52,378 nt of DNA from NCBI GenBank assembly GCA_035527535.1, contig DATLAK010000176.1, forward strand, positions 1 through 52,378. The letters run 5' to 3'. The position numbers and the translations under genes are program-made. A model generated the notes under the pieces. It had not been told where the DNA came from and made no database searches. It worked only from the letters and a program-made list of their open reading frames with translations. Below are positions 1 to 52,378 of this stretch, one piece after another. Position 1 is the stretch's first letter, and every line of letters begins with the position of its first letter. Source of the stretch: Armatimonadota bacterium (GTDB lineage: Bacteria > Armatimonadota > Hebobacteria > GCA-020354555 > CP070648).

Positions 1-654
1 GTCGTCGGCATGAGGACCGCCCAGCGGGCGCAGCAGCGCCTCTTTGGCCAGCAGGGCGCAGCGCTCGAAGTTGCCGCCGAGGCCGACACCTACCACCAGC
101 GGGGGACACGCGCTGGCGCCCGCTCGCTCGACCACCTTCACCACAAAGCGCTCGATTCCTTCCCTCCCGTCGGCGGGGCGGAGCATCGCCAGCGCGCTCA
201 TGTTCTCCGAGCCCGCACCCTTGGGCGCGACGACGACGCGCACGCGGTCGCCCTCGACCTGCCGCAGATGCATGATGGCGGGCGTATTGTCCCCGGTATT
301 GGTGCGCGCCAGCGGGCTGGCGACGACGGACTTGCGCAGGCGCCCTTCGGCATAGCCCCGGCGAACGCCGACATTGACCGCCTCTTCCAGAGGAACGCCG
401 GTGATGCAGGCCTGCGCCCCGAGCTCCACGAATACGACCGCCACCCCGCAGTCCTGGCACATGGGCAGCCCCTCGCGCTCCGCCAAGCGCGCGTTCTCGA
501 TCAGCTGCCCGAGGATGTCGCGGCCCAGCGGCGATTCCTCCTCGGCGCGGGCACGTTCGAGGGCCGCCATCACGTCCGGGGGCAGGCGGTAGTTGGCGTC
601 AATGCACAAGCGGGCGACCAACCCGGTGATGTCGGCGGCTGCGATTTCGCGCAC
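1..654 (-). CDS. Class I fumarate hydratase (FumA/TtdA type) alpha subunit, 3' end cut off by window
   Basis: The 218 visible residues match the N-terminal part of the oxygen-sensitive, [4Fe-4S]-dependent fumarase/tartrate dehydratase alpha subunit, which interconverts fumarate and malate in the cytoplasm together with a beta subunit. The motif PMCQDCG (Cys66) corresponds to the family's cluster-binding CQDTG, here with Cys in place of Thr. LARTNTGDNTPA and SACPPLVVGVGLGGN are further family blocks, the second holding another expected cluster cysteine. The GTG start at 654 has a GGAGGT Shine-Dalgarno six bases upstream. The family is about 280 residues long, so roughly 60 residues and the beta subunit lie beyond base 1. 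It diverges from the phosphohexomutase gene. Identification is firm; fumarate versus tartrate specificity is not decided by sequence. Confidence 0.88.
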   Translation of the reverse strand, partial: MREIAAADITGLVARLCIDANYRLPPDVMAALERARAEEESPLGRDILGQLIENARLAEREGLPMCQDCGVAVVFVELGAQACITGVPLEEAVNVGVRRGYAEGRLRKSVVASPLARTNTGDNTPAIMHLRQVEGDRVRVVVAPKGAGSENMSALAMLRPADGREGIERFVVKVVERAGASACPPLVVGVGLGGNFERCALLAKEALLRPLGGPHADD

Positions 655-737
655 GACGGGACCTCCGCGCGGCGATTATACCAAGCCCGACCGGGGGCTG
701 CAAGGCGGCCGCGCGGATGGGCCCGCGGGGCGATGGT

Positions 738-766
738 TTGACACGGGCTGGTGCGCCGACTATAAT
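738..766 (+). promoter_or_regulatory. Consensus sigma-70 promoter
   Basis: TTGACA at 738-743 and TATAAT at 761-766 are both exact consensus hexamers with the optimal 17-base spacer. The expected transcription start is near 773, about 24 bases before the phosphohexomutase ATG at 797. It lies in the divergent gap between the fumarase and mutase genes and reads only toward the mutase. Such a match is very unlikely by chance in GC-rich DNA. Confidence 0.85.
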
Positions 767-796
767 TGCGCCGCGCGACCAGCTTCGAGACAGACC

Positions 797-2191
797 ATGC
801 CCTCGCCATCGGACCGACCCGGTCTCCGCATCAGTTACTCCGGCGTGCGTGGCATCTTCGGCGAGTCGCTCACGCTCCCCGTTGCCGCGCAGTTCGCGGA
901 GGCTTTCGCGCGCCTGGCCAACGAGCGCTTCCCCAACCCGCTGACGATCATCGGCCGCGACACTCGCCCCTCCGGGCGCGAGCTCGTGCCCGCGGTCATC
1001 GCCGGGCTGACGCGGCTGCCGTGCTCGCTGCTCGACGTCGGGGTCGTGCCGAGCCCGACGGTCGAGGTGGCGATGGCCCAGTTCGACGCCCAGGCCGCCA
1101 TCATCATCACCGCCAGCCACAACCCCGCGCAGTGGAACGGCTTCAAGTTCCTCATGGGGCCGCATTACATCGTGCTCAACGCCGAGCAGACCCGTCATCT
1201 GTTCGCGCTGTCACGCCAGGCGTCGGCGCAGTACGAGCCCGCGGCGCCGCCGGCGGTGCCCAGCCGCCATCAGCAGGCCCTGGAGGCGCATCTGGTGCGC
1301 GTCTTGCGCGAGGTTGATGTCGCGGCCATCCGCGCCCGCCGTTTCAAGGTCGCGGCTGACTCCTGCCGCGGGGCCGGAGAGGCGGTGACCATGCGCCTGC
1401 TGCAGGAGCTGGGCTGTGTCGTCACGCCGGTCAGCGTCGAACGCGATTCCGAGCCCAGCGCCGCCAATCTCGGCGCGCTGCGGGAGGCGGTGGTCGCCAG
1501 CGGGTGTGACCTCGGGCTCGCCCAGGACCTGGATGCCGACCGCCTGGCATTGGTTAGCGAGCAGGGCGAGGCCATCGGCGAAGAGTGCACCCTCGCCTTC
1601 GCGGTGGATCACCTCCTCGATCGCTTCCGCGGCGCCGCTGCGGTCGTGGTCAGGAACAGCTCCACCAGCCGCATGATTGACGACCTGTGCGCGGCCCGCG
1701 GCGCCGAGCTGCGCGAGGTCAAGGTGGGTGAGGTCAACCTGGGTCAGGCCATGATCGAGGTGGCCGGACAGGGGCGCACGGTCTTCGGCGGCGAAGGCAA
1801 CGGCGGGGTCATCTATCCGCCGGTGTGCTATGGGCGCGACAGCCTCATCGGCATCGCGCTCGTGCTCGAATACGCGGCTGCGCGCGGCCTGGCGCTATCG
1901 GAGCTGCGCGCGCGGTTGCCGCAGTATCACATGGTCAAGGCGAAGCTCGAGGGGCTGGCCCCGGAGCGCGTGCAGGAGGCGCTGGCACGTGTGCGGCGCC
2001 TGTTCGCGGGCGAAACGATGTCGGACTTCGACGGCCTCAAAGTCACTTTCGCCGATGGCACCTGGTGCCAGGTGCGCCCATCGAACACGGAGCCCATCGT
2101 GCGGCTCATCATCGAGTCGCCCTCGGTCGAGACTCGCGACCGCCTCCTGGGCCAAGTGCAGGGCGAGATCAGCCCCTTGCTGTCGCCCTAG
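797..2191 (+). CDS. Phosphohexomutase (phosphoglucosamine mutase / phosphomannomutase family)
   Basis: This 464-residue cytoplasmic alpha-D-phosphohexomutase moves phosphate between C6 and C1 of a hexose or glucosamine phosphate, feeding cell-wall or polysaccharide precursors. The four-domain signatures are in order: phosphoserine loop TASHNP at 105-110 (Ser107), Mg-binding DLDADR at 244-249 (Asp244, 246, 248), sugar-binding GGEGNGG at 331-337, and phosphate-binding RPSNTEP at 427-433. GEGNGG resembles archaeal-type GlmM and phosphomannomutases more than E. coli GlmM. The metal loop has Leu where most relatives have Gly. The ATG at 797 was chosen because it lies about 24 bases after the predicted transcription start; there is no clear Shine-Dalgarno. 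Substrate choice (GlcN, Man or Glc phosphate) is not resolved. Confidence 0.9.
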   Translation: MPSPSDRPGLRISYSGVRGIFGESLTLPVAAQFAEAFARLANERFPNPLTIIGRDTRPSGRELVPAVIAGLTRLPCSLLDVGVVPSPTVEVAMAQFDAQAAIIITASHNPAQWNGFKFLMGPHYIVLNAEQTRHLFALSRQASAQYEPAAPPAVPSRHQQALEAHLVRVLREVDVAAIRARRFKVAADSCRGAGEAVTMRLLQELGCVVTPVSVERDSEPSAANLGALREAVVASGCDLGLAQDLDADRLALVSEQGEAIGEECTLAFAVDHLLDRFRGAAAVVVRNSSTSRMIDDLCAARGAELREVKVGEVNLGQAMIEVAGQGRTVFGGEGNGGVIYPPVCYGRDSLIGIALVLEYAAARGLALSELRARLPQYHMVKAKLEGLAPERVQEALARVRRLFAGETMSDFDGLKVTFADGTWCQVRPSNTEPIVRLIIESPSVETRDRLLGQVQGEISPLLSP

Positions 2192-2202
2192 ACCGCGCCG
2201 CC

Positions 2203-4677
2203 ATGAGCGACGACGCAATGGATGACCCCGGGCAGGTGCGTTTCCCCGCCGTCGAGCCGGCCGCCCCTTGGCGGCGGCTCGCGGCCTCGGTCATAGACAC
2301 CGGCATCCTGCTTCTGTGCAACGCGCTCATCTTCATGCTCGCCGTCGCCATCGCTCCCGATGCCGCCTCCCTCCTGCCGCTGCCCCTGCTGGGTCTCGTC
2401 AGCGCCCTGGCGTACCTCGCCGTCGGATGGGCCGCTTGGGGCGCCACGGTCGGCAAATGGGCGCTGGGAATCCGCGTCGTCGCCGCCGACGGACGCAGGC
2501 TCTCGTGGCGGCGGGCGGTGGCGCGCGTCCCCGCGTTCCTCGTCGCCTCCGCGCCGCTGAAGATTGGCTTGGCCGCCATGCTGTGGGATCGCGAGCGCCG
2601 GGGCTGGCACGATCACCTGGCGGGGACCATGGTCGTGCGCGATCCGCGGCCCGCGGTCGCGGGGAGATCCCCCGCCGTCGCCAGTCCGCGCATCCCACCT
2701 GCGCCGGAGCCCGAGCCCGAGCCCGAGCAGGGACACTCGCCGCGGGGGCGCCGGCTCGCCGCGCTGATGCTCGCGGTCTATGTGCTGGCGGCGGTGGCGC
2801 TCACCATGCCCCTGGCGCTGCATTCATCCACTCACGTTCCCGGCGCGACCATCGAGGGCCTGGAGCAGGACGGCTACGTCTTCTTGTGGGACTACTGGTG
2901 GGTGAAGACCGCGCTCGCGGATCCCCGGCTGAGCGTCATGTCCACCCGCTGCCTGTTCTGGCCCGAGGAGGTGAGCCTGCGGTATCACACGCTGGTGCTC
3001 CTGCATTCCGCGGCGGCGGCGCTCTTGCAGAACGCGCTCAGCCTGGTGCAGACCTACAACCTGCTGCTGGTGCTATCGCTGGCCGCCTGCGCGTGGGGCG
3101 CCTTCCTGCTGTGCCGCTACCTCACCGGCAGCGCGACGGCTGCCGCCGTGGCCGGGTTGGGCTTCGGGTTCTGCCCCTACCTGACGACCCACGCGCTGGC
3201 GCACCAGAACCTCATCGCCGCCGAATGGCTGGCGCCGTTCGCCTACTGTGCGCTGCGCGGGCTGCGCGAGCGACGGCCGCGATACGTGCTCGGCGCCGCC
3301 GCGTCGTGGGCCTTGGTCGGGCTCTGCGAATGGTACTACTTCCTCTACGCCGGCATGCTGCTCGCCGTCTTCGCGGCCTGCGAGATCGCGGCCCGCCCGC
3401 GACGCTGGGGGGCCGCGTTGGCGGCGGCGGGGGCGGTGATCGCCCTGACCTTGGCCGGGCTGTGGCCGCTGCTGTGGCCGATGCTGGCCGAACGCGCGCA
3501 GGCCCCCTACATGCACCAGCCGCTGGCGCGCCCGGCGGCGCTGGGCGCCCAGCCGGAGCTATATGTGACCCCGGCGTTTACGCACCCCCTGCTCGGCGAC
3601 ATCGGCTCGGCGGTGCTGCGCGCCCACGGCTACAGCCGGGCGGAGGCGACGCTCTACGTGGGGCTGGTAGTGTTCGCCCTGGCGCTGACGGGGATCGCCT
3701 ACCGCGGGCGGCGGCTCGTCCCGTGGATTGCGGGGGCCGTCTTCTTCCTGACGCTGGCGCTGGGGACGCATTTGCGCATCGGTGACCGGACTGAGTTCAA
3801 CGCGCTGGCGCTGCTGCTGGCGGGCGGGCCCCCCGGCAACGGCTTCGATCTGCCGTTCAGCGCCGAGCTGTCCTCGCAGTTGGCGATGCAGGTCGTCGGG
3901 GGCGGCGAGGTCCTGGCGGCGCAGGCGCAAGTCCCCCTGCCCTACCTGTGGTTGTGGAAGTACGTGCCGCTGACGCGCCTGGCGGCGGTGCCCACGCGCG
4001 CAGCGCTGCCGGCAATGCTGTGTCTGGCGGTGCTGGCGGCGGCGGGACTGGCCGCGGTGACGCACGGGTGGAGCAGGCGGTGGCGCGTGGCCGCGGCTGG
4101 GATGGCGGCGGCGGTGGTGCTGTTCGAGTTCCTGCCTGCGCCGTACCCGCTGCGGGACGTGCGGGTGCCGGGGTTCTATCACGACCTGGCGCAAAGCGAG
4201 AACGACTTCGCGGTGGCGGAGGTGCCCCTGCTGGGGGACTACGCGGTTTACATGCGCTACCAGACCGTCCATCACCGGCCGATCCTGGCGGGGCTGGTGT
4301 CGCGGCGGCCGCCGCACGCCCTGGAGTTCGTGCGCGGCAATGCCCTCCTGCGCGACCTCGAGCCGCAGCGGACGAGGCCGGGCGAAAGAGTCATGCCCTC
4401 CCTGCCCCTGACCCAAAGGGGCGCCCTTCACCGCGACCTGCGCGAGCTGCGCGCGACCTACGCACCCGCGCTGGCGCAACTGCGGGACCGCCGGGTGGGG
4501 GTCATCGTCGCCCATATGGATCTCCTGCGGGCGGACGACGCCGCCGCGCTCGACCGCGTTCTGCACGGCGCTCTGGGCCTTCACCGCGAGCGCCACTACC
4601 CGCACCTGATCGCGTACTACCTCGCGCCGCAGCTCGCGCAAGCCGCGGAAAGTGACTACGGCGAAAGCGAACCATGA
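2203..4677 (+). CDS. RDD-domain protein fused to a large polytopic membrane protein
   Basis: The 824-residue product starts 11 bases after the mutase stop, so the two are probably cotranscribed. Residues about 20-145 form an RDD domain: APWRRLAASVID, then hydrophobic helices, then WGATVGKWALGIRV. A low-complexity linker of Glu-Pro repeats follows (around residues 165-175). The rest is a polytopic membrane protein with about ten hydrophobic segments and a soluble C-terminal region. The GLEQDGYVFLWDYWWVK block followed by many helices resembles the fold of membrane glycosyltransferases of the YfhO/GT39-like type, but no catalytic motif is recognised. The RDD part is confident; the function of the large part is unknown. 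Its position after a sugar-phosphate mutase would fit envelope glycan work, which is inference. Confidence 0.75.
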   Translation: MSDDAMDDPGQVRFPAVEPAAPWRRLAASVIDTGILLLCNALIFMLAVAIAPDAASLLPLPLLGLVSALAYLAVGWAAWGATVGKWALGIRVVAADGRRLSWRRAVARVPAFLVASAPLKIGLAAMLWDRERRGWHDHLAGTMVVRDPRPAVAGRSPAVASPRIPPAPEPEPEPEQGHSPRGRRLAALMLAVYVLAAVALTMPLALHSSTHVPGATIEGLEQDGYVFLWDYWWVKTALADPRLSVMSTRCLFWPEEVSLRYHTLVLLHSAAAALLQNALSLVQTYNLLLVLSLAACAWGAFLLCRYLTGSATAAAVAGLGFGFCPYLTTHALAHQNLIAAEWLAPFAYCALRGLRERRPRYVLGAAASWALVGLCEWYYFLYAGMLLAVFAACEIAARPRRWGAALAAAGAVIALTLAGLWPLLWPMLAERAQAPYMHQPLARPAALGAQPELYVTPAFTHPLLGDIGSAVLRAHGYSRAEATLYVGLVVFALALTGIAYRGRRLVPWIAGAVFFLTLALGTHLRIGDRTEFNALALLLAGGPPGNGFDLPFSAELSSQLAMQVVGGGEVLAAQAQVPLPYLWLWKYVPLTRLAAVPTRAALPAMLCLAVLAAAGLAAVTHGWSRRWRVAAAGMAAAVVLFEFLPAPYPLRDVRVPGFYHDLAQSENDFAVAEVPLLGDYAVYMRYQTVHHRPILAGLVSRRPPHALEFVRGNALLRDLEPQRTRPGERVMPSLPLTQRGALHRDLRELRATYAPALAQLRDRRVGVIVAHMDLLRADDAAALDRVLHGALGLHRERHYPHLIAYYLAPQLAQAAESDYGESEP

Positions 4678-4889
4678 CCGCACCAAGCCGGGCCTTGGCG
4701 TGAGACGATCATGCCCGGATCAAGCGTAAGGCTTCGGGGATGTCATCCCGAGACGGCGTAGACGCAAGCGGGTACATACAGCAACTCAGCTTCGCAGCTC
4801 CGCTCGTCTTCTCGAGGCGTAGCCAGGGGCCTTAGCGCCGACCCAGCACCAACCGGGAGCGCACCGCGACCCTGCACGATGCCTCAAGT

Positions 4890-5090
4890 TTCAGCTGCCT
4901 GCGGCCTCGGAGCAAGGCGCCGCAGCAGGAGAAAAGCCAATAGCGCCGAACTATTGTTCGGCGCCAAGCGAGGCGTGAAAACCTACGCGCCCATGCGCAT
5001 GCAGCATCTCGACAGCCTGGAATGACAGCGATACCGGGCCGAGGAATGAGCAGCGCTTGCCGCTGAGAAGGAGTTAGCATGAAAGCATGA
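4890..5090 (+). ncRNA. Candidate bridge (guide) RNA region of the IS110 element
   Basis: IS110-group elements such as IS621 encode a structured bridge RNA in the left-end leader, with loops that pair with donor and target DNA. This leader has two strong hairpins (4899-4925 and 4943-4964) in the expected place, while downstream space before the next gene is short. The RNA ends, promoter and guide loops are not identified, so this is placement by family knowledge plus visible structure, not a demonstrated RNA. Confidence 0.3.
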
Positions 5091-5149
5091 TGCACCCCGA
5101 CGGTTAGGCTGATAGAATCAGCTGACGTTACAACACCGAAGGAGGTGCA
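5091..5149 (+). promoter_or_regulatory. Hairpin covering the transposase ribosome binding site
   Basis: TGCACC at 5091-5096 is complementary to GGTGCA at 5144-5149, which overlaps the Shine-Dalgarno GGAGG (5141-5145). Inside lie imperfectly pairing CGACGGTT/AACACCG arms and a perfect stem GCTGAT-AGA-ATCAGC at 5108-5122. If it folds in mRNA, the binding site is masked, which would keep transposase low. Folding is inferred by eye. Confidence 0.45.
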
Positions 5150-5151
5150 CC

Positions 5152-6216
5152 ATGCACTACGTGGGTGTAGATTACCACAAGAAGAGCAGTTACGTCACGG
5201 TGATGGATGAGCGGGGCAAGGTGGTGAAGGAAGGGCAGATCGCCAACACCCAGGAGGCGCTGGCGGCGCTGCTGGACGGCTCTGCGGAGGGCGCGTCAGC
5301 GGTGCTGGAAGCGGGCCGCAACTGGCCGGTAATGTACGACTGGCTGGAGGAGCTGGTGGATGAGGTGACGCTGGCTCATCCTGCCAAAGTGCGAGTGATC
5401 GCAGAAGCCAAGGTGAAGACCGACCGGATTGACTCGCGGATGCTGGCTCACCTGCTGCGCGCGGACTTGATTCCGGCGGCCTATGTGCCGGGGGCGGTGA
5501 CGCGAGAGCAGCGACGCCGGTTGCGACAGCGGATGTTTCCGGTGGGGTTGTCAACGATGGTGAAGAACCGCATCCACACCCTGATTGACCGACACCCGCA
5601 GCTGAGCCCCGAGGCTGGGAGCTGGAGCGATCTATTCGGCAAAGCAGGGCGGGCCTGGTTGCAGCGGCTGGAGCTGCCCCCGAGCGAGGCGCAGATTCTG
5701 CGCACTGACCTGGCGTTGCTGGGGGCGCTGGAGCAGCACATCAAGCAGAGCAATCGGTGGGTCTCGCAGCTGGCCAAGGGGGACGAGCGGGCCAAGCTCC
5801 TGGTCACCCTACCTGGCATCGGAGATTTCTTCGCGGTGCTGTTGGCGGTGGAGATTGACGACGTGAGGCGGTTTCTGCGCGCCGAGAAGCTGTGTGCCTA
5901 TGCGGGCCTGGTTCCCTCGACCTATGCCTCGGGCGGATACGTCTACCACGGACGAATCACCAAGCAAGGCAACAAGTGGATACGCTGGGCGTGCATCGAA
6001 GCGGTGTATCCAGCCATTCGTCAAGACCCTGACTTGGCGGCGCTCTACGGGCGGCTCAAGGCGACCAAGGGCGCCAACGTCGCCAAGGTGGCGGTGGCGA
6101 AGCGGCTGTTGACCATCGTCTACCGGCTGCTGACAGAGCGACGGCCCTATCGCCCAGCCACCGACCAGCCTGCGCTGAGAAAGAGGAATTCCCCGGCTGC
6201 CCTGACGGCCGTCTAG
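5152..6216 (+). CDS. IS110-family DEDD transposase
   Basis: A full-length, apparently intact 354-residue transposase. The N-terminal RuvC-like DEDD domain shows Asp7 (VGVDYHK), Glu53 (VLEAGRN), and Asp91/Asp94 (KTDRIDSRM). The C-terminal Transposase_20 domain starts with LPGIGDFFAVLL near residue 220 and contains the YASGG motif, where Ser260 matches the conserved catalytic serine of IS110 enzymes. The ATG at 5152 has a strong GGAGG seven bases ahead. These enzymes join DNA through RNA-guided recombination rather than classical cut-and-paste. The conserved residues and undamaged frame suggest the element is recent or active. Confidence 0.95.
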   Translation: MHYVGVDYHKKSSYVTVMDERGKVVKEGQIANTQEALAALLDGSAEGASAVLEAGRNWPVMYDWLEELVDEVTLAHPAKVRVIAEAKVKTDRIDSRMLAHLLRADLIPAAYVPGAVTREQRRRLRQRMFPVGLSTMVKNRIHTLIDRHPQLSPEAGSWSDLFGKAGRAWLQRLELPPSEAQILRTDLALLGALEQHIKQSNRWVSQLAKGDERAKLLVTLPGIGDFFAVLLAVEIDDVRRFLRAEKLCAYAGLVPSTYASGGYVYHGRITKQGNKWIRWACIEAVYPAIRQDPDLAALYGRLKATKGANVAKVAVAKRLLTIVYRLLTERRPYRPATDQPALRKRNSPAALTAV

Positions 6217-6327
6217 CTGACCTCAGCGCATCGAGGTCGAGCTGTAAAGGAGGGTGGGGAGCCGGGGATCGAAGGCTAAGGTGTGTTCCGGCAAACGGGA
6301 ACGTAGGAGAGGCTGATTCAAGTGACC

Positions 6328-6349
6328 CACCCGCGAGCAAGCGCGGGTG
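6328..6349. repeat. Short palindrome, arms CACCCGCG/CGCGGGTG
   Basis: A perfect eight-pair stem with the six-base loop AGCAAG lies between the IS and the next gene. No T-tract follows, so a classical intrinsic terminator is not supported. It may be another dispersed palindrome or part of the IS right flank. Confidence 0.4.
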
Positions 6350-6405
6350 CCCGAGCCGTCGGGGAAAACGATAGGTCTTGCAATTTGCTTTCAGGAGAGG
6401 CGGCC

Positions 6406-7221
6406 ATGAGGGCACTGGTTGCGCGGATCGGCCGACGGTGGGAGCGCAGGGAATCCGCAAGCGCCCACCCCGACGACGCGTTATCGTCTGGGTTCTGGGT
6501 TCCCCTTCCCGCTGCGACGTTCGCCTGGTGGGTTCTCGTCGTGAGGCCGGTGTGGATGCCGGAGCCGGAGGTGCGCCAGGCGCTGGTGGTGGCCTTTCTA
6601 GTTGTCACGCCGCTGTGCCTAATCGGGTTCTGGTATCGCCTCACGCGAATTGGAGTAGCGGTTAATCTCCTCGCGCTCGCTTCGCTCTTGCTCTGCGCCG
6701 CTTCACTCTACGCGTATTCTTCAGCGGCGGAAGTGCCCCTCGCGGCATTAGGTACGGTCGCAGGCGCGGCTGCGCTAACGCTTGCCGCACGAGCTCTATG
6801 GTGCGCGTTGAGGCCCGTTCGCGACAGAGGGATGGCCACCTACTTTCTTATCGTCCTGCTTGCAGTTCTGGTTGTAGTCGTGGGGGAAAGCGCGCTCTGG
6901 TCGTGGCGGCAGTACGACCTTTGGCGGCTCGTGGCGGTTTCCGCCTGTGCGGCAGCGATGTTGTATGGAATTCGGTGGTGGCCGAAGGGACGCCCGGTTC
7001 TGGTCAGATTCCTCACCGTCGCGACGACGGGCCTGGTGCTGGCGCTGGTGGCTGAGGCTCTTCAGTTCGCCGCTGGAGTGCAACGAAGCCAGGCGGCAGG
7101 TCTGTTGCAGCACTTCGGAGGTCAGTTCCTGGCCTATTTTGGCGGTGGCATGAGCCTCACGATGCTGCCCACGGAGCTTCGGCGGGAGCAAGAGAGCGCA
7201 AACCCAGAATCCCAGCAGTGA
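6406..7221 (+). CDS. Polytopic membrane protein of unknown function
   Basis: The 271-residue product has an N-terminal basic stretch and about seven hydrophobic segments, beginning near FWVPLPAATFAWWVLVV and ending near YFGGGMSLTML, with a charged C-terminal tail. I do not recognise a family. The ATG at 6406 is preferred over an in-frame ATG 84 bases upstream because AGGAGAGG sits just ahead of it. The gene stands alone between the IS110 element and the repeat-rich gap. Its third-position GC is a little lower than in neighbouring genes, which could reflect transfer, but this was judged by eye. Confidence 0.6.
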   Translation: MRALVARIGRRWERRESASAHPDDALSSGFWVPLPAATFAWWVLVVRPVWMPEPEVRQALVVAFLVVTPLCLIGFWYRLTRIGVAVNLLALASLLLCAASLYAYSSAAEVPLAALGTVAGAAALTLAARALWCALRPVRDRGMATYFLIVLLAVLVVVVGESALWSWRQYDLWRLVAVSACAAAMLYGIRWWPKGRPVLVRFLTVATTGLVLALVAEALQFAAGVQRSQAAGLLQHFGGQFLAYFGGGMSLTMLPTELRREQESANPESQQ

Positions 7222-7623
7222 CTGAACGGCGGGGTGGGCGACAGAAGCGCAGCCGTCAAGTACCTCGTCGTCGGTGAGGGCTCAGTATGCGGGTATGACC
7301 TTTTCTTGTGGGGATGGATTGAGGCACTCACCATGTGGCACCCCGACCGCTCGGGGTGTTGGCGCTGCAGAGCGGCGCCTGTCTGACAGGCGAGAGCGCC
7401 CTTCGACAGGCCCCTATTGAGTCTCGCCCATTGTGTTGACAACCCGGATGGGGAAATGGCCATGGTGGGGCGGGCGAGACGCCGACGGCCGTTTCGTAGC
7501 CCATGCCCCAAGGGTGGGTGCGGATAATGACAAGCTGCAGGGCGGATGTTGGGTGAGGATGACATGGATGCGGGGTGCGGCTCGGGTGTGACCGCTGAAA
7601 GTTGGGATCGGTCGCGGGAACCT

Positions 7624-7650
7624 GTAGGGGCGCACGGCGTGCGCCCCCTT
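7624..7650. repeat. GTAGGGGC-family palindrome
   Basis: The left flank GTA is followed by the nine-base arm GGGGCGCAC, a GGC centre and the arm GTGCGCCCC. The right flank is CTT rather than the TAC seen in perfect copies elsewhere in the window, so this copy is slightly decayed. Confidence 0.6.
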
Positions 7651-7745
7651 CACAGCCGAGGGCGGCTGTGCTACATTCGGGCACACAATCCGCCACCCCA
7701 ACCAAAAACGGTCATACCCTGCGGCTCGACCGGACTCACCCTCAC

Positions 7746-7790
7746 CCGGCCCCGATGCGTCGGGGCCGGCCTCTCCCTGGAAGGGAGAGG
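7746..7790. repeat. Double-hairpin repeat element
   Basis: Two adjacent perfect hairpins: CCGGCCCCGA/TCGGGGCCGG (7746-7769, loop TGCG) and CCTCTCCC/GGGAGAGG (7770-7790, loop TGGAA). The arrangement resembles dispersed extragenic repeats found in many bacteria. A terminator role cannot be excluded, but no T-run follows. Confidence 0.5.
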
Positions 7791-7876
7791 GGTTGGGGCG
7801 CCTGTCCCACATCCGGCAGTGCATTATCCCCACTTTTCGAGGTCACACCCCCCTCTGCCACGACACCGCAAGGAGC

Positions 7877-8011
7877 AACCTCGCCAGGACGGCCTGCATC
7901 TACGGGCGCGTATCCTCCGAGACCCAGGAGAAGCAGTTGACCATCGAGAGCCAGGTAGCCGAGCTGCGGGGATATGCCGCCGCCCACAGCCTGACCATCG
8001 CCGGCGAAGAT
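7877..8011 (+). pseudogene. Truncated serine recombinase (resolvase N-terminal fragment)
   Basis: About 45 codons read RTACIYGRVSSETQEKQLTI followed by ESQVAELRGYAAAHSLTI, the start of a large serine site-specific recombinase. The nucleophile Ser is in the YGRVSS motif and the IESQ segment follows at the usual distance. Homology stops abruptly near 8011, seven bases before the 3' end of the convergent isomerase gene. The rest of the catalytic domain and the DNA-binding region are absent. No good start codon with a Shine-Dalgarno is seen. It is most likely the relic of an integrated element cut by a deletion or rearrangement. Confidence 0.6.
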
Positions 8012-8017
8012 GGGCGT

Positions 8018-8806
8018 CTACTCCCAGCCCGCGGCTGCGGTCAGCTTGCGCATGTCAGCCAGAGATGCGGCGTGATCCGCGGTCGCCGGCGCGTACTCCA
8101 GGCCGAACATGCCGTCGTAACCCCAGGCCTTGATGCGAGAGAGGATCTCGACGTAGTTCAGCTCGCCGACATCCAGCTCGTGGCGCCCGGGCACGCCCGC
8201 GGCGTGGAAGTGACCGATGAGCGGAAGGTATCTCTCGATGGTGGCGAGCACGTTGCCGTGCATGATCTGCATGTGGTAGATGTCCCACAGCAGCCGCACC
8301 GCCGGGCTGGCGACTTGCTCCACGATCTGTGCGGCCTGGTGCCCGCTGTCGAGGTAGTAGCCGCGATGATCCACCAGCGAGTTCAGCGGCTCCAGCACCA
8401 GCACCACGCCCGCTTGTGAGGCCACGGCGGCGGCCGCCCTCAAGGTCTCGACGATGGCGTCATGCTGTTCGGCACCGGAGCGGTCGGGGAGGCGATTGCC
8501 CGTGCAGGTGATGAGCTTGCCGCAGTCGAGCTTCTTCGCCACCGCGATGCTCTGTCGCAGCCGGGCCAGGTACTTCTCGCGGTCCGCGGCAGACACGAGG
8601 GAGATGCCCGGGCCGTCGGCCACCAGGTCGTTGAGAGCCAGGCCGGTTTCCCCGCAGGCGGCCGCGAGGTCGTCCAACTTGCGGTCGCCCCCCGCATCGT
8701 GGCTCCAGAACTCGAGCGCGCGAAAGCCCGCCGCGGCGACCTTGCGCGCCTTCGCCGCCAGCGAGGCGTTCCCCAGCACCATCTCGACGCAAACGCATAT
8801 CATGGG
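8018..8806 (-). CDS. Hydroxypyruvate-isomerase-like sugar isomerase/epimerase (AP endonuclease 2 TIM barrel)
   Basis: A 262-residue cytoplasmic TIM-barrel protein of the xylose-isomerase-like/AP endonuclease family 2 clan, similar to hydroxypyruvate isomerase Hyi. Expected metal and catalytic carboxylates appear in VLEPLNS, LLWDIYHMQ and the C-terminal FGLEYAP; LIGHFHAAGVPGRHELD is a typical block around the barrel's seventh strand. The ATG at 8806 was chosen: GGAGG lies ten bases upstream, and a longer in-frame extension lacks support. It converges on the recombinase fragment. It probably isomerises a keto or aldo sugar or hydroxypyruvate; exact substrate is unknown, since members of this family vary widely. 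Confidence 0.82.
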   Translation of the reverse strand, partial: PMICVCVEMVLGNASLAAKARKVAAAGFRALEFWSHDAGGDRKLDDLAAACGETGLALNDLVADGPGISLVSAADREKYLARLRQSIAVAKKLDCGKLITCTGNRLPDRSGAEQHDAIVETLRAAAAVASQAGVVLVLEPLNSLVDHRGYYLDSGHQAAQIVEQVASPAVRLLWDIYHMQIMHGNVLATIERYLPLIGHFHAAGVPGRHELDVGELNYVEILSRIKAWGYDGMFGLEYAPATADHAASLADMRKLTAAAGWE

Positions 8807-8854
8807 CATCGGCTGATAACCTCCCTCCTCGCAACTGCGCAAACCGTCACGCCA

Positions 8855-9577
8855 TCAGCGGCCCTCGGCGCGGGCGGCGTGACGGGCGAGCTCCTCCATC
8901 ATCTCCGTCTGAATCTGCTGGATCTCCAGCAGCCGCTGCCACTGGTGGGTCAGCAGCCGGTCGAGCTTGGCGCTGATGGTGCGAATCTCCAACTCGGCCT
9001 TGAGGTTGACGCTGTAGTCGTGTTCCCCGCGCAGGCGGTCCTTCGCCTCCTGCCGGTTCTGGCTCATCATGATGACCGGCGCCTGGATCGCGGCCAGACA
9101 GGACAGGATGAGGTTGAGCAAGATGAAAGGGTACGGGTCATAGGGATGCGCGCGCAGAAGTATGGCGTTGACGGCAATCCACGAGAACAGGATCGCGAAG
9201 AAGCCGCCGATGAACGCCCAACTGCCGCCGAAAGTCGCTATCCGGTCCGCCAGGCGTTCCCCCAGCGTCAACCGGCGGTCGAACTCGGCGTTGACGTCTT
9301 TGGTCAGCGTTTCCTGCTCGTGCAGGCTGCGCACCACCTCCAGCTCCAGCGCCGAGAGCTCCCCCTTCTCGGTTGCCAGCAGAGCCTGCACGTACTCGGT
9401 GCGGAAGCGGTTGAGGTCGGGCAGGCAGATGTAGCCGCTGGCGGACCAGTCGGCATGCTTCTCTTTGATCGTGTCCAGCACCGGCCCCGCCACCAGCTCC
9501 GCCGGCAGCATCTCGCCTACGTCCTTTTCCTGGCCGCAGACCTGGCAGGAAGCCTTCTCCGCCTGATGTTTGCGCAT
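8855..9577 (-). CDS. DUF1003 membrane protein with N-terminal CxxC motif
   Basis: The 240-residue protein carries the DUF1003 core in its second half: LGERLADRIATFGGSWAFI, first helix FFAILFSWIAVNAILL, the DPYPFILLNLILS second helix, and the MMSQNRQEAKDRLRGEHDY motif, then a predicted coiled coil to the C-terminus. The N-terminus adds a possible metal site, CQVCGQ at 11-16 with Cys51 further on. The ATG at 9577 has GGAGGAG eight bases upstream. DUF1003 function is not established. It lies 48 bases upstream of, and on the same strand as, the isomerase gene, so the two may be cotranscribed. Confidence 0.85.
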   Translation of the reverse strand: MRKHQAEKASCQVCGQEKDVGEMLPAELVAGPVLDTIKEKHADWSASGYICLPDLNRFRTEYVQALLATEKGELSALELEVVRSLHEQETLTKDVNAEFDRRLTLGERLADRIATFGGSWAFIGGFFAILFSWIAVNAILLRAHPYDPYPFILLNLILSCLAAIQAPVIMMSQNRQEAKDRLRGEHDYSVNLKAELEIRTISAKLDRLLTHQWQRLLEIQQIQTEMMEELARHAARAEGR

Positions 9578-9891
9578 GGCCGACTCTCCTCCGCCGCTGC
9601 GGGGTCGCCGTCCACCCCAGGCCGCGGCCAGCCGCAGGCATGGTAGCGGGGCGTCAGCACCGGTTCGCGTGATGCACAGGGGGTGCGCCTGTCGCTTGCC
9701 TTCTTCGGCGGGCATGCAGGCAGTCCTGCAGGCATGCGGCCCGCGTTGCAGGACGATGCGCGTGGATGGAGAAGTACTTGGCTCATGCGTCGGGCGTGCG
9801 GCCACTATGCTGTATGCTGTGCGCTCGTTTCCACACAGTCGGTCCTGCGCGGCAGCGGCTGTCTTCCGTTGGTGAAAGGGGGAACTTCATC

Positions 9892-11745
9892 GTGCTCGCA
9901 GGCAGGGGGATCGCACCCGCCACCCTGGGCCGCCGGCGGCTGCTACTGGGCGCCCGCGAGCGGCAGCTGGGCGTGCTGCCGACGCCGCGCCAGGTGCTCA
10001 AGGTGGGGCGCACGACTACGGTCGCCGAGGTGGCGGTGCTGCTGCCGTCGGACGAGGGAGCGCGCTCCGCGGCGGAGGGGCTGCGGGCGTTCCTGCGCGA
10101 GCTGGGCGTGCCGCGGGTGCCGGTGGTGGCGACGCTGGAGGCCGCCGCCCGCTACGCGATGGTGATTGCGGCCGGCAATCCCGCCGCCGACTCCCGTGTC
10201 GGCCACTGCTGGGAGTTGTGCGACGGCGCGCGGGTGCAACTGCCGCCGCTCGGCCCGCAGGGCTACGGCCTGGTCACCGCACGGCGCGACGGCAAGCTGC
10301 TGGTGGTGCTGGCGGCGACGGCGCGTGAAGGACTGCGCCATGGCTTCGCCACTCTGCGCCAGCTCATCGTTCAGCGCGGGGACCAGCCGGCGCTGCGCGA
10401 GATCTCCCTCGCCGATGGTCCGTCCTTTGAGCTGCGGGGCGTGATCGAAGGCTTTTACGGTCCGCCGTGGAGCCACCAACAGCGCCTGCGTCTGCTCGAC
10501 TTCTGCGAGCTGTACAAGTTCAACCTCTACGTCTACGCCCCCAAGGACGACCCCTATCACCGTGAGCACTGGCGCGAGCCTTACACCGCGCGGGCGCTGC
10601 GGGAGCTGCGCCAGTTGGTGGAGGCGGCCAGCCGCCATGGCGTGCGCTTCTGCTTCGGCGTCAGCCCGGGGCTGAGCATGCGCTACTCGTCGCGGGCGGA
10701 TATGGCGGCGCTGCGGCGCAAGCTTGACGCCATGCGCGAGATCGGGGTGGACTCGTTCGCGTTGTGTCTGGACGACATCCCGGGCAAGCTCCATCACCCG
10801 CAGGACCGGCGGGCGTTCTCGTCGCTCGCCGAGGCGCACGCGTGCATCGCCAACCGCCTGCGCGATCACCTCGATCGCGTCGCCCGCGGCTCGCAGCTCA
10901 TCTTCTGCCCCACCGAGTACGCGGGCACGCGGCGCACGCGTTATCTCAGAGCCATCGGGGACCTGCTGCGCCGCGACGTGCTTGTCTTCTGGACCGGGTC
11001 GCAGGTGTGCTCGCCGACCATCAGCGGCCAGGAGGCGGACGCCTACGGCGCGGCGATTGCGCGCCCGCCGCTGATCTGGGATAATTACCCGGTGAACGAC
11101 TACAATCGCAACCGCCTGTTCCTGGGGCCGCTGCGGGGCCGGCCTAGCGACCTGCACCGGCATGCGGCAGGGCTGATCGCCAACCCCATGAACGAGGGCG
11201 AAGCATCGAAGCTGCCGCTCATCACCGTCGCCGACTACCTGTGGAACGCGGAGGCGTATCGCCCGGAGCCGGCGTGGGAGGCCGCCCTGCTGCAGCAGGG
11301 CGGCGCGCGCGCCTATGCGCCGCTGCGCTGCTTCGCAGGGAGCTGCACGAGTTCGTTCCTGCATCCCAAGGATTCCCCGGAGCTGGCGGCGGCGATCGCA
11401 GCGCTGTGGAAGGAGTTGGCGGCAGGCACACCCGGCGCCGCGGCGTCCACGCTGCGGCGCCATTTCGCGCGCATGAGGGGGCTCAAGCGCGAACTGCCGT
11501 CGCGCCTGCCCAACCGCTGGCTCCTAGAGCAGATCAGCCCCTACCTGGACAAGCTCTCGACCTACGGTAAGGCAGGTGCGGCGTGCCTGCGAATGCTGTT
11601 CAGTCCGTCAGCGGCCGCTCGCCGGCAGGTCGAGCGCTGGCAGCGGGAAGCGGCGGCGAATCCGCGGCAGGTGTGCGGCACGGTGATGGACAATTTCATC
11701 AGCCGCGCACTGCACGAGTACGACTTGGCGCACGCGAGTCCATGA
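9892..11745 (+). CDS. GH84 beta-N-acetylhexosaminidase (O-GlcNAcase/NagJ-like)
   Basis: The 617-residue protein has an N-terminal alpha/beta domain like that of GH84/GH20 enzymes (about 1-175) and a GH84 TIM barrel from GVIEGFYGPPWS at residue 184. The adjacent catalytic aspartates are Asp294-Asp295 in CLDDIPG; they polarise the substrate acetamide and act as general acid. YVYAPKDDPYH, FCPTEYAG and WDNYPVNDYNR are further family blocks. The C-terminal third is probably helical. GTG at 9892 was chosen for its AAAGGGGGA Shine-Dalgarno; in-frame ATG codons upstream have none. No signal peptide is evident, so it may act in the cytoplasm on imported amino sugars. That is unusual, because many bacterial GH84 enzymes are exported. 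Confidence 0.88.
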   Translation: MLAGRGIAPATLGRRRLLLGARERQLGVLPTPRQVLKVGRTTTVAEVAVLLPSDEGARSAAEGLRAFLRELGVPRVPVVATLEAAARYAMVIAAGNPAADSRVGHCWELCDGARVQLPPLGPQGYGLVTARRDGKLLVVLAATAREGLRHGFATLRQLIVQRGDQPALREISLADGPSFELRGVIEGFYGPPWSHQQRLRLLDFCELYKFNLYVYAPKDDPYHREHWREPYTARALRELRQLVEAASRHGVRFCFGVSPGLSMRYSSRADMAALRRKLDAMREIGVDSFALCLDDIPGKLHHPQDRRAFSSLAEAHACIANRLRDHLDRVARGSQLIFCPTEYAGTRRTRYLRAIGDLLRRDVLVFWTGSQVCSPTISGQEADAYGAAIARPPLIWDNYPVNDYNRNRLFLGPLRGRPSDLHRHAAGLIANPMNEGEASKLPLITVADYLWNAEAYRPEPAWEAALLQQGGARAYAPLRCFAGSCTSSFLHPKDSPELAAAIAALWKELAAGTPGAAASTLRRHFARMRGLKRELPSRLPNRWLLEQISPYLDKLSTYGKAGAACLRMLFSPSAAARRQVERWQREAAANPRQVCGTVMDNFISRALHEYDLAHASP

Positions 11746-11775
11746 CCTCGTGAGCGCCGGGCGGGAAGAGGAGCC

Positions 11776-12222
11776 ATGATCAAGGTCGCCGTTATCCACG
11801 GGCCCAACCTGGGGCTGCTCGGGAGGCGTGAGCCCGACATATATGGCGCCATCACCCTCGAGCAGATCAACCAACGCTTGAGCCAAGCCGCCGCGGAACT
11901 CGGCCTGGAACTGCGTATCACGCAGTCGGACCACGAGGGCGATGTCGTAACGGCAATCCACGCCTGCATGGACTGGGCGCAGGCCATAGTCATCAACCCG
12001 GCGGCCCTCACCCACTACAGCATCGCGGTGCGCGATGCGCTGCAGGCGGTGCGCATCCCCGCCATCGAGGTCCACTTGACCAACCTCCACGCCCGCGAGG
12101 AGTTCCGTCACACCTCCGTCACCGCTCCCGTCACCGTCGGCCAGATCATCGGCTTCGGCGTCCACGGCTACCTGCTGGCCCTGCGCGCGGCCAAAGCGCT
12201 GGTGGAAGAATCTCACCGATGA
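11776..12222 (+). CDS. aroQ: Type II 3-dehydroquinate dehydratase
   Basis: The 148-residue dodecameric-type enzyme of the shikimate pathway dehydrates 3-dehydroquinate to 3-dehydroshikimate in the cytoplasm. All key residues are present: Asn11 (GPNLGLLG), catalytic Tyr23 (DIYG), Asn74 (VINPAALTHYS), catalytic His100 (EVHLTN) and Arg111 (FRHTS). An AGAGGAG Shine-Dalgarno precedes the ATG. The stop overlaps the start of the following peptidase by four bases (ATGA), indicating translational coupling. Length is normal for the family. Confidence 0.97.
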   Translation: MIKVAVIHGPNLGLLGRREPDIYGAITLEQINQRLSQAAAELGLELRITQSDHEGDVVTAIHACMDWAQAIVINPAALTHYSIAVRDALQAVRIPAIEVHLTNLHAREEFRHTSVTAPVTVGQIIGFGVHGYLLALRAAKALVEESHR

Positions 12223-13301
12223 TGGATTATCCGCGGCGGCTCGCACGCCTGCGGGCGGCGGTCGCAGCCACCGAGGTGTCGGCAGTCCTCGTTTCCGGGG
12301 CCGCCAATGTGCGCTACCTGAGCGGATTCACCGGCTCCCAGGGGGCGCTGGCGGTGGACGCCGACCGCGCTCTTCTCATCAGCGATTTTCGCTATCGGCT
12401 CCAGGCCGCGGAGCAGGCGCCGCTGTTCGAGTTGGTGGAGGTCGAGCGCTGGCACGAGGGGCTTGCGCACGCACTGCGCGGACTGGGGTGCCGGGTCGTG
12501 GGCTTCGAGCCGGCGCACCTGACATATCAGGCTCACCAGCGACTGGTCGCCGCCCTGGGCAACATCTCCCTGGCGCCCGTGGAGGGACTGGTGGAGCGGT
12601 TGCGGGCGCTCAAGGGCCCGCAGGAGATCGCGCTCATGGAGCGGGCGGCCGCCGTCTCGGACGGGGCCATGGCTCGCGTCATATCGCTGGTGCGGCCGGG
12701 CGTCAGCGAGCGCGAGCTGGCGCTGGCGGCGGAGAGTTACATCAAGCGGGAGGCGGACGCCGAGATCGCGTTTCCGCCCATCATCGCTGCCGGCCCCCGC
12801 TCGGCGCAGTGCCATGCCGAGCCGGGGACGCGCGAGCTGGCGGCGGGCGACCTGGTGGTCATTGATCTGGGCGCGCGCTGGCAGGGCTACGGCGCCGACC
12901 TCACGCGCACCGCGGTAGTGGAGGCGGCCGACGCCCAACGGCGCGACATCTACGCGGCGTGCCGCGAGGCCCAGACGGCGGCTCGGGCGGGTGTGCGCGC
13001 CGGCGCGGACTGCGCGGCGCTCGACGCGATCGCCCGCGGGATCATTGCCGGGGCCGGCTACGGTGAGTATTTCGGGCACGGCCTGGGGCACGGCGTGGGG
13101 ATCGAAGCCCACGAGGCGCCCCGGCTCAGCCCTACCGCCGACGGGTCGTTGGCGGCGGGCATGACGGTGACCATCGAACCTGGAATATACCTGCCAGGGG
13201 TCGGCGGGGTTCGCCTCGAGGACCTGGTGGTAGTGACGGAGGAAGGGCACCGGGCGCTGACGCACGCGCCGCTTGCGCCCGAGCTGCCGGCGCTCGGCTG
13301 A
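12219..13301 (+). CDS. pepQ: Xaa-Pro aminopeptidase/dipeptidase (M24B family)
   Basis: A 360-residue M24B metallopeptidase that cleaves peptides at Xaa-Pro bonds. Residues about 1-130 form the creatinase-like N-terminal domain; the pita-bread catalytic domain follows. The five metal ligands are Asp216 (VVIDLGA), Asp227 (GADLTRT), His291 (GHGLGHGVG), Glu320 (TIEPGIY) and Glu334 (VRLEDLV); His199 is the usual substrate-contact histidine. It is translationally coupled to aroQ. The aroQ-pepQ pair is often followed by efp in other bacteria, but not here. The symbol could equally be pepP. Confidence 0.93.
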   Translation: MMDYPRRLARLRAAVAATEVSAVLVSGAANVRYLSGFTGSQGALAVDADRALLISDFRYRLQAAEQAPLFELVEVERWHEGLAHALRGLGCRVVGFEPAHLTYQAHQRLVAALGNISLAPVEGLVERLRALKGPQEIALMERAAAVSDGAMARVISLVRPGVSERELALAAESYIKREADAEIAFPPIIAAGPRSAQCHAEPGTRELAAGDLVVIDLGARWQGYGADLTRTAVVEAADAQRRDIYAACREAQTAARAGVRAGADCAALDAIARGIIAGAGYGEYFGHGLGHGVGIEAHEAPRLSPTADGSLAAGMTVTIEPGIYLPGVGGVRLEDLVVVTEEGHRALTHAPLAPELPALG

Positions 13302-13328
13302 GGCGCGTGGGCGAAAGGAGGTTCGCAA

Positions 13329-13814
13329 GTGAGCAAATGGCTTGTGCTCCTGCTGATAGTGACCGCCTTCACCGGGACCTACTGGGCCGTCATGTCGGGA
13401 TGTGTGGCGGATCGCATGGTGGCGATGGCCGTCCGCAGCGCCGCGCGGGAGCATGACCCGCAGGCTGTGGTTGACGCGTTGCGTGAAGCCGAAAACGGTC
13501 TGGACTGGCAGCAGCGATGGGTGGAGCGATTCGGCTTCATCGCGAAGGACCCGGACTGGTCGCGAGCGCGGGAGAGCCGCGAGAAGCTGCACCGCCTGCA
13601 GAAAGAAGCGACCAACATCCTCCGGGTCGCGGGCGGAGAACTCGGCTCCGAGGGGACGGAGCAACTGCGCAGGTTCCTCCAGGCCATGCCGCCGCTGCGG
13701 ACCGGCGTGTTCCGCGAAGGTCAGGAAACGCCGTGGAGAGTGGGGTTCTGGCTGGCCGCCGTCGGCACGGCGCTCCTCGGACTGGTGGTCTTCGTCCGGC
13801 GCATGGCCGAATAG
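13329..13814 (+). CDS. Small membrane protein of unknown function
   Basis: A 161-residue protein with one hydrophobic segment at each end: LVLLLIVTAFTGTYWAVM near the N-terminus and VGFWLAAVGTALLGLVVFV near the C-terminus. The charged, helical middle (about residues 25-135) would lie on one face of the membrane. The GTG start at 13329 has a perfect AAAGGAGG eight bases upstream. It follows pepQ by 27 bases and may be in the same operon. No family is recognised. Confidence 0.65.
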   Translation: MSKWLVLLLIVTAFTGTYWAVMSGCVADRMVAMAVRSAAREHDPQAVVDALREAENGLDWQQRWVERFGFIAKDPDWSRARESREKLHRLQKEATNILRVAGGELGSEGTEQLRRFLQAMPPLRTGVFREGQETPWRVGFWLAAVGTALLGLVVFVRRMAE

Positions 13815-13838
13815 GGTCGCGTCAGCCCCGGGGGGACC

Positions 13839-13895
13839 TGTGGCGCAGGCTCTCAGCCTGCGCACACCATGCACGGGCTGAGAGCCCGTGCCACA
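13839..13895. repeat. REPIN-like double hairpin
   Basis: Outer arms TGTGGC (13839-13844) and GCCACA (13890-13895) enclose two hairpins with three-base loops: GCAGGCT-CTC-AGCCTGC and CACGGGCT-GAG-AGCCCGTG. It separates the membrane-protein gene from convergent rpsT. The GCAGGCT hairpin recurs at 50384-50402, and a variant occurs at 34294-34312. Confidence 0.7.
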
Positions 13896-13902
13896 ACGCG
13901 GG

Positions 13903-14166
13903 TTAGGCCTCTGCCTTCCGCGCGCGCCGCGCCAATCGCGACTTCCTGCGGGCGGCCGCGTTGGGGTGGAGCACCCCCTTTGCCACCGCCTGGTCCACGA
14001 TGCGGCAAGCCGCGCGCACCGACCCCTCGGATTCCGCCGCGCCCCCGGCGATGGCGGCGCGGGCGCCGCGAATCACGGTCTTGACCCGCGATCTGATGGC
14101 CTGATTGCGCAGCCGCTGCCGGATTGATTTCCGCAGTTGTTGCTTGGCCGACTTGGTCCTAGGCAT
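13903..14166 (-). CDS. rpsT: 30S ribosomal protein S20
   Basis: The 87-residue, Lys/Arg/Ala-rich protein matches bacterial S20: KSAKQQLRKSIRQRLRN at the N-terminus, IRSRVKTVIR in the middle and the VLHPNAAARRKSRLARR block at the end. S20 binds 16S rRNA early in assembly of the small subunit. The ATG at 14166 has an AGGAGGA Shine-Dalgarno. Its length is typical. It is the clearest marker that the window is bacterial chromosome. Confidence 0.97.
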   Translation of the reverse strand: MPRTKSAKQQLRKSIRQRLRNQAIRSRVKTVIRGARAAIAGGAAESEGSVRAACRIVDQAVAKGVLHPNAAARRKSRLARRARKAEA

Positions 14167-14187
14167 CCCGGTTCCTCCTGCTGACGA

Positions 14188-14916
14188 TCATCCCACGAAG
14201 CGGTACTTGAGCAGCGCCCAGATAGCGCGGACGCCGTCTTTCCAGTTGATCTTCTTGCCCTCGTGCTTGGTGCGACCGCGGTAGGTGATGGGCACCTCGC
14301 GGATGCGATACCCCCGCTTCAGCGCCTTGGCCGTGACCTCAGGGCAGAACTCGAACCCCCGGCAGGCGAGGGGAATGGATTTCAGCACGTCCGCCCGGAA
14401 TACCTTGTAGCACGTGGCCTCGTCCGTCAGCGGCATCCCGTACAGCACGCGCACCATCCACGCCAGCAGCCGGTTGATCAGGTAGTTGGGCCATCGCATG
14501 TTGGTGATGCTCCCACGGAATCGCGAGCCGTACACGATCGCCGCCTCGCCCGCCGCGATCGGCGCCACCAACTGCGGGTACTCCGCCGGATCGTATTCGC
14601 CGTCCGCGTCCTGGATGATGATAATGTCCCCCGTCGCCTCCGTCACCGCCCGGCGAATTGCCGCCCCTTTGCCTTCGTTGCGCGGCTGGTGGATCACCCG
14701 CACCTCGCCGCCCACCAGCCCCTCCAGCAGCTCCGAGGTGCCGTCGGTCGAGCCGTCGTCAACGACGATGATCTCCTTCGCGATGGGAACCTGGCGCACG
14801 CGCTCGATTATGGACGCGACGGTGTCACGCTCGTTGTAAACCGGCATGATCACCGTCAGCTTGGTCCTACCCTTATCGCTGCTGCGGGCCGCCGATACCC
14901 GCGGCGGCCCGCTCAT
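14188..14916 (-). CDS. Family 2 glycosyltransferase (dolichyl-phosphate-mannose-synthase-like)
   Basis: A 242-residue GT-A-fold glycosyltransferase lying 21 bases upstream of rpsT on the same strand. Motifs are [13 protein letters not shown] (nucleotide-sugar binding), [10 protein letters not shown] (Asp53-Asp54), and [11 protein letters not shown] with the metal-binding DAD at 103-105. [10 protein letters not shown] and [11 protein letters not shown] are typical of the DPM1/polyprenyl-phosphate glycosyltransferase branch. No membrane anchor is visible, so it probably acts at the cytoplasmic membrane face, loading a sugar on polyprenyl phosphate. The start is uncertain: ATG at 14916 has GAGGA upstream, while ATG at 14940 and GTG at 14970 have no clear ribosome binding site. 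Confidence 0.85.
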
Positions 14917-14970
14917 ACCTTCGCTTTCCTCAAGCGGCATGATCGCCAGACTCTGGACGGAGCATATCAC

Positions 14971-15280
14971 GCCGCGCAGAACCGTGTCAAGGCACCGTGC
15001 CTCTGACAGTTACCCACTTTGCGGTATTGCGCAGGCGAGACTCTTCGCTAACGCGGCTAGGTCGCGGAGCGACCGCCGTGGAGGCCCTCCGGGCCTAGCC
15101 ACTCACAGTGACAACGGTCTGGTGGTGTCATTCTGATTGGTATGAAAGCGCTCCGCCTCGGACGTGCACGGCGCGGCCGCGCGAAGTGAAGAATCTCGTT
15201 GCGGCCTGATCGGAAACCGGGTAACCGTCAGACAGTGCCTTCATCTGAGGTGATTACATGAAATCACCCTTGGCGGAGTG
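14971..15280. other. Intergenic stretch of about 310 bases with hairpins
   Basis: No gene is visible. It holds the double-hairpin repeat at 15055-15100 and a perfect seven-pair stem GGTGATT/AATCACC at 15249-15268. The second lies just past the 3' end of the ferredoxin-type aldo/keto reductase, where a terminator would be expected, but there is no T-run. The rest shows nothing recognisable. Confidence 0.5.
15055..15100. repeat. REPIN-like double hairpin
   Basis: Outer arms GGCTAGG (15055-15061) and CCTAGCC (15094-15100) partly overlap two hairpins with three-base loops: GGTCGC-GGA-GCGACC (15060-15074) and AGGCCC-TCC-GGGCCT (15082-15096). The architecture is the same as at 13839 and 50363, but the sequence family differs. 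Confidence 0.6.
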
Positions 15281-16378
15281 CTAGCTGAGGGCGTCGTGGC
15301 TTTCCTTCAACTGCTCGATGATCTTGATGTGCTGCGGACACTTCTCCTCGCACTCGCCGCATTCCACGCAAGCGGAAGCGTTCAGCTTGCCCTGCTTGGG
15401 GCCGGGGCCTAAAGCCCGGTAGAGCTGGCGCGCATGTTCGGTGAGGCCCCAAACCCGATAGTAGTTCATGGCGGCGAAGATGTCGGGAATAGCCACCCCC
15501 TGCGGGCACGGCATGCAGTAGTTGCAGCCCGTGCAGTAGAGGTCCGCCAGCCGCCGGTTCTCCTCCAGCGCCTGCGCGATCGCCTGGCTCTCCTGCTCGG
15601 AGAGCGGCCCCTCGCGCGAGGCGACGGCGCAGTTCTCTTCCACCTGCCGGCGAGCGCCCATGCCGGAGAAGGCGATGGTGACGTTGGGATTGGCGAGGAC
15701 GAAACGCAGCGCGGTCTCGGGCGTGCTGGCGGCGCCGGCCAGCAACGACCGCACGCGCTCCGAGGCGAGGCCGAGCCGCCCTCCGCCAAGCGGCCCCATG
15801 ATCTCCACCCCCATTCCCTTCTCGTGGGCGTGGGCGATCGCTTCCTCGTTGCGGCGGTCGAGCAGGTTGTACTGGACGAGCATGCCATCGAAGATGCCGG
15901 TGTCAATCAGCTTGATGATGCCCTCCGGCGCGTCATGACTGGAGAACGTCAGGTGCCGAATCATGCCCTGGTCGCGCGCCTTGAGGGCGAGCTGGTGCAG
16001 CACGGGCTCGTACACGCGGGTATAGACCTCCCAGGTCAGGGCGTGGACCACCTTGAAGAAGTCTATGTAATCGGTCTGCAGCCGCTCCAGGCTCGTCTCC
16101 AGGCGCCGCCACCAGCCCTCCGCTGTCTCGTCCTCGAGCGGGTTCTTGGTGGCGATGAAGACCTGGTCGCGCCGATCCTTGATCGCCTCGCCAATGTACC
16201 TCTCGCTCCGCCCTTCGCCGCCGTAGACGAAGGCGGAGTCAATGTAATTGATGCCGAGGTCCATCCCCAGCCGCAGCAGGGCGACCGATTGCTCGGGATC
16301 GTCGAAGGGAAGGCGCATGGCGCCGTAGCCGAGAGCTGAGACTTTCTTTCCGGTCTTGCCGTACGCTCGATACTGCAC
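15281..16378 (-). CDS. Aldo/keto reductase with C-terminal 4Fe-4S ferredoxin domain
   Basis: The 365-residue protein is an aldo/keto reductase barrel with the catalytic tetrad Asp47, Tyr52, Lys78 and His112 (KVVHALTW). It is followed by a ferredoxin-like tail with two cysteine clusters, CTGCNYCMPCP and CVECGECEEKCP, expected to bind two [4Fe-4S] centres. This is a known branch of predicted anaerobic oxidoreductases that may take electrons from or give them to ferredoxin; the substrate is unknown. The GTG start at 16378 has AGGAGGT upstream. The Fe-S tail fits an anaerobic lifestyle and the hydrogenase at the window's right end. Confidence 0.9.
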   Translation of the reverse strand: MQYRAYGKTGKKVSALGYGAMRLPFDDPEQSVALLRLGMDLGINYIDSAFVYGGEGRSERYIGEAIKDRRDQVFIATKNPLEDETAEGWWRRLETSLERLQTDYIDFFKVVHALTWEVYTRVYEPVLHQLALKARDQGMIRHLTFSSHDAPEGIIKLIDTGIFDGMLVQYNLLDRRNEEAIAHAHEKGMGVEIMGPLGGGRLGLASERVRSLLAGAASTPETALRFVLANPNVTIAFSGMGARRQVEENCAVASREGPLSEQESQAIAQALEENRRLADLYCTGCNYCMPCPQGVAIPDIFAAMNYYRVWGLTEHARQLYRALGPGPKQGKLNASACVECGECEEKCPQHIKIIEQLKESHDALS

Positions 16379-16550
16379 GATGATGCTACCTCCTGAGGTC
16401 CGACTTAGGCATGAGTCGAGTGGCCCTGGCCGTCAACTCGCGAAGCGGATCTGCACGCATAGCACGCAACTCAGTGTACCTCGCAGCGACCGGGGCAATC
16501 TGTGGGGAATGGACGACGCGGAGGCCACGGCGGGAGCAATCGCGCCGCGA

Positions 16551-17981
16551 TCACCCCTTCGCCTTCTGTCGCGCGGCCCATTCCCGCAGCGGCCGGCCGA
16601 CGGCGTCGGTCAGCTCCTGGTTCGCATGCGGGAGGTCGCCGCCGGCGTCGTCGAGCAGGCGCTGCCACCCGCGCGCACGCACCGCCGCGGGGCAGTCCGG
16701 CGCGCGGTTGTCCCGGCACGCGCCGTCGGCCGCGAGGTGGAAGGCGTAGGGCAACTCGCCCTCGATGCCATAAACCAGCCACCACTCATCATCCCGATAC
16801 CATAGATAGTCGCCGTAGCGAGAAGTCAGGTAGGGCCGCGGCTGCCAGCCTGCGTCGCCTTTCAGCAGCGGCCGCAGGCTGCGGCCGTCCAGGCCCCGCT
16901 CGCTCACCGCGCCGCCGTAGTCGTACAGCGTGGCGACCAGGTCATGGTTGTACACGAATTCGGGGACGCGCCGACCGCCCGCCACGCGAGGCGCGCGAAT
17001 GATGAGCGGAATCTGCATCACGGCCGGGAAGAGCGCGAAGGACGGCTTGCCCACCACGTCGTCGCAGTTCTCGCGGAAGTTGGTGCCGTGGTCGCTGATC
17101 AGAGCGACCACCGTGTTCTCCGCCAGCTCCAGCCGCTCCAGCGTTTCCATCAATCGCCCGAACCACGTGTCCACCAGGCTCACCAGGCCGCGGTAACCCG
17201 CCACCGCGCGCTCCACCAGCTCGGGCGCCAAGCCGCCGCGCTCCTTGGCATACGGCAGGAACGGCACCGCCGGCCCCGCGTCGGGGTCGGCGTACATCTG
17301 CAGGTATGATCGCGGCGGGTCCCAGGGCTCGTGCGGGGCGAAGGCGTCAACCAGCAGATAGAACGGCTGAGCGTTGCGGTTGTCCTCGAGAAAGCGCATC
17401 GCCCAGCGGAAAACCTGCGCCGTGCTGGTGTCCTCCTCGCTCATGACCTCGGCGGTGTTGGCCACATGGTAGCGCAGGGCATTTCTGGTGTACCAATTGG
17501 ACAACAGCTCGCAGGGGAACCGCTGCATCTGCGCTGCGGTCACCGCCCGCGGCGAGCGCCAGCGATCCTGCTGCTGGCCGCGGACGTACTCCCATTGGAA
17601 GAACCCGCGCGTGAAGTTCATCCCCGGCGCGAAGTAAGGCAGCGTGTCGGTGACCAACCCGGTGTGATAGTCCGCCCCCACCAACTGCTCGGCGAGCGTG
17701 TCCTCGGCGTCATCCATCGGCTGCCAGCCGGGCAAATAGACGATGTCCCACGGCAAGGGCCGGTAGTCGCGAAAAGGATAGGCCCTGCGCCCGGTATGCA
17801 AGGCGCGGCGCACGGGGATGGTAGGCAGCGACTCGGAATATGCGGCGTCGAAGACCACAGCCTGCGCGGCGAAAGCATCCATGCTGGGCGTCCGCGTGTC
17901 GCGGCTGCCGTAGCAGCCGAGGTTGGGCGCACGCAAGGTATCGCTCATCACGACGATCAGGTTGGGCTTGGGCTCAGCCAT
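16551..17981 (-). CDS. Sulfatase-like hydrolase with Thr at the formylglycine position
   Basis: A 476-residue alkaline-phosphatase-superfamily enzyme laid out like sulfatases: LIVVMSDTLRAPNLGCYG with Asp14 as metal ligand, the nucleophile region near residue 54, ALISDHGTNF as the second metal site, then a C-terminal subdomain. Sulfatases have Cys or Ser in C/S-x-P-x-R for conversion to formylglycine. Here the segment is PTIPVRRALHTGR, putting Thr54 at that place with Arg58 conserved. Thr cannot be matured to formylglycine but serves as nucleophile in related phosphodiesterases and phosphonate hydrolases. The ATG at 17981 follows a GGAGGT. No signal peptide is seen. Sulfatase activity should not be assumed. 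Confidence 0.82.
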   Translation of the reverse strand: MAEPKPNLIVVMSDTLRAPNLGCYGSRDTRTPSMDAFAAQAVVFDAAYSESLPTIPVRRALHTGRRAYPFRDYRPLPWDIVYLPGWQPMDDAEDTLAEQLVGADYHTGLVTDTLPYFAPGMNFTRGFFQWEYVRGQQQDRWRSPRAVTAAQMQRFPCELLSNWYTRNALRYHVANTAEVMSEEDTSTAQVFRWAMRFLEDNRNAQPFYLLVDAFAPHEPWDPPRSYLQMYADPDAGPAVPFLPYAKERGGLAPELVERAVAGYRGLVSLVDTWFGRLMETLERLELAENTVVALISDHGTNFRENCDDVVGKPSFALFPAVMQIPLIIRAPRVAGGRRVPEFVYNHDLVATLYDYGGAVSERGLDGRSLRPLLKGDAGWQPRPYLTSRYGDYLWYRDDEWWLVYGIEGELPYAFHLAADGACRDNRAPDCPAAVRARGWQRLLDDAGGDLPHANQELTDAVGRPLREWAARQKAKG

Positions 17982-18079
17982 GAACGCGACCGACCTCCTG
18001 CAACTGTTGGGCTCATCTTTTCTTGTTCGGGGGGCGGGCCGCCCGTTCCTGCGGCCGGCGAGCGAGAGAAGGGGACCGA

Positions 18080-18092
18080 CGGGCGGAGCCCG
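18080..18092. repeat. Small hairpin between DUF4838 and sulfatase-like genes
   Basis: CGGGC-GGA-GCCCG is a five-pair stem with a three-base loop, matching the loop style of the larger double hairpins. On its own it is weak evidence. Confidence 0.3.
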
Positions 18093-18251
18093 CTCCCACG
18101 GAACTGCGGCGTGGGCGAGCCCTTGGCGGTCATGCCGGTGGAACCGCCCAACAGATCACGCACCGACAATCAGGTCCTGTTCACGGTTGACAACCGCTGG
18201 TGGTGCCGGCCGGTGCGGTGGATATCGGCTGGCACGGCCAGCACACGTCCG

Positions 18252-20117
18252 TCATTCGATCTCGGCGCCCTCCCCTTCCTGCCTACGGGCGCCGGTCGCC
18301 AACTGGCGGCGGAAGTCGTCCATCGTGCTCTCGCTCCTGCTGGACTCGCGGATGTGAGTAACGCCGCCGCGCTCGGCGACGGAGAAGAACCGGTCGGTGG
18401 CCGTGCGGTACCACTCGCTGACCGGGAGCCCCAGGTCCCCCTCGCCCATGAGGGCGTGGAGCCGCGCCGCGAGCGAGAGCTTGACATAGTCCAGCGACAG
18501 CCTTGCGACTTGCACCCGCAGCAGGCGCTCCGGGTCGTCGGCGACCAGGCGTTCCGCCTCGTCGAAGAGCTGGACCGCGCGGGCCAGGAGCTCTGGGGTC
18601 AAGTAAGTGGGCTCGACGCAAGAGACGAAGGGAATCACGTGGTTGCGCTCCTGGCGGTCGCTCTCGACCTCCCGGCGCAAGGACTCAAGGTAGGCGCCGA
18701 TGGGCTCGGCGGCGGGGCCGAAGTAGGCGGCGAGGAACTCGCTCATCGCCCGCTGCTCATCGCAATAGGGGTTCCACAGCAGCTTGGCGACGAGGTAGGC
18801 CTTCAGGGGGGCCATGTCGCTGTGCAAGACGTCGCCGCTGCCCTGCTCGAAGATGCCGCGCACGCCGTGCTCCACGAGGAACCTGATGTTGGGGCCCAAT
18901 GTCCCCAGGTTGGGGAAGGGCAGCAGGTACTGGCGAAAGTTGATGATGTAGTCCCAGATGTAGATGCGCTTGGTAAGCTTGAACCAGGCGCGAATGTTGT
19001 CGGCGCCGCTGGCGGAGCATTTCTCGCTGCCCATGGGATGGCTGTGGCAGCCGCCGGTGCAGATGCGGATGATTACATTGGGCAGCGGCTTGAGCGTTGC
19101 CGGCGGCTCAGAGGCATAGCTATAGGCGAGCGTGTCGATGGCGATCTCTGGATGCTCGTCCGCGATCGCCTCGGCGATGCGGTTGACGAAGTAGATGATG
19201 GGCGCCGAATGGACTCCTCCCTCGCGCGCCTCCAGGGCCGCGCAGTTCTCGCACTCGCACCAGCCGCCGGGACCGTCGTTTTGCGACACGGAGACGATGG
19301 TCGCCTTGGGGTGCTCGCGGATCCACGTCTTGACGACCTTGATCGCCTCCTGGATCATCTCCTCGTTGGTCAGGCACAGTTGGGTGCGCTGGAACCTGCC
19401 GACGACGGTGCGTTCGCCGTCCACCAGGGAGAACCACTCCGGGTGCGACTCGAAGTACTGGTCCGGTGGGAACATCGTGAAGAAACTGTGCACGAACGGG
19501 TAGTACGAGACCTTCCCGCCATGCTCTTCGGTCAAGGCGGCCCGGCTGCTGTTCATCTTGTTGCGGGCACACCAGTCGGGATCAAACGCTTCGAGGAAGA
19601 ACGCCTCCCGGTATTCCAGCGCCGGGGTCTGGCGGTCGTTGATGTCGTCCACCTCGATGCGCGCCAGCTTGGGGATGTGGCTGACCTCGGGCGTGAACCA
19701 GCGGCAGCCAAGCTGATCCTCGAGGAACGTGTAAACCCCGTACATGGTGCCGCGCAGGCGCCCGCCGGCGATGACCAGGTGCGGCGGCGCGGTGCGGATG
19801 ACGAAGCCCTCGTCGCCAAGCCCCGCCAGCTCCACCTCGACTCCGGCGGCGCGCAGGTGCGCATTGTCGCCGAGGATGATCTCATGCTCCCCCAGCGGCT
19901 CCTTATCGGCGACGATGGGCAGCCGCGCGCCGCAGATCTGCTCCAGGAACATCTGCAGCTCCTTGGCGGCGTGCTTCTCGGACGGCGACGCCGACGCGGA
20001 GACCACGATGCGATAGTCACTGGCGCCGCTGTCCGCAAGCAGCAGGCTCGGGCCGGCCGTCTTTGCGGCACTTTTCGGGTCGGGCCCGGCGGTGCTGGAC
20101 GAGGATGAATCTGTCAT
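18252..20117 (-). CDS. DUF4838 protein with alpha-glucuronidase-like N-terminal domain
   Basis: The 621-residue protein begins with a Ser-rich tail, then a domain like the N-terminal domain of GH67 and GH20 enzymes (about 30-150: HAAKELQMFLEQICGARLP, HEIILGDN, GGRLRGTMYGVYTFLEDQLGCRWFTP). A DUF4838 TIM-barrel-like region follows (about 190-500: FYPFVHSFF-like, SVSQNDGPGGWCECENC, YIWDYIINF). It probably acts on plant or microbial polysaccharide, but catalytic residues are not established. The start at 20117 has GGGAGG nearby; a longer open frame upstream is rejected as non-coding. No signal peptide is evident. It is 270 bases upstream of the sulfatase-like gene on the same strand, and the two may form a small operon. 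Confidence 0.85.
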   Translation of the reverse strand: MTDSSSSSTAGPDPKSAAKTAGPSLLLADSGASDYRIVVSASASPSEKHAAKELQMFLEQICGARLPIVADKEPLGEHEIILGDNAHLRAAGVEVELAGLGDEGFVIRTAPPHLVIAGGRLRGTMYGVYTFLEDQLGCRWFTPEVSHIPKLARIEVDDINDRQTPALEYREAFFLEAFDPDWCARNKMNSSRAALTEEHGGKVSYYPFVHSFFTMFPPDQYFESHPEWFSLVDGERTVVGRFQRTQLCLTNEEMIQEAIKVVKTWIREHPKATIVSVSQNDGPGGWCECENCAALEAREGGVHSAPIIYFVNRIAEAIADEHPEIAIDTLAYSYASEPPATLKPLPNVIIRICTGGCHSHPMGSEKCSASGADNIRAWFKLTKRIYIWDYIINFRQYLLPFPNLGTLGPNIRFLVEHGVRGIFEQGSGDVLHSDMAPLKAYLVAKLLWNPYCDEQRAMSEFLAAYFGPAAEPIGAYLESLRREVESDRQERNHVIPFVSCVEPTYLTPELLARAVQLFDEAERLVADDPERLLRVQVARLSLDYVKLSLAARLHALMGEGDLGLPVSEWYRTATDRFFSVAERGGVTHIRESSRSESTMDDFRRQLATGARRQEGEGAEIE

Positions 20118-20477
20118 GGGACGATACCTCCCTTTGATTTCGTGTTCGACGCGAGCGGAACAGCGCCTCTTGCGGCGCGATCGGGGGGATGCTAAGGTGC
20201 CCCCGAGAGTGACTTTCGCCTCCTGCTGTCCCGGAGGGACTGGTCGGGCTGTGATCTGCTCAAACTCGGGTAGATCACGCGGCGCCCAGCGCACCGGCGG
20301 GAGGAAACCCCGCCAGCAGCGGGGAAACCTCTTCACCGAGAAGGGGAAAGCCGGCCCGCATGGAAAACCATGGGTGATGACATTCCGGCGAACGGATGCT
20401 TGACGGTTTGGCGGAGGCGACGGCGCGTAGGCCGAAGGATGGGACAGGGCAAGACTCGACAAGGCCTTGCTGGAGTG
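20118..20477. other. Divergent intergenic region of 360 bases
   Basis: It separates the divergent DUF4838 and glycosidase-like genes and presumably contains both promoters, but no good -35/-10 pair is visible. A hairpin GGCGGG/CCCGCC lies at 20296-20314. The open frames through it have codon usage unlike the genes and were rejected. Confidence 0.4.
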
Positions 20478-21704
20478 ATGACTGTGTCTCGTACGACTGC
20501 TGTGCCGCAAGACGAATATGCTCGGGGTGACGGCCTGCTCAGCAAGGACGGCCGCCGGTTGTTTCCCATCGGCTGCTACGAGCTGCCGGCGGAAGATGCG
20601 GAACTGAAGCGCATGGCGGAGGCGGGGATCAACCTGGTGCGCTGCGGCGGTGTTGCCGACCTCGACCGGGTCCATGCCTTGGGGATGCTGGGCTGGATTC
20701 CGCTGCCGCTGCACGAAGGCCCCACCGAGGACCTGCGGCGCGCGGTGGAGGCCGCGAAGGACCACCCGGCGCTCGCGGTATGGGAGGGGCCGGACGAGAT
20801 CGTGTGGAACTTCACCGCCTGGAGCGGGCTGGAAGAGAAGGTCGGCATCCGCAGCAGCGAGTGGTGGGAGCAGAGCGCGAGGGCGGTCGAGTACGCGGAG
20901 ACCCAGGCGCGCCGGATTATGCCCAACCTGCGCGACGCGATTCGCCTGATAAGAGAGCTCGACGACCAGCACCACCAGGTGTGGATCAACGAAGCGATGC
21001 ACAGCGACGCGAAGTTCGTCCGGCAGTATCTTGACCACATAGACATCACCGGCTGCGACGACTACCCGGTCAACAAGGCTGAACGGAACATATCCAGACT
21101 GGGGAGCACGACCGAGGTCTGGAAGAAGATCGGGCGCGGCAAGCCGGTGTGGATGGTCTTGCAGGCGTTTTCCTGGAGCGCGCTGGGCCGCGATGGCGAC
21201 GAGTCGGTGCCGGCTTATCCCTCGTTCGCGGAGTCGCGGTTAATGGCGTATGACGTTCTCGCCCATGGCGCCAAAGGCATCCTCTATTGGGGTTCCGGTT
21301 ACACCGCCCCGGACCCTGCTTTCAGGGATTCAGTGTACGCGGTCACCAGTGAGCTTGCCGCCCTGCAGCCGTTCCTGGCGGCGCCGGAGGAGGGAGGCCC
21401 CGCCGTCGGCTTGATCGCGGACGACGACGAACCCCAGAACAAGGGCGTCAGCATTACCGCGCGCCGCAACGACAAGGAATGGCTGATAGCGCTGGTCAAC
21501 GAAGACGACCACCGGCACATGGGGGTGGAGGTGTCGGGTCTGGACGCCGTCAATGGTCTGCTCCTCGACCTGCTCTACGGCGCGGAGACGGTGACAGTCG
21601 AGGACGGAGGCTTCATTACCCGGATGCAACCGCATGAAGTCAAGGTGTTCGCGACCGGGCGCGAGTGGGAGGCCGCCCCTCGCCGAGGAAGGGACTTCCA
21701 CTAG
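20478..21704 (+). CDS. TIM-barrel glycoside-hydrolase-like protein, family unassigned
   Basis: The 408-residue protein has the look of a retaining TIM-barrel glycosidase: an N-terminal strand and helix (RRLFPIGCYELP, then MAEAGINLVRCGG), a WEGPDE motif with Glu107 as a possible acid/base, GKPVWMVLQAFSW, and GAKGILYWGSGY near the last barrel strands. A small C-terminal beta domain follows (about 330-400). I cannot assign a numbered family, and the second catalytic residue is not clear. ATG 20478 or GTG 20484 are both possible; GGAG at 20472 suits GTG better. The stop codon TAG lies inside the left end of the 91-base palindromic element. Confidence 0.7.
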   Translation: MTVSRTTAVPQDEYARGDGLLSKDGRRLFPIGCYELPAEDAELKRMAEAGINLVRCGGVADLDRVHALGMLGWIPLPLHEGPTEDLRRAVEAAKDHPALAVWEGPDEIVWNFTAWSGLEEKVGIRSSEWWEQSARAVEYAETQARRIMPNLRDAIRLIRELDDQHHQVWINEAMHSDAKFVRQYLDHIDITGCDDYPVNKAERNISRLGSTTEVWKKIGRGKPVWMVLQAFSWSALGRDGDESVPAYPSFAESRLMAYDVLAHGAKGILYWGSGYTAPDPAFRDSVYAVTSELAALQPFLAAPEEGGPAVGLIADDDEPQNKGVSITARRNDKEWLIALVNEDDHRHMGVEVSGLDAVNGLLLDLLYGAETVTVEDGGFITRMQPHEVKVFATGREWEAAPRRGRDFH

Positions 21705-21791
21705 TGTCGTGTCCCAACAATACATGAGAAATGTGTTGAGCGTGGTCCACGCTCAGACCATACACCAAGTTCTCCCGGGACACAACACTAG
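21701..21791. mobile_element. MITE-like palindromic element
   Basis: The 91-base element has 15-base inverted ends that match at 14 positions (left CTAGTGTCGTGTCCC, right GGGACACAACACTAG). A central palindrome GAGCGTGG-T-CCACGCTC lies at 21738-21754, so the whole can form a long imperfect hairpin. CTAG at each tip may be a duplicated target. It codes for nothing and lies against the end of the preceding gene, whose stop codon is within the left tip. It is probably a non-autonomous transposon remnant; no related transposase is in the window. Confidence 0.6.
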
Positions 21792-22175
21792 GAGGCAGCG
21801 ATTGACGCCGGAGACCGAGCACTCGCAAGTCCGAAACCGGTGGCGCCATGCACCCCCGCGGGAGCGCGCCGGAGTCAAAATGGTCGTGTGCGCTTGCGTT
21901 GGTCCTCAGCGTTCTCGAGAGGAATCCGGGGGGGCGATTGGGATACGGTTCTTGTGTGCCTGCTCCCGCGTCTTGAGCGGCCCCCGCATCTCCCGCCAAT
22001 GCTCGCGCCAGGTAACGGGCGCTTGCCTCGGCAAGGCTATTAGCGCAGCCAGGATGCTTCCCTTTGCCACCGGTGATGTATCGCCCGAGCTCGAGCCGCA
22101 GGGAGTCCCCAGACAAGTCATGCCGTCGTGCGCGCATGAGCGCGGATGGACGCGCGAGATTGAGGTGAACGGGTA
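21792..22175. other. Intergenic stretch of 384 bases before the FG-GAP/GH123 pair
   Basis: No supported gene. A 42-codon frame from 21848 contains a signal-like hydrophobic run (WSCALALVLSVL) but lacks a Shine-Dalgarno and stops early; it may be a relic. The last 15 bases (22161-22175) are the leader shared with the second paralogue. The promoter for the downstream gene should lie here but is not recognisable. Confidence 0.4.
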
Positions 22176-25100
22176 ATGAGAAGAGCATTCCAACTGGTGA
22201 TGGCGTCGTTGCTTGCCACCAGCATGATGGCCGGCGCATGGGCGCAGACGGTCAAATGGGTTCGCGAATCGGATTCATCGTTCTCCGCGCCAACCCTGTA
22301 CCCGAACGCGGCGCGGCCCACCGGGGTGGCGATCGCGAACGGGCGGCAGGTGATGGTTCTCAACGGAGACGGGTCGGTGGTGATGGAAACCACGCTCGAT
22401 GGCGACATCGCAACCCCGGTCACGGTTGAAGACGTGGATGACGATGGCGCGGTGGAGTTGGTCGTGGTGCTCGCTCAGGGTGATGTCGTGTGCCTGAGCC
22501 GCGAGGGGAAGGAGCGGTGGCGATACCGTACCGGTTCACCGAGCGCGGGCTTCAATATCCCGGTGGTGGCCGACGCGCACCCTGCGCCGGGCCGGGAGGT
22601 GCTAGTCGGGCTGCATGACGGGTGGTTGTACTGCCTCAGCGCCCGGGGCGAGGTCCTGTGGCGCTTCTGCGGGGACCATTCCGCCGCAGGGCCCCCGGCG
22701 GTGGGTGACCTGGATAACGACGGCGCACCCGAGATCGTTTACGGCACCGAAACCACGCACGTGTACTGCCTGACCGGGTACGGGCTGGTCAAGTGGCGCT
22801 TCGAAGAAGTAGCGCCCTATGATCGCTCCGGCCCCAATCTGGCGGACCTGAGTGGCGACGGCAAGGTCGAGGTCCTCATCACCCGCAGCGACGTGAACCG
22901 GCATTCGTGCCTGGTCGCCATTGATCCCAAGGGCCGCTTGATATGGCGCACCCAGGATATCGTGCATGGCTATGCGTCGAACGCCACCGTGGACCTGGAT
23001 GGCGACGGCAAGCTGGAGATCTTCCACGCCGACAAAGCCGGCAACGTCTATTGCGAGAACCATGACGGCACCCGCCGCTGGATGGCCACCTTTGAGGGCC
23101 ACGGAATCTTCTGGGCGCCGGCGGTGGCGGACCTCGACGGCGACGGGCAACTGGAGGTTGTCGTCGGTCAGCGCATGACCGGGGACATCAGCGCCGGGGC
23201 GGGGCTGCAGATGATTAGCTCCGACGGCACTGTCAGGCCGGCCCCCGGCGTTACCGGGGGAGCGAACGCGTCGCCGGCGGTGGGCGACCTGGATGGCGAC
23301 GGGCAGCTCGAAGTGGTGGCGAGCATGCAGTTTCCGAATCGGCTGGTTTGCCTGACCTGGGGCGCTGGCGGGCGCGTGGGGTGGCCGTCGCTGCGGGGCA
23401 ACTCCGCCATGACCGGGGCCGATCCGACCGTGCCGCCCGGTTCGCCGGCGGCGGTGGAGAAGATGCAATCGTCCGGCTCGGCGGCGATCGACGCGGGCAG
23501 AGCGTATTGGGGCGACAACACGTGGCCGGTGACGTGGCGGCAGCCGGCGCCGGAGGGCGCCTTCATCGAGCTGACGGCGGCGGCGGCAAGCGGCAAGCGG
23601 GAGGTCGTCATCCAGGACGTGAAGCAGGGCGCGACGTCGGCGCAGGTCAAGTGCTTCCTGGCTGCCGAGGGCGCGTTCGATATCAGCGCCAGGCTGCTGG
23701 TCAATAGCGTGACGGAGCCGGTGTTCGTGGCCACCGCTACGGTGAGGACGGGAGCGCCGGAGTTCTGTGATGATGCGGGGGTCGAGCAGGTGGTGAACAG
23801 GGCGGTGGCCGCGGGCAGAGCAGCCGGCGTCGAGTCCATTAGCCTGGGGGCCGACCTGCTGCTGCTTCGGGTGCAGGAGCGGTCGGTCAAGGAGATGAAG
23901 CAGGGCGGCGCTGCGAACACCGAGATCGCGACCGCCGCCGGCGCCCTGCGAGAACGGGCAGGCGAGTTGCGTAATCTGGCGACAGCGCTGGGCGGTCTAT
24001 GGTCCGGGGGGGACACGGGCGCCTTCGTGGTTTGGCAGGACCCCAACCCGTGGGATGCGTTTGACCCGCGGGCGATTCCCGAGGGTCTTCAGACCTGGCC
24101 GGTGGTGAAGCACAAGTATGCCAGCAAAGCGGAGGAGCCGCTGCCATCGGAGCGGCCGGTCAAGGTCGCCGTCTACGGCAACGAATTCGAGAACGTCGCG
24201 CTGAACCTCCTGAACACGATGGCGAAGTCCATCTACGTGAGATGCACGTTTGAACGGCCCGCGCGCGCATATGGGGTGGCGCCCAATGAATCACCGGAGC
24301 TGGCCGAACACGTGACCTTGCAGCGGCTGCTGCCGGTGGCGGGCGCGGCGCGCGATACAGTATATGACGTGCTGCCGAAGCTCGACGAATCGGGCGTGAT
24401 CGAGCTGGTTCCGGGCGAGGTCGCCCAGCTGTGGCTGACGGTGAAGACCCACGGGCTGGATTCGGGGTCCCACCGGCTCACCCTGTACCTGGGGACGATG
24501 GCGGATAAGAAAGACCTGACCTTCCGCGAGGTGCCCATCGAGATCGAGGTGTGGCCGGTGAGCCTGCCCATTGACAAGTACCAAGCGATGAACTGGTGGA
24601 GGCTGGAAGCGAGCTCGGACCAGGACGTGCAGAGCATGATTGACCACGGGATGTCGGTGAGCAAGGGCCCGTCACTGCCGGGGGTGCCGGTTGATGAGCA
24701 GGGGAACCTCGCGGGCGAGGTTGACTGGACGGGGCTCGACCAGCAAGTAGCGCGCGTTCCCAAGCACTGGCAGTTCCTGTGGGGATCGTATCCGCGCCCC
24801 ATCTTCCCCAAGGGCGTCGTGGCGCCCGCGGAGAGCGAGCTTTACTTCAACGGCGTCAAGACCGCGATCGGGGAGATGGTGAAGCACCTGCAGTCGCTTG
24901 GCATCGGCTACGACCGGTGGGCGTTCTATCCTATAGACGAGCCGTGGCTCACCGGCTTCGAGGCCATTCCGGAATTGCGGCGCTTCTGCACGCTGACCAA
25001 GCGGGCCGACCCCCACGTGCGCAACTATGCCGATCCGGCGAACATGGTGCGGGTTGAATACATAGATGAATTCAAGAACCTGATAGATATCTGGCAGCCG

Positions 25101-25643
25101 CAGGTTGACCTCCTCAAGCACGACCGGGAGTTGGTGAAATGGTTCCGGGCGAACGCGAAGACGTTCTGGTTCTACGAGGCTGCCGGGCAGGCGCAAGACC
25201 TGCTGCCGTTGGGGCACTACCGGACGCGGCCTTGGCTGGCCTGGTACTTCGGGGCGACGGGGTCGGGGTTCTGGCGCTACAAGCACCTCGACATGTGGTG
25301 GGCGTTGGATAACACCGCCTACGGCGCGGTGTACCAGACCAACAAGGATGCCGTTACCTCGCGGCGGTGGGAGGCGGCGCGCGACGGGATAGAGGACTGG
25401 CGGGCGTTGTACGTCCTGCGAGAGGAGATCGAGAAGGCACGCGCCTCCGGCCGTACGGCCGCGGCCGACGCGGCCCAGGCCCTGAGCGACGAAGCCGTGG
25501 CGGCCATCATCGGCAGTCAGCCAAAGCACGCGGATGAAAGGGTTTGGGCGACCGGCGATGCGGACAACGAGATAGATTTCGATGTGCTCATGGACTATCG
25601 CGCTCGGATCGCCGAGCAGACTATCAGGCTGCGGGGGCGGTAG
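22176..25643 (+). CDS. Secreted FG-GAP/propeller protein with C-terminal GH123-like domain (copy 1)
   Basis: A 1155-residue exported protein. A signal peptide ends at AWA-Q (about residue 24). Residues about 25-420 form a propeller of FG-GAP/PQQ-like repeats, several with calcium-loop motifs such as DLDGDGKLEI, DLDGDGQLEV and DVDDDGAVEL. A linker and beta domain follow (about 430-790), then a DUF4091/GH123-type TIM barrel with the neighbouring acids Asp921-Glu922 in FYPIDEPWLTG, the expected catalytic pair of the GH123 family. It may remove N-acetylgalactosamine-type sugars from glycans, with the propeller as a binding module; substrate is inferred only from family. The leader TGAGGTGAACGGGTA directly precedes the ATG. 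It is the first of two tandem paralogues. Confidence 0.85.
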   Translation: MRRAFQLVMASLLATSMMAGAWAQTVKWVRESDSSFSAPTLYPNAARPTGVAIANGRQVMVLNGDGSVVMETTLDGDIATPVTVEDVDDDGAVELVVVLAQGDVVCLSREGKERWRYRTGSPSAGFNIPVVADAHPAPGREVLVGLHDGWLYCLSARGEVLWRFCGDHSAAGPPAVGDLDNDGAPEIVYGTETTHVYCLTGYGLVKWRFEEVAPYDRSGPNLADLSGDGKVEVLITRSDVNRHSCLVAIDPKGRLIWRTQDIVHGYASNATVDLDGDGKLEIFHADKAGNVYCENHDGTRRWMATFEGHGIFWAPAVADLDGDGQLEVVVGQRMTGDISAGAGLQMISSDGTVRPAPGVTGGANASPAVGDLDGDGQLEVVASMQFPNRLVCLTWGAGGRVGWPSLRGNSAMTGADPTVPPGSPAAVEKMQSSGSAAIDAGRAYWGDNTWPVTWRQPAPEGAFIELTAAAASGKREVVIQDVKQGATSAQVKCFLAAEGAFDISARLLVNSVTEPVFVATATVRTGAPEFCDDAGVEQVVNRAVAAGRAAGVESISLGADLLLLRVQERSVKEMKQGGAANTEIATAAGALRERAGELRNLATALGGLWSGGDTGAFVVWQDPNPWDAFDPRAIPEGLQTWPVVKHKYASKAEEPLPSERPVKVAVYGNEFENVALNLLNTMAKSIYVRCTFERPARAYGVAPNESPELAEHVTLQRLLPVAGAARDTVYDVLPKLDESGVIELVPGEVAQLWLTVKTHGLDSGSHRLTLYLGTMADKKDLTFREVPIEIEVWPVSLPIDKYQAMNWWRLEASSDQDVQSMIDHGMSVSKGPSLPGVPVDEQGNLAGEVDWTGLDQQVARVPKHWQFLWGSYPRPIFPKGVVAPAESELYFNGVKTAIGEMVKHLQSLGIGYDRWAFYPIDEPWLTGFEAIPELRRFCTLTKRADPHVRNYADPANMVRVEYIDEFKNLIDIWQPQVDLLKHDRELVKWFRANAKTFWFYEAAGQAQDLLPLGHYRTRPWLAWYFGATGSGFWRYKHLDMWWALDNTAYGAVYQTNKDAVTSRRWEAARDGIEDWRALYVLREEIEKARASGRTAAADAAQALSDEAVAAIIGSQPKHADERVWATGDADNEIDFDVLMDYRARIAEQTIRLRGR

Positions 25644-25831
25644 CGGACCCGCGGCGCACGATCAGGATCACCGGGCGGTCCGGGTGGCGCCTGGGCGCAG
25701 ACGGTCAAATCGCCGTCTGCTGTTCGCGCCGCCGTCCAGGCGCCGTTTGCTGTCGCTGATGAGGTCCGGGTGCCAGGCGTACAGCGTCGGCTCGCCAGGC
25801 GGATAAGCTTGCGAAATGAGGTGAACGGGTA
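25644..25831. repeat. Spacer between paralogues containing a third fragment of the duplicated leader
   Basis: Bases 25686-25710 match 24 of 25 bases of the signal-peptide junction of copy 1 (22232 onward; the segment GGGCGCAGACGGTCAAAT is identical). The fragment is out of context, with no start codon or signal peptide ahead of it. It looks like the scar of an earlier, third copy or of the unequal exchange that produced the tandem pair. The final 15 bases repeat the leader of copy 1. Confidence 0.6.
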
Positions 25832-28800
25832 ATGAGAATAGCATTCCAGTTGGTGATGGCGTTGTTGCTTGCCACCAGCATGATGGCCGGCGCATGGGCG
25901 CAGACGGTCAAGTGGGTTCGCGAATCGGATTCCTACTTCTCCGCGCCGACCTTGTATCCCAACGCGTCGCGGCCCACCGGGGTGGCGGTCGCGAACGGGC
26001 GGCAGGTGATGGTTCTCAACGGGGACGGGTCGGTGGTGATGGAGACCACGCTCGATGGCACGATCGCCACCCCGGTCACGGTTGCGGACGTGGATGGCGA
26101 TGGGGCGGTGGAGCTGATCGTGGTGCTCTCTCAGGGTGACATAGTGTGCCTGAGCCGCGAGGGGAAGGAGCGGTGGCGATACCGCACCGGTTCGCCGCGT
26201 GGGGACTTCAAGCTCGCGGTGGTGGCCGACGTGCACCCCGCGCCGGGCCGGGAGGTGCTGGTGGGGCTGCACGACGGGTGGTTATGCTGCCTCAGCGCCC
26301 GGGGCGAGCTGCTGTGGCGCTTCCGCGGCGATGACTCCCCCATGGGGCCGCCGGCGGTGGGTGACCTCGACCGCGACGGCGCGCCCGAGATCATCTGCGG
26401 TACCGAAGCCACGCACGTGTACTGCCTGACCGGGTACGGGGAGGTCAAGTGGCGCTTCCAGCAGGTGGCGCCCTACGATCGCTCCGGGCCCAATCTGGCG
26501 GACCTGGATGGCGACGGCAAGATTGAGGTGCTCATCACCCGCAGCGACGTGAACCGCCATCCGTGCCTGGTCGCCATTGACCCCAAGGGGCGACTGATCT
26601 GGCGCACCCAGGACCTCGCCCACGGATACGTATCCAATGCCACCGTGGACCTCGATGGTGACGGCAAGCTGGAGGTCTTGCACGCCGACAAAGCCGGCAA
26701 CGTCTATTGCGAGAACCATGACGGTACCCGTCGCTGGACGGCCACCTTTGATAGCCACGGGATCTTCTGGGCGCCGGCGGTGGCGGACCTCGACGGCGAC
26801 GGGCGCCAGGAAATCGTCGTCGGCCAACGCATGAGCGGCGGTTCCGGAGCGGGCCTGCAGGTGATCAATTGGGACGGCAGCATCAGGCCGGCTCCCGACG
26901 TTACCGGCGGAGCCAATGCCTCGCCGGCGGTGGGCGACATTGACGGCGATGGCAAGCTGGAGCTGGTGGCGAGCATGCAGTCCCCGAATCGGCTGGTTTG
27001 CCTGACCTGGGGCGCGGGCGGGCACGTGGGCTGGCCGTCGCTGCGGGGCAACTCCGCCATGACCGGGGCCGACCCCAGTGTGGCCCCTGGTTCGCCAGCG
27101 CCGGTGGAGAAGATGAAGCCGTCCGGCGAAGCCGCGATCAGCGCAGCCGCAGCGTATTGGGGCGATAACACGTGGTCGGTGACGTGGCGGCAGCCGGCGC
27201 CGGAGGACGCCTTCATCGAGCTGACGGCGGTGGCGGCAAGCGGGAAACGCGAGGTCGTCATCCAGAATCTGAAGCCTGGCGCAACGTCGGCGCAGGTCAA
27301 GTGCTTCCTGGCTGCCGGGGGGGCATTCGACATCAGCGCCAGGCTCCTGGTCAACAGCGTGACGGAGCCGATGTTCGTGGCCACGGCGGCGGCGCGAGTG
27401 GAGGCGCCGGAGTTCTGCGATGACGCGGGGGTGGAGAAGGTAGTGAAAGGAGCGGTGGCCGCAGGGAGAGCGGCCGGCGTCAAGTCCATCGGCCTTGAGG
27501 CGGAGCTGCTGGCGCTGCGGGTGCAGGAGCGGTTGGTCAAGGAGATGAAGCGGGCCGGCGCTGCGAACACCGAGATCGCGACCGCTGCCGGCGCCTTGCG
27601 CCAGCGGGCGCGAGAGCTGCTCAACCTGGCGACGGCGCTGGGCGGTCTGTGGTCGGGGGGGGACACGGGCGCCTTCGTGGTGTGGCAGGACCCCAACCCG
27701 TGGGATTCATTTGACCCACGGGCGATTCCCGCGGATCTCCAGACCTGGCCGGTGGTGAAGCACCAGTACGCCGCCGGCGTGAACGAGCCGCTGCCATCGG
27801 AGCGGCCGGTGAAGGTCAGCGCGTACGGCAACGAATTCGAGAACGTCGCGCTCAACCTCCTGAACACGACAGCGAAGACCCTCCGCGTCAGATGCACCTT
27901 CCAGCGACCGGTGCGCACAGGCGGTGCGAGGCCCAATGAATCACCGGAGCTGGCCAAACAGGTGACTTTGCAGCGACTGCTGCCGGTCGCCGGCGCGTTC
28001 AGAGACATAGTGTATGACGCGCTGCCGGAGCTTGACCGCTCGGGGGTGATCGAGGTGGCTCCGGGCGAGGTCGCCCAGTTGTGGCTGACGGTGAAGACCC
28101 ACGGGCTGGAGCCGGGCGCCCACCGGCTCACGCTGTACCTGGGGACGGTGGCGGAGAAGGAGAACCTCACCTTCCGCGAGGTGCCCATCGAGATCGAGGT
28201 GTGGCCGGTGAGTCTGCCCACGGACAAGTACCAGTTGATGAACTGGGCAAGCCTGGACGCGGCCTCGGACCAGGCCTTGCAGAACATGATTGACCACGGG
28301 ATGTCGGTCATCATGGGCCCGTCGCTGCCGGGGGTGCCGGTTGATGAGCGGGGGAACCTCGCCGGCGAGGTTGACTGGACGAGGTTCGACCAGCAGATGG
28401 CGCGCGTTCCCAAGCACTGGCAGTTCCTGTGGAATAATTATCCGACCCCGGTCTTCCCCAAGGGCGTCGCGGCGCCCGTCCACTTCAACGGCGTCAAGAC
28501 CGCGATCGGGGAGATGGCGAAACACCTGCAGGCGCTTGGCTTCGGCTACGACCAGTGGGGGTTCTATCCCCTTGACGAGCCATGGCTCACGGGCTTCGAG
28601 GCCATTCCGCAATTGCGGCAGTTCTGCACGCTGACCAAGCGCGCTGACCCCAATGTGCGCAACTATGCCGATCCGGCGAACATGGTGCGAGTTGAATACA
28701 TAGATGAATTCAAGAACCTGATAGACATCTGGCAGCCGCAGGTTGACCTCCTCAAGCATGACCGGGAGCTGGTGAAATGGTTCCGGGAGAACGCAAAGGC

Positions 28801-29299
28801 GTTTTGGTTCTATGAAGCCGCCGGGCCGGGGAAGGACCTGCTGCCGTTGGGGCACTATCGGACGCGCCCCTGGCTGGCCTGGTATTTCGGGGCGACGGGG
28901 TCGGGCTTCTGGGTCTATAAGGACCTCGACCTGTGGTGGCCGCCGGATTACATGGGCCATGGAGATACCACGGCCTACGGAGCGGTGTACCAAAGCGACG
29001 GCGAGGTCATCAGCTCGCGGCGCTGGGAGGCCGTGCGCGACGGGGTCGAGGACTGGCGGGCGCTGTACGTCCTGCGCGAGGAAATCGAGAAGGCCCGCGC
29101 CTCCGGCCATACGGCCGCGGCTGACGGGGCCCAGGCGCTGAGTGACGAAGCCGTGGAGGCCATCATCGGCAGTCAGCCGAAGGACGCGGATGAAAGGGTT
29201 TGGGCGACCGGCGATTACGGCAGCGAGATAGATTTCGATGTGCTCATGGACTACCGCGCCAAGATCGCCGAGCAGATCACCAGGCTGCGGGGACTGTAG
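25832..29299 (+). CDS. Secreted FG-GAP/propeller protein with C-terminal GH123-like domain (copy 2)
   Basis: Also 1155 residues and collinear with copy 1: signal peptide ending AWA-Q, calcium-loop propeller repeats (DVDGDGAVEL, DLDGDGKIEV), middle beta domain and GH123-like barrel with Asp915-Glu916 in FYPLDEPWLTG. By eye the two are well over 80% identical. Differences cluster in a loop before the catalytic barrel, where copy 2 lacks several residues (around residue 890), and near the C-terminus, where it has a short insert (DYMGHGD). Similarity starts in the 15-base leader and continues about 25 bases past the stop. Both copies keep the catalytic pair, so both are probably functional, perhaps with different specificity. 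Confidence 0.85.
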   Translation: MRIAFQLVMALLLATSMMAGAWAQTVKWVRESDSYFSAPTLYPNASRPTGVAVANGRQVMVLNGDGSVVMETTLDGTIATPVTVADVDGDGAVELIVVLSQGDIVCLSREGKERWRYRTGSPRGDFKLAVVADVHPAPGREVLVGLHDGWLCCLSARGELLWRFRGDDSPMGPPAVGDLDRDGAPEIICGTEATHVYCLTGYGEVKWRFQQVAPYDRSGPNLADLDGDGKIEVLITRSDVNRHPCLVAIDPKGRLIWRTQDLAHGYVSNATVDLDGDGKLEVLHADKAGNVYCENHDGTRRWTATFDSHGIFWAPAVADLDGDGRQEIVVGQRMSGGSGAGLQVINWDGSIRPAPDVTGGANASPAVGDIDGDGKLELVASMQSPNRLVCLTWGAGGHVGWPSLRGNSAMTGADPSVAPGSPAPVEKMKPSGEAAISAAAAYWGDNTWSVTWRQPAPEDAFIELTAVAASGKREVVIQNLKPGATSAQVKCFLAAGGAFDISARLLVNSVTEPMFVATAAARVEAPEFCDDAGVEKVVKGAVAAGRAAGVKSIGLEAELLALRVQERLVKEMKRAGAANTEIATAAGALRQRARELLNLATALGGLWSGGDTGAFVVWQDPNPWDSFDPRAIPADLQTWPVVKHQYAAGVNEPLPSERPVKVSAYGNEFENVALNLLNTTAKTLRVRCTFQRPVRTGGARPNESPELAKQVTLQRLLPVAGAFRDIVYDALPELDRSGVIEVAPGEVAQLWLTVKTHGLEPGAHRLTLYLGTVAEKENLTFREVPIEIEVWPVSLPTDKYQLMNWASLDAASDQALQNMIDHGMSVIMGPSLPGVPVDERGNLAGEVDWTRFDQQMARVPKHWQFLWNNYPTPVFPKGVAAPVHFNGVKTAIGEMAKHLQALGFGYDQWGFYPLDEPWLTGFEAIPQLRQFCTLTKRADPNVRNYADPANMVRVEYIDEFKNLIDIWQPQVDLLKHDRELVKWFRENAKAFWFYEAAGPGKDLLPLGHYRTRPWLAWYFGATGSGFWVYKDLDLWWPPDYMGHGDTTAYGAVYQSDGEVISSRRWEAVRDGVEDWRALYVLREEIEKARASGHTAAADGAQALSDEAVEAIIGSQPKDADERVWATGDYGSEIDFDVLMDYRAKIAEQITRLRGL

Positions 29300-29395
29300 C
29301 GGCCCCACAGTGCACGATCAGGATGGCCTGCACTGCGGGCGGCCTCCGGGCTAGGGAGGAGACTGATCGCGCTCCCGTCGGTCGGTACGCAGTTC

Positions 29396-30382
29396 TCACT
29401 CGGCCCCTGCCGTTCCGGCGTGGCTAGCGATAAGGGCGTCCAGGTGCGCCAGCTCCTCGGCGTTCAGCACTGCGTCACCCGCGCCGGCATTCTCGCGCGC
29501 TTGCCGAGGGCTGCGGGCGCCTACCAGCGCATGGGTCAAACCCGGCTGCGCCACCGTCCAGGCGATGGCGAGCTGGGCGAAGGTCAGCCCATGGCCGTGG
29601 GCGATGGGCTTGAACTGTTCGAGCATGGCGGCCACGCGCCTTCGCATTTCGAGGCTGAAGTTCGGGTGGTCCCGACGCAGGTCGCCTGGGGGGAATTCGC
29701 GCTCCTGAGTGATCTTGCCGGTGAGCAGGCCCTGCCCGAGCGGCGAGTAGGCCAGCACCGCCATGTCGTGCTCGCGGCCGTAAGGAAGCTGCACCTGCTC
29801 GATGCCGCGGTCGAGCATGTTGTATCTTTCCTGGTCGCTGTCCAGCGGCCCCAGTTTGCGGTAGGCGTCCATGTCGGCCACCGTCGCGTTGCTGACGCCG
29901 ATCGCGCGGATCTTGCCCTCCCGCTTGAGGTCGAGGAGGGTGGACATCACGTCTGCGACGGCGGCGGTTGGGTCCTGCCAATGCGTCTGGTAGAGATCTA
30001 CGTAGTCGGAGCCGAGGCGCGTCAGGCTGGCCTCCAGCTCGCGGCGAATGGACTCCGGGCGCAGGTGCTTGCGAATCTCCTTCCCCTCCCTGACGATGAA
30101 GGCGACGCCCTCGCTGGAATCCCATACCAGGCCGCACTTGGTCGCCAGCACCACCTGCTCGCGGCGGCCGGCGATGGCCTTGCCGATGATCTGCTCCGAG
30201 AGCCCTTGACCGTACACGGGCGCGGTGTCTATGAGGTTGATGCCAGCGTCAAGTGCCGCATGGATCGCGCCAATCGCGGTCACCTCATCGGTGCCGCCCC
30301 ACAGCCAGCCGCCGATAGCCCAGGCGCCGAAGCCCACCACCGACGCCTCAATGCCGGATGGTCCCAGCGCGCGGTATCGCAT
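29396..30382 (-). CDS. Aldo/keto reductase
   Basis: A 328-residue classical aldo/keto reductase using NADPH or NADH to interconvert sugar aldehydes/ketones and alcohols. The tetrad is Asp52 (NLIDTAPVYG), Tyr57, Lys82 (LATKCG) and the His of DLYQTHWQD near 133. Cofactor-binding residues lie in the LVGARSPRQARENAGA segment near the C-terminus. The ATG at 30382 has GGAGG ten bases upstream. Unlike the reductase at 15281 it has no Fe-S tail. It sits downstream of L-rhamnose isomerase on the same strand with a 108-base gap, suggesting a role in deoxysugar or related sugar conversion, though that is inference. Confidence 0.92.
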   Translation of the reverse strand: MRYRALGPSGIEASVVGFGAWAIGGWLWGGTDEVTAIGAIHAALDAGINLIDTAPVYGQGLSEQIIGKAIAGRREQVVLATKCGLVWDSSEGVAFIVREGKEIRKHLRPESIRRELEASLTRLGSDYVDLYQTHWQDPTAAVADVMSTLLDLKREGKIRAIGVSNATVADMDAYRKLGPLDSDQERYNMLDRGIEQVQLPYGREHDMAVLAYSPLGQGLLTGKITQEREFPPGDLRRDHPNFSLEMRRRVAAMLEQFKPIAHGHGLTFAQLAIAWTVAQPGLTHALVGARSPRQARENAGAGDAVLNAEELAHLDALIASHAGTAGAE

Positions 30383-30442
30383 GATAGTGCCTCCGCAATG
30401 GTGGATGGTTTGGGATAGGATACCAGGGATGCAAGCGACGTG

Positions 30443-30487
30443 GTAGGGGCACGGCCCTCCTGGGTACCAGACAGGCCGCGCCCCAAC
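30443..30487. repeat. Degenerate GTAGGGGC-family copy
   Basis: The left arm GTAGGGGCACGGC is intact at 30443-30455, and a decayed right arm (GCCGCGCCCC) lies about 20 bases further on. It sits in the gap between rhaA and the aldo/keto reductase. Confidence 0.45.
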
Positions 30488-30490
30488 CCC

Positions 30491-31813
30491 TCATGCCCGG
30501 CGGGAGAGGACTTTCTTCTCGTACGCCGCCAAGTCGCGCAGCCAACTTGCCCCGACGGGCGCGCCAGCGCGACAACATGCGTAGTCCCACACCGCGCCTA
30601 GCGGCATCTCGTCGCGGCGCTCGAGCAGCGCCAGCTTGTCGGCGCCGCGGCCGTCGTGCTCCGCGCGGCGGTGCAGTTCCCACGGTTCGAGCAGCGCCCG
30701 CAGCAGCGCCTTGCGCAGCGCCCGCGCCCCGATCACCCACGCGCCGACGCGATTGATGCTGGCGTCGAAGTAATCCAACGCCCACAAGCTGCGGTCGAGC
30801 GCCTTCCCGCGCACCGCCTCGTCGCACAGCGCGTTGACTTCGTCCGTGGTCACTACCACGTGGTCGCTGTCCCAGCGCACTCCGCGGCTGACGTGGAGCA
30901 GCACCCGTTCGACGAATTGCAGCGCCGATGACAGCTTGTCGGCCACGCTCTCGGTCGGATGGAAGTGGCCCAGGTCGAAGCACACCGCCACCTTGCGCGT
31001 CGCCGCGTAGCCGAGGTAGAACTCGTGGGAGCCGACGGTGTAGTCCTCGCCGCCGATGCCGAAGAGCTTGCTTTCGACCGCGTCCACCACCCCCGCCAGC
31101 TTGCGCGCCAGGATCTCGTCCAGCGCCTCGACCAGCCGGCGCCGCGGCCCCCAGCGGTCCACCGTGCGGTCCTTGCGGCTGTCGGGGATCCAGATGTTGG
31201 TCACGCACGGGCCCAGGCGCCGTGCCATGCTGCGCGCGATCTGGCGGCACGCCTGGCAGTGGCGAATCCAGAAACCGCGCACCGCGCGGTCATCGCTGGA
31301 AAGCGTCAGGCCCTCCTTGACCATGGGATGGGCGAAACAGGTGGGGTTGAAGTCGAGCCCCAGCTTGCGGTCAGCGGCCCAGTCCACCCAGCGCGCGAAG
31401 TGGCGTGGCGTGATCTCGTCGCGCTCCACCCGCTTGCCGCCGGTCTCGGCGTACATGGCGTGCAGGTTGAAGCGCAGGCGCCCGGGGATCCACGCCGTCG
31501 CCTGATCGAAGTCCTGGCGGATGTCGTCGCCGCTGCGGGCGGCGCCGGGGTAGTTGCCGGTGGCTTGCAGGCCGCCCGAATCAAGGGCCCCGGCTTGCGC
31601 CTCCAGACCGCGCACGTCATCGGCCTGCCAGCACTGCACCGAAACGGGGATGGCCAGCGCCGCGCGCACGGCGCGGTCGGTGTCCACGCCGATTGCCGCA
31701 TACCGTTCCTTGGCGATGGCGTAAGCCGCTTCGATCTGGCGAGCGGTTGGCTCTGTAGGGGCGGTTCGCAAACCGCCCCTACGAGCGGAGGCTACCTGAC
31801 TTGTTCTGGCCAC
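30491..31813 (-). CDS. rhaA: L-rhamnose isomerase
   Basis: The 440-residue protein aligns throughout with bacterial RhaA, which converts L-rhamnose to L-rhamnulose with Mn. Diagnostic blocks are PVSVQCWQADDV, GLQATGNYPG, LDFNPTCFAHP, DAVESKLFGIG, CFDLGHFHPTE, LHVSRGVRWDSDHVV and LDYFDASINR; metal-binding Glu, Asp and His residues lie in these. The C-terminal AYEKKVLSRR matches the family end. Length exceeds the E. coli enzyme by about 20 residues, all at the N-terminus. The GTG start at 31813 is supported by GGAGGG eight bases upstream, so this extension is probably translated. Residues 11-20 are encoded by a perfect palindrome (31755-31782). No rhamnulokinase or aldolase is nearby. Confidence 0.95.
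   Translation of the reverse strand: MARTSQVASARRGGLRTAPTEPTARQIEAAYAIAKERYAAIGVDTDRAVRAALAIPVSVQCWQADDVRGLEAQAGALDSGGLQATGNYPGAARSGDDIRQDFDQATAWIPGRLRFNLHAMYAETGGKRVERDEITPRHFARWVDWAADRKLGLDFNPTCFAHPMVKEGLTLSSDDRAVRGFWIRHCQACRQIARSMARRLGPCVTNIWIPDSRKDRTVDRWGPRRRLVEALDEILARKLAGVVDAVESKLFGIGGEDYTVGSHEFYLGYAATRKVAVCFDLGHFHPTESVADKLSSALQFVERVLLHVSRGVRWDSDHVVVTTDEVNALCDEAVRGKALDRSLWALDYFDASINRVGAWVIGARALRKALLRALLEPWELHRRAEHDGRGADKLALLERRDEMPLGAVWDYACCRAGAPVGASWLRDLAAYEKKVLSRRA
31755..31782. repeat. GTAGGGGC-family palindrome inside rhaA
   Basis: Perfect 12-base arms GTAGGGGCGGTT and AACCGCCCCTAC flank a CGCA loop. It lies inside the translated 5' end of rhaA, adding residues 11-20 (RRGGLRTAPT) upstream of the region that aligns with other RhaA proteins. 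Confidence 0.8.
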
Positions 31814-31836
31814 GAATGATGCCCTCCGCGAGCGAG

Positions 31837-31868
31837 AGGTAGGGGCACGGCATGCCGTGCCCCTACCT
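31837..31868. repeat. GTAGGGGC-family palindrome upstream of rhaA
   Basis: A 32-base perfect palindrome with arms AGGTAGGGGCACGGCA and its complement, with no loop and a GCATGC centre. It lies 23 bases beyond the rhaA start codon and only 54 bases from the copy inside the gene, so it would be in the rhaA leader. Confidence 0.8.
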
Positions 31869-32077
31869 ACGTCGGGGAGGCGGGAATCTCCTGCCGCTGG
31901 CGGCAGGTCAGCGCGTCATGTCATCCTGAGCCCTTCGATCGCGCTCAGATCCTGCCCTGAGCTTGCCGAAGGGATAAACTACGCGAAGCTTGCCCGCCTG
32001 TGGCGGGGATTTTGGCGCGGGTTAGCGGAAGATATGTCATGGCTCCCCCCGTCCTTCCGTGCGAACCATCGGCTAGA
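31869..32077. other. Intergenic, repeat-like
   Basis: No gene. A region around 31921-31974 contains CCTGAGCCCTTCG and a near-complement CCCTGAGCTTGCCGAAGGG, an imperfect inverted repeat of a kind commonly scattered in bacterial intergenic DNA. A partial copy with CTCAGGGCAAGCTCGG lies at 34271-34286. Confidence 0.4.
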
Positions 32078-34171
32078 TTACGGATAGACCTGCTTCACCC
32101 TGCCGGTGGCAAGATTCAGCACGCCGAGCGTCTCCGCCTGCCATTCATTGAAGCCCGGCGCGCGCTTGGCAACGATAGCCTGACCCTGGTCATTCATTCC
32201 CAGCAACAGATGGTCATGCGCTAAGCGGCGGACGGCATCATTGGGGAACTGCTGAACGCCGTCGCGCGCATTTACCAGCCAGACCATGTTAGGGCTCCAC
32301 ACCAACAGATTATCGCTACCTGGCAGCGTCGCGATCTTCTCCGTCCAACGACAATCGGGCAGCGCCCGGGCAACGGCGGCGGCGACATCCGCACGCCAGA
32401 GCGCGGGCTCGCCGTCGCTGACCGAGATGTAGTACAGCCGCTTGCCGTCCTTGGACCAAGTGAAGCCGGGGCTCCCATAGGATCTCGGTGCCGGGGTTTG
32501 CGACAGAAGCGCTGGCTTGCGTGCGCCGTCGCGAGCAATCAGAAACACCAAGAGGAGGGGCTCGCGCGGGCGCGTTCTGACCGGGTTAGAGGTGGCGATC
32601 GGCGACGCGAGCAGGGCGAACGCGATGGAACCACTTCCCGGAGAAACCGACACATCTGCAGTTACCCACTCATAGCCCGACGACAGCCGAGTCGCCAAGT
32701 CGTCGAGCGTGCACAGCACGGACTCGCGCCCCCTGGGAAGGCTGATGCGCACGAGGCCGGGTATGGGCACGGCGGATTCCTTTGTGTCCGGCACGAGGGC
32801 ATAGACGGCTTCGTCGGAGCCATCCCAGACCCAGCCCTGGGGTCTGCCTCGAACGTATCGGCTCGACGGCGGCCAGAGGGACACGACTCGGGCATCGGAG
32901 CCGTCCCGCCGCACAAGTTGCAGACCGCGCCAAGGGTCGCCGGCGCGCCTCCAACCCATGGCCGACATGCCAAGCCATAACCCCTTCGGCGACCATTCGA
33001 CTGCCTGCTCCGGCGATCGGTAAGGCCGTAGTCCGTCGTGGATGGGAAGGAATGGTTTCGCCCAATCCATGCGCTTGGTCGTCAGATCCCAGACCTGCAA
33101 TTCGGTAAGTCCGGGGCGGTCGTTTGGCGACCACCAGGTGAGCGCGAACGGCTGCGGCATTACGGCGGCTAGTTTTCCATCAGCCGACACAGCCGCTATG
33201 CCACCGCCACGAAAGGTCAGGAGGTCGCGCCCGGTTTGCAGATTCGTCAGGACGAGGGATTCGCTGCGGTAGCCGACACGCCGGCGCCCTGGGGCGGAGG
33301 AGTCTACATCAAATGTTCGTTCGATGGGCCAGCCCTTGGCGACCACGCCGGCAACCTCGCCATTGGCGGACAAGGCAACCGGCTCGACCTCCTGCACCCG
33401 CGCACGCTCATAGCGGGTTGCCCAGTGGACGGTGCCGCTAATGAGCAAGACCACGGTGCCGGCGTACAGCGCCCAGACGCCCACGCCCAACACCCACCGG
33501 CTGCGCGAGCGCAGCATCTCGCCGCGCGAAAAGGCGATAAGCGACCCCAGCAGCAGGCCGGGCGTCATCGCGAGCGCCCAGACACCGATACTGTCTGCCG
33601 GGTCCGAGCCCACCAGGCTGCCGCCCCACACCTCGGCCATAGGGGCGACGAGCGCGAGGAGCCCTAGACCGAATACGACTGTCCCCATGAACGCGCTGAG
33701 CAAGTGCTCCAACATGGTGGAGAACAGAACGCTCGCTAAGAACACAACAAACCACCAAGGCGCGAGCCAGAGGGTGAACTCAGACGAATCATGGCCCCTC
33801 CCCAGGACTTGGGGGAGCGCGAGCAGGCTCGGCAACACGAGCAGGAGGGAGGCGCAAAGCGCCAGGGTGAATCCCGCCGCCACTTTCGCCGCCCAGATCC
33901 GACTACGGCTCAGCGGCAGGCTCAAGAGGACGGGAAGCGTGCCCCGCTCCTTTTCGGAGGCGAACAGCCCGGCGCCGCCGAGAATGGCGATTATGTATCC
34001 GGCGAAGCATATCAGTACAAAGAGACTCTGGTCGTCCATTCTCTCCGTGCTGAGCAGGGGCGGATAGAGGCCGAACATCCCGCGCAGCACCGCCACCAAG
34101 ACCGCGACCGACATCCCGAACAGCGGCAGCCACCGGCCCTTGCGCAGTTCCTTGATAAACAAGGCTTTCAT
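32078..34171 (-). CDS. ABC-2 type permease fused to a C-terminal beta-propeller domain
   Basis: A 697-residue protein. The first ~260 residues are an ABC-2 permease: KELRKGRWLPLFG, then about six helices with the conserved SEKERGTLPVLLSLPLSRSRIWAAK between helices two and three. The last helix (VLGVGVWALYAGTVVLLIS) is followed by a ~430-residue soluble domain with WD40/TolB-like repeats, such as GIAAVSADGKLAAV, QAVEWSPKGLWLG and GFTWSKDGKRLYYISVSDG, ending at LNLATGRVKQVY. Usual ABC-2 permeases stop after the helices. The ATG at 34171 follows GGGAGGA. With the upstream ATPase and YtrA-like regulator it forms an apparent three-gene operon, though a 151-base gap with a hairpin precedes it. Confidence 0.82.
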   Translation of the reverse strand: MKALFIKELRKGRWLPLFGMSVAVLVAVLRGMFGLYPPLLSTERMDDQSLFVLICFAGYIIAILGGAGLFASEKERGTLPVLLSLPLSRSRIWAAKVAAGFTLALCASLLLVLPSLLALPQVLGRGHDSSEFTLWLAPWWFVVFLASVLFSTMLEHLLSAFMGTVVFGLGLLALVAPMAEVWGGSLVGSDPADSIGVWALAMTPGLLLGSLIAFSRGEMLRSRSRWVLGVGVWALYAGTVVLLISGTVHWATRYERARVQEVEPVALSANGEVAGVVAKGWPIERTFDVDSSAPGRRRVGYRSESLVLTNLQTGRDLLTFRGGGIAAVSADGKLAAVMPQPFALTWWSPNDRPGLTELQVWDLTTKRMDWAKPFLPIHDGLRPYRSPEQAVEWSPKGLWLGMSAMGWRRAGDPWRGLQLVRRDGSDARVVSLWPPSSRYVRGRPQGWVWDGSDEAVYALVPDTKESAVPIPGLVRISLPRGRESVLCTLDDLATRLSSGYEWVTADVSVSPGSGSIAFALLASPIATSNPVRTRPREPLLLVFLIARDGARKPALLSQTPAPRSYGSPGFTWSKDGKRLYYISVSDGEPALWRADVAAAVARALPDCRWTEKIATLPGSDNLLVWSPNMVWLVNARDGVQQFPNDAVRRLAHDHLLLGMNDQGQAIVAKRAPGFNEWQAETLGVLNLATGRVKQVYP

Positions 34172-34293
34172 CAGTCAGTCCTCCCTCTGAAATCACCTAT
34201 GCCATGCTTACGCCCGGCTCGCTATGCACTTGACCCGCCGGTGGCACAGGATTGCACCCCTTTGACAAACTCAGGGCAAGCTCGGTAGCATTT

Positions 34294-34312
34294 CGCAGGT
34301 TGAAAACCTGCG
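34294..34312. repeat. Hairpin related to the GTGGCGCAGG repeat family
   Basis: CGCAGGTT-GAA-AACCTGCG followed by CCACC resembles half of the double hairpins at 13839 and 50363. It lies between the ATPase and permease genes of the ABC operon. Confidence 0.55.
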
Positions 34313-34322
34313 CCACCATGGG

Positions 34323-35213
34323 TCATGAACTATCAGGTTGCACGAGATCAATGAAAATGTCTTCGAGGCCCAGATCTTCGACCTCGGCCTGTATGTCGGC
34401 GCTCGTCAACGCATCGAGCATCGCGGGTGACAACCCTGAGACGGTAAATCGCGTCTCGCGTGGGCTGCGTTCGACGCGGCGAGCTTGCGGCGGCAGGTCG
34501 GGCGCCGCTCCCGCGGGATGAATCAGCCGGATGCGCTTCACGCCGGCCTTGAGATCGTCGAGCGAGGACTCCAGCACCAGCCGCCCCTTGACCAGGAAGC
34601 CGACGTAGTCGCAGATGCGTTCCATGTCGGCGATGTCCTGGCCGGTGATGAGCACGGTGCGGCCCTCGGAATGCATGACCTCGATGACGCTGCGCAGCAC
34701 CTCGCGGCGCGCGATCGGGTCGAGGCCGGTCAAGGCTTCGTCGAGGATGAGCAGGTCCGGCTCGTGGCCGATGGCGACCGCCACCGCGGCGAGGGTGCGC
34801 TGGCCGCGGGACAGGTCCTGCAGCCGATCATTGGCATCAATGCCCACGCGGGTGAGGACCGACGAAACCGCGTCAGGATTCCAGCGCGGATAGCAGCCGG
34901 CCATGAAGTCGGCCAGCTCCTTCACCCGCATCGAGTCCCACAGCGGCTGGAGCGCAGCGACGTGGCCGATTCGCTTCCGCACGGCCACCGAGTCCCGGAC
35001 CACATCGTGCCCCAAGACCGCCGCCGTGCCGTGCGTGGGGGTGAGCAGGTTGAGCAGACAGCGGACAAACGTGGTCTTGCCTGCGCCGTTGGGCCCCATA
35101 AGGCCGTAGATGGCTCCGACGGGCACGTGGGCGGAGACCGAATCGAGCGCCTGCTTGCGCCCGAAGCGCTTGGCCAACGACTCGGAGATCACTGCATACT
35201 CACTTGCGTTCAT
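34323..35213 (-). CDS. ABC transporter ATP-binding protein
   Basis: A 296-residue ABC-2 type ATPase that should pair with the permease-propeller protein. It shows Walker A GPNGAGKTT near residue 40, signature LSRGQR, Walker B LLILDEALTGLD, and the H-loop replaced by Gln in LITGQDIAD, where most ABC proteins have His. The signature has Arg in place of the usual Gly. The C-terminal part (about 220-296) is a regulatory extension seen in YtrB-like proteins. The ATG at 35213 overlaps the end of the GntR gene by 14 bases, with AGGAGG inside that gene, so translation is probably coupled. Transported substrate is unknown; YtrA-regulated relatives respond to cell-wall stress. Confidence 0.92.
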   Translation of the reverse strand: MNASEYAVISESLAKRFGRKQALDSVSAHVPVGAIYGLMGPNGAGKTTFVRCLLNLLTPTHGTAAVLGHDVVRDSVAVRKRIGHVAALQPLWDSMRVKELADFMAGCYPRWNPDAVSSVLTRVGIDANDRLQDLSRGQRTLAAVAVAIGHEPDLLILDEALTGLDPIARREVLRSVIEVMHSEGRTVLITGQDIADMERICDYVGFLVKGRLVLESSLDDLKAGVKRIRLIHPAGAAPDLPPQARRVERSPRETRFTVSGLSPAMLDALTSADIQAEVEDLGLEDIFIDLVQPDSS

Positions 35214-35604
35214 CACTCCTCCTCTCGCGACGGGCTTGACTGAGGATGCCGCGGAACAGCTCCAGCGCGTCCTTGGGAGACACGCCGAAGGCTCGAGCGT
35301 CGTGCGCCACCTTCTCCAACTGCTCGGCGATGATGCGCCTGCGCTCCGAGTCGGCGGTCGCTTCCGCCGTCGCAGAGATGAAAGTGCCCTGGCCGCGGCG
35401 GGTCTCGAGCAAGCCGTCCCGTTCCAGGTCGCGGTACACCCGCGCGACGGTGTTCGGGTTCACGAGCAACTGGGCGGCGAGGTCGCGCACCGACGGCAAC
35501 TGGTCACCGGGAGCAAGCTGCCCGGCGGCGACCCCGCGGCGGATCTGGTCTATGATCTGCCGGTAGATGGGCAGGGCTGATTTCGGGTTGATCGGGTTAA
35601 GCAT
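35200..35604 (-). CDS. GntR-family repressor, YtrA subfamily
   Basis: The 134-residue regulator has an N-terminal winged helix (about 10-75: PIYRQIIDQIRRGVAAGQLAPGDQLPSVRDLAAQLLVNPNTVARVYRDLERDG in pieces, ending LLETRRGQGTF) and only a short helical C-terminal part, which defines the YtrA type. These proteins normally repress their own ABC-transporter operon. The ATG at 35604 has no Shine-Dalgarno, and a likely -10 lies only about 22 bases ahead, so the mRNA leader is very short. A perfect inverted repeat overlaps that promoter. The gene overlaps the ATPase gene. Confidence 0.92.
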   Translation of the reverse strand: MLNPINPKSALPIYRQIIDQIRRGVAAGQLAPGDQLPSVRDLAAQLLVNPNTVARVYRDLERDGLLETRRGQGTFISATAEATADSERRRIIAEQLEKVAHDARAFGVSPKDALELFRGILSQARRERRSDERK

Positions 35605-35621
35605 GGTTGTTTGTACGGCCT

Positions 35622-35643
35622 GTGTACTATAAGACTAGTACAC
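35622..35643 (-). promoter_or_regulatory. GntR/YtrA operator overlapping the operon promoter
   Basis: GTGTACTA and TAGTACAC form a perfect eight-base inverted repeat with a six-base spacer. The arms resemble operators of YtrA-type regulators. On the minus strand the likely -10 TATAGT (complement of 35626-35631) lies inside it, 18 bases from the gntR start, so bound protein would block transcription. No convincing -35 is visible. Confidence 0.7.
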
Positions 35644-35844
35644 TATCACAATATCCCTCTCTTGGCAAGAGGGAATTTTGGCGGACCGGGCGGGACCAGT
35701 AAGGCCGCAAGGGAACGGAACATGATGCCGTAAGGGCGGGCAGGATGACGCCGCCGGGCGAGGAAACTGCATCCCTGGAGCGGCCACGGGCGCCGAGACT
35801 TCGCGGTAGCAGGATCGCGCCCGGGAAACGCCGAAAACGCCGAT

Positions 35845-36864
35845 ATGCACGGGCGGTTCGCACATGCGGTGCTGAGACGGGCGGTGCTGCTTGCGGCCGC
35901 GGCCTTGGGCGCGGCGGCGATGGCGGCATTGGCCAGCATGCTTTGGCCGTTGCAGGTGCAGCTCGGTTCGGGGGGCAGAATCGCGGACATGGCCTGGGCG
36001 GGTCTGTGGCTGTGGTGCGCGGGGGCCGCTCCCGGTCTGGTTGCTGGTGCGATGTGGGCAGTCGGAGGCGGCAAGGTACCCCGAGCTAGGCTCGTGCTCA
36101 CAGCGCTGGGGATGGTGTTCGGTCTCGCTGCCCTGGTGTGGATTCTTGGGCCGACTCTGTTCCGGAACCCATACCTGAACGAGGTAACCCGGCGGCTCAG
36201 GTTTGGTTGGATTCCTTATTTCTCCACCGTGATCATTTTCAACGCTTGGTTCGCGTGGATCGGCATGCTGGTTGGGCGGCGGCTCGGCTGGCGCGTTGCC
36301 CCGACGCGCATCGCGATTGTCGGTCTCGCGCTCGCTGTTCTTCTGGGCGGATTCCGGGTTTGCCGCGAGCGGCTGCTGCCGGGCTACGGGGTATATCGCC
36401 TGCTGTACCGGTACGCAACGGCGCGCAATCATCGCGACCATTCGCAGGCGCTGACTTGCTTCACGCCGGATTACCTGCGCCGCGAGCTTGGCGCGCCGCC
36501 CTACGCTGAGAAATACCGTCGCGCCTGCCGAATCGAGCAGGCAAGCTTGGGGGCCGACGATCGCGTCGTGTTTTGTTTCCACGACGGGCGGCCGGTGCGA
36601 AGCCGTTCCGTGCACGGCGGTAGCCGGCGCACTCGAATCGCATATCATTACAAGACCCACAGCCAGCTGAGTGGTTTCCGTTGGAGCTGGGACATGACCG
36701 TACGGCCCGCGGGTTTGAGGTGGTGCATCGTTGACCTGCAGCCGACCGCGGAATCTCAGATGGGCTTCCAGGCCTTCAAGCTCGCCCAAGGCCCCGCCGG
36801 GACGGTACGGATTCTCAGTGCGCCGGAGGCACGGGCGAAAGCCGACGAGCCCAGGCAGCGGTAG
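35845..36864 (+). CDS. Membrane protein of unknown function with soluble C-terminal domain
   Basis: A 339-residue protein with four hydrophobic segments in the first ~175 residues (AVLLAAAALGAAAMAALASML, WAGLWLWCAGAAPGLVAGAMWA, LVLTALGMVFGLAALVWIL, IIFNAWFAWIGMLVG) and probably a fifth (IAIVGLALAVLLGGF). A soluble C-terminal half follows (about 185-339), with YRLLYRYATARNHRDHSQALTCF-like sequence in its first part, similar in style to NTF2-like stress or lumazine-binding folds but not assignable. No Shine-Dalgarno precedes the ATG at 35845, so the start is uncertain. It diverges from the GntR operon. Confidence 0.6.
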   Translation: MHGRFAHAVLRRAVLLAAAALGAAAMAALASMLWPLQVQLGSGGRIADMAWAGLWLWCAGAAPGLVAGAMWAVGGGKVPRARLVLTALGMVFGLAALVWILGPTLFRNPYLNEVTRRLRFGWIPYFSTVIIFNAWFAWIGMLVGRRLGWRVAPTRIAIVGLALAVLLGGFRVCRERLLPGYGVYRLLYRYATARNHRDHSQALTCFTPDYLRRELGAPPYAEKYRRACRIEQASLGADDRVVFCFHDGRPVRSRSVHGGSRRTRIAYHYKTHSQLSGFRWSWDMTVRPAGLRWCIVDLQPTAESQMGFQAFKLAQGPAGTVRILSAPEARAKADEPRQR

Positions 36865-37185
36865 AGCCGGGCCGGACGGCGGGCACAGGCCCCGATAGAT
36901 CGGGATTCGGAAACCTGCCCGCCCTACGTTAGCCAGCCGCCACCTCCTGGCACTTACGCACGATGTAGCCGGTGAAGGCGCGGCGCAGCCAGGCGAGGCG
37001 GCCTTCGGCAACGGCCGATTGGATGCGGTCGCGCATTGCGTCCATGCCGGGGACGAATCTGCCCAGGGACGCAGTGTCTCGTTTCCGCGGAGCCGCGATT
37101 TCCCGCTTGTGGCGCTTTCCACACAGAATCGCGCGTCACCCCGATGACGCCGAGTCGCGCCATGTGGAAACACCTTGACGGTGCG
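36865..37185. other. Intergenic stretch of about 320 bases with a nested hairpin and a possible gene fragment
   Basis: A nested hairpin occupies 36878-36923. On the minus strand, an open frame from about 37134 to a stop at 36929-36931 reads plausibly as protein at its end (MRDRIQSAVAEGRLAWLRRA, then FTGYIVRKCQEVAAG), but has no good start or Shine-Dalgarno and is not recognised. It may be a gene remnant. The kinase start may also lie within this stretch. Confidence 0.35.
36878..36923. repeat. Nested palindrome after the membrane-protein gene
   Basis: Outer arms GGCGGGCA and TGCCCGCC enclose CCCGAT-AG-ATCGGG (36891-36904). It ends in CCGCCCTAC, partly like the right arm of the GTAGGGGC family. 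It could act as a bidirectional terminator, but there is no T-run. Confidence 0.5.
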
Positions 37186-38001
37186 ATGACAGCCCACAAC
37201 TCCTGGCGGATGGCGCCGGCGGCGTCGGCCGCGGCGCGGGCCTCCGCGAGCCGACCGCGGAGCGACGACGAGGCGAGCGCAAATGGCGATCGCAGCGCGC
37301 GAATCCAGTCGGAGAAGCTGGCGGCGGTCGGCTTGCTCGCCGCGGGGGCGATGCACGAGATCAACAACCCCGTCACCGCCATCGTCGCCTACGCGCAGCT
37401 GCTGCTCAAGAGCGACCTCGGCGAGCGCCAACGCGCCGACGTCGAGCGCATCGCCACCGAGGCGCTGCGCGCGTCGCGGATCGTGCAGAACCTGCTCAGC
37501 TTCTCCCGCCCCATGCGCCCGCAGAAGGCGCCGCTGGACTTAAACGACGCGGTGGGGGGCGCGCTCGACCGCCGCAGCCGCCAGCTCGCCGCCGACCATA
37601 TCGCGGTGCATACTCACCTGTGTTCGGGTCTGCTCCTGGTCGAGGCCGATCGCTACCAGCTCGAGCAAGTCTTCATCAACATCATCAACAACGCGCGCGA
37701 CGCTATGCTGCTGCAGCCTGATGACCGCCGGCTGACCGTGTCCACCACGGCGGGTGATGGCCGCGTGCGCGCGACTTTCGATGACTCCGGGCCAGGCATT
37801 GTGCCAGCCGACCTCGACCGCATCTTCGATCCCTTCTTCACCACCAAGGAGGAAGGCCGCGGCACCGGGCTCGGGCTCGCCGTCTGCTACGGCATACTCA
37901 AGGAGCACAGGGGGTGCATCAGCGCCCACAACCTGCCCGCGGGCGGAGCGCGCTTCGTGGTCGAGCTCCCGCGTGCAACGGAGGACGAGCATGGCGGCTA
38001 G
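37186..38001 (+). CDS. Soluble histidine kinase
   Basis: With the start taken at ATG 37186 the protein has 271 residues. The HisKA domain carries phospho-acceptor His57 in GAMHEINNP. The HATPase_c domain has the N-box FINIINNARDAM (about 163-174), G1 DSGPGI (200-205), F-box DPFFTTK and G2 GTGLGLAV (226-233). No transmembrane segment or PAS/GAF sensor is seen, so the signal must arrive through a partner or via the short, Ala-rich N-terminus. The start is uncertain: in-frame ATGs at 37036, 37144, 37162 and 37186 all lack a Shine-Dalgarno. The 3' end overlaps the response-regulator gene by 11 bases, so the pair should work together. Confidence 0.85.
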   Translation: MTAHNSWRMAPAASAAARASASRPRSDDEASANGDRSARIQSEKLAAVGLLAAGAMHEINNPVTAIVAYAQLLLKSDLGERQRADVERIATEALRASRIVQNLLSFSRPMRPQKAPLDLNDAVGGALDRRSRQLAADHIAVHTHLCSGLLLVEADRYQLEQVFINIINNARDAMLLQPDDRRLTVSTTAGDGRVRATFDDSGPGIVPADLDRIFDPFFTTKEEGRGTGLGLAVCYGILKEHRGCISAHNLPAGGARFVVELPRATEDEHGG

Positions 38002-39133
38002 CCTTGCCCCCCAGGCGGCGGAGCGCGAACCCGTGCTCGTGGTTGACGACGAGGCCTCCATCTGCGACGTGCTCGGACGCACGCTGGAGGCGATGGGCCA
38101 TCCTTCGCGCACTTCCACCAACGCGCAGGAGGCGCTCGCCGCGCTTGCCGGCGGCGACTTCGCGTTGGTGCTGAGCGACATTCGCATGCCGGGCATGGAC
38201 GGCGTCGAGCTGCTGCGCCGGATCGTCGCCCGCATGCCCAACACCGCGGTGATGATGGTGACCGCGGTCTTGGACGTCAACACCGCAGTTACCGCGATGC
38301 GGCTGGGCGCCTGTGACTACGTGGTCAAGCCCTTCGACCTCGACAACGTCGCCCAGCGGGTGGAGCAGGCGCTGGTGCGGCGCCGCCGGCTGATGGACGA
38401 GGAGCGGCGCCACGCGCAACTGGAGCGCGAGGTCGTCGAGCGCACAGCGCAGGCGCGGCGCATGTTCCAGGGGGCGCTGCACTCGCTCGCCGCGGCATTG
38501 GACGCGCGCGATGGCGACACCCACGGCCACTCGCAGCGCGTCACCGCCCTCGCCGTCGCCCTCGCCCGACAACTACGGCTGGACGACCGGCTGGTCGAGC
38601 ACACGCGTCTAGCCGGCATGCTGCACGACATCGGCAAGATCGGCATCCGCGAGTCGGTGCTCAACAAGCCCACGGCCTTGAGCGATGACGAATACGCGCA
38701 CATCAAGACCCATCCCGTGATCTCGCAGAACATCCTTGAGCCTATCCTCTGGGAGCCGCAGGTGGTGCGCCTCATTCGCTCACACCACGAGCGCTATGAC
38801 GGTGCCGGCTATCCGGACGGCCTCGCCGGCGAGGACATCCCGCTGGGGGCGCGTGTCCTGGCCGTCGCCGATGCCTTTGACGCCATGACCAGCGAGCGAC
38901 CCTACCGCTCACCCATGACTCCCGAACGCGCCCGGGAGGTGCTGCGTGAGGGACGCGGCAGCCAGTGGGATCCGGCGGTGGTTGACGCCCTGGAGCAGTT
39001 GGCGCCTGAGGCATGGCGGAGTTGCACGGAGGGCGACGCGGGCGCGGACCATTTCGATAACCTCCCCGCCTACGGCGCCAGCGAAGAAGAGACGGCCGCC
39101 GTCCCTTCGATGCGCACGTCATCCGGCGCCTGA
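37991..39133 (+). CDS. Response regulator with HD-GYP domain (cyclic-di-GMP phosphodiesterase)
   Basis: The 380-residue protein has a receiver domain (about 14-125) with acidic Asp19-Asp20, phospho-acceptor Asp63 in LSDIRMPGMDG, Thr91 and Lys113 (VKPFD). A coiled linker follows, then an HD-GYP domain (about 155-335) with His212-Asp213 in MLHDIGKIGI and the HHERYDGAGYP signature at 265-275. All catalytic-motif residues are intact, so it should hydrolyse cyclic-di-GMP when phosphorylated by the adjoining kinase. The ATG at 37991 has GGAGG six bases ahead, inside the kinase gene. The receiver-HD-GYP (RpfG-like) layout is common. Confidence 0.93.
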   Translation: MAASLAPQAAEREPVLVVDDEASICDVLGRTLEAMGHPSRTSTNAQEALAALAGGDFALVLSDIRMPGMDGVELLRRIVARMPNTAVMMVTAVLDVNTAVTAMRLGACDYVVKPFDLDNVAQRVEQALVRRRRLMDEERRHAQLEREVVERTAQARRMFQGALHSLAAALDARDGDTHGHSQRVTALAVALARQLRLDDRLVEHTRLAGMLHDIGKIGIRESVLNKPTALSDDEYAHIKTHPVISQNILEPILWEPQVVRLIRSHHERYDGAGYPDGLAGEDIPLGARVLAVADAFDAMTSERPYRSPMTPERAREVLREGRGSQWDPAVVDALEQLAPEAWRSCTEGDAGADHFDNLPAYGASEEETAAVPSMRTSSGA

Positions 39134-39224
39134 GCCACAGCGCGGGAGAAGCCGGCAATCCGTGCGCAAGCGCGTTTCTCGCTGCTGATAGCTGGGAATA
39201 ACTCTCGCGCGGAGGCGCAGCAGG

Positions 39225-39292
39225 TGTAGGGGCGCGGCGCTCCAGAGTTGTCCGCCTCCGGCGCGGGTAAGTAAACATGCCGTGCCCCTACA
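39225..39292. repeat. Interrupted GTAGGGGC-family element
   Basis: Left arm TGTAGGGGCGCGGCG starts at 39225 and right arm CATGCCGTGCCCCTACA ends at 39292, with about 35 unrelated bases between. The outermost nine bases are perfectly complementary. It looks like a longer, bipartite version of the compact palindromes. It lies between the HD-GYP gene and convergent hypE. Confidence 0.6.
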
Positions 39293-39359
39293 TCATCATG
39301 CGGAGGCCGTCTCTCTCCTCTCCTTCCAGGTCCGCGCGATGCTCTCCCGCTTGCGCGTG

Positions 39360-40370
39360 TCAGCAGATGCGCGGCATGGGTTCGCCCACCGGCAGGTCAA
39401 TGATGCGCGTCGGGCCGACTGCCGTCTTGAGCTGCACCCGTCCCGCCGGGCCCTCGAGCACGCGCCCGATCACCGTCGCCCCGGCCCCGTAGGGCGCCTC
39501 CCGCATCGCCGCCAGCGCGCGCTCCGCCTCCGGCGCGGGCAGGATCACCAGCATCTTCCCTTCGTTTGCCACCTGCAGCGCATCGAGGCCCAGCAGCTCG
39601 CACGCCGTCCGCACCGCCGGCGCCACCGGCAGGCGCTCCTCGTCCAGCTCGATGCACACCTGCGACTGCTCCGCGATCTCGTTGAGCGCCGCCGCGACCC
39701 CGCCGCGCGTGGGGTCGCGCAGGCAGTGCAGGTCGCAGCCCACCTCAACCAGCGCCCCCACCAGGCGGTTGAGCGGCGCGCAGTCGCTGCCGAGGTCGAG
39801 CTCCAGGTCTATGCCCTCGCGCGCGCACATGATCGCCATGCCGTGCTCGCCGAGACCGCCGTTGATGAGAATAACGTCTCCGGGACGGGCGGCAGACGCC
39901 GAGACCTCGACGTTGGGCGGCACCACGCCGAGGCCGGTGGTGGTGATGAAGATGCGGTCCGCCGCGCCCCTGGGCACGACCTTGGTATCGCCGGTGATGA
40001 CCGATACGCCGGCTTCATCCGCCACCGCCCGCAGCGACGCCACCACCCGCCGCAGCAGCGACTGCTCCACCCCCTCCTCGAGGATGAAGGCGGCAGCCAG
40101 CGCCGCCGGCCCTGCGCCTGACGCCGCCAGATCGTTGATCGTGCCGCAGGCCGCCAGCTTGCCGATGTCGCCGCCGGGGAAGATGATCGGGGTCACGACG
40201 AAGCTGTCGGTAGTCAATGCCAGGCGCTGACCGGCGACCTGGATCACCCCGCTGTCCTCGCGCCGGCGCAGGATCGGGTTGTCCAAGCCCGCCACGAAGA
40301 CGTGCTCGATCAGCTCGGCCATGAGCTGGCCGCCCGCGCCGTGGCTGAGGAGGATGACGTCGTCATTCAT
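39360..40370 (-). CDS. hypE: Hydrogenase maturation protein HypE
   Basis: The 336-residue protein dehydrates the thiocarbamate on its own C-terminal cysteine to the cyanide ligand later moved to hydrogenase iron. It starts MNDDVILLSHGAGGQLM, has the ATP-site blocks LTTDSFVVTPIIFPGGDIGKLA and GDTKVVPRG, and ends exactly with PRIC (Cys336), the required terminal cysteine. The ATG at 40370 overlaps the hypD stop by four bases (ATGA), showing translational coupling. A longer open frame upstream is only an overlap with hypD. It is the last gene of the hydrogenase/hyp set. Confidence 0.97.
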   Translation of the reverse strand: MNDDVILLSHGAGGQLMAELIEHVFVAGLDNPILRRREDSGVIQVAGQRLALTTDSFVVTPIIFPGGDIGKLAACGTINDLAASGAGPAALAAAFILEEGVEQSLLRRVVASLRAVADEAGVSVITGDTKVVPRGAADRIFITTTGLGVVPPNVEVSASAARPGDVILINGGLGEHGMAIMCAREGIDLELDLGSDCAPLNRLVGALVEVGCDLHCLRDPTRGGVAAALNEIAEQSQVCIELDEERLPVAPAVRTACELLGLDALQVANEGKMLVILPAPEAERALAAMREAPYGAGATVIGRVLEGPAGRVQLKTAVGPTRIIDLPVGEPMPRIC

Positions 40371-41488
40371 GTCGGACTCCCGCTGCGGCGGTAGCGGTAG
40401 TGTGCGGCGCACGCGCCCTCGCTCGACACCATGCACGCGCCGACGGGACTGCGCGGCGTGCACTGCCCCCCGAACAGTGCGCACTCCGCGGGCAGGATCA
40501 CGCCCCGCAGCACCTCCCCGCAGCGGCACCCGGCGGGCTCGACCGCCGGCGCGGGGGTGACCTGGAACCGCTGGCGCGCATCGAACTCGGCGTACGCGGC
40601 GCTGAACGCCAGCCCGCTCCGCGGCACCTCCCCCAGCCCCCGCCACCGCGCATCCGCCACCGCGAACACCTCCTCCACCACCGCCCGCGCTCGCGGGTTG
40701 CCCGCGGGCGCCACTACGCGCCCGTATTCGATCTCGACCGCGGCGCGCCCCTCCGCGATCTGCACCAGCAACATGCGCACCGCCGCCAGCACGTCCACCG
40801 GCTCGAACCCCGCGATCACGCACGGCACCCCATGCTCGCGCGCCACGAACTCGTAGGGGCGGCTGCCGATGATGACGCTGACGTGACCGGGGCAGATGAA
40901 GCCATTCACCGCCGCACCTGCCCCCGGCGCAGCCGCAGCATCGGGCGCCTCCACCAGCGCCCGCAGCGCGGGTGGAATCAGCTTGTGCGCGCAGTACACG
41001 CGGTAGTTCGTCAGCTCCTTGGCGCGCGCCTCCAGCACCGACATGGCGACCGCCGGGGCGGTGGTCTCGAAGCCGACGCCAAAGAAGATGACCTGCCGCT
41101 CGGGGTTGCGCCGCGCCAGTTCCACCGCGTCGGCGGGCGAATAGACGACGCGCACGTCCGCGCCCTGCGCGCGCTCCCGCTCCAGGGTCGAACGGCTCCC
41201 CGGCACGCGCATCATATCGCCGAAGGTGGCGGCCACCACCCCCGGCAGCCGTGCCGCCTCCAAGAACCAGTCCAGGTCCCCCTGCGCGGTCACACACACC
41301 GGGCACCCCGGCCCCGCCACCAGTTCGGCGCGCGCCGCCACCAGCTCGCGCAGGCCGTAGCGGGCGATCGCCATGGTGTGGGTGCCGCAGACCTCCATCA
41401 GCCGCGCCCGCGGCGCCGGGATGCGGTTGATGGCCGCGGCCAGCGCGGTCACCGCCCGCGGGTCGCGGAACTCGTCAACGTGCCTCAT
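40367..41488 (-). CDS. hypD: Hydrogenase maturation protein HypD
   Basis: A 373-residue [4Fe-4S] scaffold protein on which, with HypC, the Fe(CN)2CO unit is assembled. Conserved cysteine motifs are MEVCGTHTMAI, GPGCPVCVT, GFICPGHVSVI and the C-terminal CRCGEVLRG with later Cys residues for the cluster (PAECALFGGQC). The start MRHVDEFRDP aligns with other HypD proteins; an ATG one codon upstream is also possible. It overlaps hypC by 14 bases and hypE by four. Length is typical. Confidence 0.97.
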   Translation of the reverse strand: MRHVDEFRDPRAVTALAAAINRIPAPRARLMEVCGTHTMAIARYGLRELVAARAELVAGPGCPVCVTAQGDLDWFLEAARLPGVVAATFGDMMRVPGSRSTLERERAQGADVRVVYSPADAVELARRNPERQVIFFGVGFETTAPAVAMSVLEARAKELTNYRVYCAHKLIPPALRALVEAPDAAAAPGAGAAVNGFICPGHVSVIIGSRPYEFVAREHGVPCVIAGFEPVDVLAAVRMLLVQIAEGRAAVEIEYGRVVAPAGNPRARAVVEEVFAVADARWRGLGEVPRSGLAFSAAYAEFDARQRFQVTPAPAVEPAGCRCGEVLRGVILPAECALFGGQCTPRSPVGACMVSSEGACAAHYRYRRSGSPT

Positions 41489-41723
41489 CATCGGCCCCCG
41501 GGGGAGCGGCGGGTTCCGCCAGATTCCGCACCAGTTCCAGGGTGCGCAGCGCCTCTTCTTCGTCCACGCGCGCGATGGCGTAGCCGGCGTGAACGAGGAC
41601 GTAATCGCCCGTCTTGACCTCGTCGAGCAGCCCGACGTTGACCGCCCGTCGCGCCCCCTCCTGTTCCGCAATGGCGCGGCCGCCCTCCATCGAGACCACC
41701 TTCATCGGGATGGCCAGGCACAT
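41475..41723 (-). CDS. hypC: Hydrogenase maturation chaperone HypC
   Basis: The 82-residue chaperone begins MCLAIPMKV; Cys2 binds the iron unit and the hydrogenase large subunit after removal of the Met. The GDYVLVHAGYAIARVDEEEA segment is the family's second hallmark. The gene sits between hypF and hypD, overlapping hypD. AGGTGAG is about eight bases before the ATG. Confidence 0.96.
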   Translation of the reverse strand: MCLAIPMKVVSMEGGRAIAEQEGARRAVNVGLLDEVKTGDYVLVHAGYAIARVDEEEALRTLELVRNLAEPAAPPGADDEAR

Positions 41724-41752
41724 AGTCCGCGTCTCACCTTTCTGCAGAAATG

Positions 41753-41772
41753 GGGACAGGCACCATAATCCG
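41753..41772. repeat. Palindrome between hypF and hypC
   Basis: CCATAATC-CGGA-GATTATGG is a perfect eight-pair stem in the 53-base gap between hypC and hypF. It is preceded by TGGGGACAGGCACC, a sequence familiar from dispersed REP-type elements. No T-run follows on either strand. Confidence 0.55.
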
Positions 41773-41776
41773 GAGA

Positions 41777-44128
41777 TTATGGAGCCAATCCCCCAGCCGC
41801 GACTGATATCGCGGCGGCAATCACCGCCTGCCCCAAGGCGAGGCCGCCGTCGTTAGGCGGCACCTGGCGGTGCAGCAGCGGCTCCAGGCCGCGCCGCGGC
41901 AGATCCTTCGCCAGCAGCTCCAGCAAGTAGGCGTTTTGGAACACGCCGCCGCCCAGGGCCACTTGCGTCAACCCGGTGTCACGGGCCATGCGCTCGCACA
42001 CGTCGCCGATCAATGCGGCGATGGTGTAATGGAACCGCGCCGCGATCTCGGCCCGCTCCACACCGGCGCGCAGATCGTCCACCACGCCGCGGATGATCGG
42101 CGCCGGGTCAATCTGCCAGGGGCGGACAGAGGTGTCCAGCCGTAGGGGCAAGGCATGCCTTGCCCCTACACTCTGCCACGCTGCCATTTCGAGTTCGACC
42201 GCCGGTTGCCCGGTGTAGGTCGCTTCGGCGCAAATGCCAAGCAGGGCCGAGACGGCGTCGAACAACCGCCCCATGCTCGAGGTGGGCGGCGAGTTGAATC
42301 CGCGCGCAGCTTGCGCCATCACCGCCGTCACTTCGCGCGGCTCGAGGTCCGGCATCAGCGACCGGGCGACCAGCTCCGCGTCATCGGGGTAAGCTCGCAT
42401 GAGGTATGCCAGCGCCATGCGCGCGGGCCGTCTCACCGCCGCCGCGCCGCCGGGCATGGGCACGTAGGCAAGATGAGCCCAACGGTCGAAACCGGTCAGC
42501 CGCGCCAGCAAGAACTCGCCGCCCCAGACCGCCCCGTCGGGGCCATAGCCGGCGCCGTCGAGACAGGCCGCGAGCACCGGGCCCTGCACTGCGGCATCGG
42601 CCATGACCGATACCGCATGGGCGTGGTGGTGCTGCACGCCGACGAGGCGGCAGTCGCGGCGGCGGCGCGCGTACTTGGTGGACAGATACTCCGGGTGCAG
42701 GTCGTGGGCGATGATCTCCGGGCGCCAGCGAAAGAGCGCGCCCAGATGCTCGATCCCCCGCTCGAAGTAATCCAGCGTCTCGACGTTGTCGAGGTCGCCG
42801 ATATGCTGGCTGACGACGGCACGGTCGCCGACGATCATGCAGAAGGTGTTGCGTTCCTCCCCGCCGACCGCCAACACCGGCGGTGCCACCTGCGGCAAAG
42901 CGAGGGCCCGCGGCACATACCCGCGGGAGCGGCGCACGAGCATCGGCCGGCCGGCCACCACTCGCGCCACCGAGTCGTCACACGGCAGGTGGATGTCGCG
43001 GTCGTGGGTCAGAAAGCTGTCGGCGATGCCCCCGAGCTTGGCGCGGGCTTCGTCGTTGCGGTGGCAGATGGGCTCCTCCGCGAGGTTGCCGCTAGTCATG
43101 ACCAGGGCCGGCGGGGCGGTCTCGAAGAGCAGCGCGTGCAGCGGGGTATAGGGCAGCATGACCCCCAGGTAGCGGTTGTGGGGTGCGACCTCGCGCGCGA
43201 TGCCATTCTGCGGGCGCTCCCACAAGAGGACGATCGGGCGCTGCGGGGATTGCAGCAGTGCCCGCTCCTGGTCGCTGATCGAGCACAGCCGGCCGGCCTC
43301 CGCCAGGTCGCGTACCATCAGGGCGAACGGCTTGTCGCTGCGCCCTTTGCGCCGGCGCAAGGCGCGCACGGCGTCCGCATTGCGCGCGTCACATGCCAGA
43401 TGGAATCCGCCCAGCCCCTTGACCGCGACAATGCGCCCGGCGGCGAGCAGTTCCCCCGCGCGCAGCACCGGCGCGGCGGGGTCGCCGCCCGCGGCCGGCC
43501 GGTCGTCGAGGGCGACGCGCGGGCCGCAGCGCGGGCAGGCGTTGGGCTGGGCGTGGAAGCGGCGATCGGCAGGGTCGTCGTACTCCGCCTGGCAGGCCGG
43601 GCACATGCGGAACGCCGCCATGGTGGTGTGGGGGCGATCGTAGGGGATGCCGCGGATGATGGTGAACCGCGGGCCGCAGTTGGTGCAGTTGGTGAAGGGA
43701 TAGTGGAAGCGCCGGTCGCCGGCCTCGCGCACCTCGCGCCCACAGTCCGCGCAGGTGGCGATGTCGGCGGGAATGACCGGCTCGGGGGGCTGCTCGCCGG
43801 CGCTGGCGAGGATGGTGAATTCGCGTTCCCCGGTCGGCGCGAGCGGGTGCACGGTGATGGCGGAGATGTCGGCCGCCGGCGGGGCCTGCGCGCGCAGCGA
43901 GCGCACGAACTCCTCCACTCGCCCGTTCTCCCCTTCGACCTCGATGATTACTCCCTCGGAGCTGTTGCGCACCCACCCGCCGAGGTCGAGCGAGCGCGCG
44001 AGCTGGTACACGAAGGGGCGGAAACCCACCCCCTGCACGATGCCTTTAACCGTGGCCTTGGTTCTGGCTCTCAAGTAAGCGGCTGCCTTGCGCGCTGATG
44101 CGGGCGCTGCCAGATTGTCCCTCCGCAT
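41777..44128 (-). CDS. hypF: Carbamoyltransferase HypF
   Basis: The 783-residue enzyme makes carbamoyl-adenylate and transfers the carbamoyl group to HypE. Domains in order: acylphosphatase-like (about 24-110, GIVQGVGFRPFVY), two zinc fingers with CxxC pairs at Cys126/129, 148/151, 176/179 and 198/201, a YrdC-like domain (about 220-390), and a Kae1-like domain (about 410-783) with VGVQHHHAHAVSVMAD. All motifs are intact. Residues 654-663 (VGARHALPLR) are encoded by a perfect 28-base palindrome. The start ATG at 44128 lacks a good Shine-Dalgarno; a TTG 18 codons on would sit nearer the usual family start. Confidence 0.96.
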   Translation of the reverse strand: MRRDNLAAPASARKAAAYLRARTKATVKGIVQGVGFRPFVYQLARSLDLGGWVRNSSEGVIIEVEGENGRVEEFVRSLRAQAPPAADISAITVHPLAPTGEREFTILASAGEQPPEPVIPADIATCADCGREVREAGDRRFHYPFTNCTNCGPRFTIIRGIPYDRPHTTMAAFRMCPACQAEYDDPADRRFHAQPNACPRCGPRVALDDRPAAGGDPAAPVLRAGELLAAGRIVAVKGLGGFHLACDARNADAVRALRRRKGRSDKPFALMVRDLAEAGRLCSISDQERALLQSPQRPIVLLWERPQNGIAREVAPHNRYLGVMLPYTPLHALLFETAPPALVMTSGNLAEEPICHRNDEARAKLGGIADSFLTHDRDIHLPCDDSVARVVAGRPMLVRRSRGYVPRALALPQVAPPVLAVGGEERNTFCMIVGDRAVVSQHIGDLDNVETLDYFERGIEHLGALFRWRPEIIAHDLHPEYLSTKYARRRRDCRLVGVQHHHAHAVSVMADAAVQGPVLAACLDGAGYGPDGAVWGGEFLLARLTGFDRWAHLAYVPMPGGAAAVRRPARMALAYLMRAYPDDAELVARSLMPDLEPREVTAVMAQAARGFNSPPTSSMGRLFDAVSALLGICAEATYTGQPAVELEMAAWQSVGARHALPLRLDTSVRPWQIDPAPIIRGVVDDLRAGVERAEIAARFHYTIAALIGDVCERMARDTGLTQVALGGGVFQNAYLLELLAKDLPRRGLEPLLHRQVPPNDGGLALGQAVIAAAISVAAGGLAP
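42142..42169. repeat. GTAGGGGC-family palindrome inside hypF
   Basis: A 28-base perfect palindrome with 14-base arms beginning GTAGGGGCAAGGCA, with no loop and a GCATGC centre. It lies within the Kae1-like domain of hypF and encodes residues 654-663 without breaking the frame. Its arms and centre match the copy at 31837-31868 almost exactly. Confidence 0.85.
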
Positions 44129-44193
44129 TCCATTATGGAGCTAAACGACAAGGAAGACAAGGCGAAGGGCCGCCATGGGTGGGCAGTACGCCG

Positions 44194-44239
44194 GAAGATG
44201 GCGCAGGGGCACAGCATGCTGTGCCCCTGCGCCATCTTC
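44194..44239. repeat. 46-base perfect palindrome between hypF and the hydrogenase small subunit
   Basis: Arms of 23 bases start GAAGATGGCGCAGGGGCA and meet at a GCATGC centre with no loop and no mismatch. The central part, AGGGGCACAGCA and its complement, is a member of the GTAGGGGC family, with GC in place of GT in the flank. It is the longest perfect palindrome in the window. Confidence 0.85.
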
Positions 44240-44268
44240 GCTTCTCGACCCCCGGACGCCGAGAGGCG

Positions 44269-44814
44269 TCATCCCTTTGGGCGCGCGGGGCCCCCCGCAC
44301 AGGCCTCCAGGCGCTCGCGGGCGTTGCGGAATGCCTCCTCGAGCTCGGGGGGCACGTCCTGGGCCAGGTCCTGAAATTCCACCTTGGGCGGGGCGAGGCC
44401 GAGGGCGACCGCGACTCCGTAGAGGATGGCCTCCGGCCGCGGCGGACACCCCGGCACGTAGAAATCCACCGGCAGCACCTTATCCACACCGCCGATGATG
44501 TTGTAGCTGTCATACCAGATGCCGCCGCCGACCGAGCAGGAGCCGAAGGCGAAAACGAGCTTCGGATTCGGCACCGCCTCGTAGAGGCGCCGCAGCGCGG
44601 GCAGCACCTGGCGCGTTACCGGCCCCGAGACGAGCAAGACGTCGGCATGGCGCGGCGAGCCCACGAGCTTGATGCCGAAGCGCTCGGCGTCGTAGTAGGG
44701 GGTGAGGACGTTGATGATCTCGATGTCACAGCCGTTGCAGGCGCCGGTGTTGGTGTGATACACCCACAGCGACTTGGGCAGCACCTTCGCCGACAGCGAT
44801 TTGAGAATGCTCAC
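44269..44814 (-). CDS. hyfI: Group 4 [NiFe] hydrogenase small subunit (HyfI/NuoB-like)
   Basis: The 181-residue protein carries the proximal [4Fe-4S] cluster next to the NiFe site. The four ligands are Cys26 and Cys29 (TGACNGCDIEI), Cys93 (GSCSVGGG) and Cys123 (PGCPPRPEAI), as in HyfI, HycG and NuoB. ACNGCDIEI is typical of membrane-bound hydrogenases rather than of complex I. The GTG start at 44814 has GAGAGG nine bases upstream. It is the last structural gene before hypF. Confidence 0.93.
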   Translation of the reverse strand: MSILKSLSAKVLPKSLWVYHTNTGACNGCDIEIINVLTPYYDAERFGIKLVGSPRHADVLLVSGPVTRQVLPALRRLYEAVPNPKLVFAFGSCSVGGGIWYDSYNIIGGVDKVLPVDFYVPGCPPRPEAILYGVAVALGLAPPKVEFQDLAQDVPPELEEAFRNARERLEACAGGPARPKG

Positions 44815-44878
44815 TTGTGTTAACCTCTCTCGGGGCGGGAGGCAAGCTCCTGCCCTACGGTCGCCCCGACAGTGCTTC

Positions 44879-44906
44879 GCAGGGGCGCAGGGCCGTGCGC
44901 CCCTGC
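44879..44906. repeat. GTAGGGGC-related palindrome at the end of hyfF
   Basis: Eleven-base arms GCAGGGGCGCA and TGCGCCCCTGC flank the loop GGGCCG. It begins one base after the hyfF stop codon in the direction of transcription. Confidence 0.65.
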
Positions 44907-44907
44907 C

Positions 44908-46443
44908 TCATTTCCCCAGGGCGATCAGCGTCTGCCCCGCCGGCAACAAGACACGGGCGGCGCGATCGAGCAGCGGGTACAAGAGCTGCGGATAGACGCC
45001 GAGCACCAGGCACAACAGCGCCAGCGCCACCATCGGCGCCCACACCGACGCCGGCACCTCCCGCACCTGGTCGAGGTGCAGGCGATCGGTCTGCGGCCGG
45101 CCCCAGAAAATCGCGTAGGCCGCGTGTACCAGCACCACCAGCGTCAGCACCCCGGTGCCGATGGCAATGCCCGCCGCCCACCACATGTGGGCGTCCGCCG
45201 CGGCGAGGTAGATGGTGATCTTGCTCATGAAGCCGTTGAACGGCGGCATGCCGCTGAGAGCCAGCGCGCCGACGAAGAAACAGGCCGAGGTGATGGGCAT
45301 CTTGCGCCCCAGGCCGCCCAGGTCGTGGATGCTGCGGATGCCGGTGGCGTACATGATGGCGCCCGCGCTCAGGAACAGCAGCGCCTTGTAGATGGCGTGA
45401 TTGACGAGGTGAAAGATGCCGCCGTAGAAGCCGAGATAGGTGCCGATGCCGAAGGCCATCAGGATATAGCCCATTTGGCTCACCGAGCTGTAGGCGAGCA
45501 GGCGCTTGATGTCGGTCTGGACGATGGCCATGACGATGCCGAGCACCATGGTGAAGGCGCCGAGCCCGACGAGGAAGACAGTGATGGTCGGCCAGGTGGG
45601 ATAGAAGATCGTGACGGTGCGGGCGAGGGCGTAGATCGCCATCTTGAGCATGACGCCGGAGAGCAGGGCGCTGACCGGGCTGGGGGCCTCGGCGTGGGCG
45701 TCGGGCAGCCAGGGATGGAAGGGGGCGATGCCCGCCTTGGTGCCGAAGCCGACGATGAGCAGCGCCGCGATGACGATGACCATGCTGCGGGGAAAGTCCG
45801 GCGCCACCTCGCGGATGCGGGTGATGAGCAGCGCGCCGGCGCCCGAGAGCCCGGGCTGGGAGGCCGCGGCCGCGTACATCAGCACCGACCCGAAGAGGGC
45901 GAAGGTGATGCCCACCGTCAATAACATCAGGTACTTGTAGCCCGCCTCCAGCCCGCGCCGGTCCCAGTAGAAGGCAACCAGCAGGCCGGAGGCGATGGTG
46001 GTCGCCTCCACCGCGACGTAGAGCATGATGATGTTATTGGTCACCACCCCCCACAGCATGGTGGCGATGAAGGCCAACAGCAGGCCGTAGAAGGTGTTGA
46101 GCCGCTGCTCGGTGATGTCGCGCCAGTGGATGGCGGTCTGGTGGCGCATGTAGCGAATGGAGTAGATGCACGCCAGCAGCCCCACCACGCTGATCACCAG
46201 CACCAGCGTCATGCTCAGGCCGTCCACCCGCAGCTCCTCGCCCCAGGTGGTAAGCACCGTTTTGCGGGCCAGCACCTGTTGCAGCATGAGGAAGGCGATG
46301 CCGGTGGTGGCGGCAGCGCCCAGTACCACCACCGTGTTGCGCCCGGCGATGCTCACTCGCCCCAGCAGGTAGCAGATGAGGCCGGCCGCCGCCGGCACCA
46401 TCAGCAGCAGCGCGGGTAGTATTGACACTACCTGATTAGGCAT
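44908..46443 (-). CDS. hyfF: Hydrogenase membrane subunit HyfF-like (NuoN/NuoL-type proton channel)
   Basis: A 511-residue antiporter-like subunit with about 14 transmembrane helices, expected to move protons coupled to hydrogen metabolism. Family blocks include YVAVEATTIASGLLVAFYW, GTKAGIAPFHPWLPDAHAEAPSPVSALLSGVMLK with its channel Lys/His residues, LLAYSSVSQMGYI and FHLVNHAIYKALLFL. The ATG at 46443 has GAGGA eight bases upstream. It resembles HyfF/HycC more than true NuoN. Confidence 0.92.
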   Translation of the reverse strand: MPNQVVSILPALLLMVPAAAGLICYLLGRVSIAGRNTVVVLGAAATTGIAFLMLQQVLARKTVLTTWGEELRVDGLSMTLVLVISVVGLLACIYSIRYMRHQTAIHWRDITEQRLNTFYGLLLAFIATMLWGVVTNNIIMLYVAVEATTIASGLLVAFYWDRRGLEAGYKYLMLLTVGITFALFGSVLMYAAAASQPGLSGAGALLITRIREVAPDFPRSMVIVIAALLIVGFGTKAGIAPFHPWLPDAHAEAPSPVSALLSGVMLKMAIYALARTVTIFYPTWPTITVFLVGLGAFTMVLGIVMAIVQTDIKRLLAYSSVSQMGYILMAFGIGTYLGFYGGIFHLVNHAIYKALLFLSAGAIMYATGIRSIHDLGGLGRKMPITSACFFVGALALSGMPPFNGFMSKITIYLAAADAHMWWAAGIAIGTGVLTLVVLVHAAYAIFWGRPQTDRLHLDQVREVPASVWAPMVALALLCLVLGVYPQLLYPLLDRAARVLLPAGQTLIALGK

Positions 46444-46466
46444 GTACGCTTCCTCGTTTGCCGGTT

Positions 46467-46523
46467 GTAGGGGCGTGATTCATCACGCCCACTTGGACGG
46501 GGCGCAATGAATTGCGCCCCCAC
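46467..46523. repeat. Double-hairpin element between hyfE and hyfF
   Basis: GTAGGGGC-type left end, then GGGCGTGAT-TC-ATCACGCCC (46471-46490), an eight-base spacer, then GGGGCGCAAT-GA-ATTGCGCCCC (46499-46520). The outer GTAGGGGC and GCCCCCAC are nearly complementary, so it looks like two compact palindromes inverted around a spacer. Confidence 0.7.
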
Positions 46524-46555
46524 GCTTCCTTGGTGCCTTTGTGCCTTGGTGGTTC

Positions 46556-47218
46556 TCACCAGTGCAGCTCCGACAGCTTGTAAGTGTCGGTGGACCCGAA
46601 CTTCTGGTAGATCCCGGAGATGATGTAGAGCAGCAGATAGACGGTGATGACGACCTCGGTGGCGATCCCCACCAGGGCGGTCTCGCGGATGCCGGGCGCC
46701 AGGCTGATCAGGCTCAGGTGCACCGCATTCTCCAGCAGGCACAAGCCGACCACGGTCTTAATGGCGTCGCGGCGGGACAAGATGGCGTAGAGGCCGATGA
46801 CGAACACCGTCAGCGCGACCGCGAGATTGGTGCGAAAGACCTCGTGGGTGGCGACGGTGGTGGGCGCCAGGAAATCGGCGTGGGCGTGGGTGAGCTTGTA
46901 GAAGCTGACGAGGATGATGCTGGCGAGGATGACCGACGGGCCGAAGCCGATGATGGCGCGCACCTCGCGATCGGTGGTGCGTCGCACGTAGGACAGCAGC
47001 AGCCACGGCGTGATGATCGCCTTGGTGATCAACGCCACCCCCGCCCACCAGTAGAGCGTGGGGTTGCCGGCGGCGAAGGTGAGGATGAGCGCACAGATGA
47101 GCAGCGCTTGCACCAGGTAGGCGATGGCGGCTACCCGCAGGTTGCGCGCCTCCACCGCGCTCACCGAGGTGATGATCATGATGAGGCTCAGGGTGCCGAT
47201 CAAGCTATCGTTGTACAT
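46556..47218 (-). CDS. hyfE: Hydrogenase membrane subunit HyfE-like
   Basis: The 220-residue protein has about seven transmembrane helices. Its C-terminal half resembles NuoK (KTVVGLCLLENAVHLSLISLA with the conserved membrane Glu), as in HyfE of hydrogenase 4. The N-terminal half supplies extra helices. It probably takes part in the proton-translocating arm. The ATG at 47218 has GAGAGGA ten bases upstream. Confidence 0.9.
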   Translation of the reverse strand: MYNDSLIGTLSLIMIITSVSAVEARNLRVAAIAYLVQALLICALILTFAAGNPTLYWWAGVALITKAIITPWLLLSYVRRTTDREVRAIIGFGPSVILASIILVSFYKLTHAHADFLAPTTVATHEVFRTNLAVALTVFVIGLYAILSRRDAIKTVVGLCLLENAVHLSLISLAPGIRETALVGIATEVVITVYLLLYIISGIYQKFGSTDTYKLSELHW

Positions 47219-47251
47219 GTGAGCTGATTCCTCTCGCGACCGACATCGGCT

Positions 47252-47719
47252 CTACCTGGCTTCCGCCTGCCGCTCCGGTTCCGGCTGCGGCTGGCGGAAG
47301 CCGGTGACCTGCATCTCGTCGAGCGCGGTGGGCGGGATATAGCAGCGCCCGCAGCGCTGGCAGGGACCCATGAAGATCTCGGCGCGAATGCGCAACTGGT
47401 GGCTGTCGTTGGTGGCGGTCTCGAACTCGCGCGTGAGGGTGATCGCCTGCTCCGGGCACACCTCCTCGCAGCGTCCGCAGTGGACGCAGCGCTCCAGCTC
47501 GAGCTCCAGCACGCGCTTCTCCGGCGACGGATCGGAGACGCGGATGAGACGCGTCGGACAGACCTCGGCGCAGCCGCCGCAGCCGATGCACCGGTTGACG
47601 TCTATCACCACCCGCCCGCGAAAGCCCTCCGGGCTCTCCATCGGCACCAGCGGATAGGGCAGCGTGACCTTCCCCGCGCGCAGGCAGATGAGCGCTTCCT
47701 TGAGCTTGCTCGTGAACAT
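47252..47719 (-). CDS. hyfH: Hydrogenase ferredoxin subunit (HyfH/HycF-like), two 4Fe-4S clusters plus a third Cys motif
   Basis: A 155-residue electron-transfer subunit. Two standard 4Fe-4S motifs, CIGCGGCAEVCP and CVHCGRCEEVCP, lie between about residues 44 and 90. A third motif, CQRCGRC, follows near 119-125, in the place where HycF/HyfH proteins have a CxxC; here it has an additional Cys. The first 40 residues hold a short anchor-like segment (ALICLRAGKVTLPYPLVP) typical of NuoI-related proteins. GAGGAGG precedes the ATG. It should pass electrons from an unknown donor to the small subunit. Confidence 0.92.
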   Translation of the reverse strand: MFTSKLKEALICLRAGKVTLPYPLVPMESPEGFRGRVVIDVNRCIGCGGCAEVCPTRLIRVSDPSPEKRVLELELERCVHCGRCEEVCPEQAITLTREFETATNDSHQLRIRAEIFMGPCQRCGRCYIPPTALDEMQVTGFRQPQPEPERQAEAR

Positions 47720-47729
47720 CGGCGCCTCC

Positions 47730-48635
47730 TCACTTCCCGATCATCGTAAACGGAATCGCCGCCAGCGCGAAGATGATGACGCGGGCGAAGTAGGTCATGG
47801 ATTGGTCAATGCGCAGCCGGGGATTGACGACATCTATCAGCCCCACCAGCACCACCACTACGAACGCTTTGGCCAGGGTCGCGACGACGTTGAGCGCCGC
47901 CGCCCCCAGGTCCGGCCACGGCACGAACACCTGCACCAGCAGCACCGAGAACAGCAGCAGCCGCATGTGGAAGCACCACTTCATCAGCGCTAACCGCGGC
48001 CCGCTGAGCTCGATGAACGGCCCGCCCATGATCTCCTGATCAGCCTCGGCGATGTCGAAGGGCAGCTTGCCGGCCTGCGCCTGCAGCGCCAGGAAGAAGG
48101 CGGCGCCGGCGATGACGGTGGAGACGTAGGGGTGATGCGCGAGCTGCCAAGCGACCATGCCGTCGAAGCGCAGGGTGCCCGCCTTGAGCGCCGCCACCAC
48201 CAACGCGACCGCCATCACCGGCTCGGTGGTGAGCATCATCATCATCTCCCGGCTGCCGCCGACCGCGGCGTAAGGGCTGCCCGAGGCGAAAGCGACCAGC
48301 ATGACGCCCACCCCCGCCAGCGTCAGGATGTAGAGCAGAACGATGAGGTCGCTCGATCCCCCCAAGGGAACGCCGGCGCCCATGGGAATGAGCAGGGCGA
48401 CCAGCAGCACCGCCGCCATCACCAGCACTGGGGCCGCGCGGAACATCAGGCTCCCCGTGGAACGCAGGTCCTCCTTGCCCAAAAGCTTCAGCAGGTCCAG
48501 GTAGGGCTGGATGATGGGCGGCCCCTGGCGCGAATGAATGCGCGCTTTGAGCTTGCGGATTACCCCCTCCAGCAAGGGTGACAGCAGCAGCACCACCAGC
48601 ACCTGGACGATGCCCACTATCAGCGGGTAACCCAT
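47730..48635 (-). CDS. hyfC: Hydrogenase membrane anchor HyfC-like (NuoH family)
   Basis: A 301-residue membrane protein with about eight helices, related to NuoH/HycD/HyfC, forming the foot on which the catalytic arm sits. Recognisable blocks are LKARIHSRQGPPIIQPYLDLLKLLGKEDL, KLPFDIAEADQEIMGGPFIELSGPRLALMKW and NPRLRIDQ at the end. The second block carries the Glu-rich loop facing the hydrogenase. The ATG is immediately next to the hyfG stop, with GGAGGAG inside hyfG, so translation is coupled. Confidence 0.94.
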   Translation of the reverse strand: MGYPLIVGIVQVLVVLLLSPLLEGVIRKLKARIHSRQGPPIIQPYLDLLKLLGKEDLRSTGSLMFRAAPVLVMAAVLLVALLIPMGAGVPLGGSSDLIVLLYILTLAGVGVMLVAFASGSPYAAVGGSREMMMMLTTEPVMAVALVVAALKAGTLRFDGMVAWQLAHHPYVSTVIAGAAFFLALQAQAGKLPFDIAEADQEIMGGPFIELSGPRLALMKWCFHMRLLLFSVLLVQVFVPWPDLGAAALNVVATLAKAFVVVVLVGLIDVVNPRLRIDQSMTYFARVIIFALAAIPFTMIGK

Positions 48636-50324
48636 CTAGCTCCTCCGCTCGCTCTTCCCGCGCGACAGCGCCAGCAGCTCGTCGTTGCTGTACACCCGCG
48701 TCTGCGCGCGCTCGACGTCCACCACCTCCACCCGCTCGGTGCAGGAGAAGCAGGGGTCAATGCTCCCCAGGGTGATGGGGACGTCGGCGATCTCCTGATC
48801 CTGCACCATCGCCGGGATGCACTGCAGGTTGGGGTAGGTCGGCGCGCGCACGCGCCAGCGCTCGGGGCGGTTGTTGTCGCCGGTCAGCACGTAGTGGATG
48901 GCCTCGCCGCGCGGCGCCTCGACCATGCTGATGCCCTCGAGGCCGGCGGGAATCTCGTCCTCAATCGGCGTCACCAGCGGCCCCTCCGGCATCTCCGCCA
49001 GCCCCTTGCGAATCTGACGGATGGACTCGAAGGTCTCCTCCACCCGCACCAGGGTGCGCGCCAACACGTCGCCCTCGTCGTGGTAGCAGACCTTGGGCTC
49101 GAGCTCGGGATAGGCGGCGTAGGGATGATCCACGCGCGCGTCGCGCGGGTGCCCCGAGCCGCGCACCGTCGGCCCGACGGCACACATCGCCCGCGCGTGT
49201 TCATAGGTCAGGGGGCCGACGTCCTTCAGCCGCAGCATGAGGGTCGAGTCGCCGGGCAGGGCGTCGGCGACCGCCAGCGTTTCCTTCTCGATCTTGTCGA
49301 GCACGTCGAGGACCTTGGGGTGAAGCTCCTTGGGAATGTCGCGGCGCACGCCGCCGATGATGTTCATGCCGTAGGTCTTGCGGTTGCCGGCGATCTGCTC
49401 GCACAGCCACATGATGGGCTCGCGGATGCGCCAGCTCTGCATGAGCAGGGTGTCGAAGCCGATGATGTGGGTGGCGATGCCCAGCCACAGCAGGTGGGAA
49501 TGGACGCGCTCGATCTCGAGCATTAGGCTGCGGATGTAGCGCGCGCGGGGCGGCGGCTCGATGCCGGCCGCCACTTCGACCGCCTGGCAGTAGCAACTGG
49601 AATGGATGAAGCCGCAGATGCCGCAGATGCGCTCGGCGATGAAGGGGATCTCGTTGTAGTTGAGGACCGTGTCGCCCAGCTTCTCGATGCCGCGGTGGTT
49701 GTAGAACCCGCGGTAGTCGCAGCCGACGACCCGCTCCCCGTCCACGAACAGGCGGAGCTGCGCGGGCTCCTCCAGCACCGGGAAGAACGGCCCGATGGGC
49801 AGCACGGTCGCCCCCGGCGGCGGCTCCTTCAATTGCACCCGCGCCCCCTCGTCGGCGGGCGGTTTGAGGTCGTACGCCACGTCCCTGCGCAGGGGGTGCA
49901 CCCCCGCCGGCCAGTCGTCGGCCAATACCAGCCGCCGTGGGTCGGGGTGGCCCTCCGCCTCGACCCCAATCAGATCCTGGAACTCCCGCTCCGACCACCC
50001 CGCCCCCGGCACCACCGGCGTGATGGATTGAATCTTCGCGTCGTTGGGATCAACCTCAGCCACTAGGCACACGTAGCCGTGGTCTTCGTCCATGGCGAAG
50101 ATGTGGTTGATCTCGTAACCGCGGTGGGCCTGGCGGCGGTCGGTGCCCGCCGTAATCAGGAAGCGCGCGCCCACCTGGTTGAATAGATAGTCCGCCATGG
50201 GCACGATCGCTTCCTTGTCGAGCCGCACGTACAGGGTGCGGTCCACCGGCTCGCGCGACTCTATGAACCCGCGGCCGGCGCGCTGCTTGATGCCGGCCAG
50301 CAGCCCGTTATTTGAGAAATACAT
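48636..50324 (-). CDS. hyfG: Group 4 [NiFe] hydrogenase large subunit (HyfG/HycE-like, NuoC-NuoD fusion)
   Basis: The 562-residue catalytic subunit. Residues about 25-155 are a NuoC-like 30-kDa domain; the rest is the NuoD/large-subunit domain. NiFe ligands are present: RICGIC (Cys234, Cys237) near the middle and DPCFSCTER (Cys525, Cys528) near the end, so this is a hydrogenase, not complex I. About 31 residues follow DPCFSCTER, like the C-terminal tail of HycE that a maturation protease removes. The start was set at ATG 50324, with AGGAGG 11 bases upstream; ATG 50333 is too close to that site. Length agrees with HycE and HyfG. Expected reaction: proton reduction to H2 or the reverse. Confidence 0.95.
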   Translation of the reverse strand: MYFSNNGLLAGIKQRAGRGFIESREPVDRTLYVRLDKEAIVPMADYLFNQVGARFLITAGTDRRQAHRGYEINHIFAMDEDHGYVCLVAEVDPNDAKIQSITPVVPGAGWSEREFQDLIGVEAEGHPDPRRLVLADDWPAGVHPLRRDVAYDLKPPADEGARVQLKEPPPGATVLPIGPFFPVLEEPAQLRLFVDGERVVGCDYRGFYNHRGIEKLGDTVLNYNEIPFIAERICGICGFIHSSCYCQAVEVAAGIEPPPRARYIRSLMLEIERVHSHLLWLGIATHIIGFDTLLMQSWRIREPIMWLCEQIAGNRKTYGMNIIGGVRRDIPKELHPKVLDVLDKIEKETLAVADALPGDSTLMLRLKDVGPLTYEHARAMCAVGPTVRGSGHPRDARVDHPYAAYPELEPKVCYHDEGDVLARTLVRVEETFESIRQIRKGLAEMPEGPLVTPIEDEIPAGLEGISMVEAPRGEAIHYVLTGDNNRPERWRVRAPTYPNLQCIPAMVQDQEIADVPITLGSIDPCFSCTERVEVVDVERAQTRVYSNDELLALSRGKSERRS

Positions 50325-50362
50325 CGTTCTCATATCCTCCTGCCCCGGGGCGAAGCCGCCCG

Positions 50363-50402
50363 AGGGCTGTAAGCCCTTTGTGGCGCAGGCTTCCAGCCTG
50401 CG
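50363..50402. repeat. REPIN-like double hairpin between hyfB and hyfG
   Basis: AGGGCT-GTA-AGCCCT (50363-50377) is followed by TTTGTGG and CGCAGGCT-TCC-AGCCTGCG (50384-50402). Both loops have three bases. The second hairpin and its TGTGG prefix match the left half of the 13839-13895 element. Confidence 0.7.
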
Positions 50403-50407
50403 AACGC

Positions 50408-52378
50408 CTAACCCCTCACCACCAGGAACAGCAGCGCCAGCACCACGATCACGCCAATCACCTGCCACAGCATGTATATCTGGGGAATGCCGACGTGGGT
50501 GCGGCTCAAGCGTTCCGCCAGCCGCCCGCCCCCGCGCACCAGTGGCGCGTACAGCCACGAATCGAGGTCGAAGACGCGCGGGACCCAGCCCGGCAGCGCA
50601 ACCCGCGGCAGCCGCACCCGCGGGTAAATGCCCGCGAACGCACGGTTGAAGGGTGCGAACACCCCCTGCGCGCGGAAACGCACCAGCTCGTCCGCGTGCT
50701 CCTCGCCGCAGTACCAGGTGCCCACCACGCGCACCGGCGCCCCACCCAGTCGCATGATGCCATAGCTGACCACCATCAGGCCCGCCAGCAGGCCCAGCAG
50801 CAGCAATGGGTTCCACGCCGCCGCTGCCACCGTGCGGCCGGCGACCAGCTGCAGCGTCCAGTTCGAACCCGCCAGGATCTGCGCCGGCGCCGCCAGCTCC
50901 AGACCCGGCGCCTGCAGCATGCCGTAGATCGCGCGGGCGACCCACACCGGCGCCAGCCCCAGGGCGACGCAGACCGCCGCCAGCAGCACCTGCGCGGTCG
51001 TCATCGTCCACGGCAGGCCGCGGCCGCGGCCGCCGGCGATTGCGGCCGGCTTGCCCATGAAGGCGATGCCGACGAATTTCATCGCGTACGCCAGGCTCAC
51101 CACGCTCACCATGAGGGCGATCAGACCCACCGCCAGGAACACCGGATAGTGCAGGCCGCCGACGATGGATGCGTGGTAGAGCATCCACTTGCTGACGAAG
51201 CCGTTGAGCGGCGGCAGGCCCGCCAGCGCCAGCGCGCCGACGCCCGCGGTCACGGCGGCGACGGGCATGACCGCAGCCAAACCGCCGACGCGGTTAAGGT
51301 CGCGGGTGCCGGTGACATAGACGATGCTGCCGGCGTTGAGGAAGAGCAGGGACTTGAAAGCGGCGTCGTTGACCAGATGGTAGAATGCCGCGAGCAGCGC
51401 GAGCGCCCCGAACAGCGGCCCCGGTGCGGGCAGGCGCAGAAACGCAAGCCCAACGCCCAAACCCATCAGGATGTAGCCCATCTGACCGATGCTGGAGAAT
51501 GCAAGCAGGCGCTTGCAATCATTCTGCTGGACGGCGGCGATGCTGCCGATGACCGCGGAGGCAACGCCGAAGGCGGCGATCACCAGCCCCCAGGCGACGA
51601 CCGCGTCGGCGCTCAGGGCCGGGAAGGCGTGCCACAGGAAGACGCGGGCAATCCCGTAAACTCCCATCTTGCTCATCACACCGGAAAACACGGCGGTAGC
51701 GCTGGAGGGCGCGGCCGGGTAGGCGTCGGGCAGCCAGTCGCCGAACGGGTACATGCCCGCCTTGGTGCCGAAGCCGATCAACCACATCGCCAGCACCAGG
51801 TGCAGCAGCCACGGTCGCGCCTGCGCCATGCCCGCCAGCGACACCTGCGCGGAGGCGAAACCGAATTGGTGCACGGGGCCCGCCTTCCAGGTGATGATCG
51901 CCGCCGCGAACATGAGCGCGCTCGCGGCGTGAGTCATCAGGAAGTACTTGAAGCCCGCGCGCAGGTTAACCGGGTTCTCGCGCTCGAACACCACCAGGAA
52001 GTAGCTGGCGAGCGTCATGAACTCCCAGAAGATGAGGAAGAAGAACCAGTCGGCGACGCAGACCACGCCGATCATCCCCGCGATGAACAGCAGCAGCGGG
52101 CCGTAGTAGCGGGCGAGGTTCTGCTCCGGGTACGACTCCATGTAGTCTATGGAGTAGAGGGTGGCGATCAGCGCCCCGACCACGATCAGGATCAGGAAGA
52201 GCGCGCTCAGGGCGTCAACGGTGAAGGTCAGCTCCGCCCCTAGACCGGGAACCGCGAAACCGGATAGGTAGCTGGCTTCGTGGCCGGTGATCAGGATCGG
52301 CAGCGCAACGGTCGCCGCCAGCGCGGCGGCGACCGCGACGAAACCGAGCGCCACCCAGCCTGCGCCGCGGCGATCGCG
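50408..52378 (-). CDS. hyfB: Hydrogenase membrane subunit HyfB-like (NuoL-type), 5' end beyond window
   Basis: At least 656 residues of a NuoL/HyfB-type antiporter-like subunit with about 15 helices. Blocks include FTVDALSALFLILI, FWEFMTLASYFLVVFE, GFGTKAGMYPFGDWLPDAYPAAPSSATAVFSGVMSKMG, LLAFSSIGQMGYI and FYHLVNDAAFKSLLFLNAGS. The frame is open to the last base. A GTG at 52354 is possible, but relatives have about 30 more residues before the DALSA motif, so the true start is probably outside. The C-terminal soluble part (GTWYCGEEHADELVRF) matches HyfB. It heads the visible hydrogenase operon. Confidence 0.92.
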   Translation of the reverse strand, partial: RDRRGAGWVALGFVAVAAALAATVALPILITGHEASYLSGFAVPGLGAELTFTVDALSALFLILIVVGALIATLYSIDYMESYPEQNLARYYGPLLLFIAGMIGVVCVADWFFFLIFWEFMTLASYFLVVFERENPVNLRAGFKYFLMTHAASALMFAAAIITWKAGPVHQFGFASAQVSLAGMAQARPWLLHLVLAMWLIGFGTKAGMYPFGDWLPDAYPAAPSSATAVFSGVMSKMGVYGIARVFLWHAFPALSADAVVAWGLVIAAFGVASAVIGSIAAVQQNDCKRLLAFSSIGQMGYILMGLGVGLAFLRLPAPGPLFGALALLAAFYHLVNDAAFKSLLFLNAGSIVYVTGTRDLNRVGGLAAVMPVAAVTAGVGALALAGLPPLNGFVSKWMLYHASIVGGLHYPVFLAVGLIALMVSVVSLAYAMKFVGIAFMGKPAAIAGGRGRGLPWTMTTAQVLLAAVCVALGLAPVWVARAIYGMLQAPGLELAAPAQILAGSNWTLQLVAGRTVAAAAWNPLLLLGLLAGLMVVSYGIMRLGGAPVRVVGTWYCGEEHADELVRFRAQGVFAPFNRAFAGIYPRVRLPRVALPGWVPRVFDLDSWLYAPLVRGGGRLAERLSRTHVGIPQIYMLWQVIGVIVVLALLFLVVRG

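Follow-up and report, generated by a model that had tools for sequence, protein, structure and literature searches.

Double-foot GTAG-REPs in coding sequences of an Armatimonadota genome that encodes a RAYT with matching repeats

Double-foot REPs associated with RAYTs (TnpA_REP) of subclass 2.4 carry GT[AG]G at the 5' end and C[TC]AC at the 3' end, and three G-C pairs at the stem base are given for the canonical long type of this subclass (Quentin et al. 2018; PMC6006769). The corresponding RAYTs are characterized by the motifs NH[IFV]H, WQ and YIxNNP, and REPs have also been found in frame within RAYT genes, between the HuH and Tyr motifs (PMC6006769). GTAG-REPs can be read in frame in protein genes as well, and many of these copies occupy linker regions or the termini of the genes (Di Nocera et al. 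2013; PMC3733652). The same study classes the Rickettsia elements RPE-4 and RPE-6 as CGTC REPs, a group for which no dedicated transposase was found. As for the mechanism, TnpA_REP of E. coli recognises single-stranded REPs, requires GTAG and cuts at CT, and the spread of REPs is still poorly understood (PMC8266576).

A similar situation is present in the 3.24-Mb genome of an Armatimonadota bacterium, of which a stretch of 52,378 nt was analysed as a whole (hereafter, the window; Table 1). The original prediction was that related perfect palindromes are inserted in frame in rhaA and hypF and represent a mobile element able to add peptides to proteins. The coordinates, arms and residue numbers of the two copies (RhaA 11-20, HypF 654-663) are correct, and the copies are read in different frames within two ORFs that are both open. 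The hypF copy is indeed a perfect palindrome (14 + 14), while the rhaA copy consists of 12-bp arms around CGCA. As to further occurrences of the same element in the window, only the copy at 31839-31866 qualifies in the strict sense, the remainder being an imperfect copy (about 7624-7651) and GCAG-footed relatives.

Table 1. Coordinates of the genes, palindromes and putative related elements in the window.
Feature	Position	Strand	Description
Imperfect relative GTAGGGGCGCACGGCGTGCGCCCCCTTC	7624..7651 (about)	.	Adjoins TGTGACCG-type repeat end
rhaA, L-rhamnose isomerase	30491..31813	-	Pfam RhaA residues 26-439; G001 relative 82% identical
Double-foot GTAG-REP in rhaA	31755..31782	.	12-bp arms, CGCA loop; codons 11-20, variable N-terminal tail
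Putative ribosome-binding site GGAGGG	31822..31827	-	Precedes rhaA GTG start
Second double-foot GTAG-REP	31837..31868 (core 31839-31866)	.	Perfect 32-bp palindrome in the leader, immediately 5' of rhaA
hypF, carbamoyltransferase HypF	41777..44128	-	Palindrome in HypF_C_2 (Kae1-like) domain, predicted loop
Double-foot GTAG-REP in hypF	42142..42169	.	Perfect 28 bp, AAGGCATGCCTT interior; codons 654-663 = VGARHALPLR
Perfect 46-bp palindrome, GCAG-footed core	44194..44239	.	Putative related repeat; between hypF and next upstream gene
GCAG-footed hairpin	44879..44906	.	Putative related repeat; between genes

Palindromes with GTAGGGGC/GCCCCTAC arms occur three times in the window, where shuffled sequence gives an expectation of 0.00. 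Extending the search to the whole genome, as originally proposed, identified 52 palindromes of the form GTAGGGGC-N-GCCCCTAC and none for the reversed pattern used as a control, and a chance origin is ruled out by these two comparisons. The commonest interior is AAGGCATGCCTT, present in 33 of the 50 palindromes inspected. GTAG...CTAC feet are found in all three window copies and in the 52 genome copies, and the stem base contains three G-C pairs (GTAG-GGG...CCC-CTAC). The published definition fits, and judged by their sequence the palindromes of rhaA and hypF are double-foot GTAG-REPs of the RAYT (TnpA_REP) subclass 2.4 type, belonging to a dispersed repeat family with members in coding sequence.

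The same genome encodes a matching RAYT. Since Pfam Y1_Tnp misses or barely catches RAYTs with a long linker, a custom profile was built from 15 RAYTs of the subclass-2.4 type, which returned one strong match (C189:1695-2225, E 4.7e-51); the same gene matches NCBIfam REP_Tyr_transpos at E 1.1e-19 and 70.8 bits, below the model cut-off of 80. The motifs NHIH and WQ are present, with YIADNP in the place of the described YIxNNP, and the subclass is assigned by motifs and profile, not by a tree. AAGGCATGCCTT repeats are located at both ends of the gene, GTAGGAGCAAGGCATGCCTTGCTCCCTAC just upstream and GGCAAGGCATGCCTTGCCCCTAC at the 3' end, the latter with one full foot only. In addition, the gene itself contains in frame the double-foot palindrome GTAGGGGCGCACGGCCGTGCGCCCCTAC, 27 codons past HuH and between the HuH and Tyr motifs, with an interior (GCACGGCCGTGC) that differs from the commonest copies. 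The RAYT/Y1 genes detected by Pfam Y1_Tnp on three other contigs were rejected as the main mover, as no GTAGGGGC palindromes occur in the vicinity of those on C61 and C175, and that on C149 is accompanied by its own GTAGGGGCCGATC-type REPs. Among 101 related genomes, palindromes are present in 15 of the 22 with a strong RAYT match versus 13 of the 79 without (Fisher p 7e-6, to be taken as a guide only since the strong matches were selected visually at about E 1e-25 and the kinship of the genomes makes them non-independent). Exceptions consist of RAYTs without palindromes (7/22) and of palindromes without a strong RAYT match (13/79). In keeping with the association, G001, the nearest relative, has no match to the subclass-2.4-type profile and one palindrome.

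Scoring of 50 palindrome sites by codon usage identified clear gene-interior copies only in hypF, in a DUF6079-like gene (L008) and in a heparinase-like gene (L107), and gene-end copies in rhaA and in a mannose-6-phosphate-isomerase-like gene (L095). Several further copies lie at the 3' ends of genes and supply the stop codon through the TAG in their GTAG foot. Interior copies thus appear to be far rarer than random placement would give.

In hypF, the palindrome falls in the HypF_C_2 domain, in agreement with the predicted position within the Kae1-like domain. Residues 652-662 form a coil in the structure model (mean pLDDT 89.5), preceded by a helix (641-651) and followed by a beta hairpin. 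The notion of an insertion finds no support here in the comparison with G001, a member of the same family whose HypF is 76% identical. Indeed, the linker between the flanking conserved stretches measures 28 residues in both genomes (range 21-32 in 18 homologues), and the ungapped DNA identity drops from ~0.8 to ~0.4 across the palindrome and returns to ~0.8 with no gap. Rather than lacking exactly the residues encoded by the palindrome, as an insertion would predict, G001 has an equal number of different residues, and therefore the palindrome would have replaced codons and added none. Thus, about 28 bp appear to have been overwritten in a loop with no net length change relative to the nearest relative, the change presumably running towards the palindrome and leaving a HypF that would still work. 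The DUF6079-like gene displays the same replacement pattern, with one additional codon at the palindrome compared to G001, in which an apparent rearrangement of the gene was rejected as the break corresponds to a scaffold gap (a run of N). When this gene and the heparinase-like gene are compared to relatives of 33-41% identity, the alignments are loose and the position of the indel is not fixed. Replacement is therefore suggested by two loci set against one relative, a comparison in which earlier length changes in variable linkers might mimic it.

In rhaA, the palindrome lies ahead of the conserved part of the protein, as predicted, in an N-terminal tail that is non-conserved. The tail is longer than that of G001 by 6 residues and not by 10. 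The GGAGG/GTG start layout is common to the two genomes, and G001 has no palindrome there; the shared GTG is the predicted start, and in this genome it lies upstream of the palindrome, at variance with a start downstream of it. The extended RhaA presumably still works. Collectively, of the mobile palindrome originally proposed, tolerance in coding sequence is supported, while the addition of peptides is unsupported at hypF and weakly supported at rhaA. Both copies are probably close to neutral in themselves. When folded as RNA, the rhaA leader and first codons form a strong hairpin at each of the two palindromes, and an influence of these hairpins on rhaA expression is therefore possible.

The exact 28-mer was also found in at least 119 stretches whose record titles span more than 10 phyla, some of which may reflect binning errors because most records are metagenome bins. 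In at least about 25 of these stretches, an ORF with a minimum of 60 codons to each side is present, a few of them, in GC-rich DNA, possibly spurious, and at least six copies are in frame within RAYT genes. When 28 RAYT relatives were assembled on the basis of their similarity to a RAYT bearing the 28-mer, 14 had a double-foot palindrome in the ORF, versus a mean of 0.01 expected upon codon shuffling. Compared to solved structures, the proteins carrying the 28-mer in other phyla gain about 8 residues in CbiD and about 5 to 7 in QueA and UppP, whereas the gain is much larger in inositol monophosphatase and there is little change in DnaE; taken with hypF, these differences indicate that the net length change varies. 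One viral contig also contains the 28-mer, which is too little to implicate phages as a vehicle. A bolder reading is that subclass 2.4 REPs overwrite coding DNA, exchanging a patch of nearly equal size for a 28-nt hairpin with frame and length kept, and that the RAYT-borne copy travels between phyla and seeds genomes. We hold this to be a rather improbable conjecture; if true, the movement of the RAYT-borne palindrome would explain the occurrence of the same 28-mer in more than 10 phyla, and overwriting would let the element colonise genes.

The interpretation that accounts for these observations with high probability is that the double-foot GTAG-REPs are spread by the resident subclass 2.4 RAYT of contig C189 and that the survivors inside genes are the copies that keep the frame and fall in tails or loops. 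The RAYT would copy the palindromes around the genome as single-stranded hairpins, with GTAGGGGCAAGGCATGCCTTGCCCCTAC as a candidate single-stranded substrate, and the copies landing in genes would be mostly purged by selection; those of rhaA and hypF may have survived because the frame is kept and their location is an N-terminal tail and a loop, respectively. For rhaA only, one might suppose that the palindrome is untranslated or supplies the start, the true start being other than the GTG at 31813. A TTG in the middle of the palindrome on the coding strand, the non-coding-like codon usage just upstream (-0.20 per codon over 44 codons, untranslated sequence included) and the caution that N-terminal REPs are frequently mis-annotated as coding (PMC3733652) all speak for this possibility, which is nonetheless unlikely given that GGAGGG lies eight nucleotides 5' of the GTG, in a layout shared with the palindrome-free G001, and that no ATG, GTG or TTG occurs between the palindrome and the conserved RhaA region. 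A somewhat more credible alternative, still short of even probability, concerns hypF, where a plain in-frame insertion of ~10 codons could have been masked by the later loss of about as many adjacent codons. The variable length of the linker among relatives and the net gains that accompany the same 28-mer in CbiD, QueA and UppP would fit, but two events at one site would be needed and the DUF6079-like gene would require a repeat of them.

Two further explanations would dispense with the RAYT. The exchange of a patch with a net change of zero or one codon, seen in hypF and the DUF6079-like gene in place of a clean insertion, is what chance recombination of stable single-stranded hairpins would leave, through illegitimate short-patch replacement at replication forks with no transposase involved. 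This is very hard to reconcile with the strong association with one RAYT clade and the occurrence of its repeats at either end of the RAYT gene, and a single relative compared at two loci is a thin basis for transposase-free replacement; no paper on short-patch double illegitimate recombination was retrieved from the literature under that name. Alternatively, the palindrome could be mainly the cargo of MITEs moved by a conventional transposase, with solitary copies as remnants. Indeed, about 17 of 50 palindromes are embedded at a constant position in longer repeats bounded by inverted termini, which come in two types of roughly 140-175 bp, one being GGGTGTGACCG...CGGTCACACCC, and one such copy (L171) has a shorter sequence where the palindrome is expected, while others are without the second hairpin or have it swapped. 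The copies of rhaA and hypF, however, have no terminal inverted repeats and no flanks in common with other copies; most of the remaining copies are likewise without a shared flank, the 28-mer loci of other phyla do not match the MITE flanks, and the RAYT gene bears the palindrome and not the MITE. A cargo origin is accordingly quite improbable, and transposition by the RAYT is the explanation that we retain.

All in all, the palindromes are real and well anchored, and the phenomenon is already known and mostly ordinary. As in-frame REPs in RAYTs and other genes had been described (PMC6006769, PMC3733652), the present cases represent a reproduction and not a discovery. What has been gained is that an unexplained in-gene palindrome is now connected with one particular transposase of the same genome, whose gene is accompanied by matching repeats. 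The points of interest are the replacement signature, in which a REP apparently took the place of codons with the protein length unchanged, and the recurrence of the exact 28-mer in more than 10 phyla among the matches listed; the former, if general, would provide a testable clue to how REPs spread.

With regard to known systems, the parallel originally drawn with the Rickettsia palindromic elements stands for the effect, as in both cases palindromes scattered over the genome form part of the reading frame of protein genes, and not for the family. Membership in the Rickettsia RPEs is rejected since the feet are GTAG/CTAC in a double-foot structure and not CGTC, the type of RPE-4 and RPE-6, hypF has no added length and the rhaA tail gains 6 residues only. 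Further differences are that RPE-1 is longer and that a RAYT with matching repeats is present here. Bacterial MITEs share the TIR-bearing repeats in which some of the palindromes reside, whereas in rhaA and hypF the palindrome stands alone. The intragenic GTAG-REPs described earlier (PMC3733652) are insertions, unlike the replacement signature of hypF, which brings no net gain relative to the nearest relative. The closest counterparts are the double-foot GTAG-REPs of subclass 2.4, with which the present family shares the GTAG/CTAC ends, the GGG/CCC stem base, a RAYT with NHIH and WQ, and REPs that both flank the RAYT gene and occur in frame inside it; the low copy number (52) and the hypF replacement signature are particulars and not essential differences, and the Tyr motif is YIADNP where YIxNNP is described.

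Within the genome of the Armatimonadota bacterium, a MITE-like repeat of roughly 140-175 bp is found at loci L154-L171 (for example, L090:1930-2120), with GGGTGTGACCG/CGGTCACACCC as its inverted ends. The palindrome is present in most copies and its position within the repeat is fixed, while the L171 copy carries another short sequence at that place; a second hairpin, CCCCGACnnGTCGGGG, is missing or exchanged in L164-L167. The palindrome also lies within a second type of larger repeat (L001, L004, L014, L015 and L106, with half of it at L007), where it is flanked by TCAATCGCGCGAAGCCGCCC and CTGTGTCGCGCCCGGTGCGA.

The same genome holds a second RAYT gene (L081:2340-3090, contig C149), which is flanked by a REP type, GTAGGGGCCGATCTCCTGATCGGCCC, that differs from the palindromes of the window, and whose reading frame enters the downstream REP. 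Other repeats are present in the window itself, including a duplication whose copies share 84-93% identity in 300-bp blocks.

Other repeats in the window
Feature	Window position	Remark
Perfect palindrome, 46 bp, GCAG-footed core	44194-44239	Between hypF and upstream gene
Direct duplication	22161-29263	Copies about 3.65 kb apart

The 28-mer is also found inside other protein genes. In particular, queA of a Peribacteria bin (L230) contains two in-frame 28-mers, at 3887 and 4447, which are translated in different frames, as CRGKACLAPT and VGARHALPL, and in two FCPU426 bins (L200 and L238) it lies within the gene for inositol monophosphatase, at the same surface loop in both, L238 having further repeat-like sequence. 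The exact 28-mer is likewise present in frame in RAYT genes of distant bins (L192, L205, L231, L259, L270 and L286), 12-49 codons past the HuH motif in all six, and the same site in neighbours from related genomes is occupied by other palindromes, often GTAGAGAC...GTCTCTAC.
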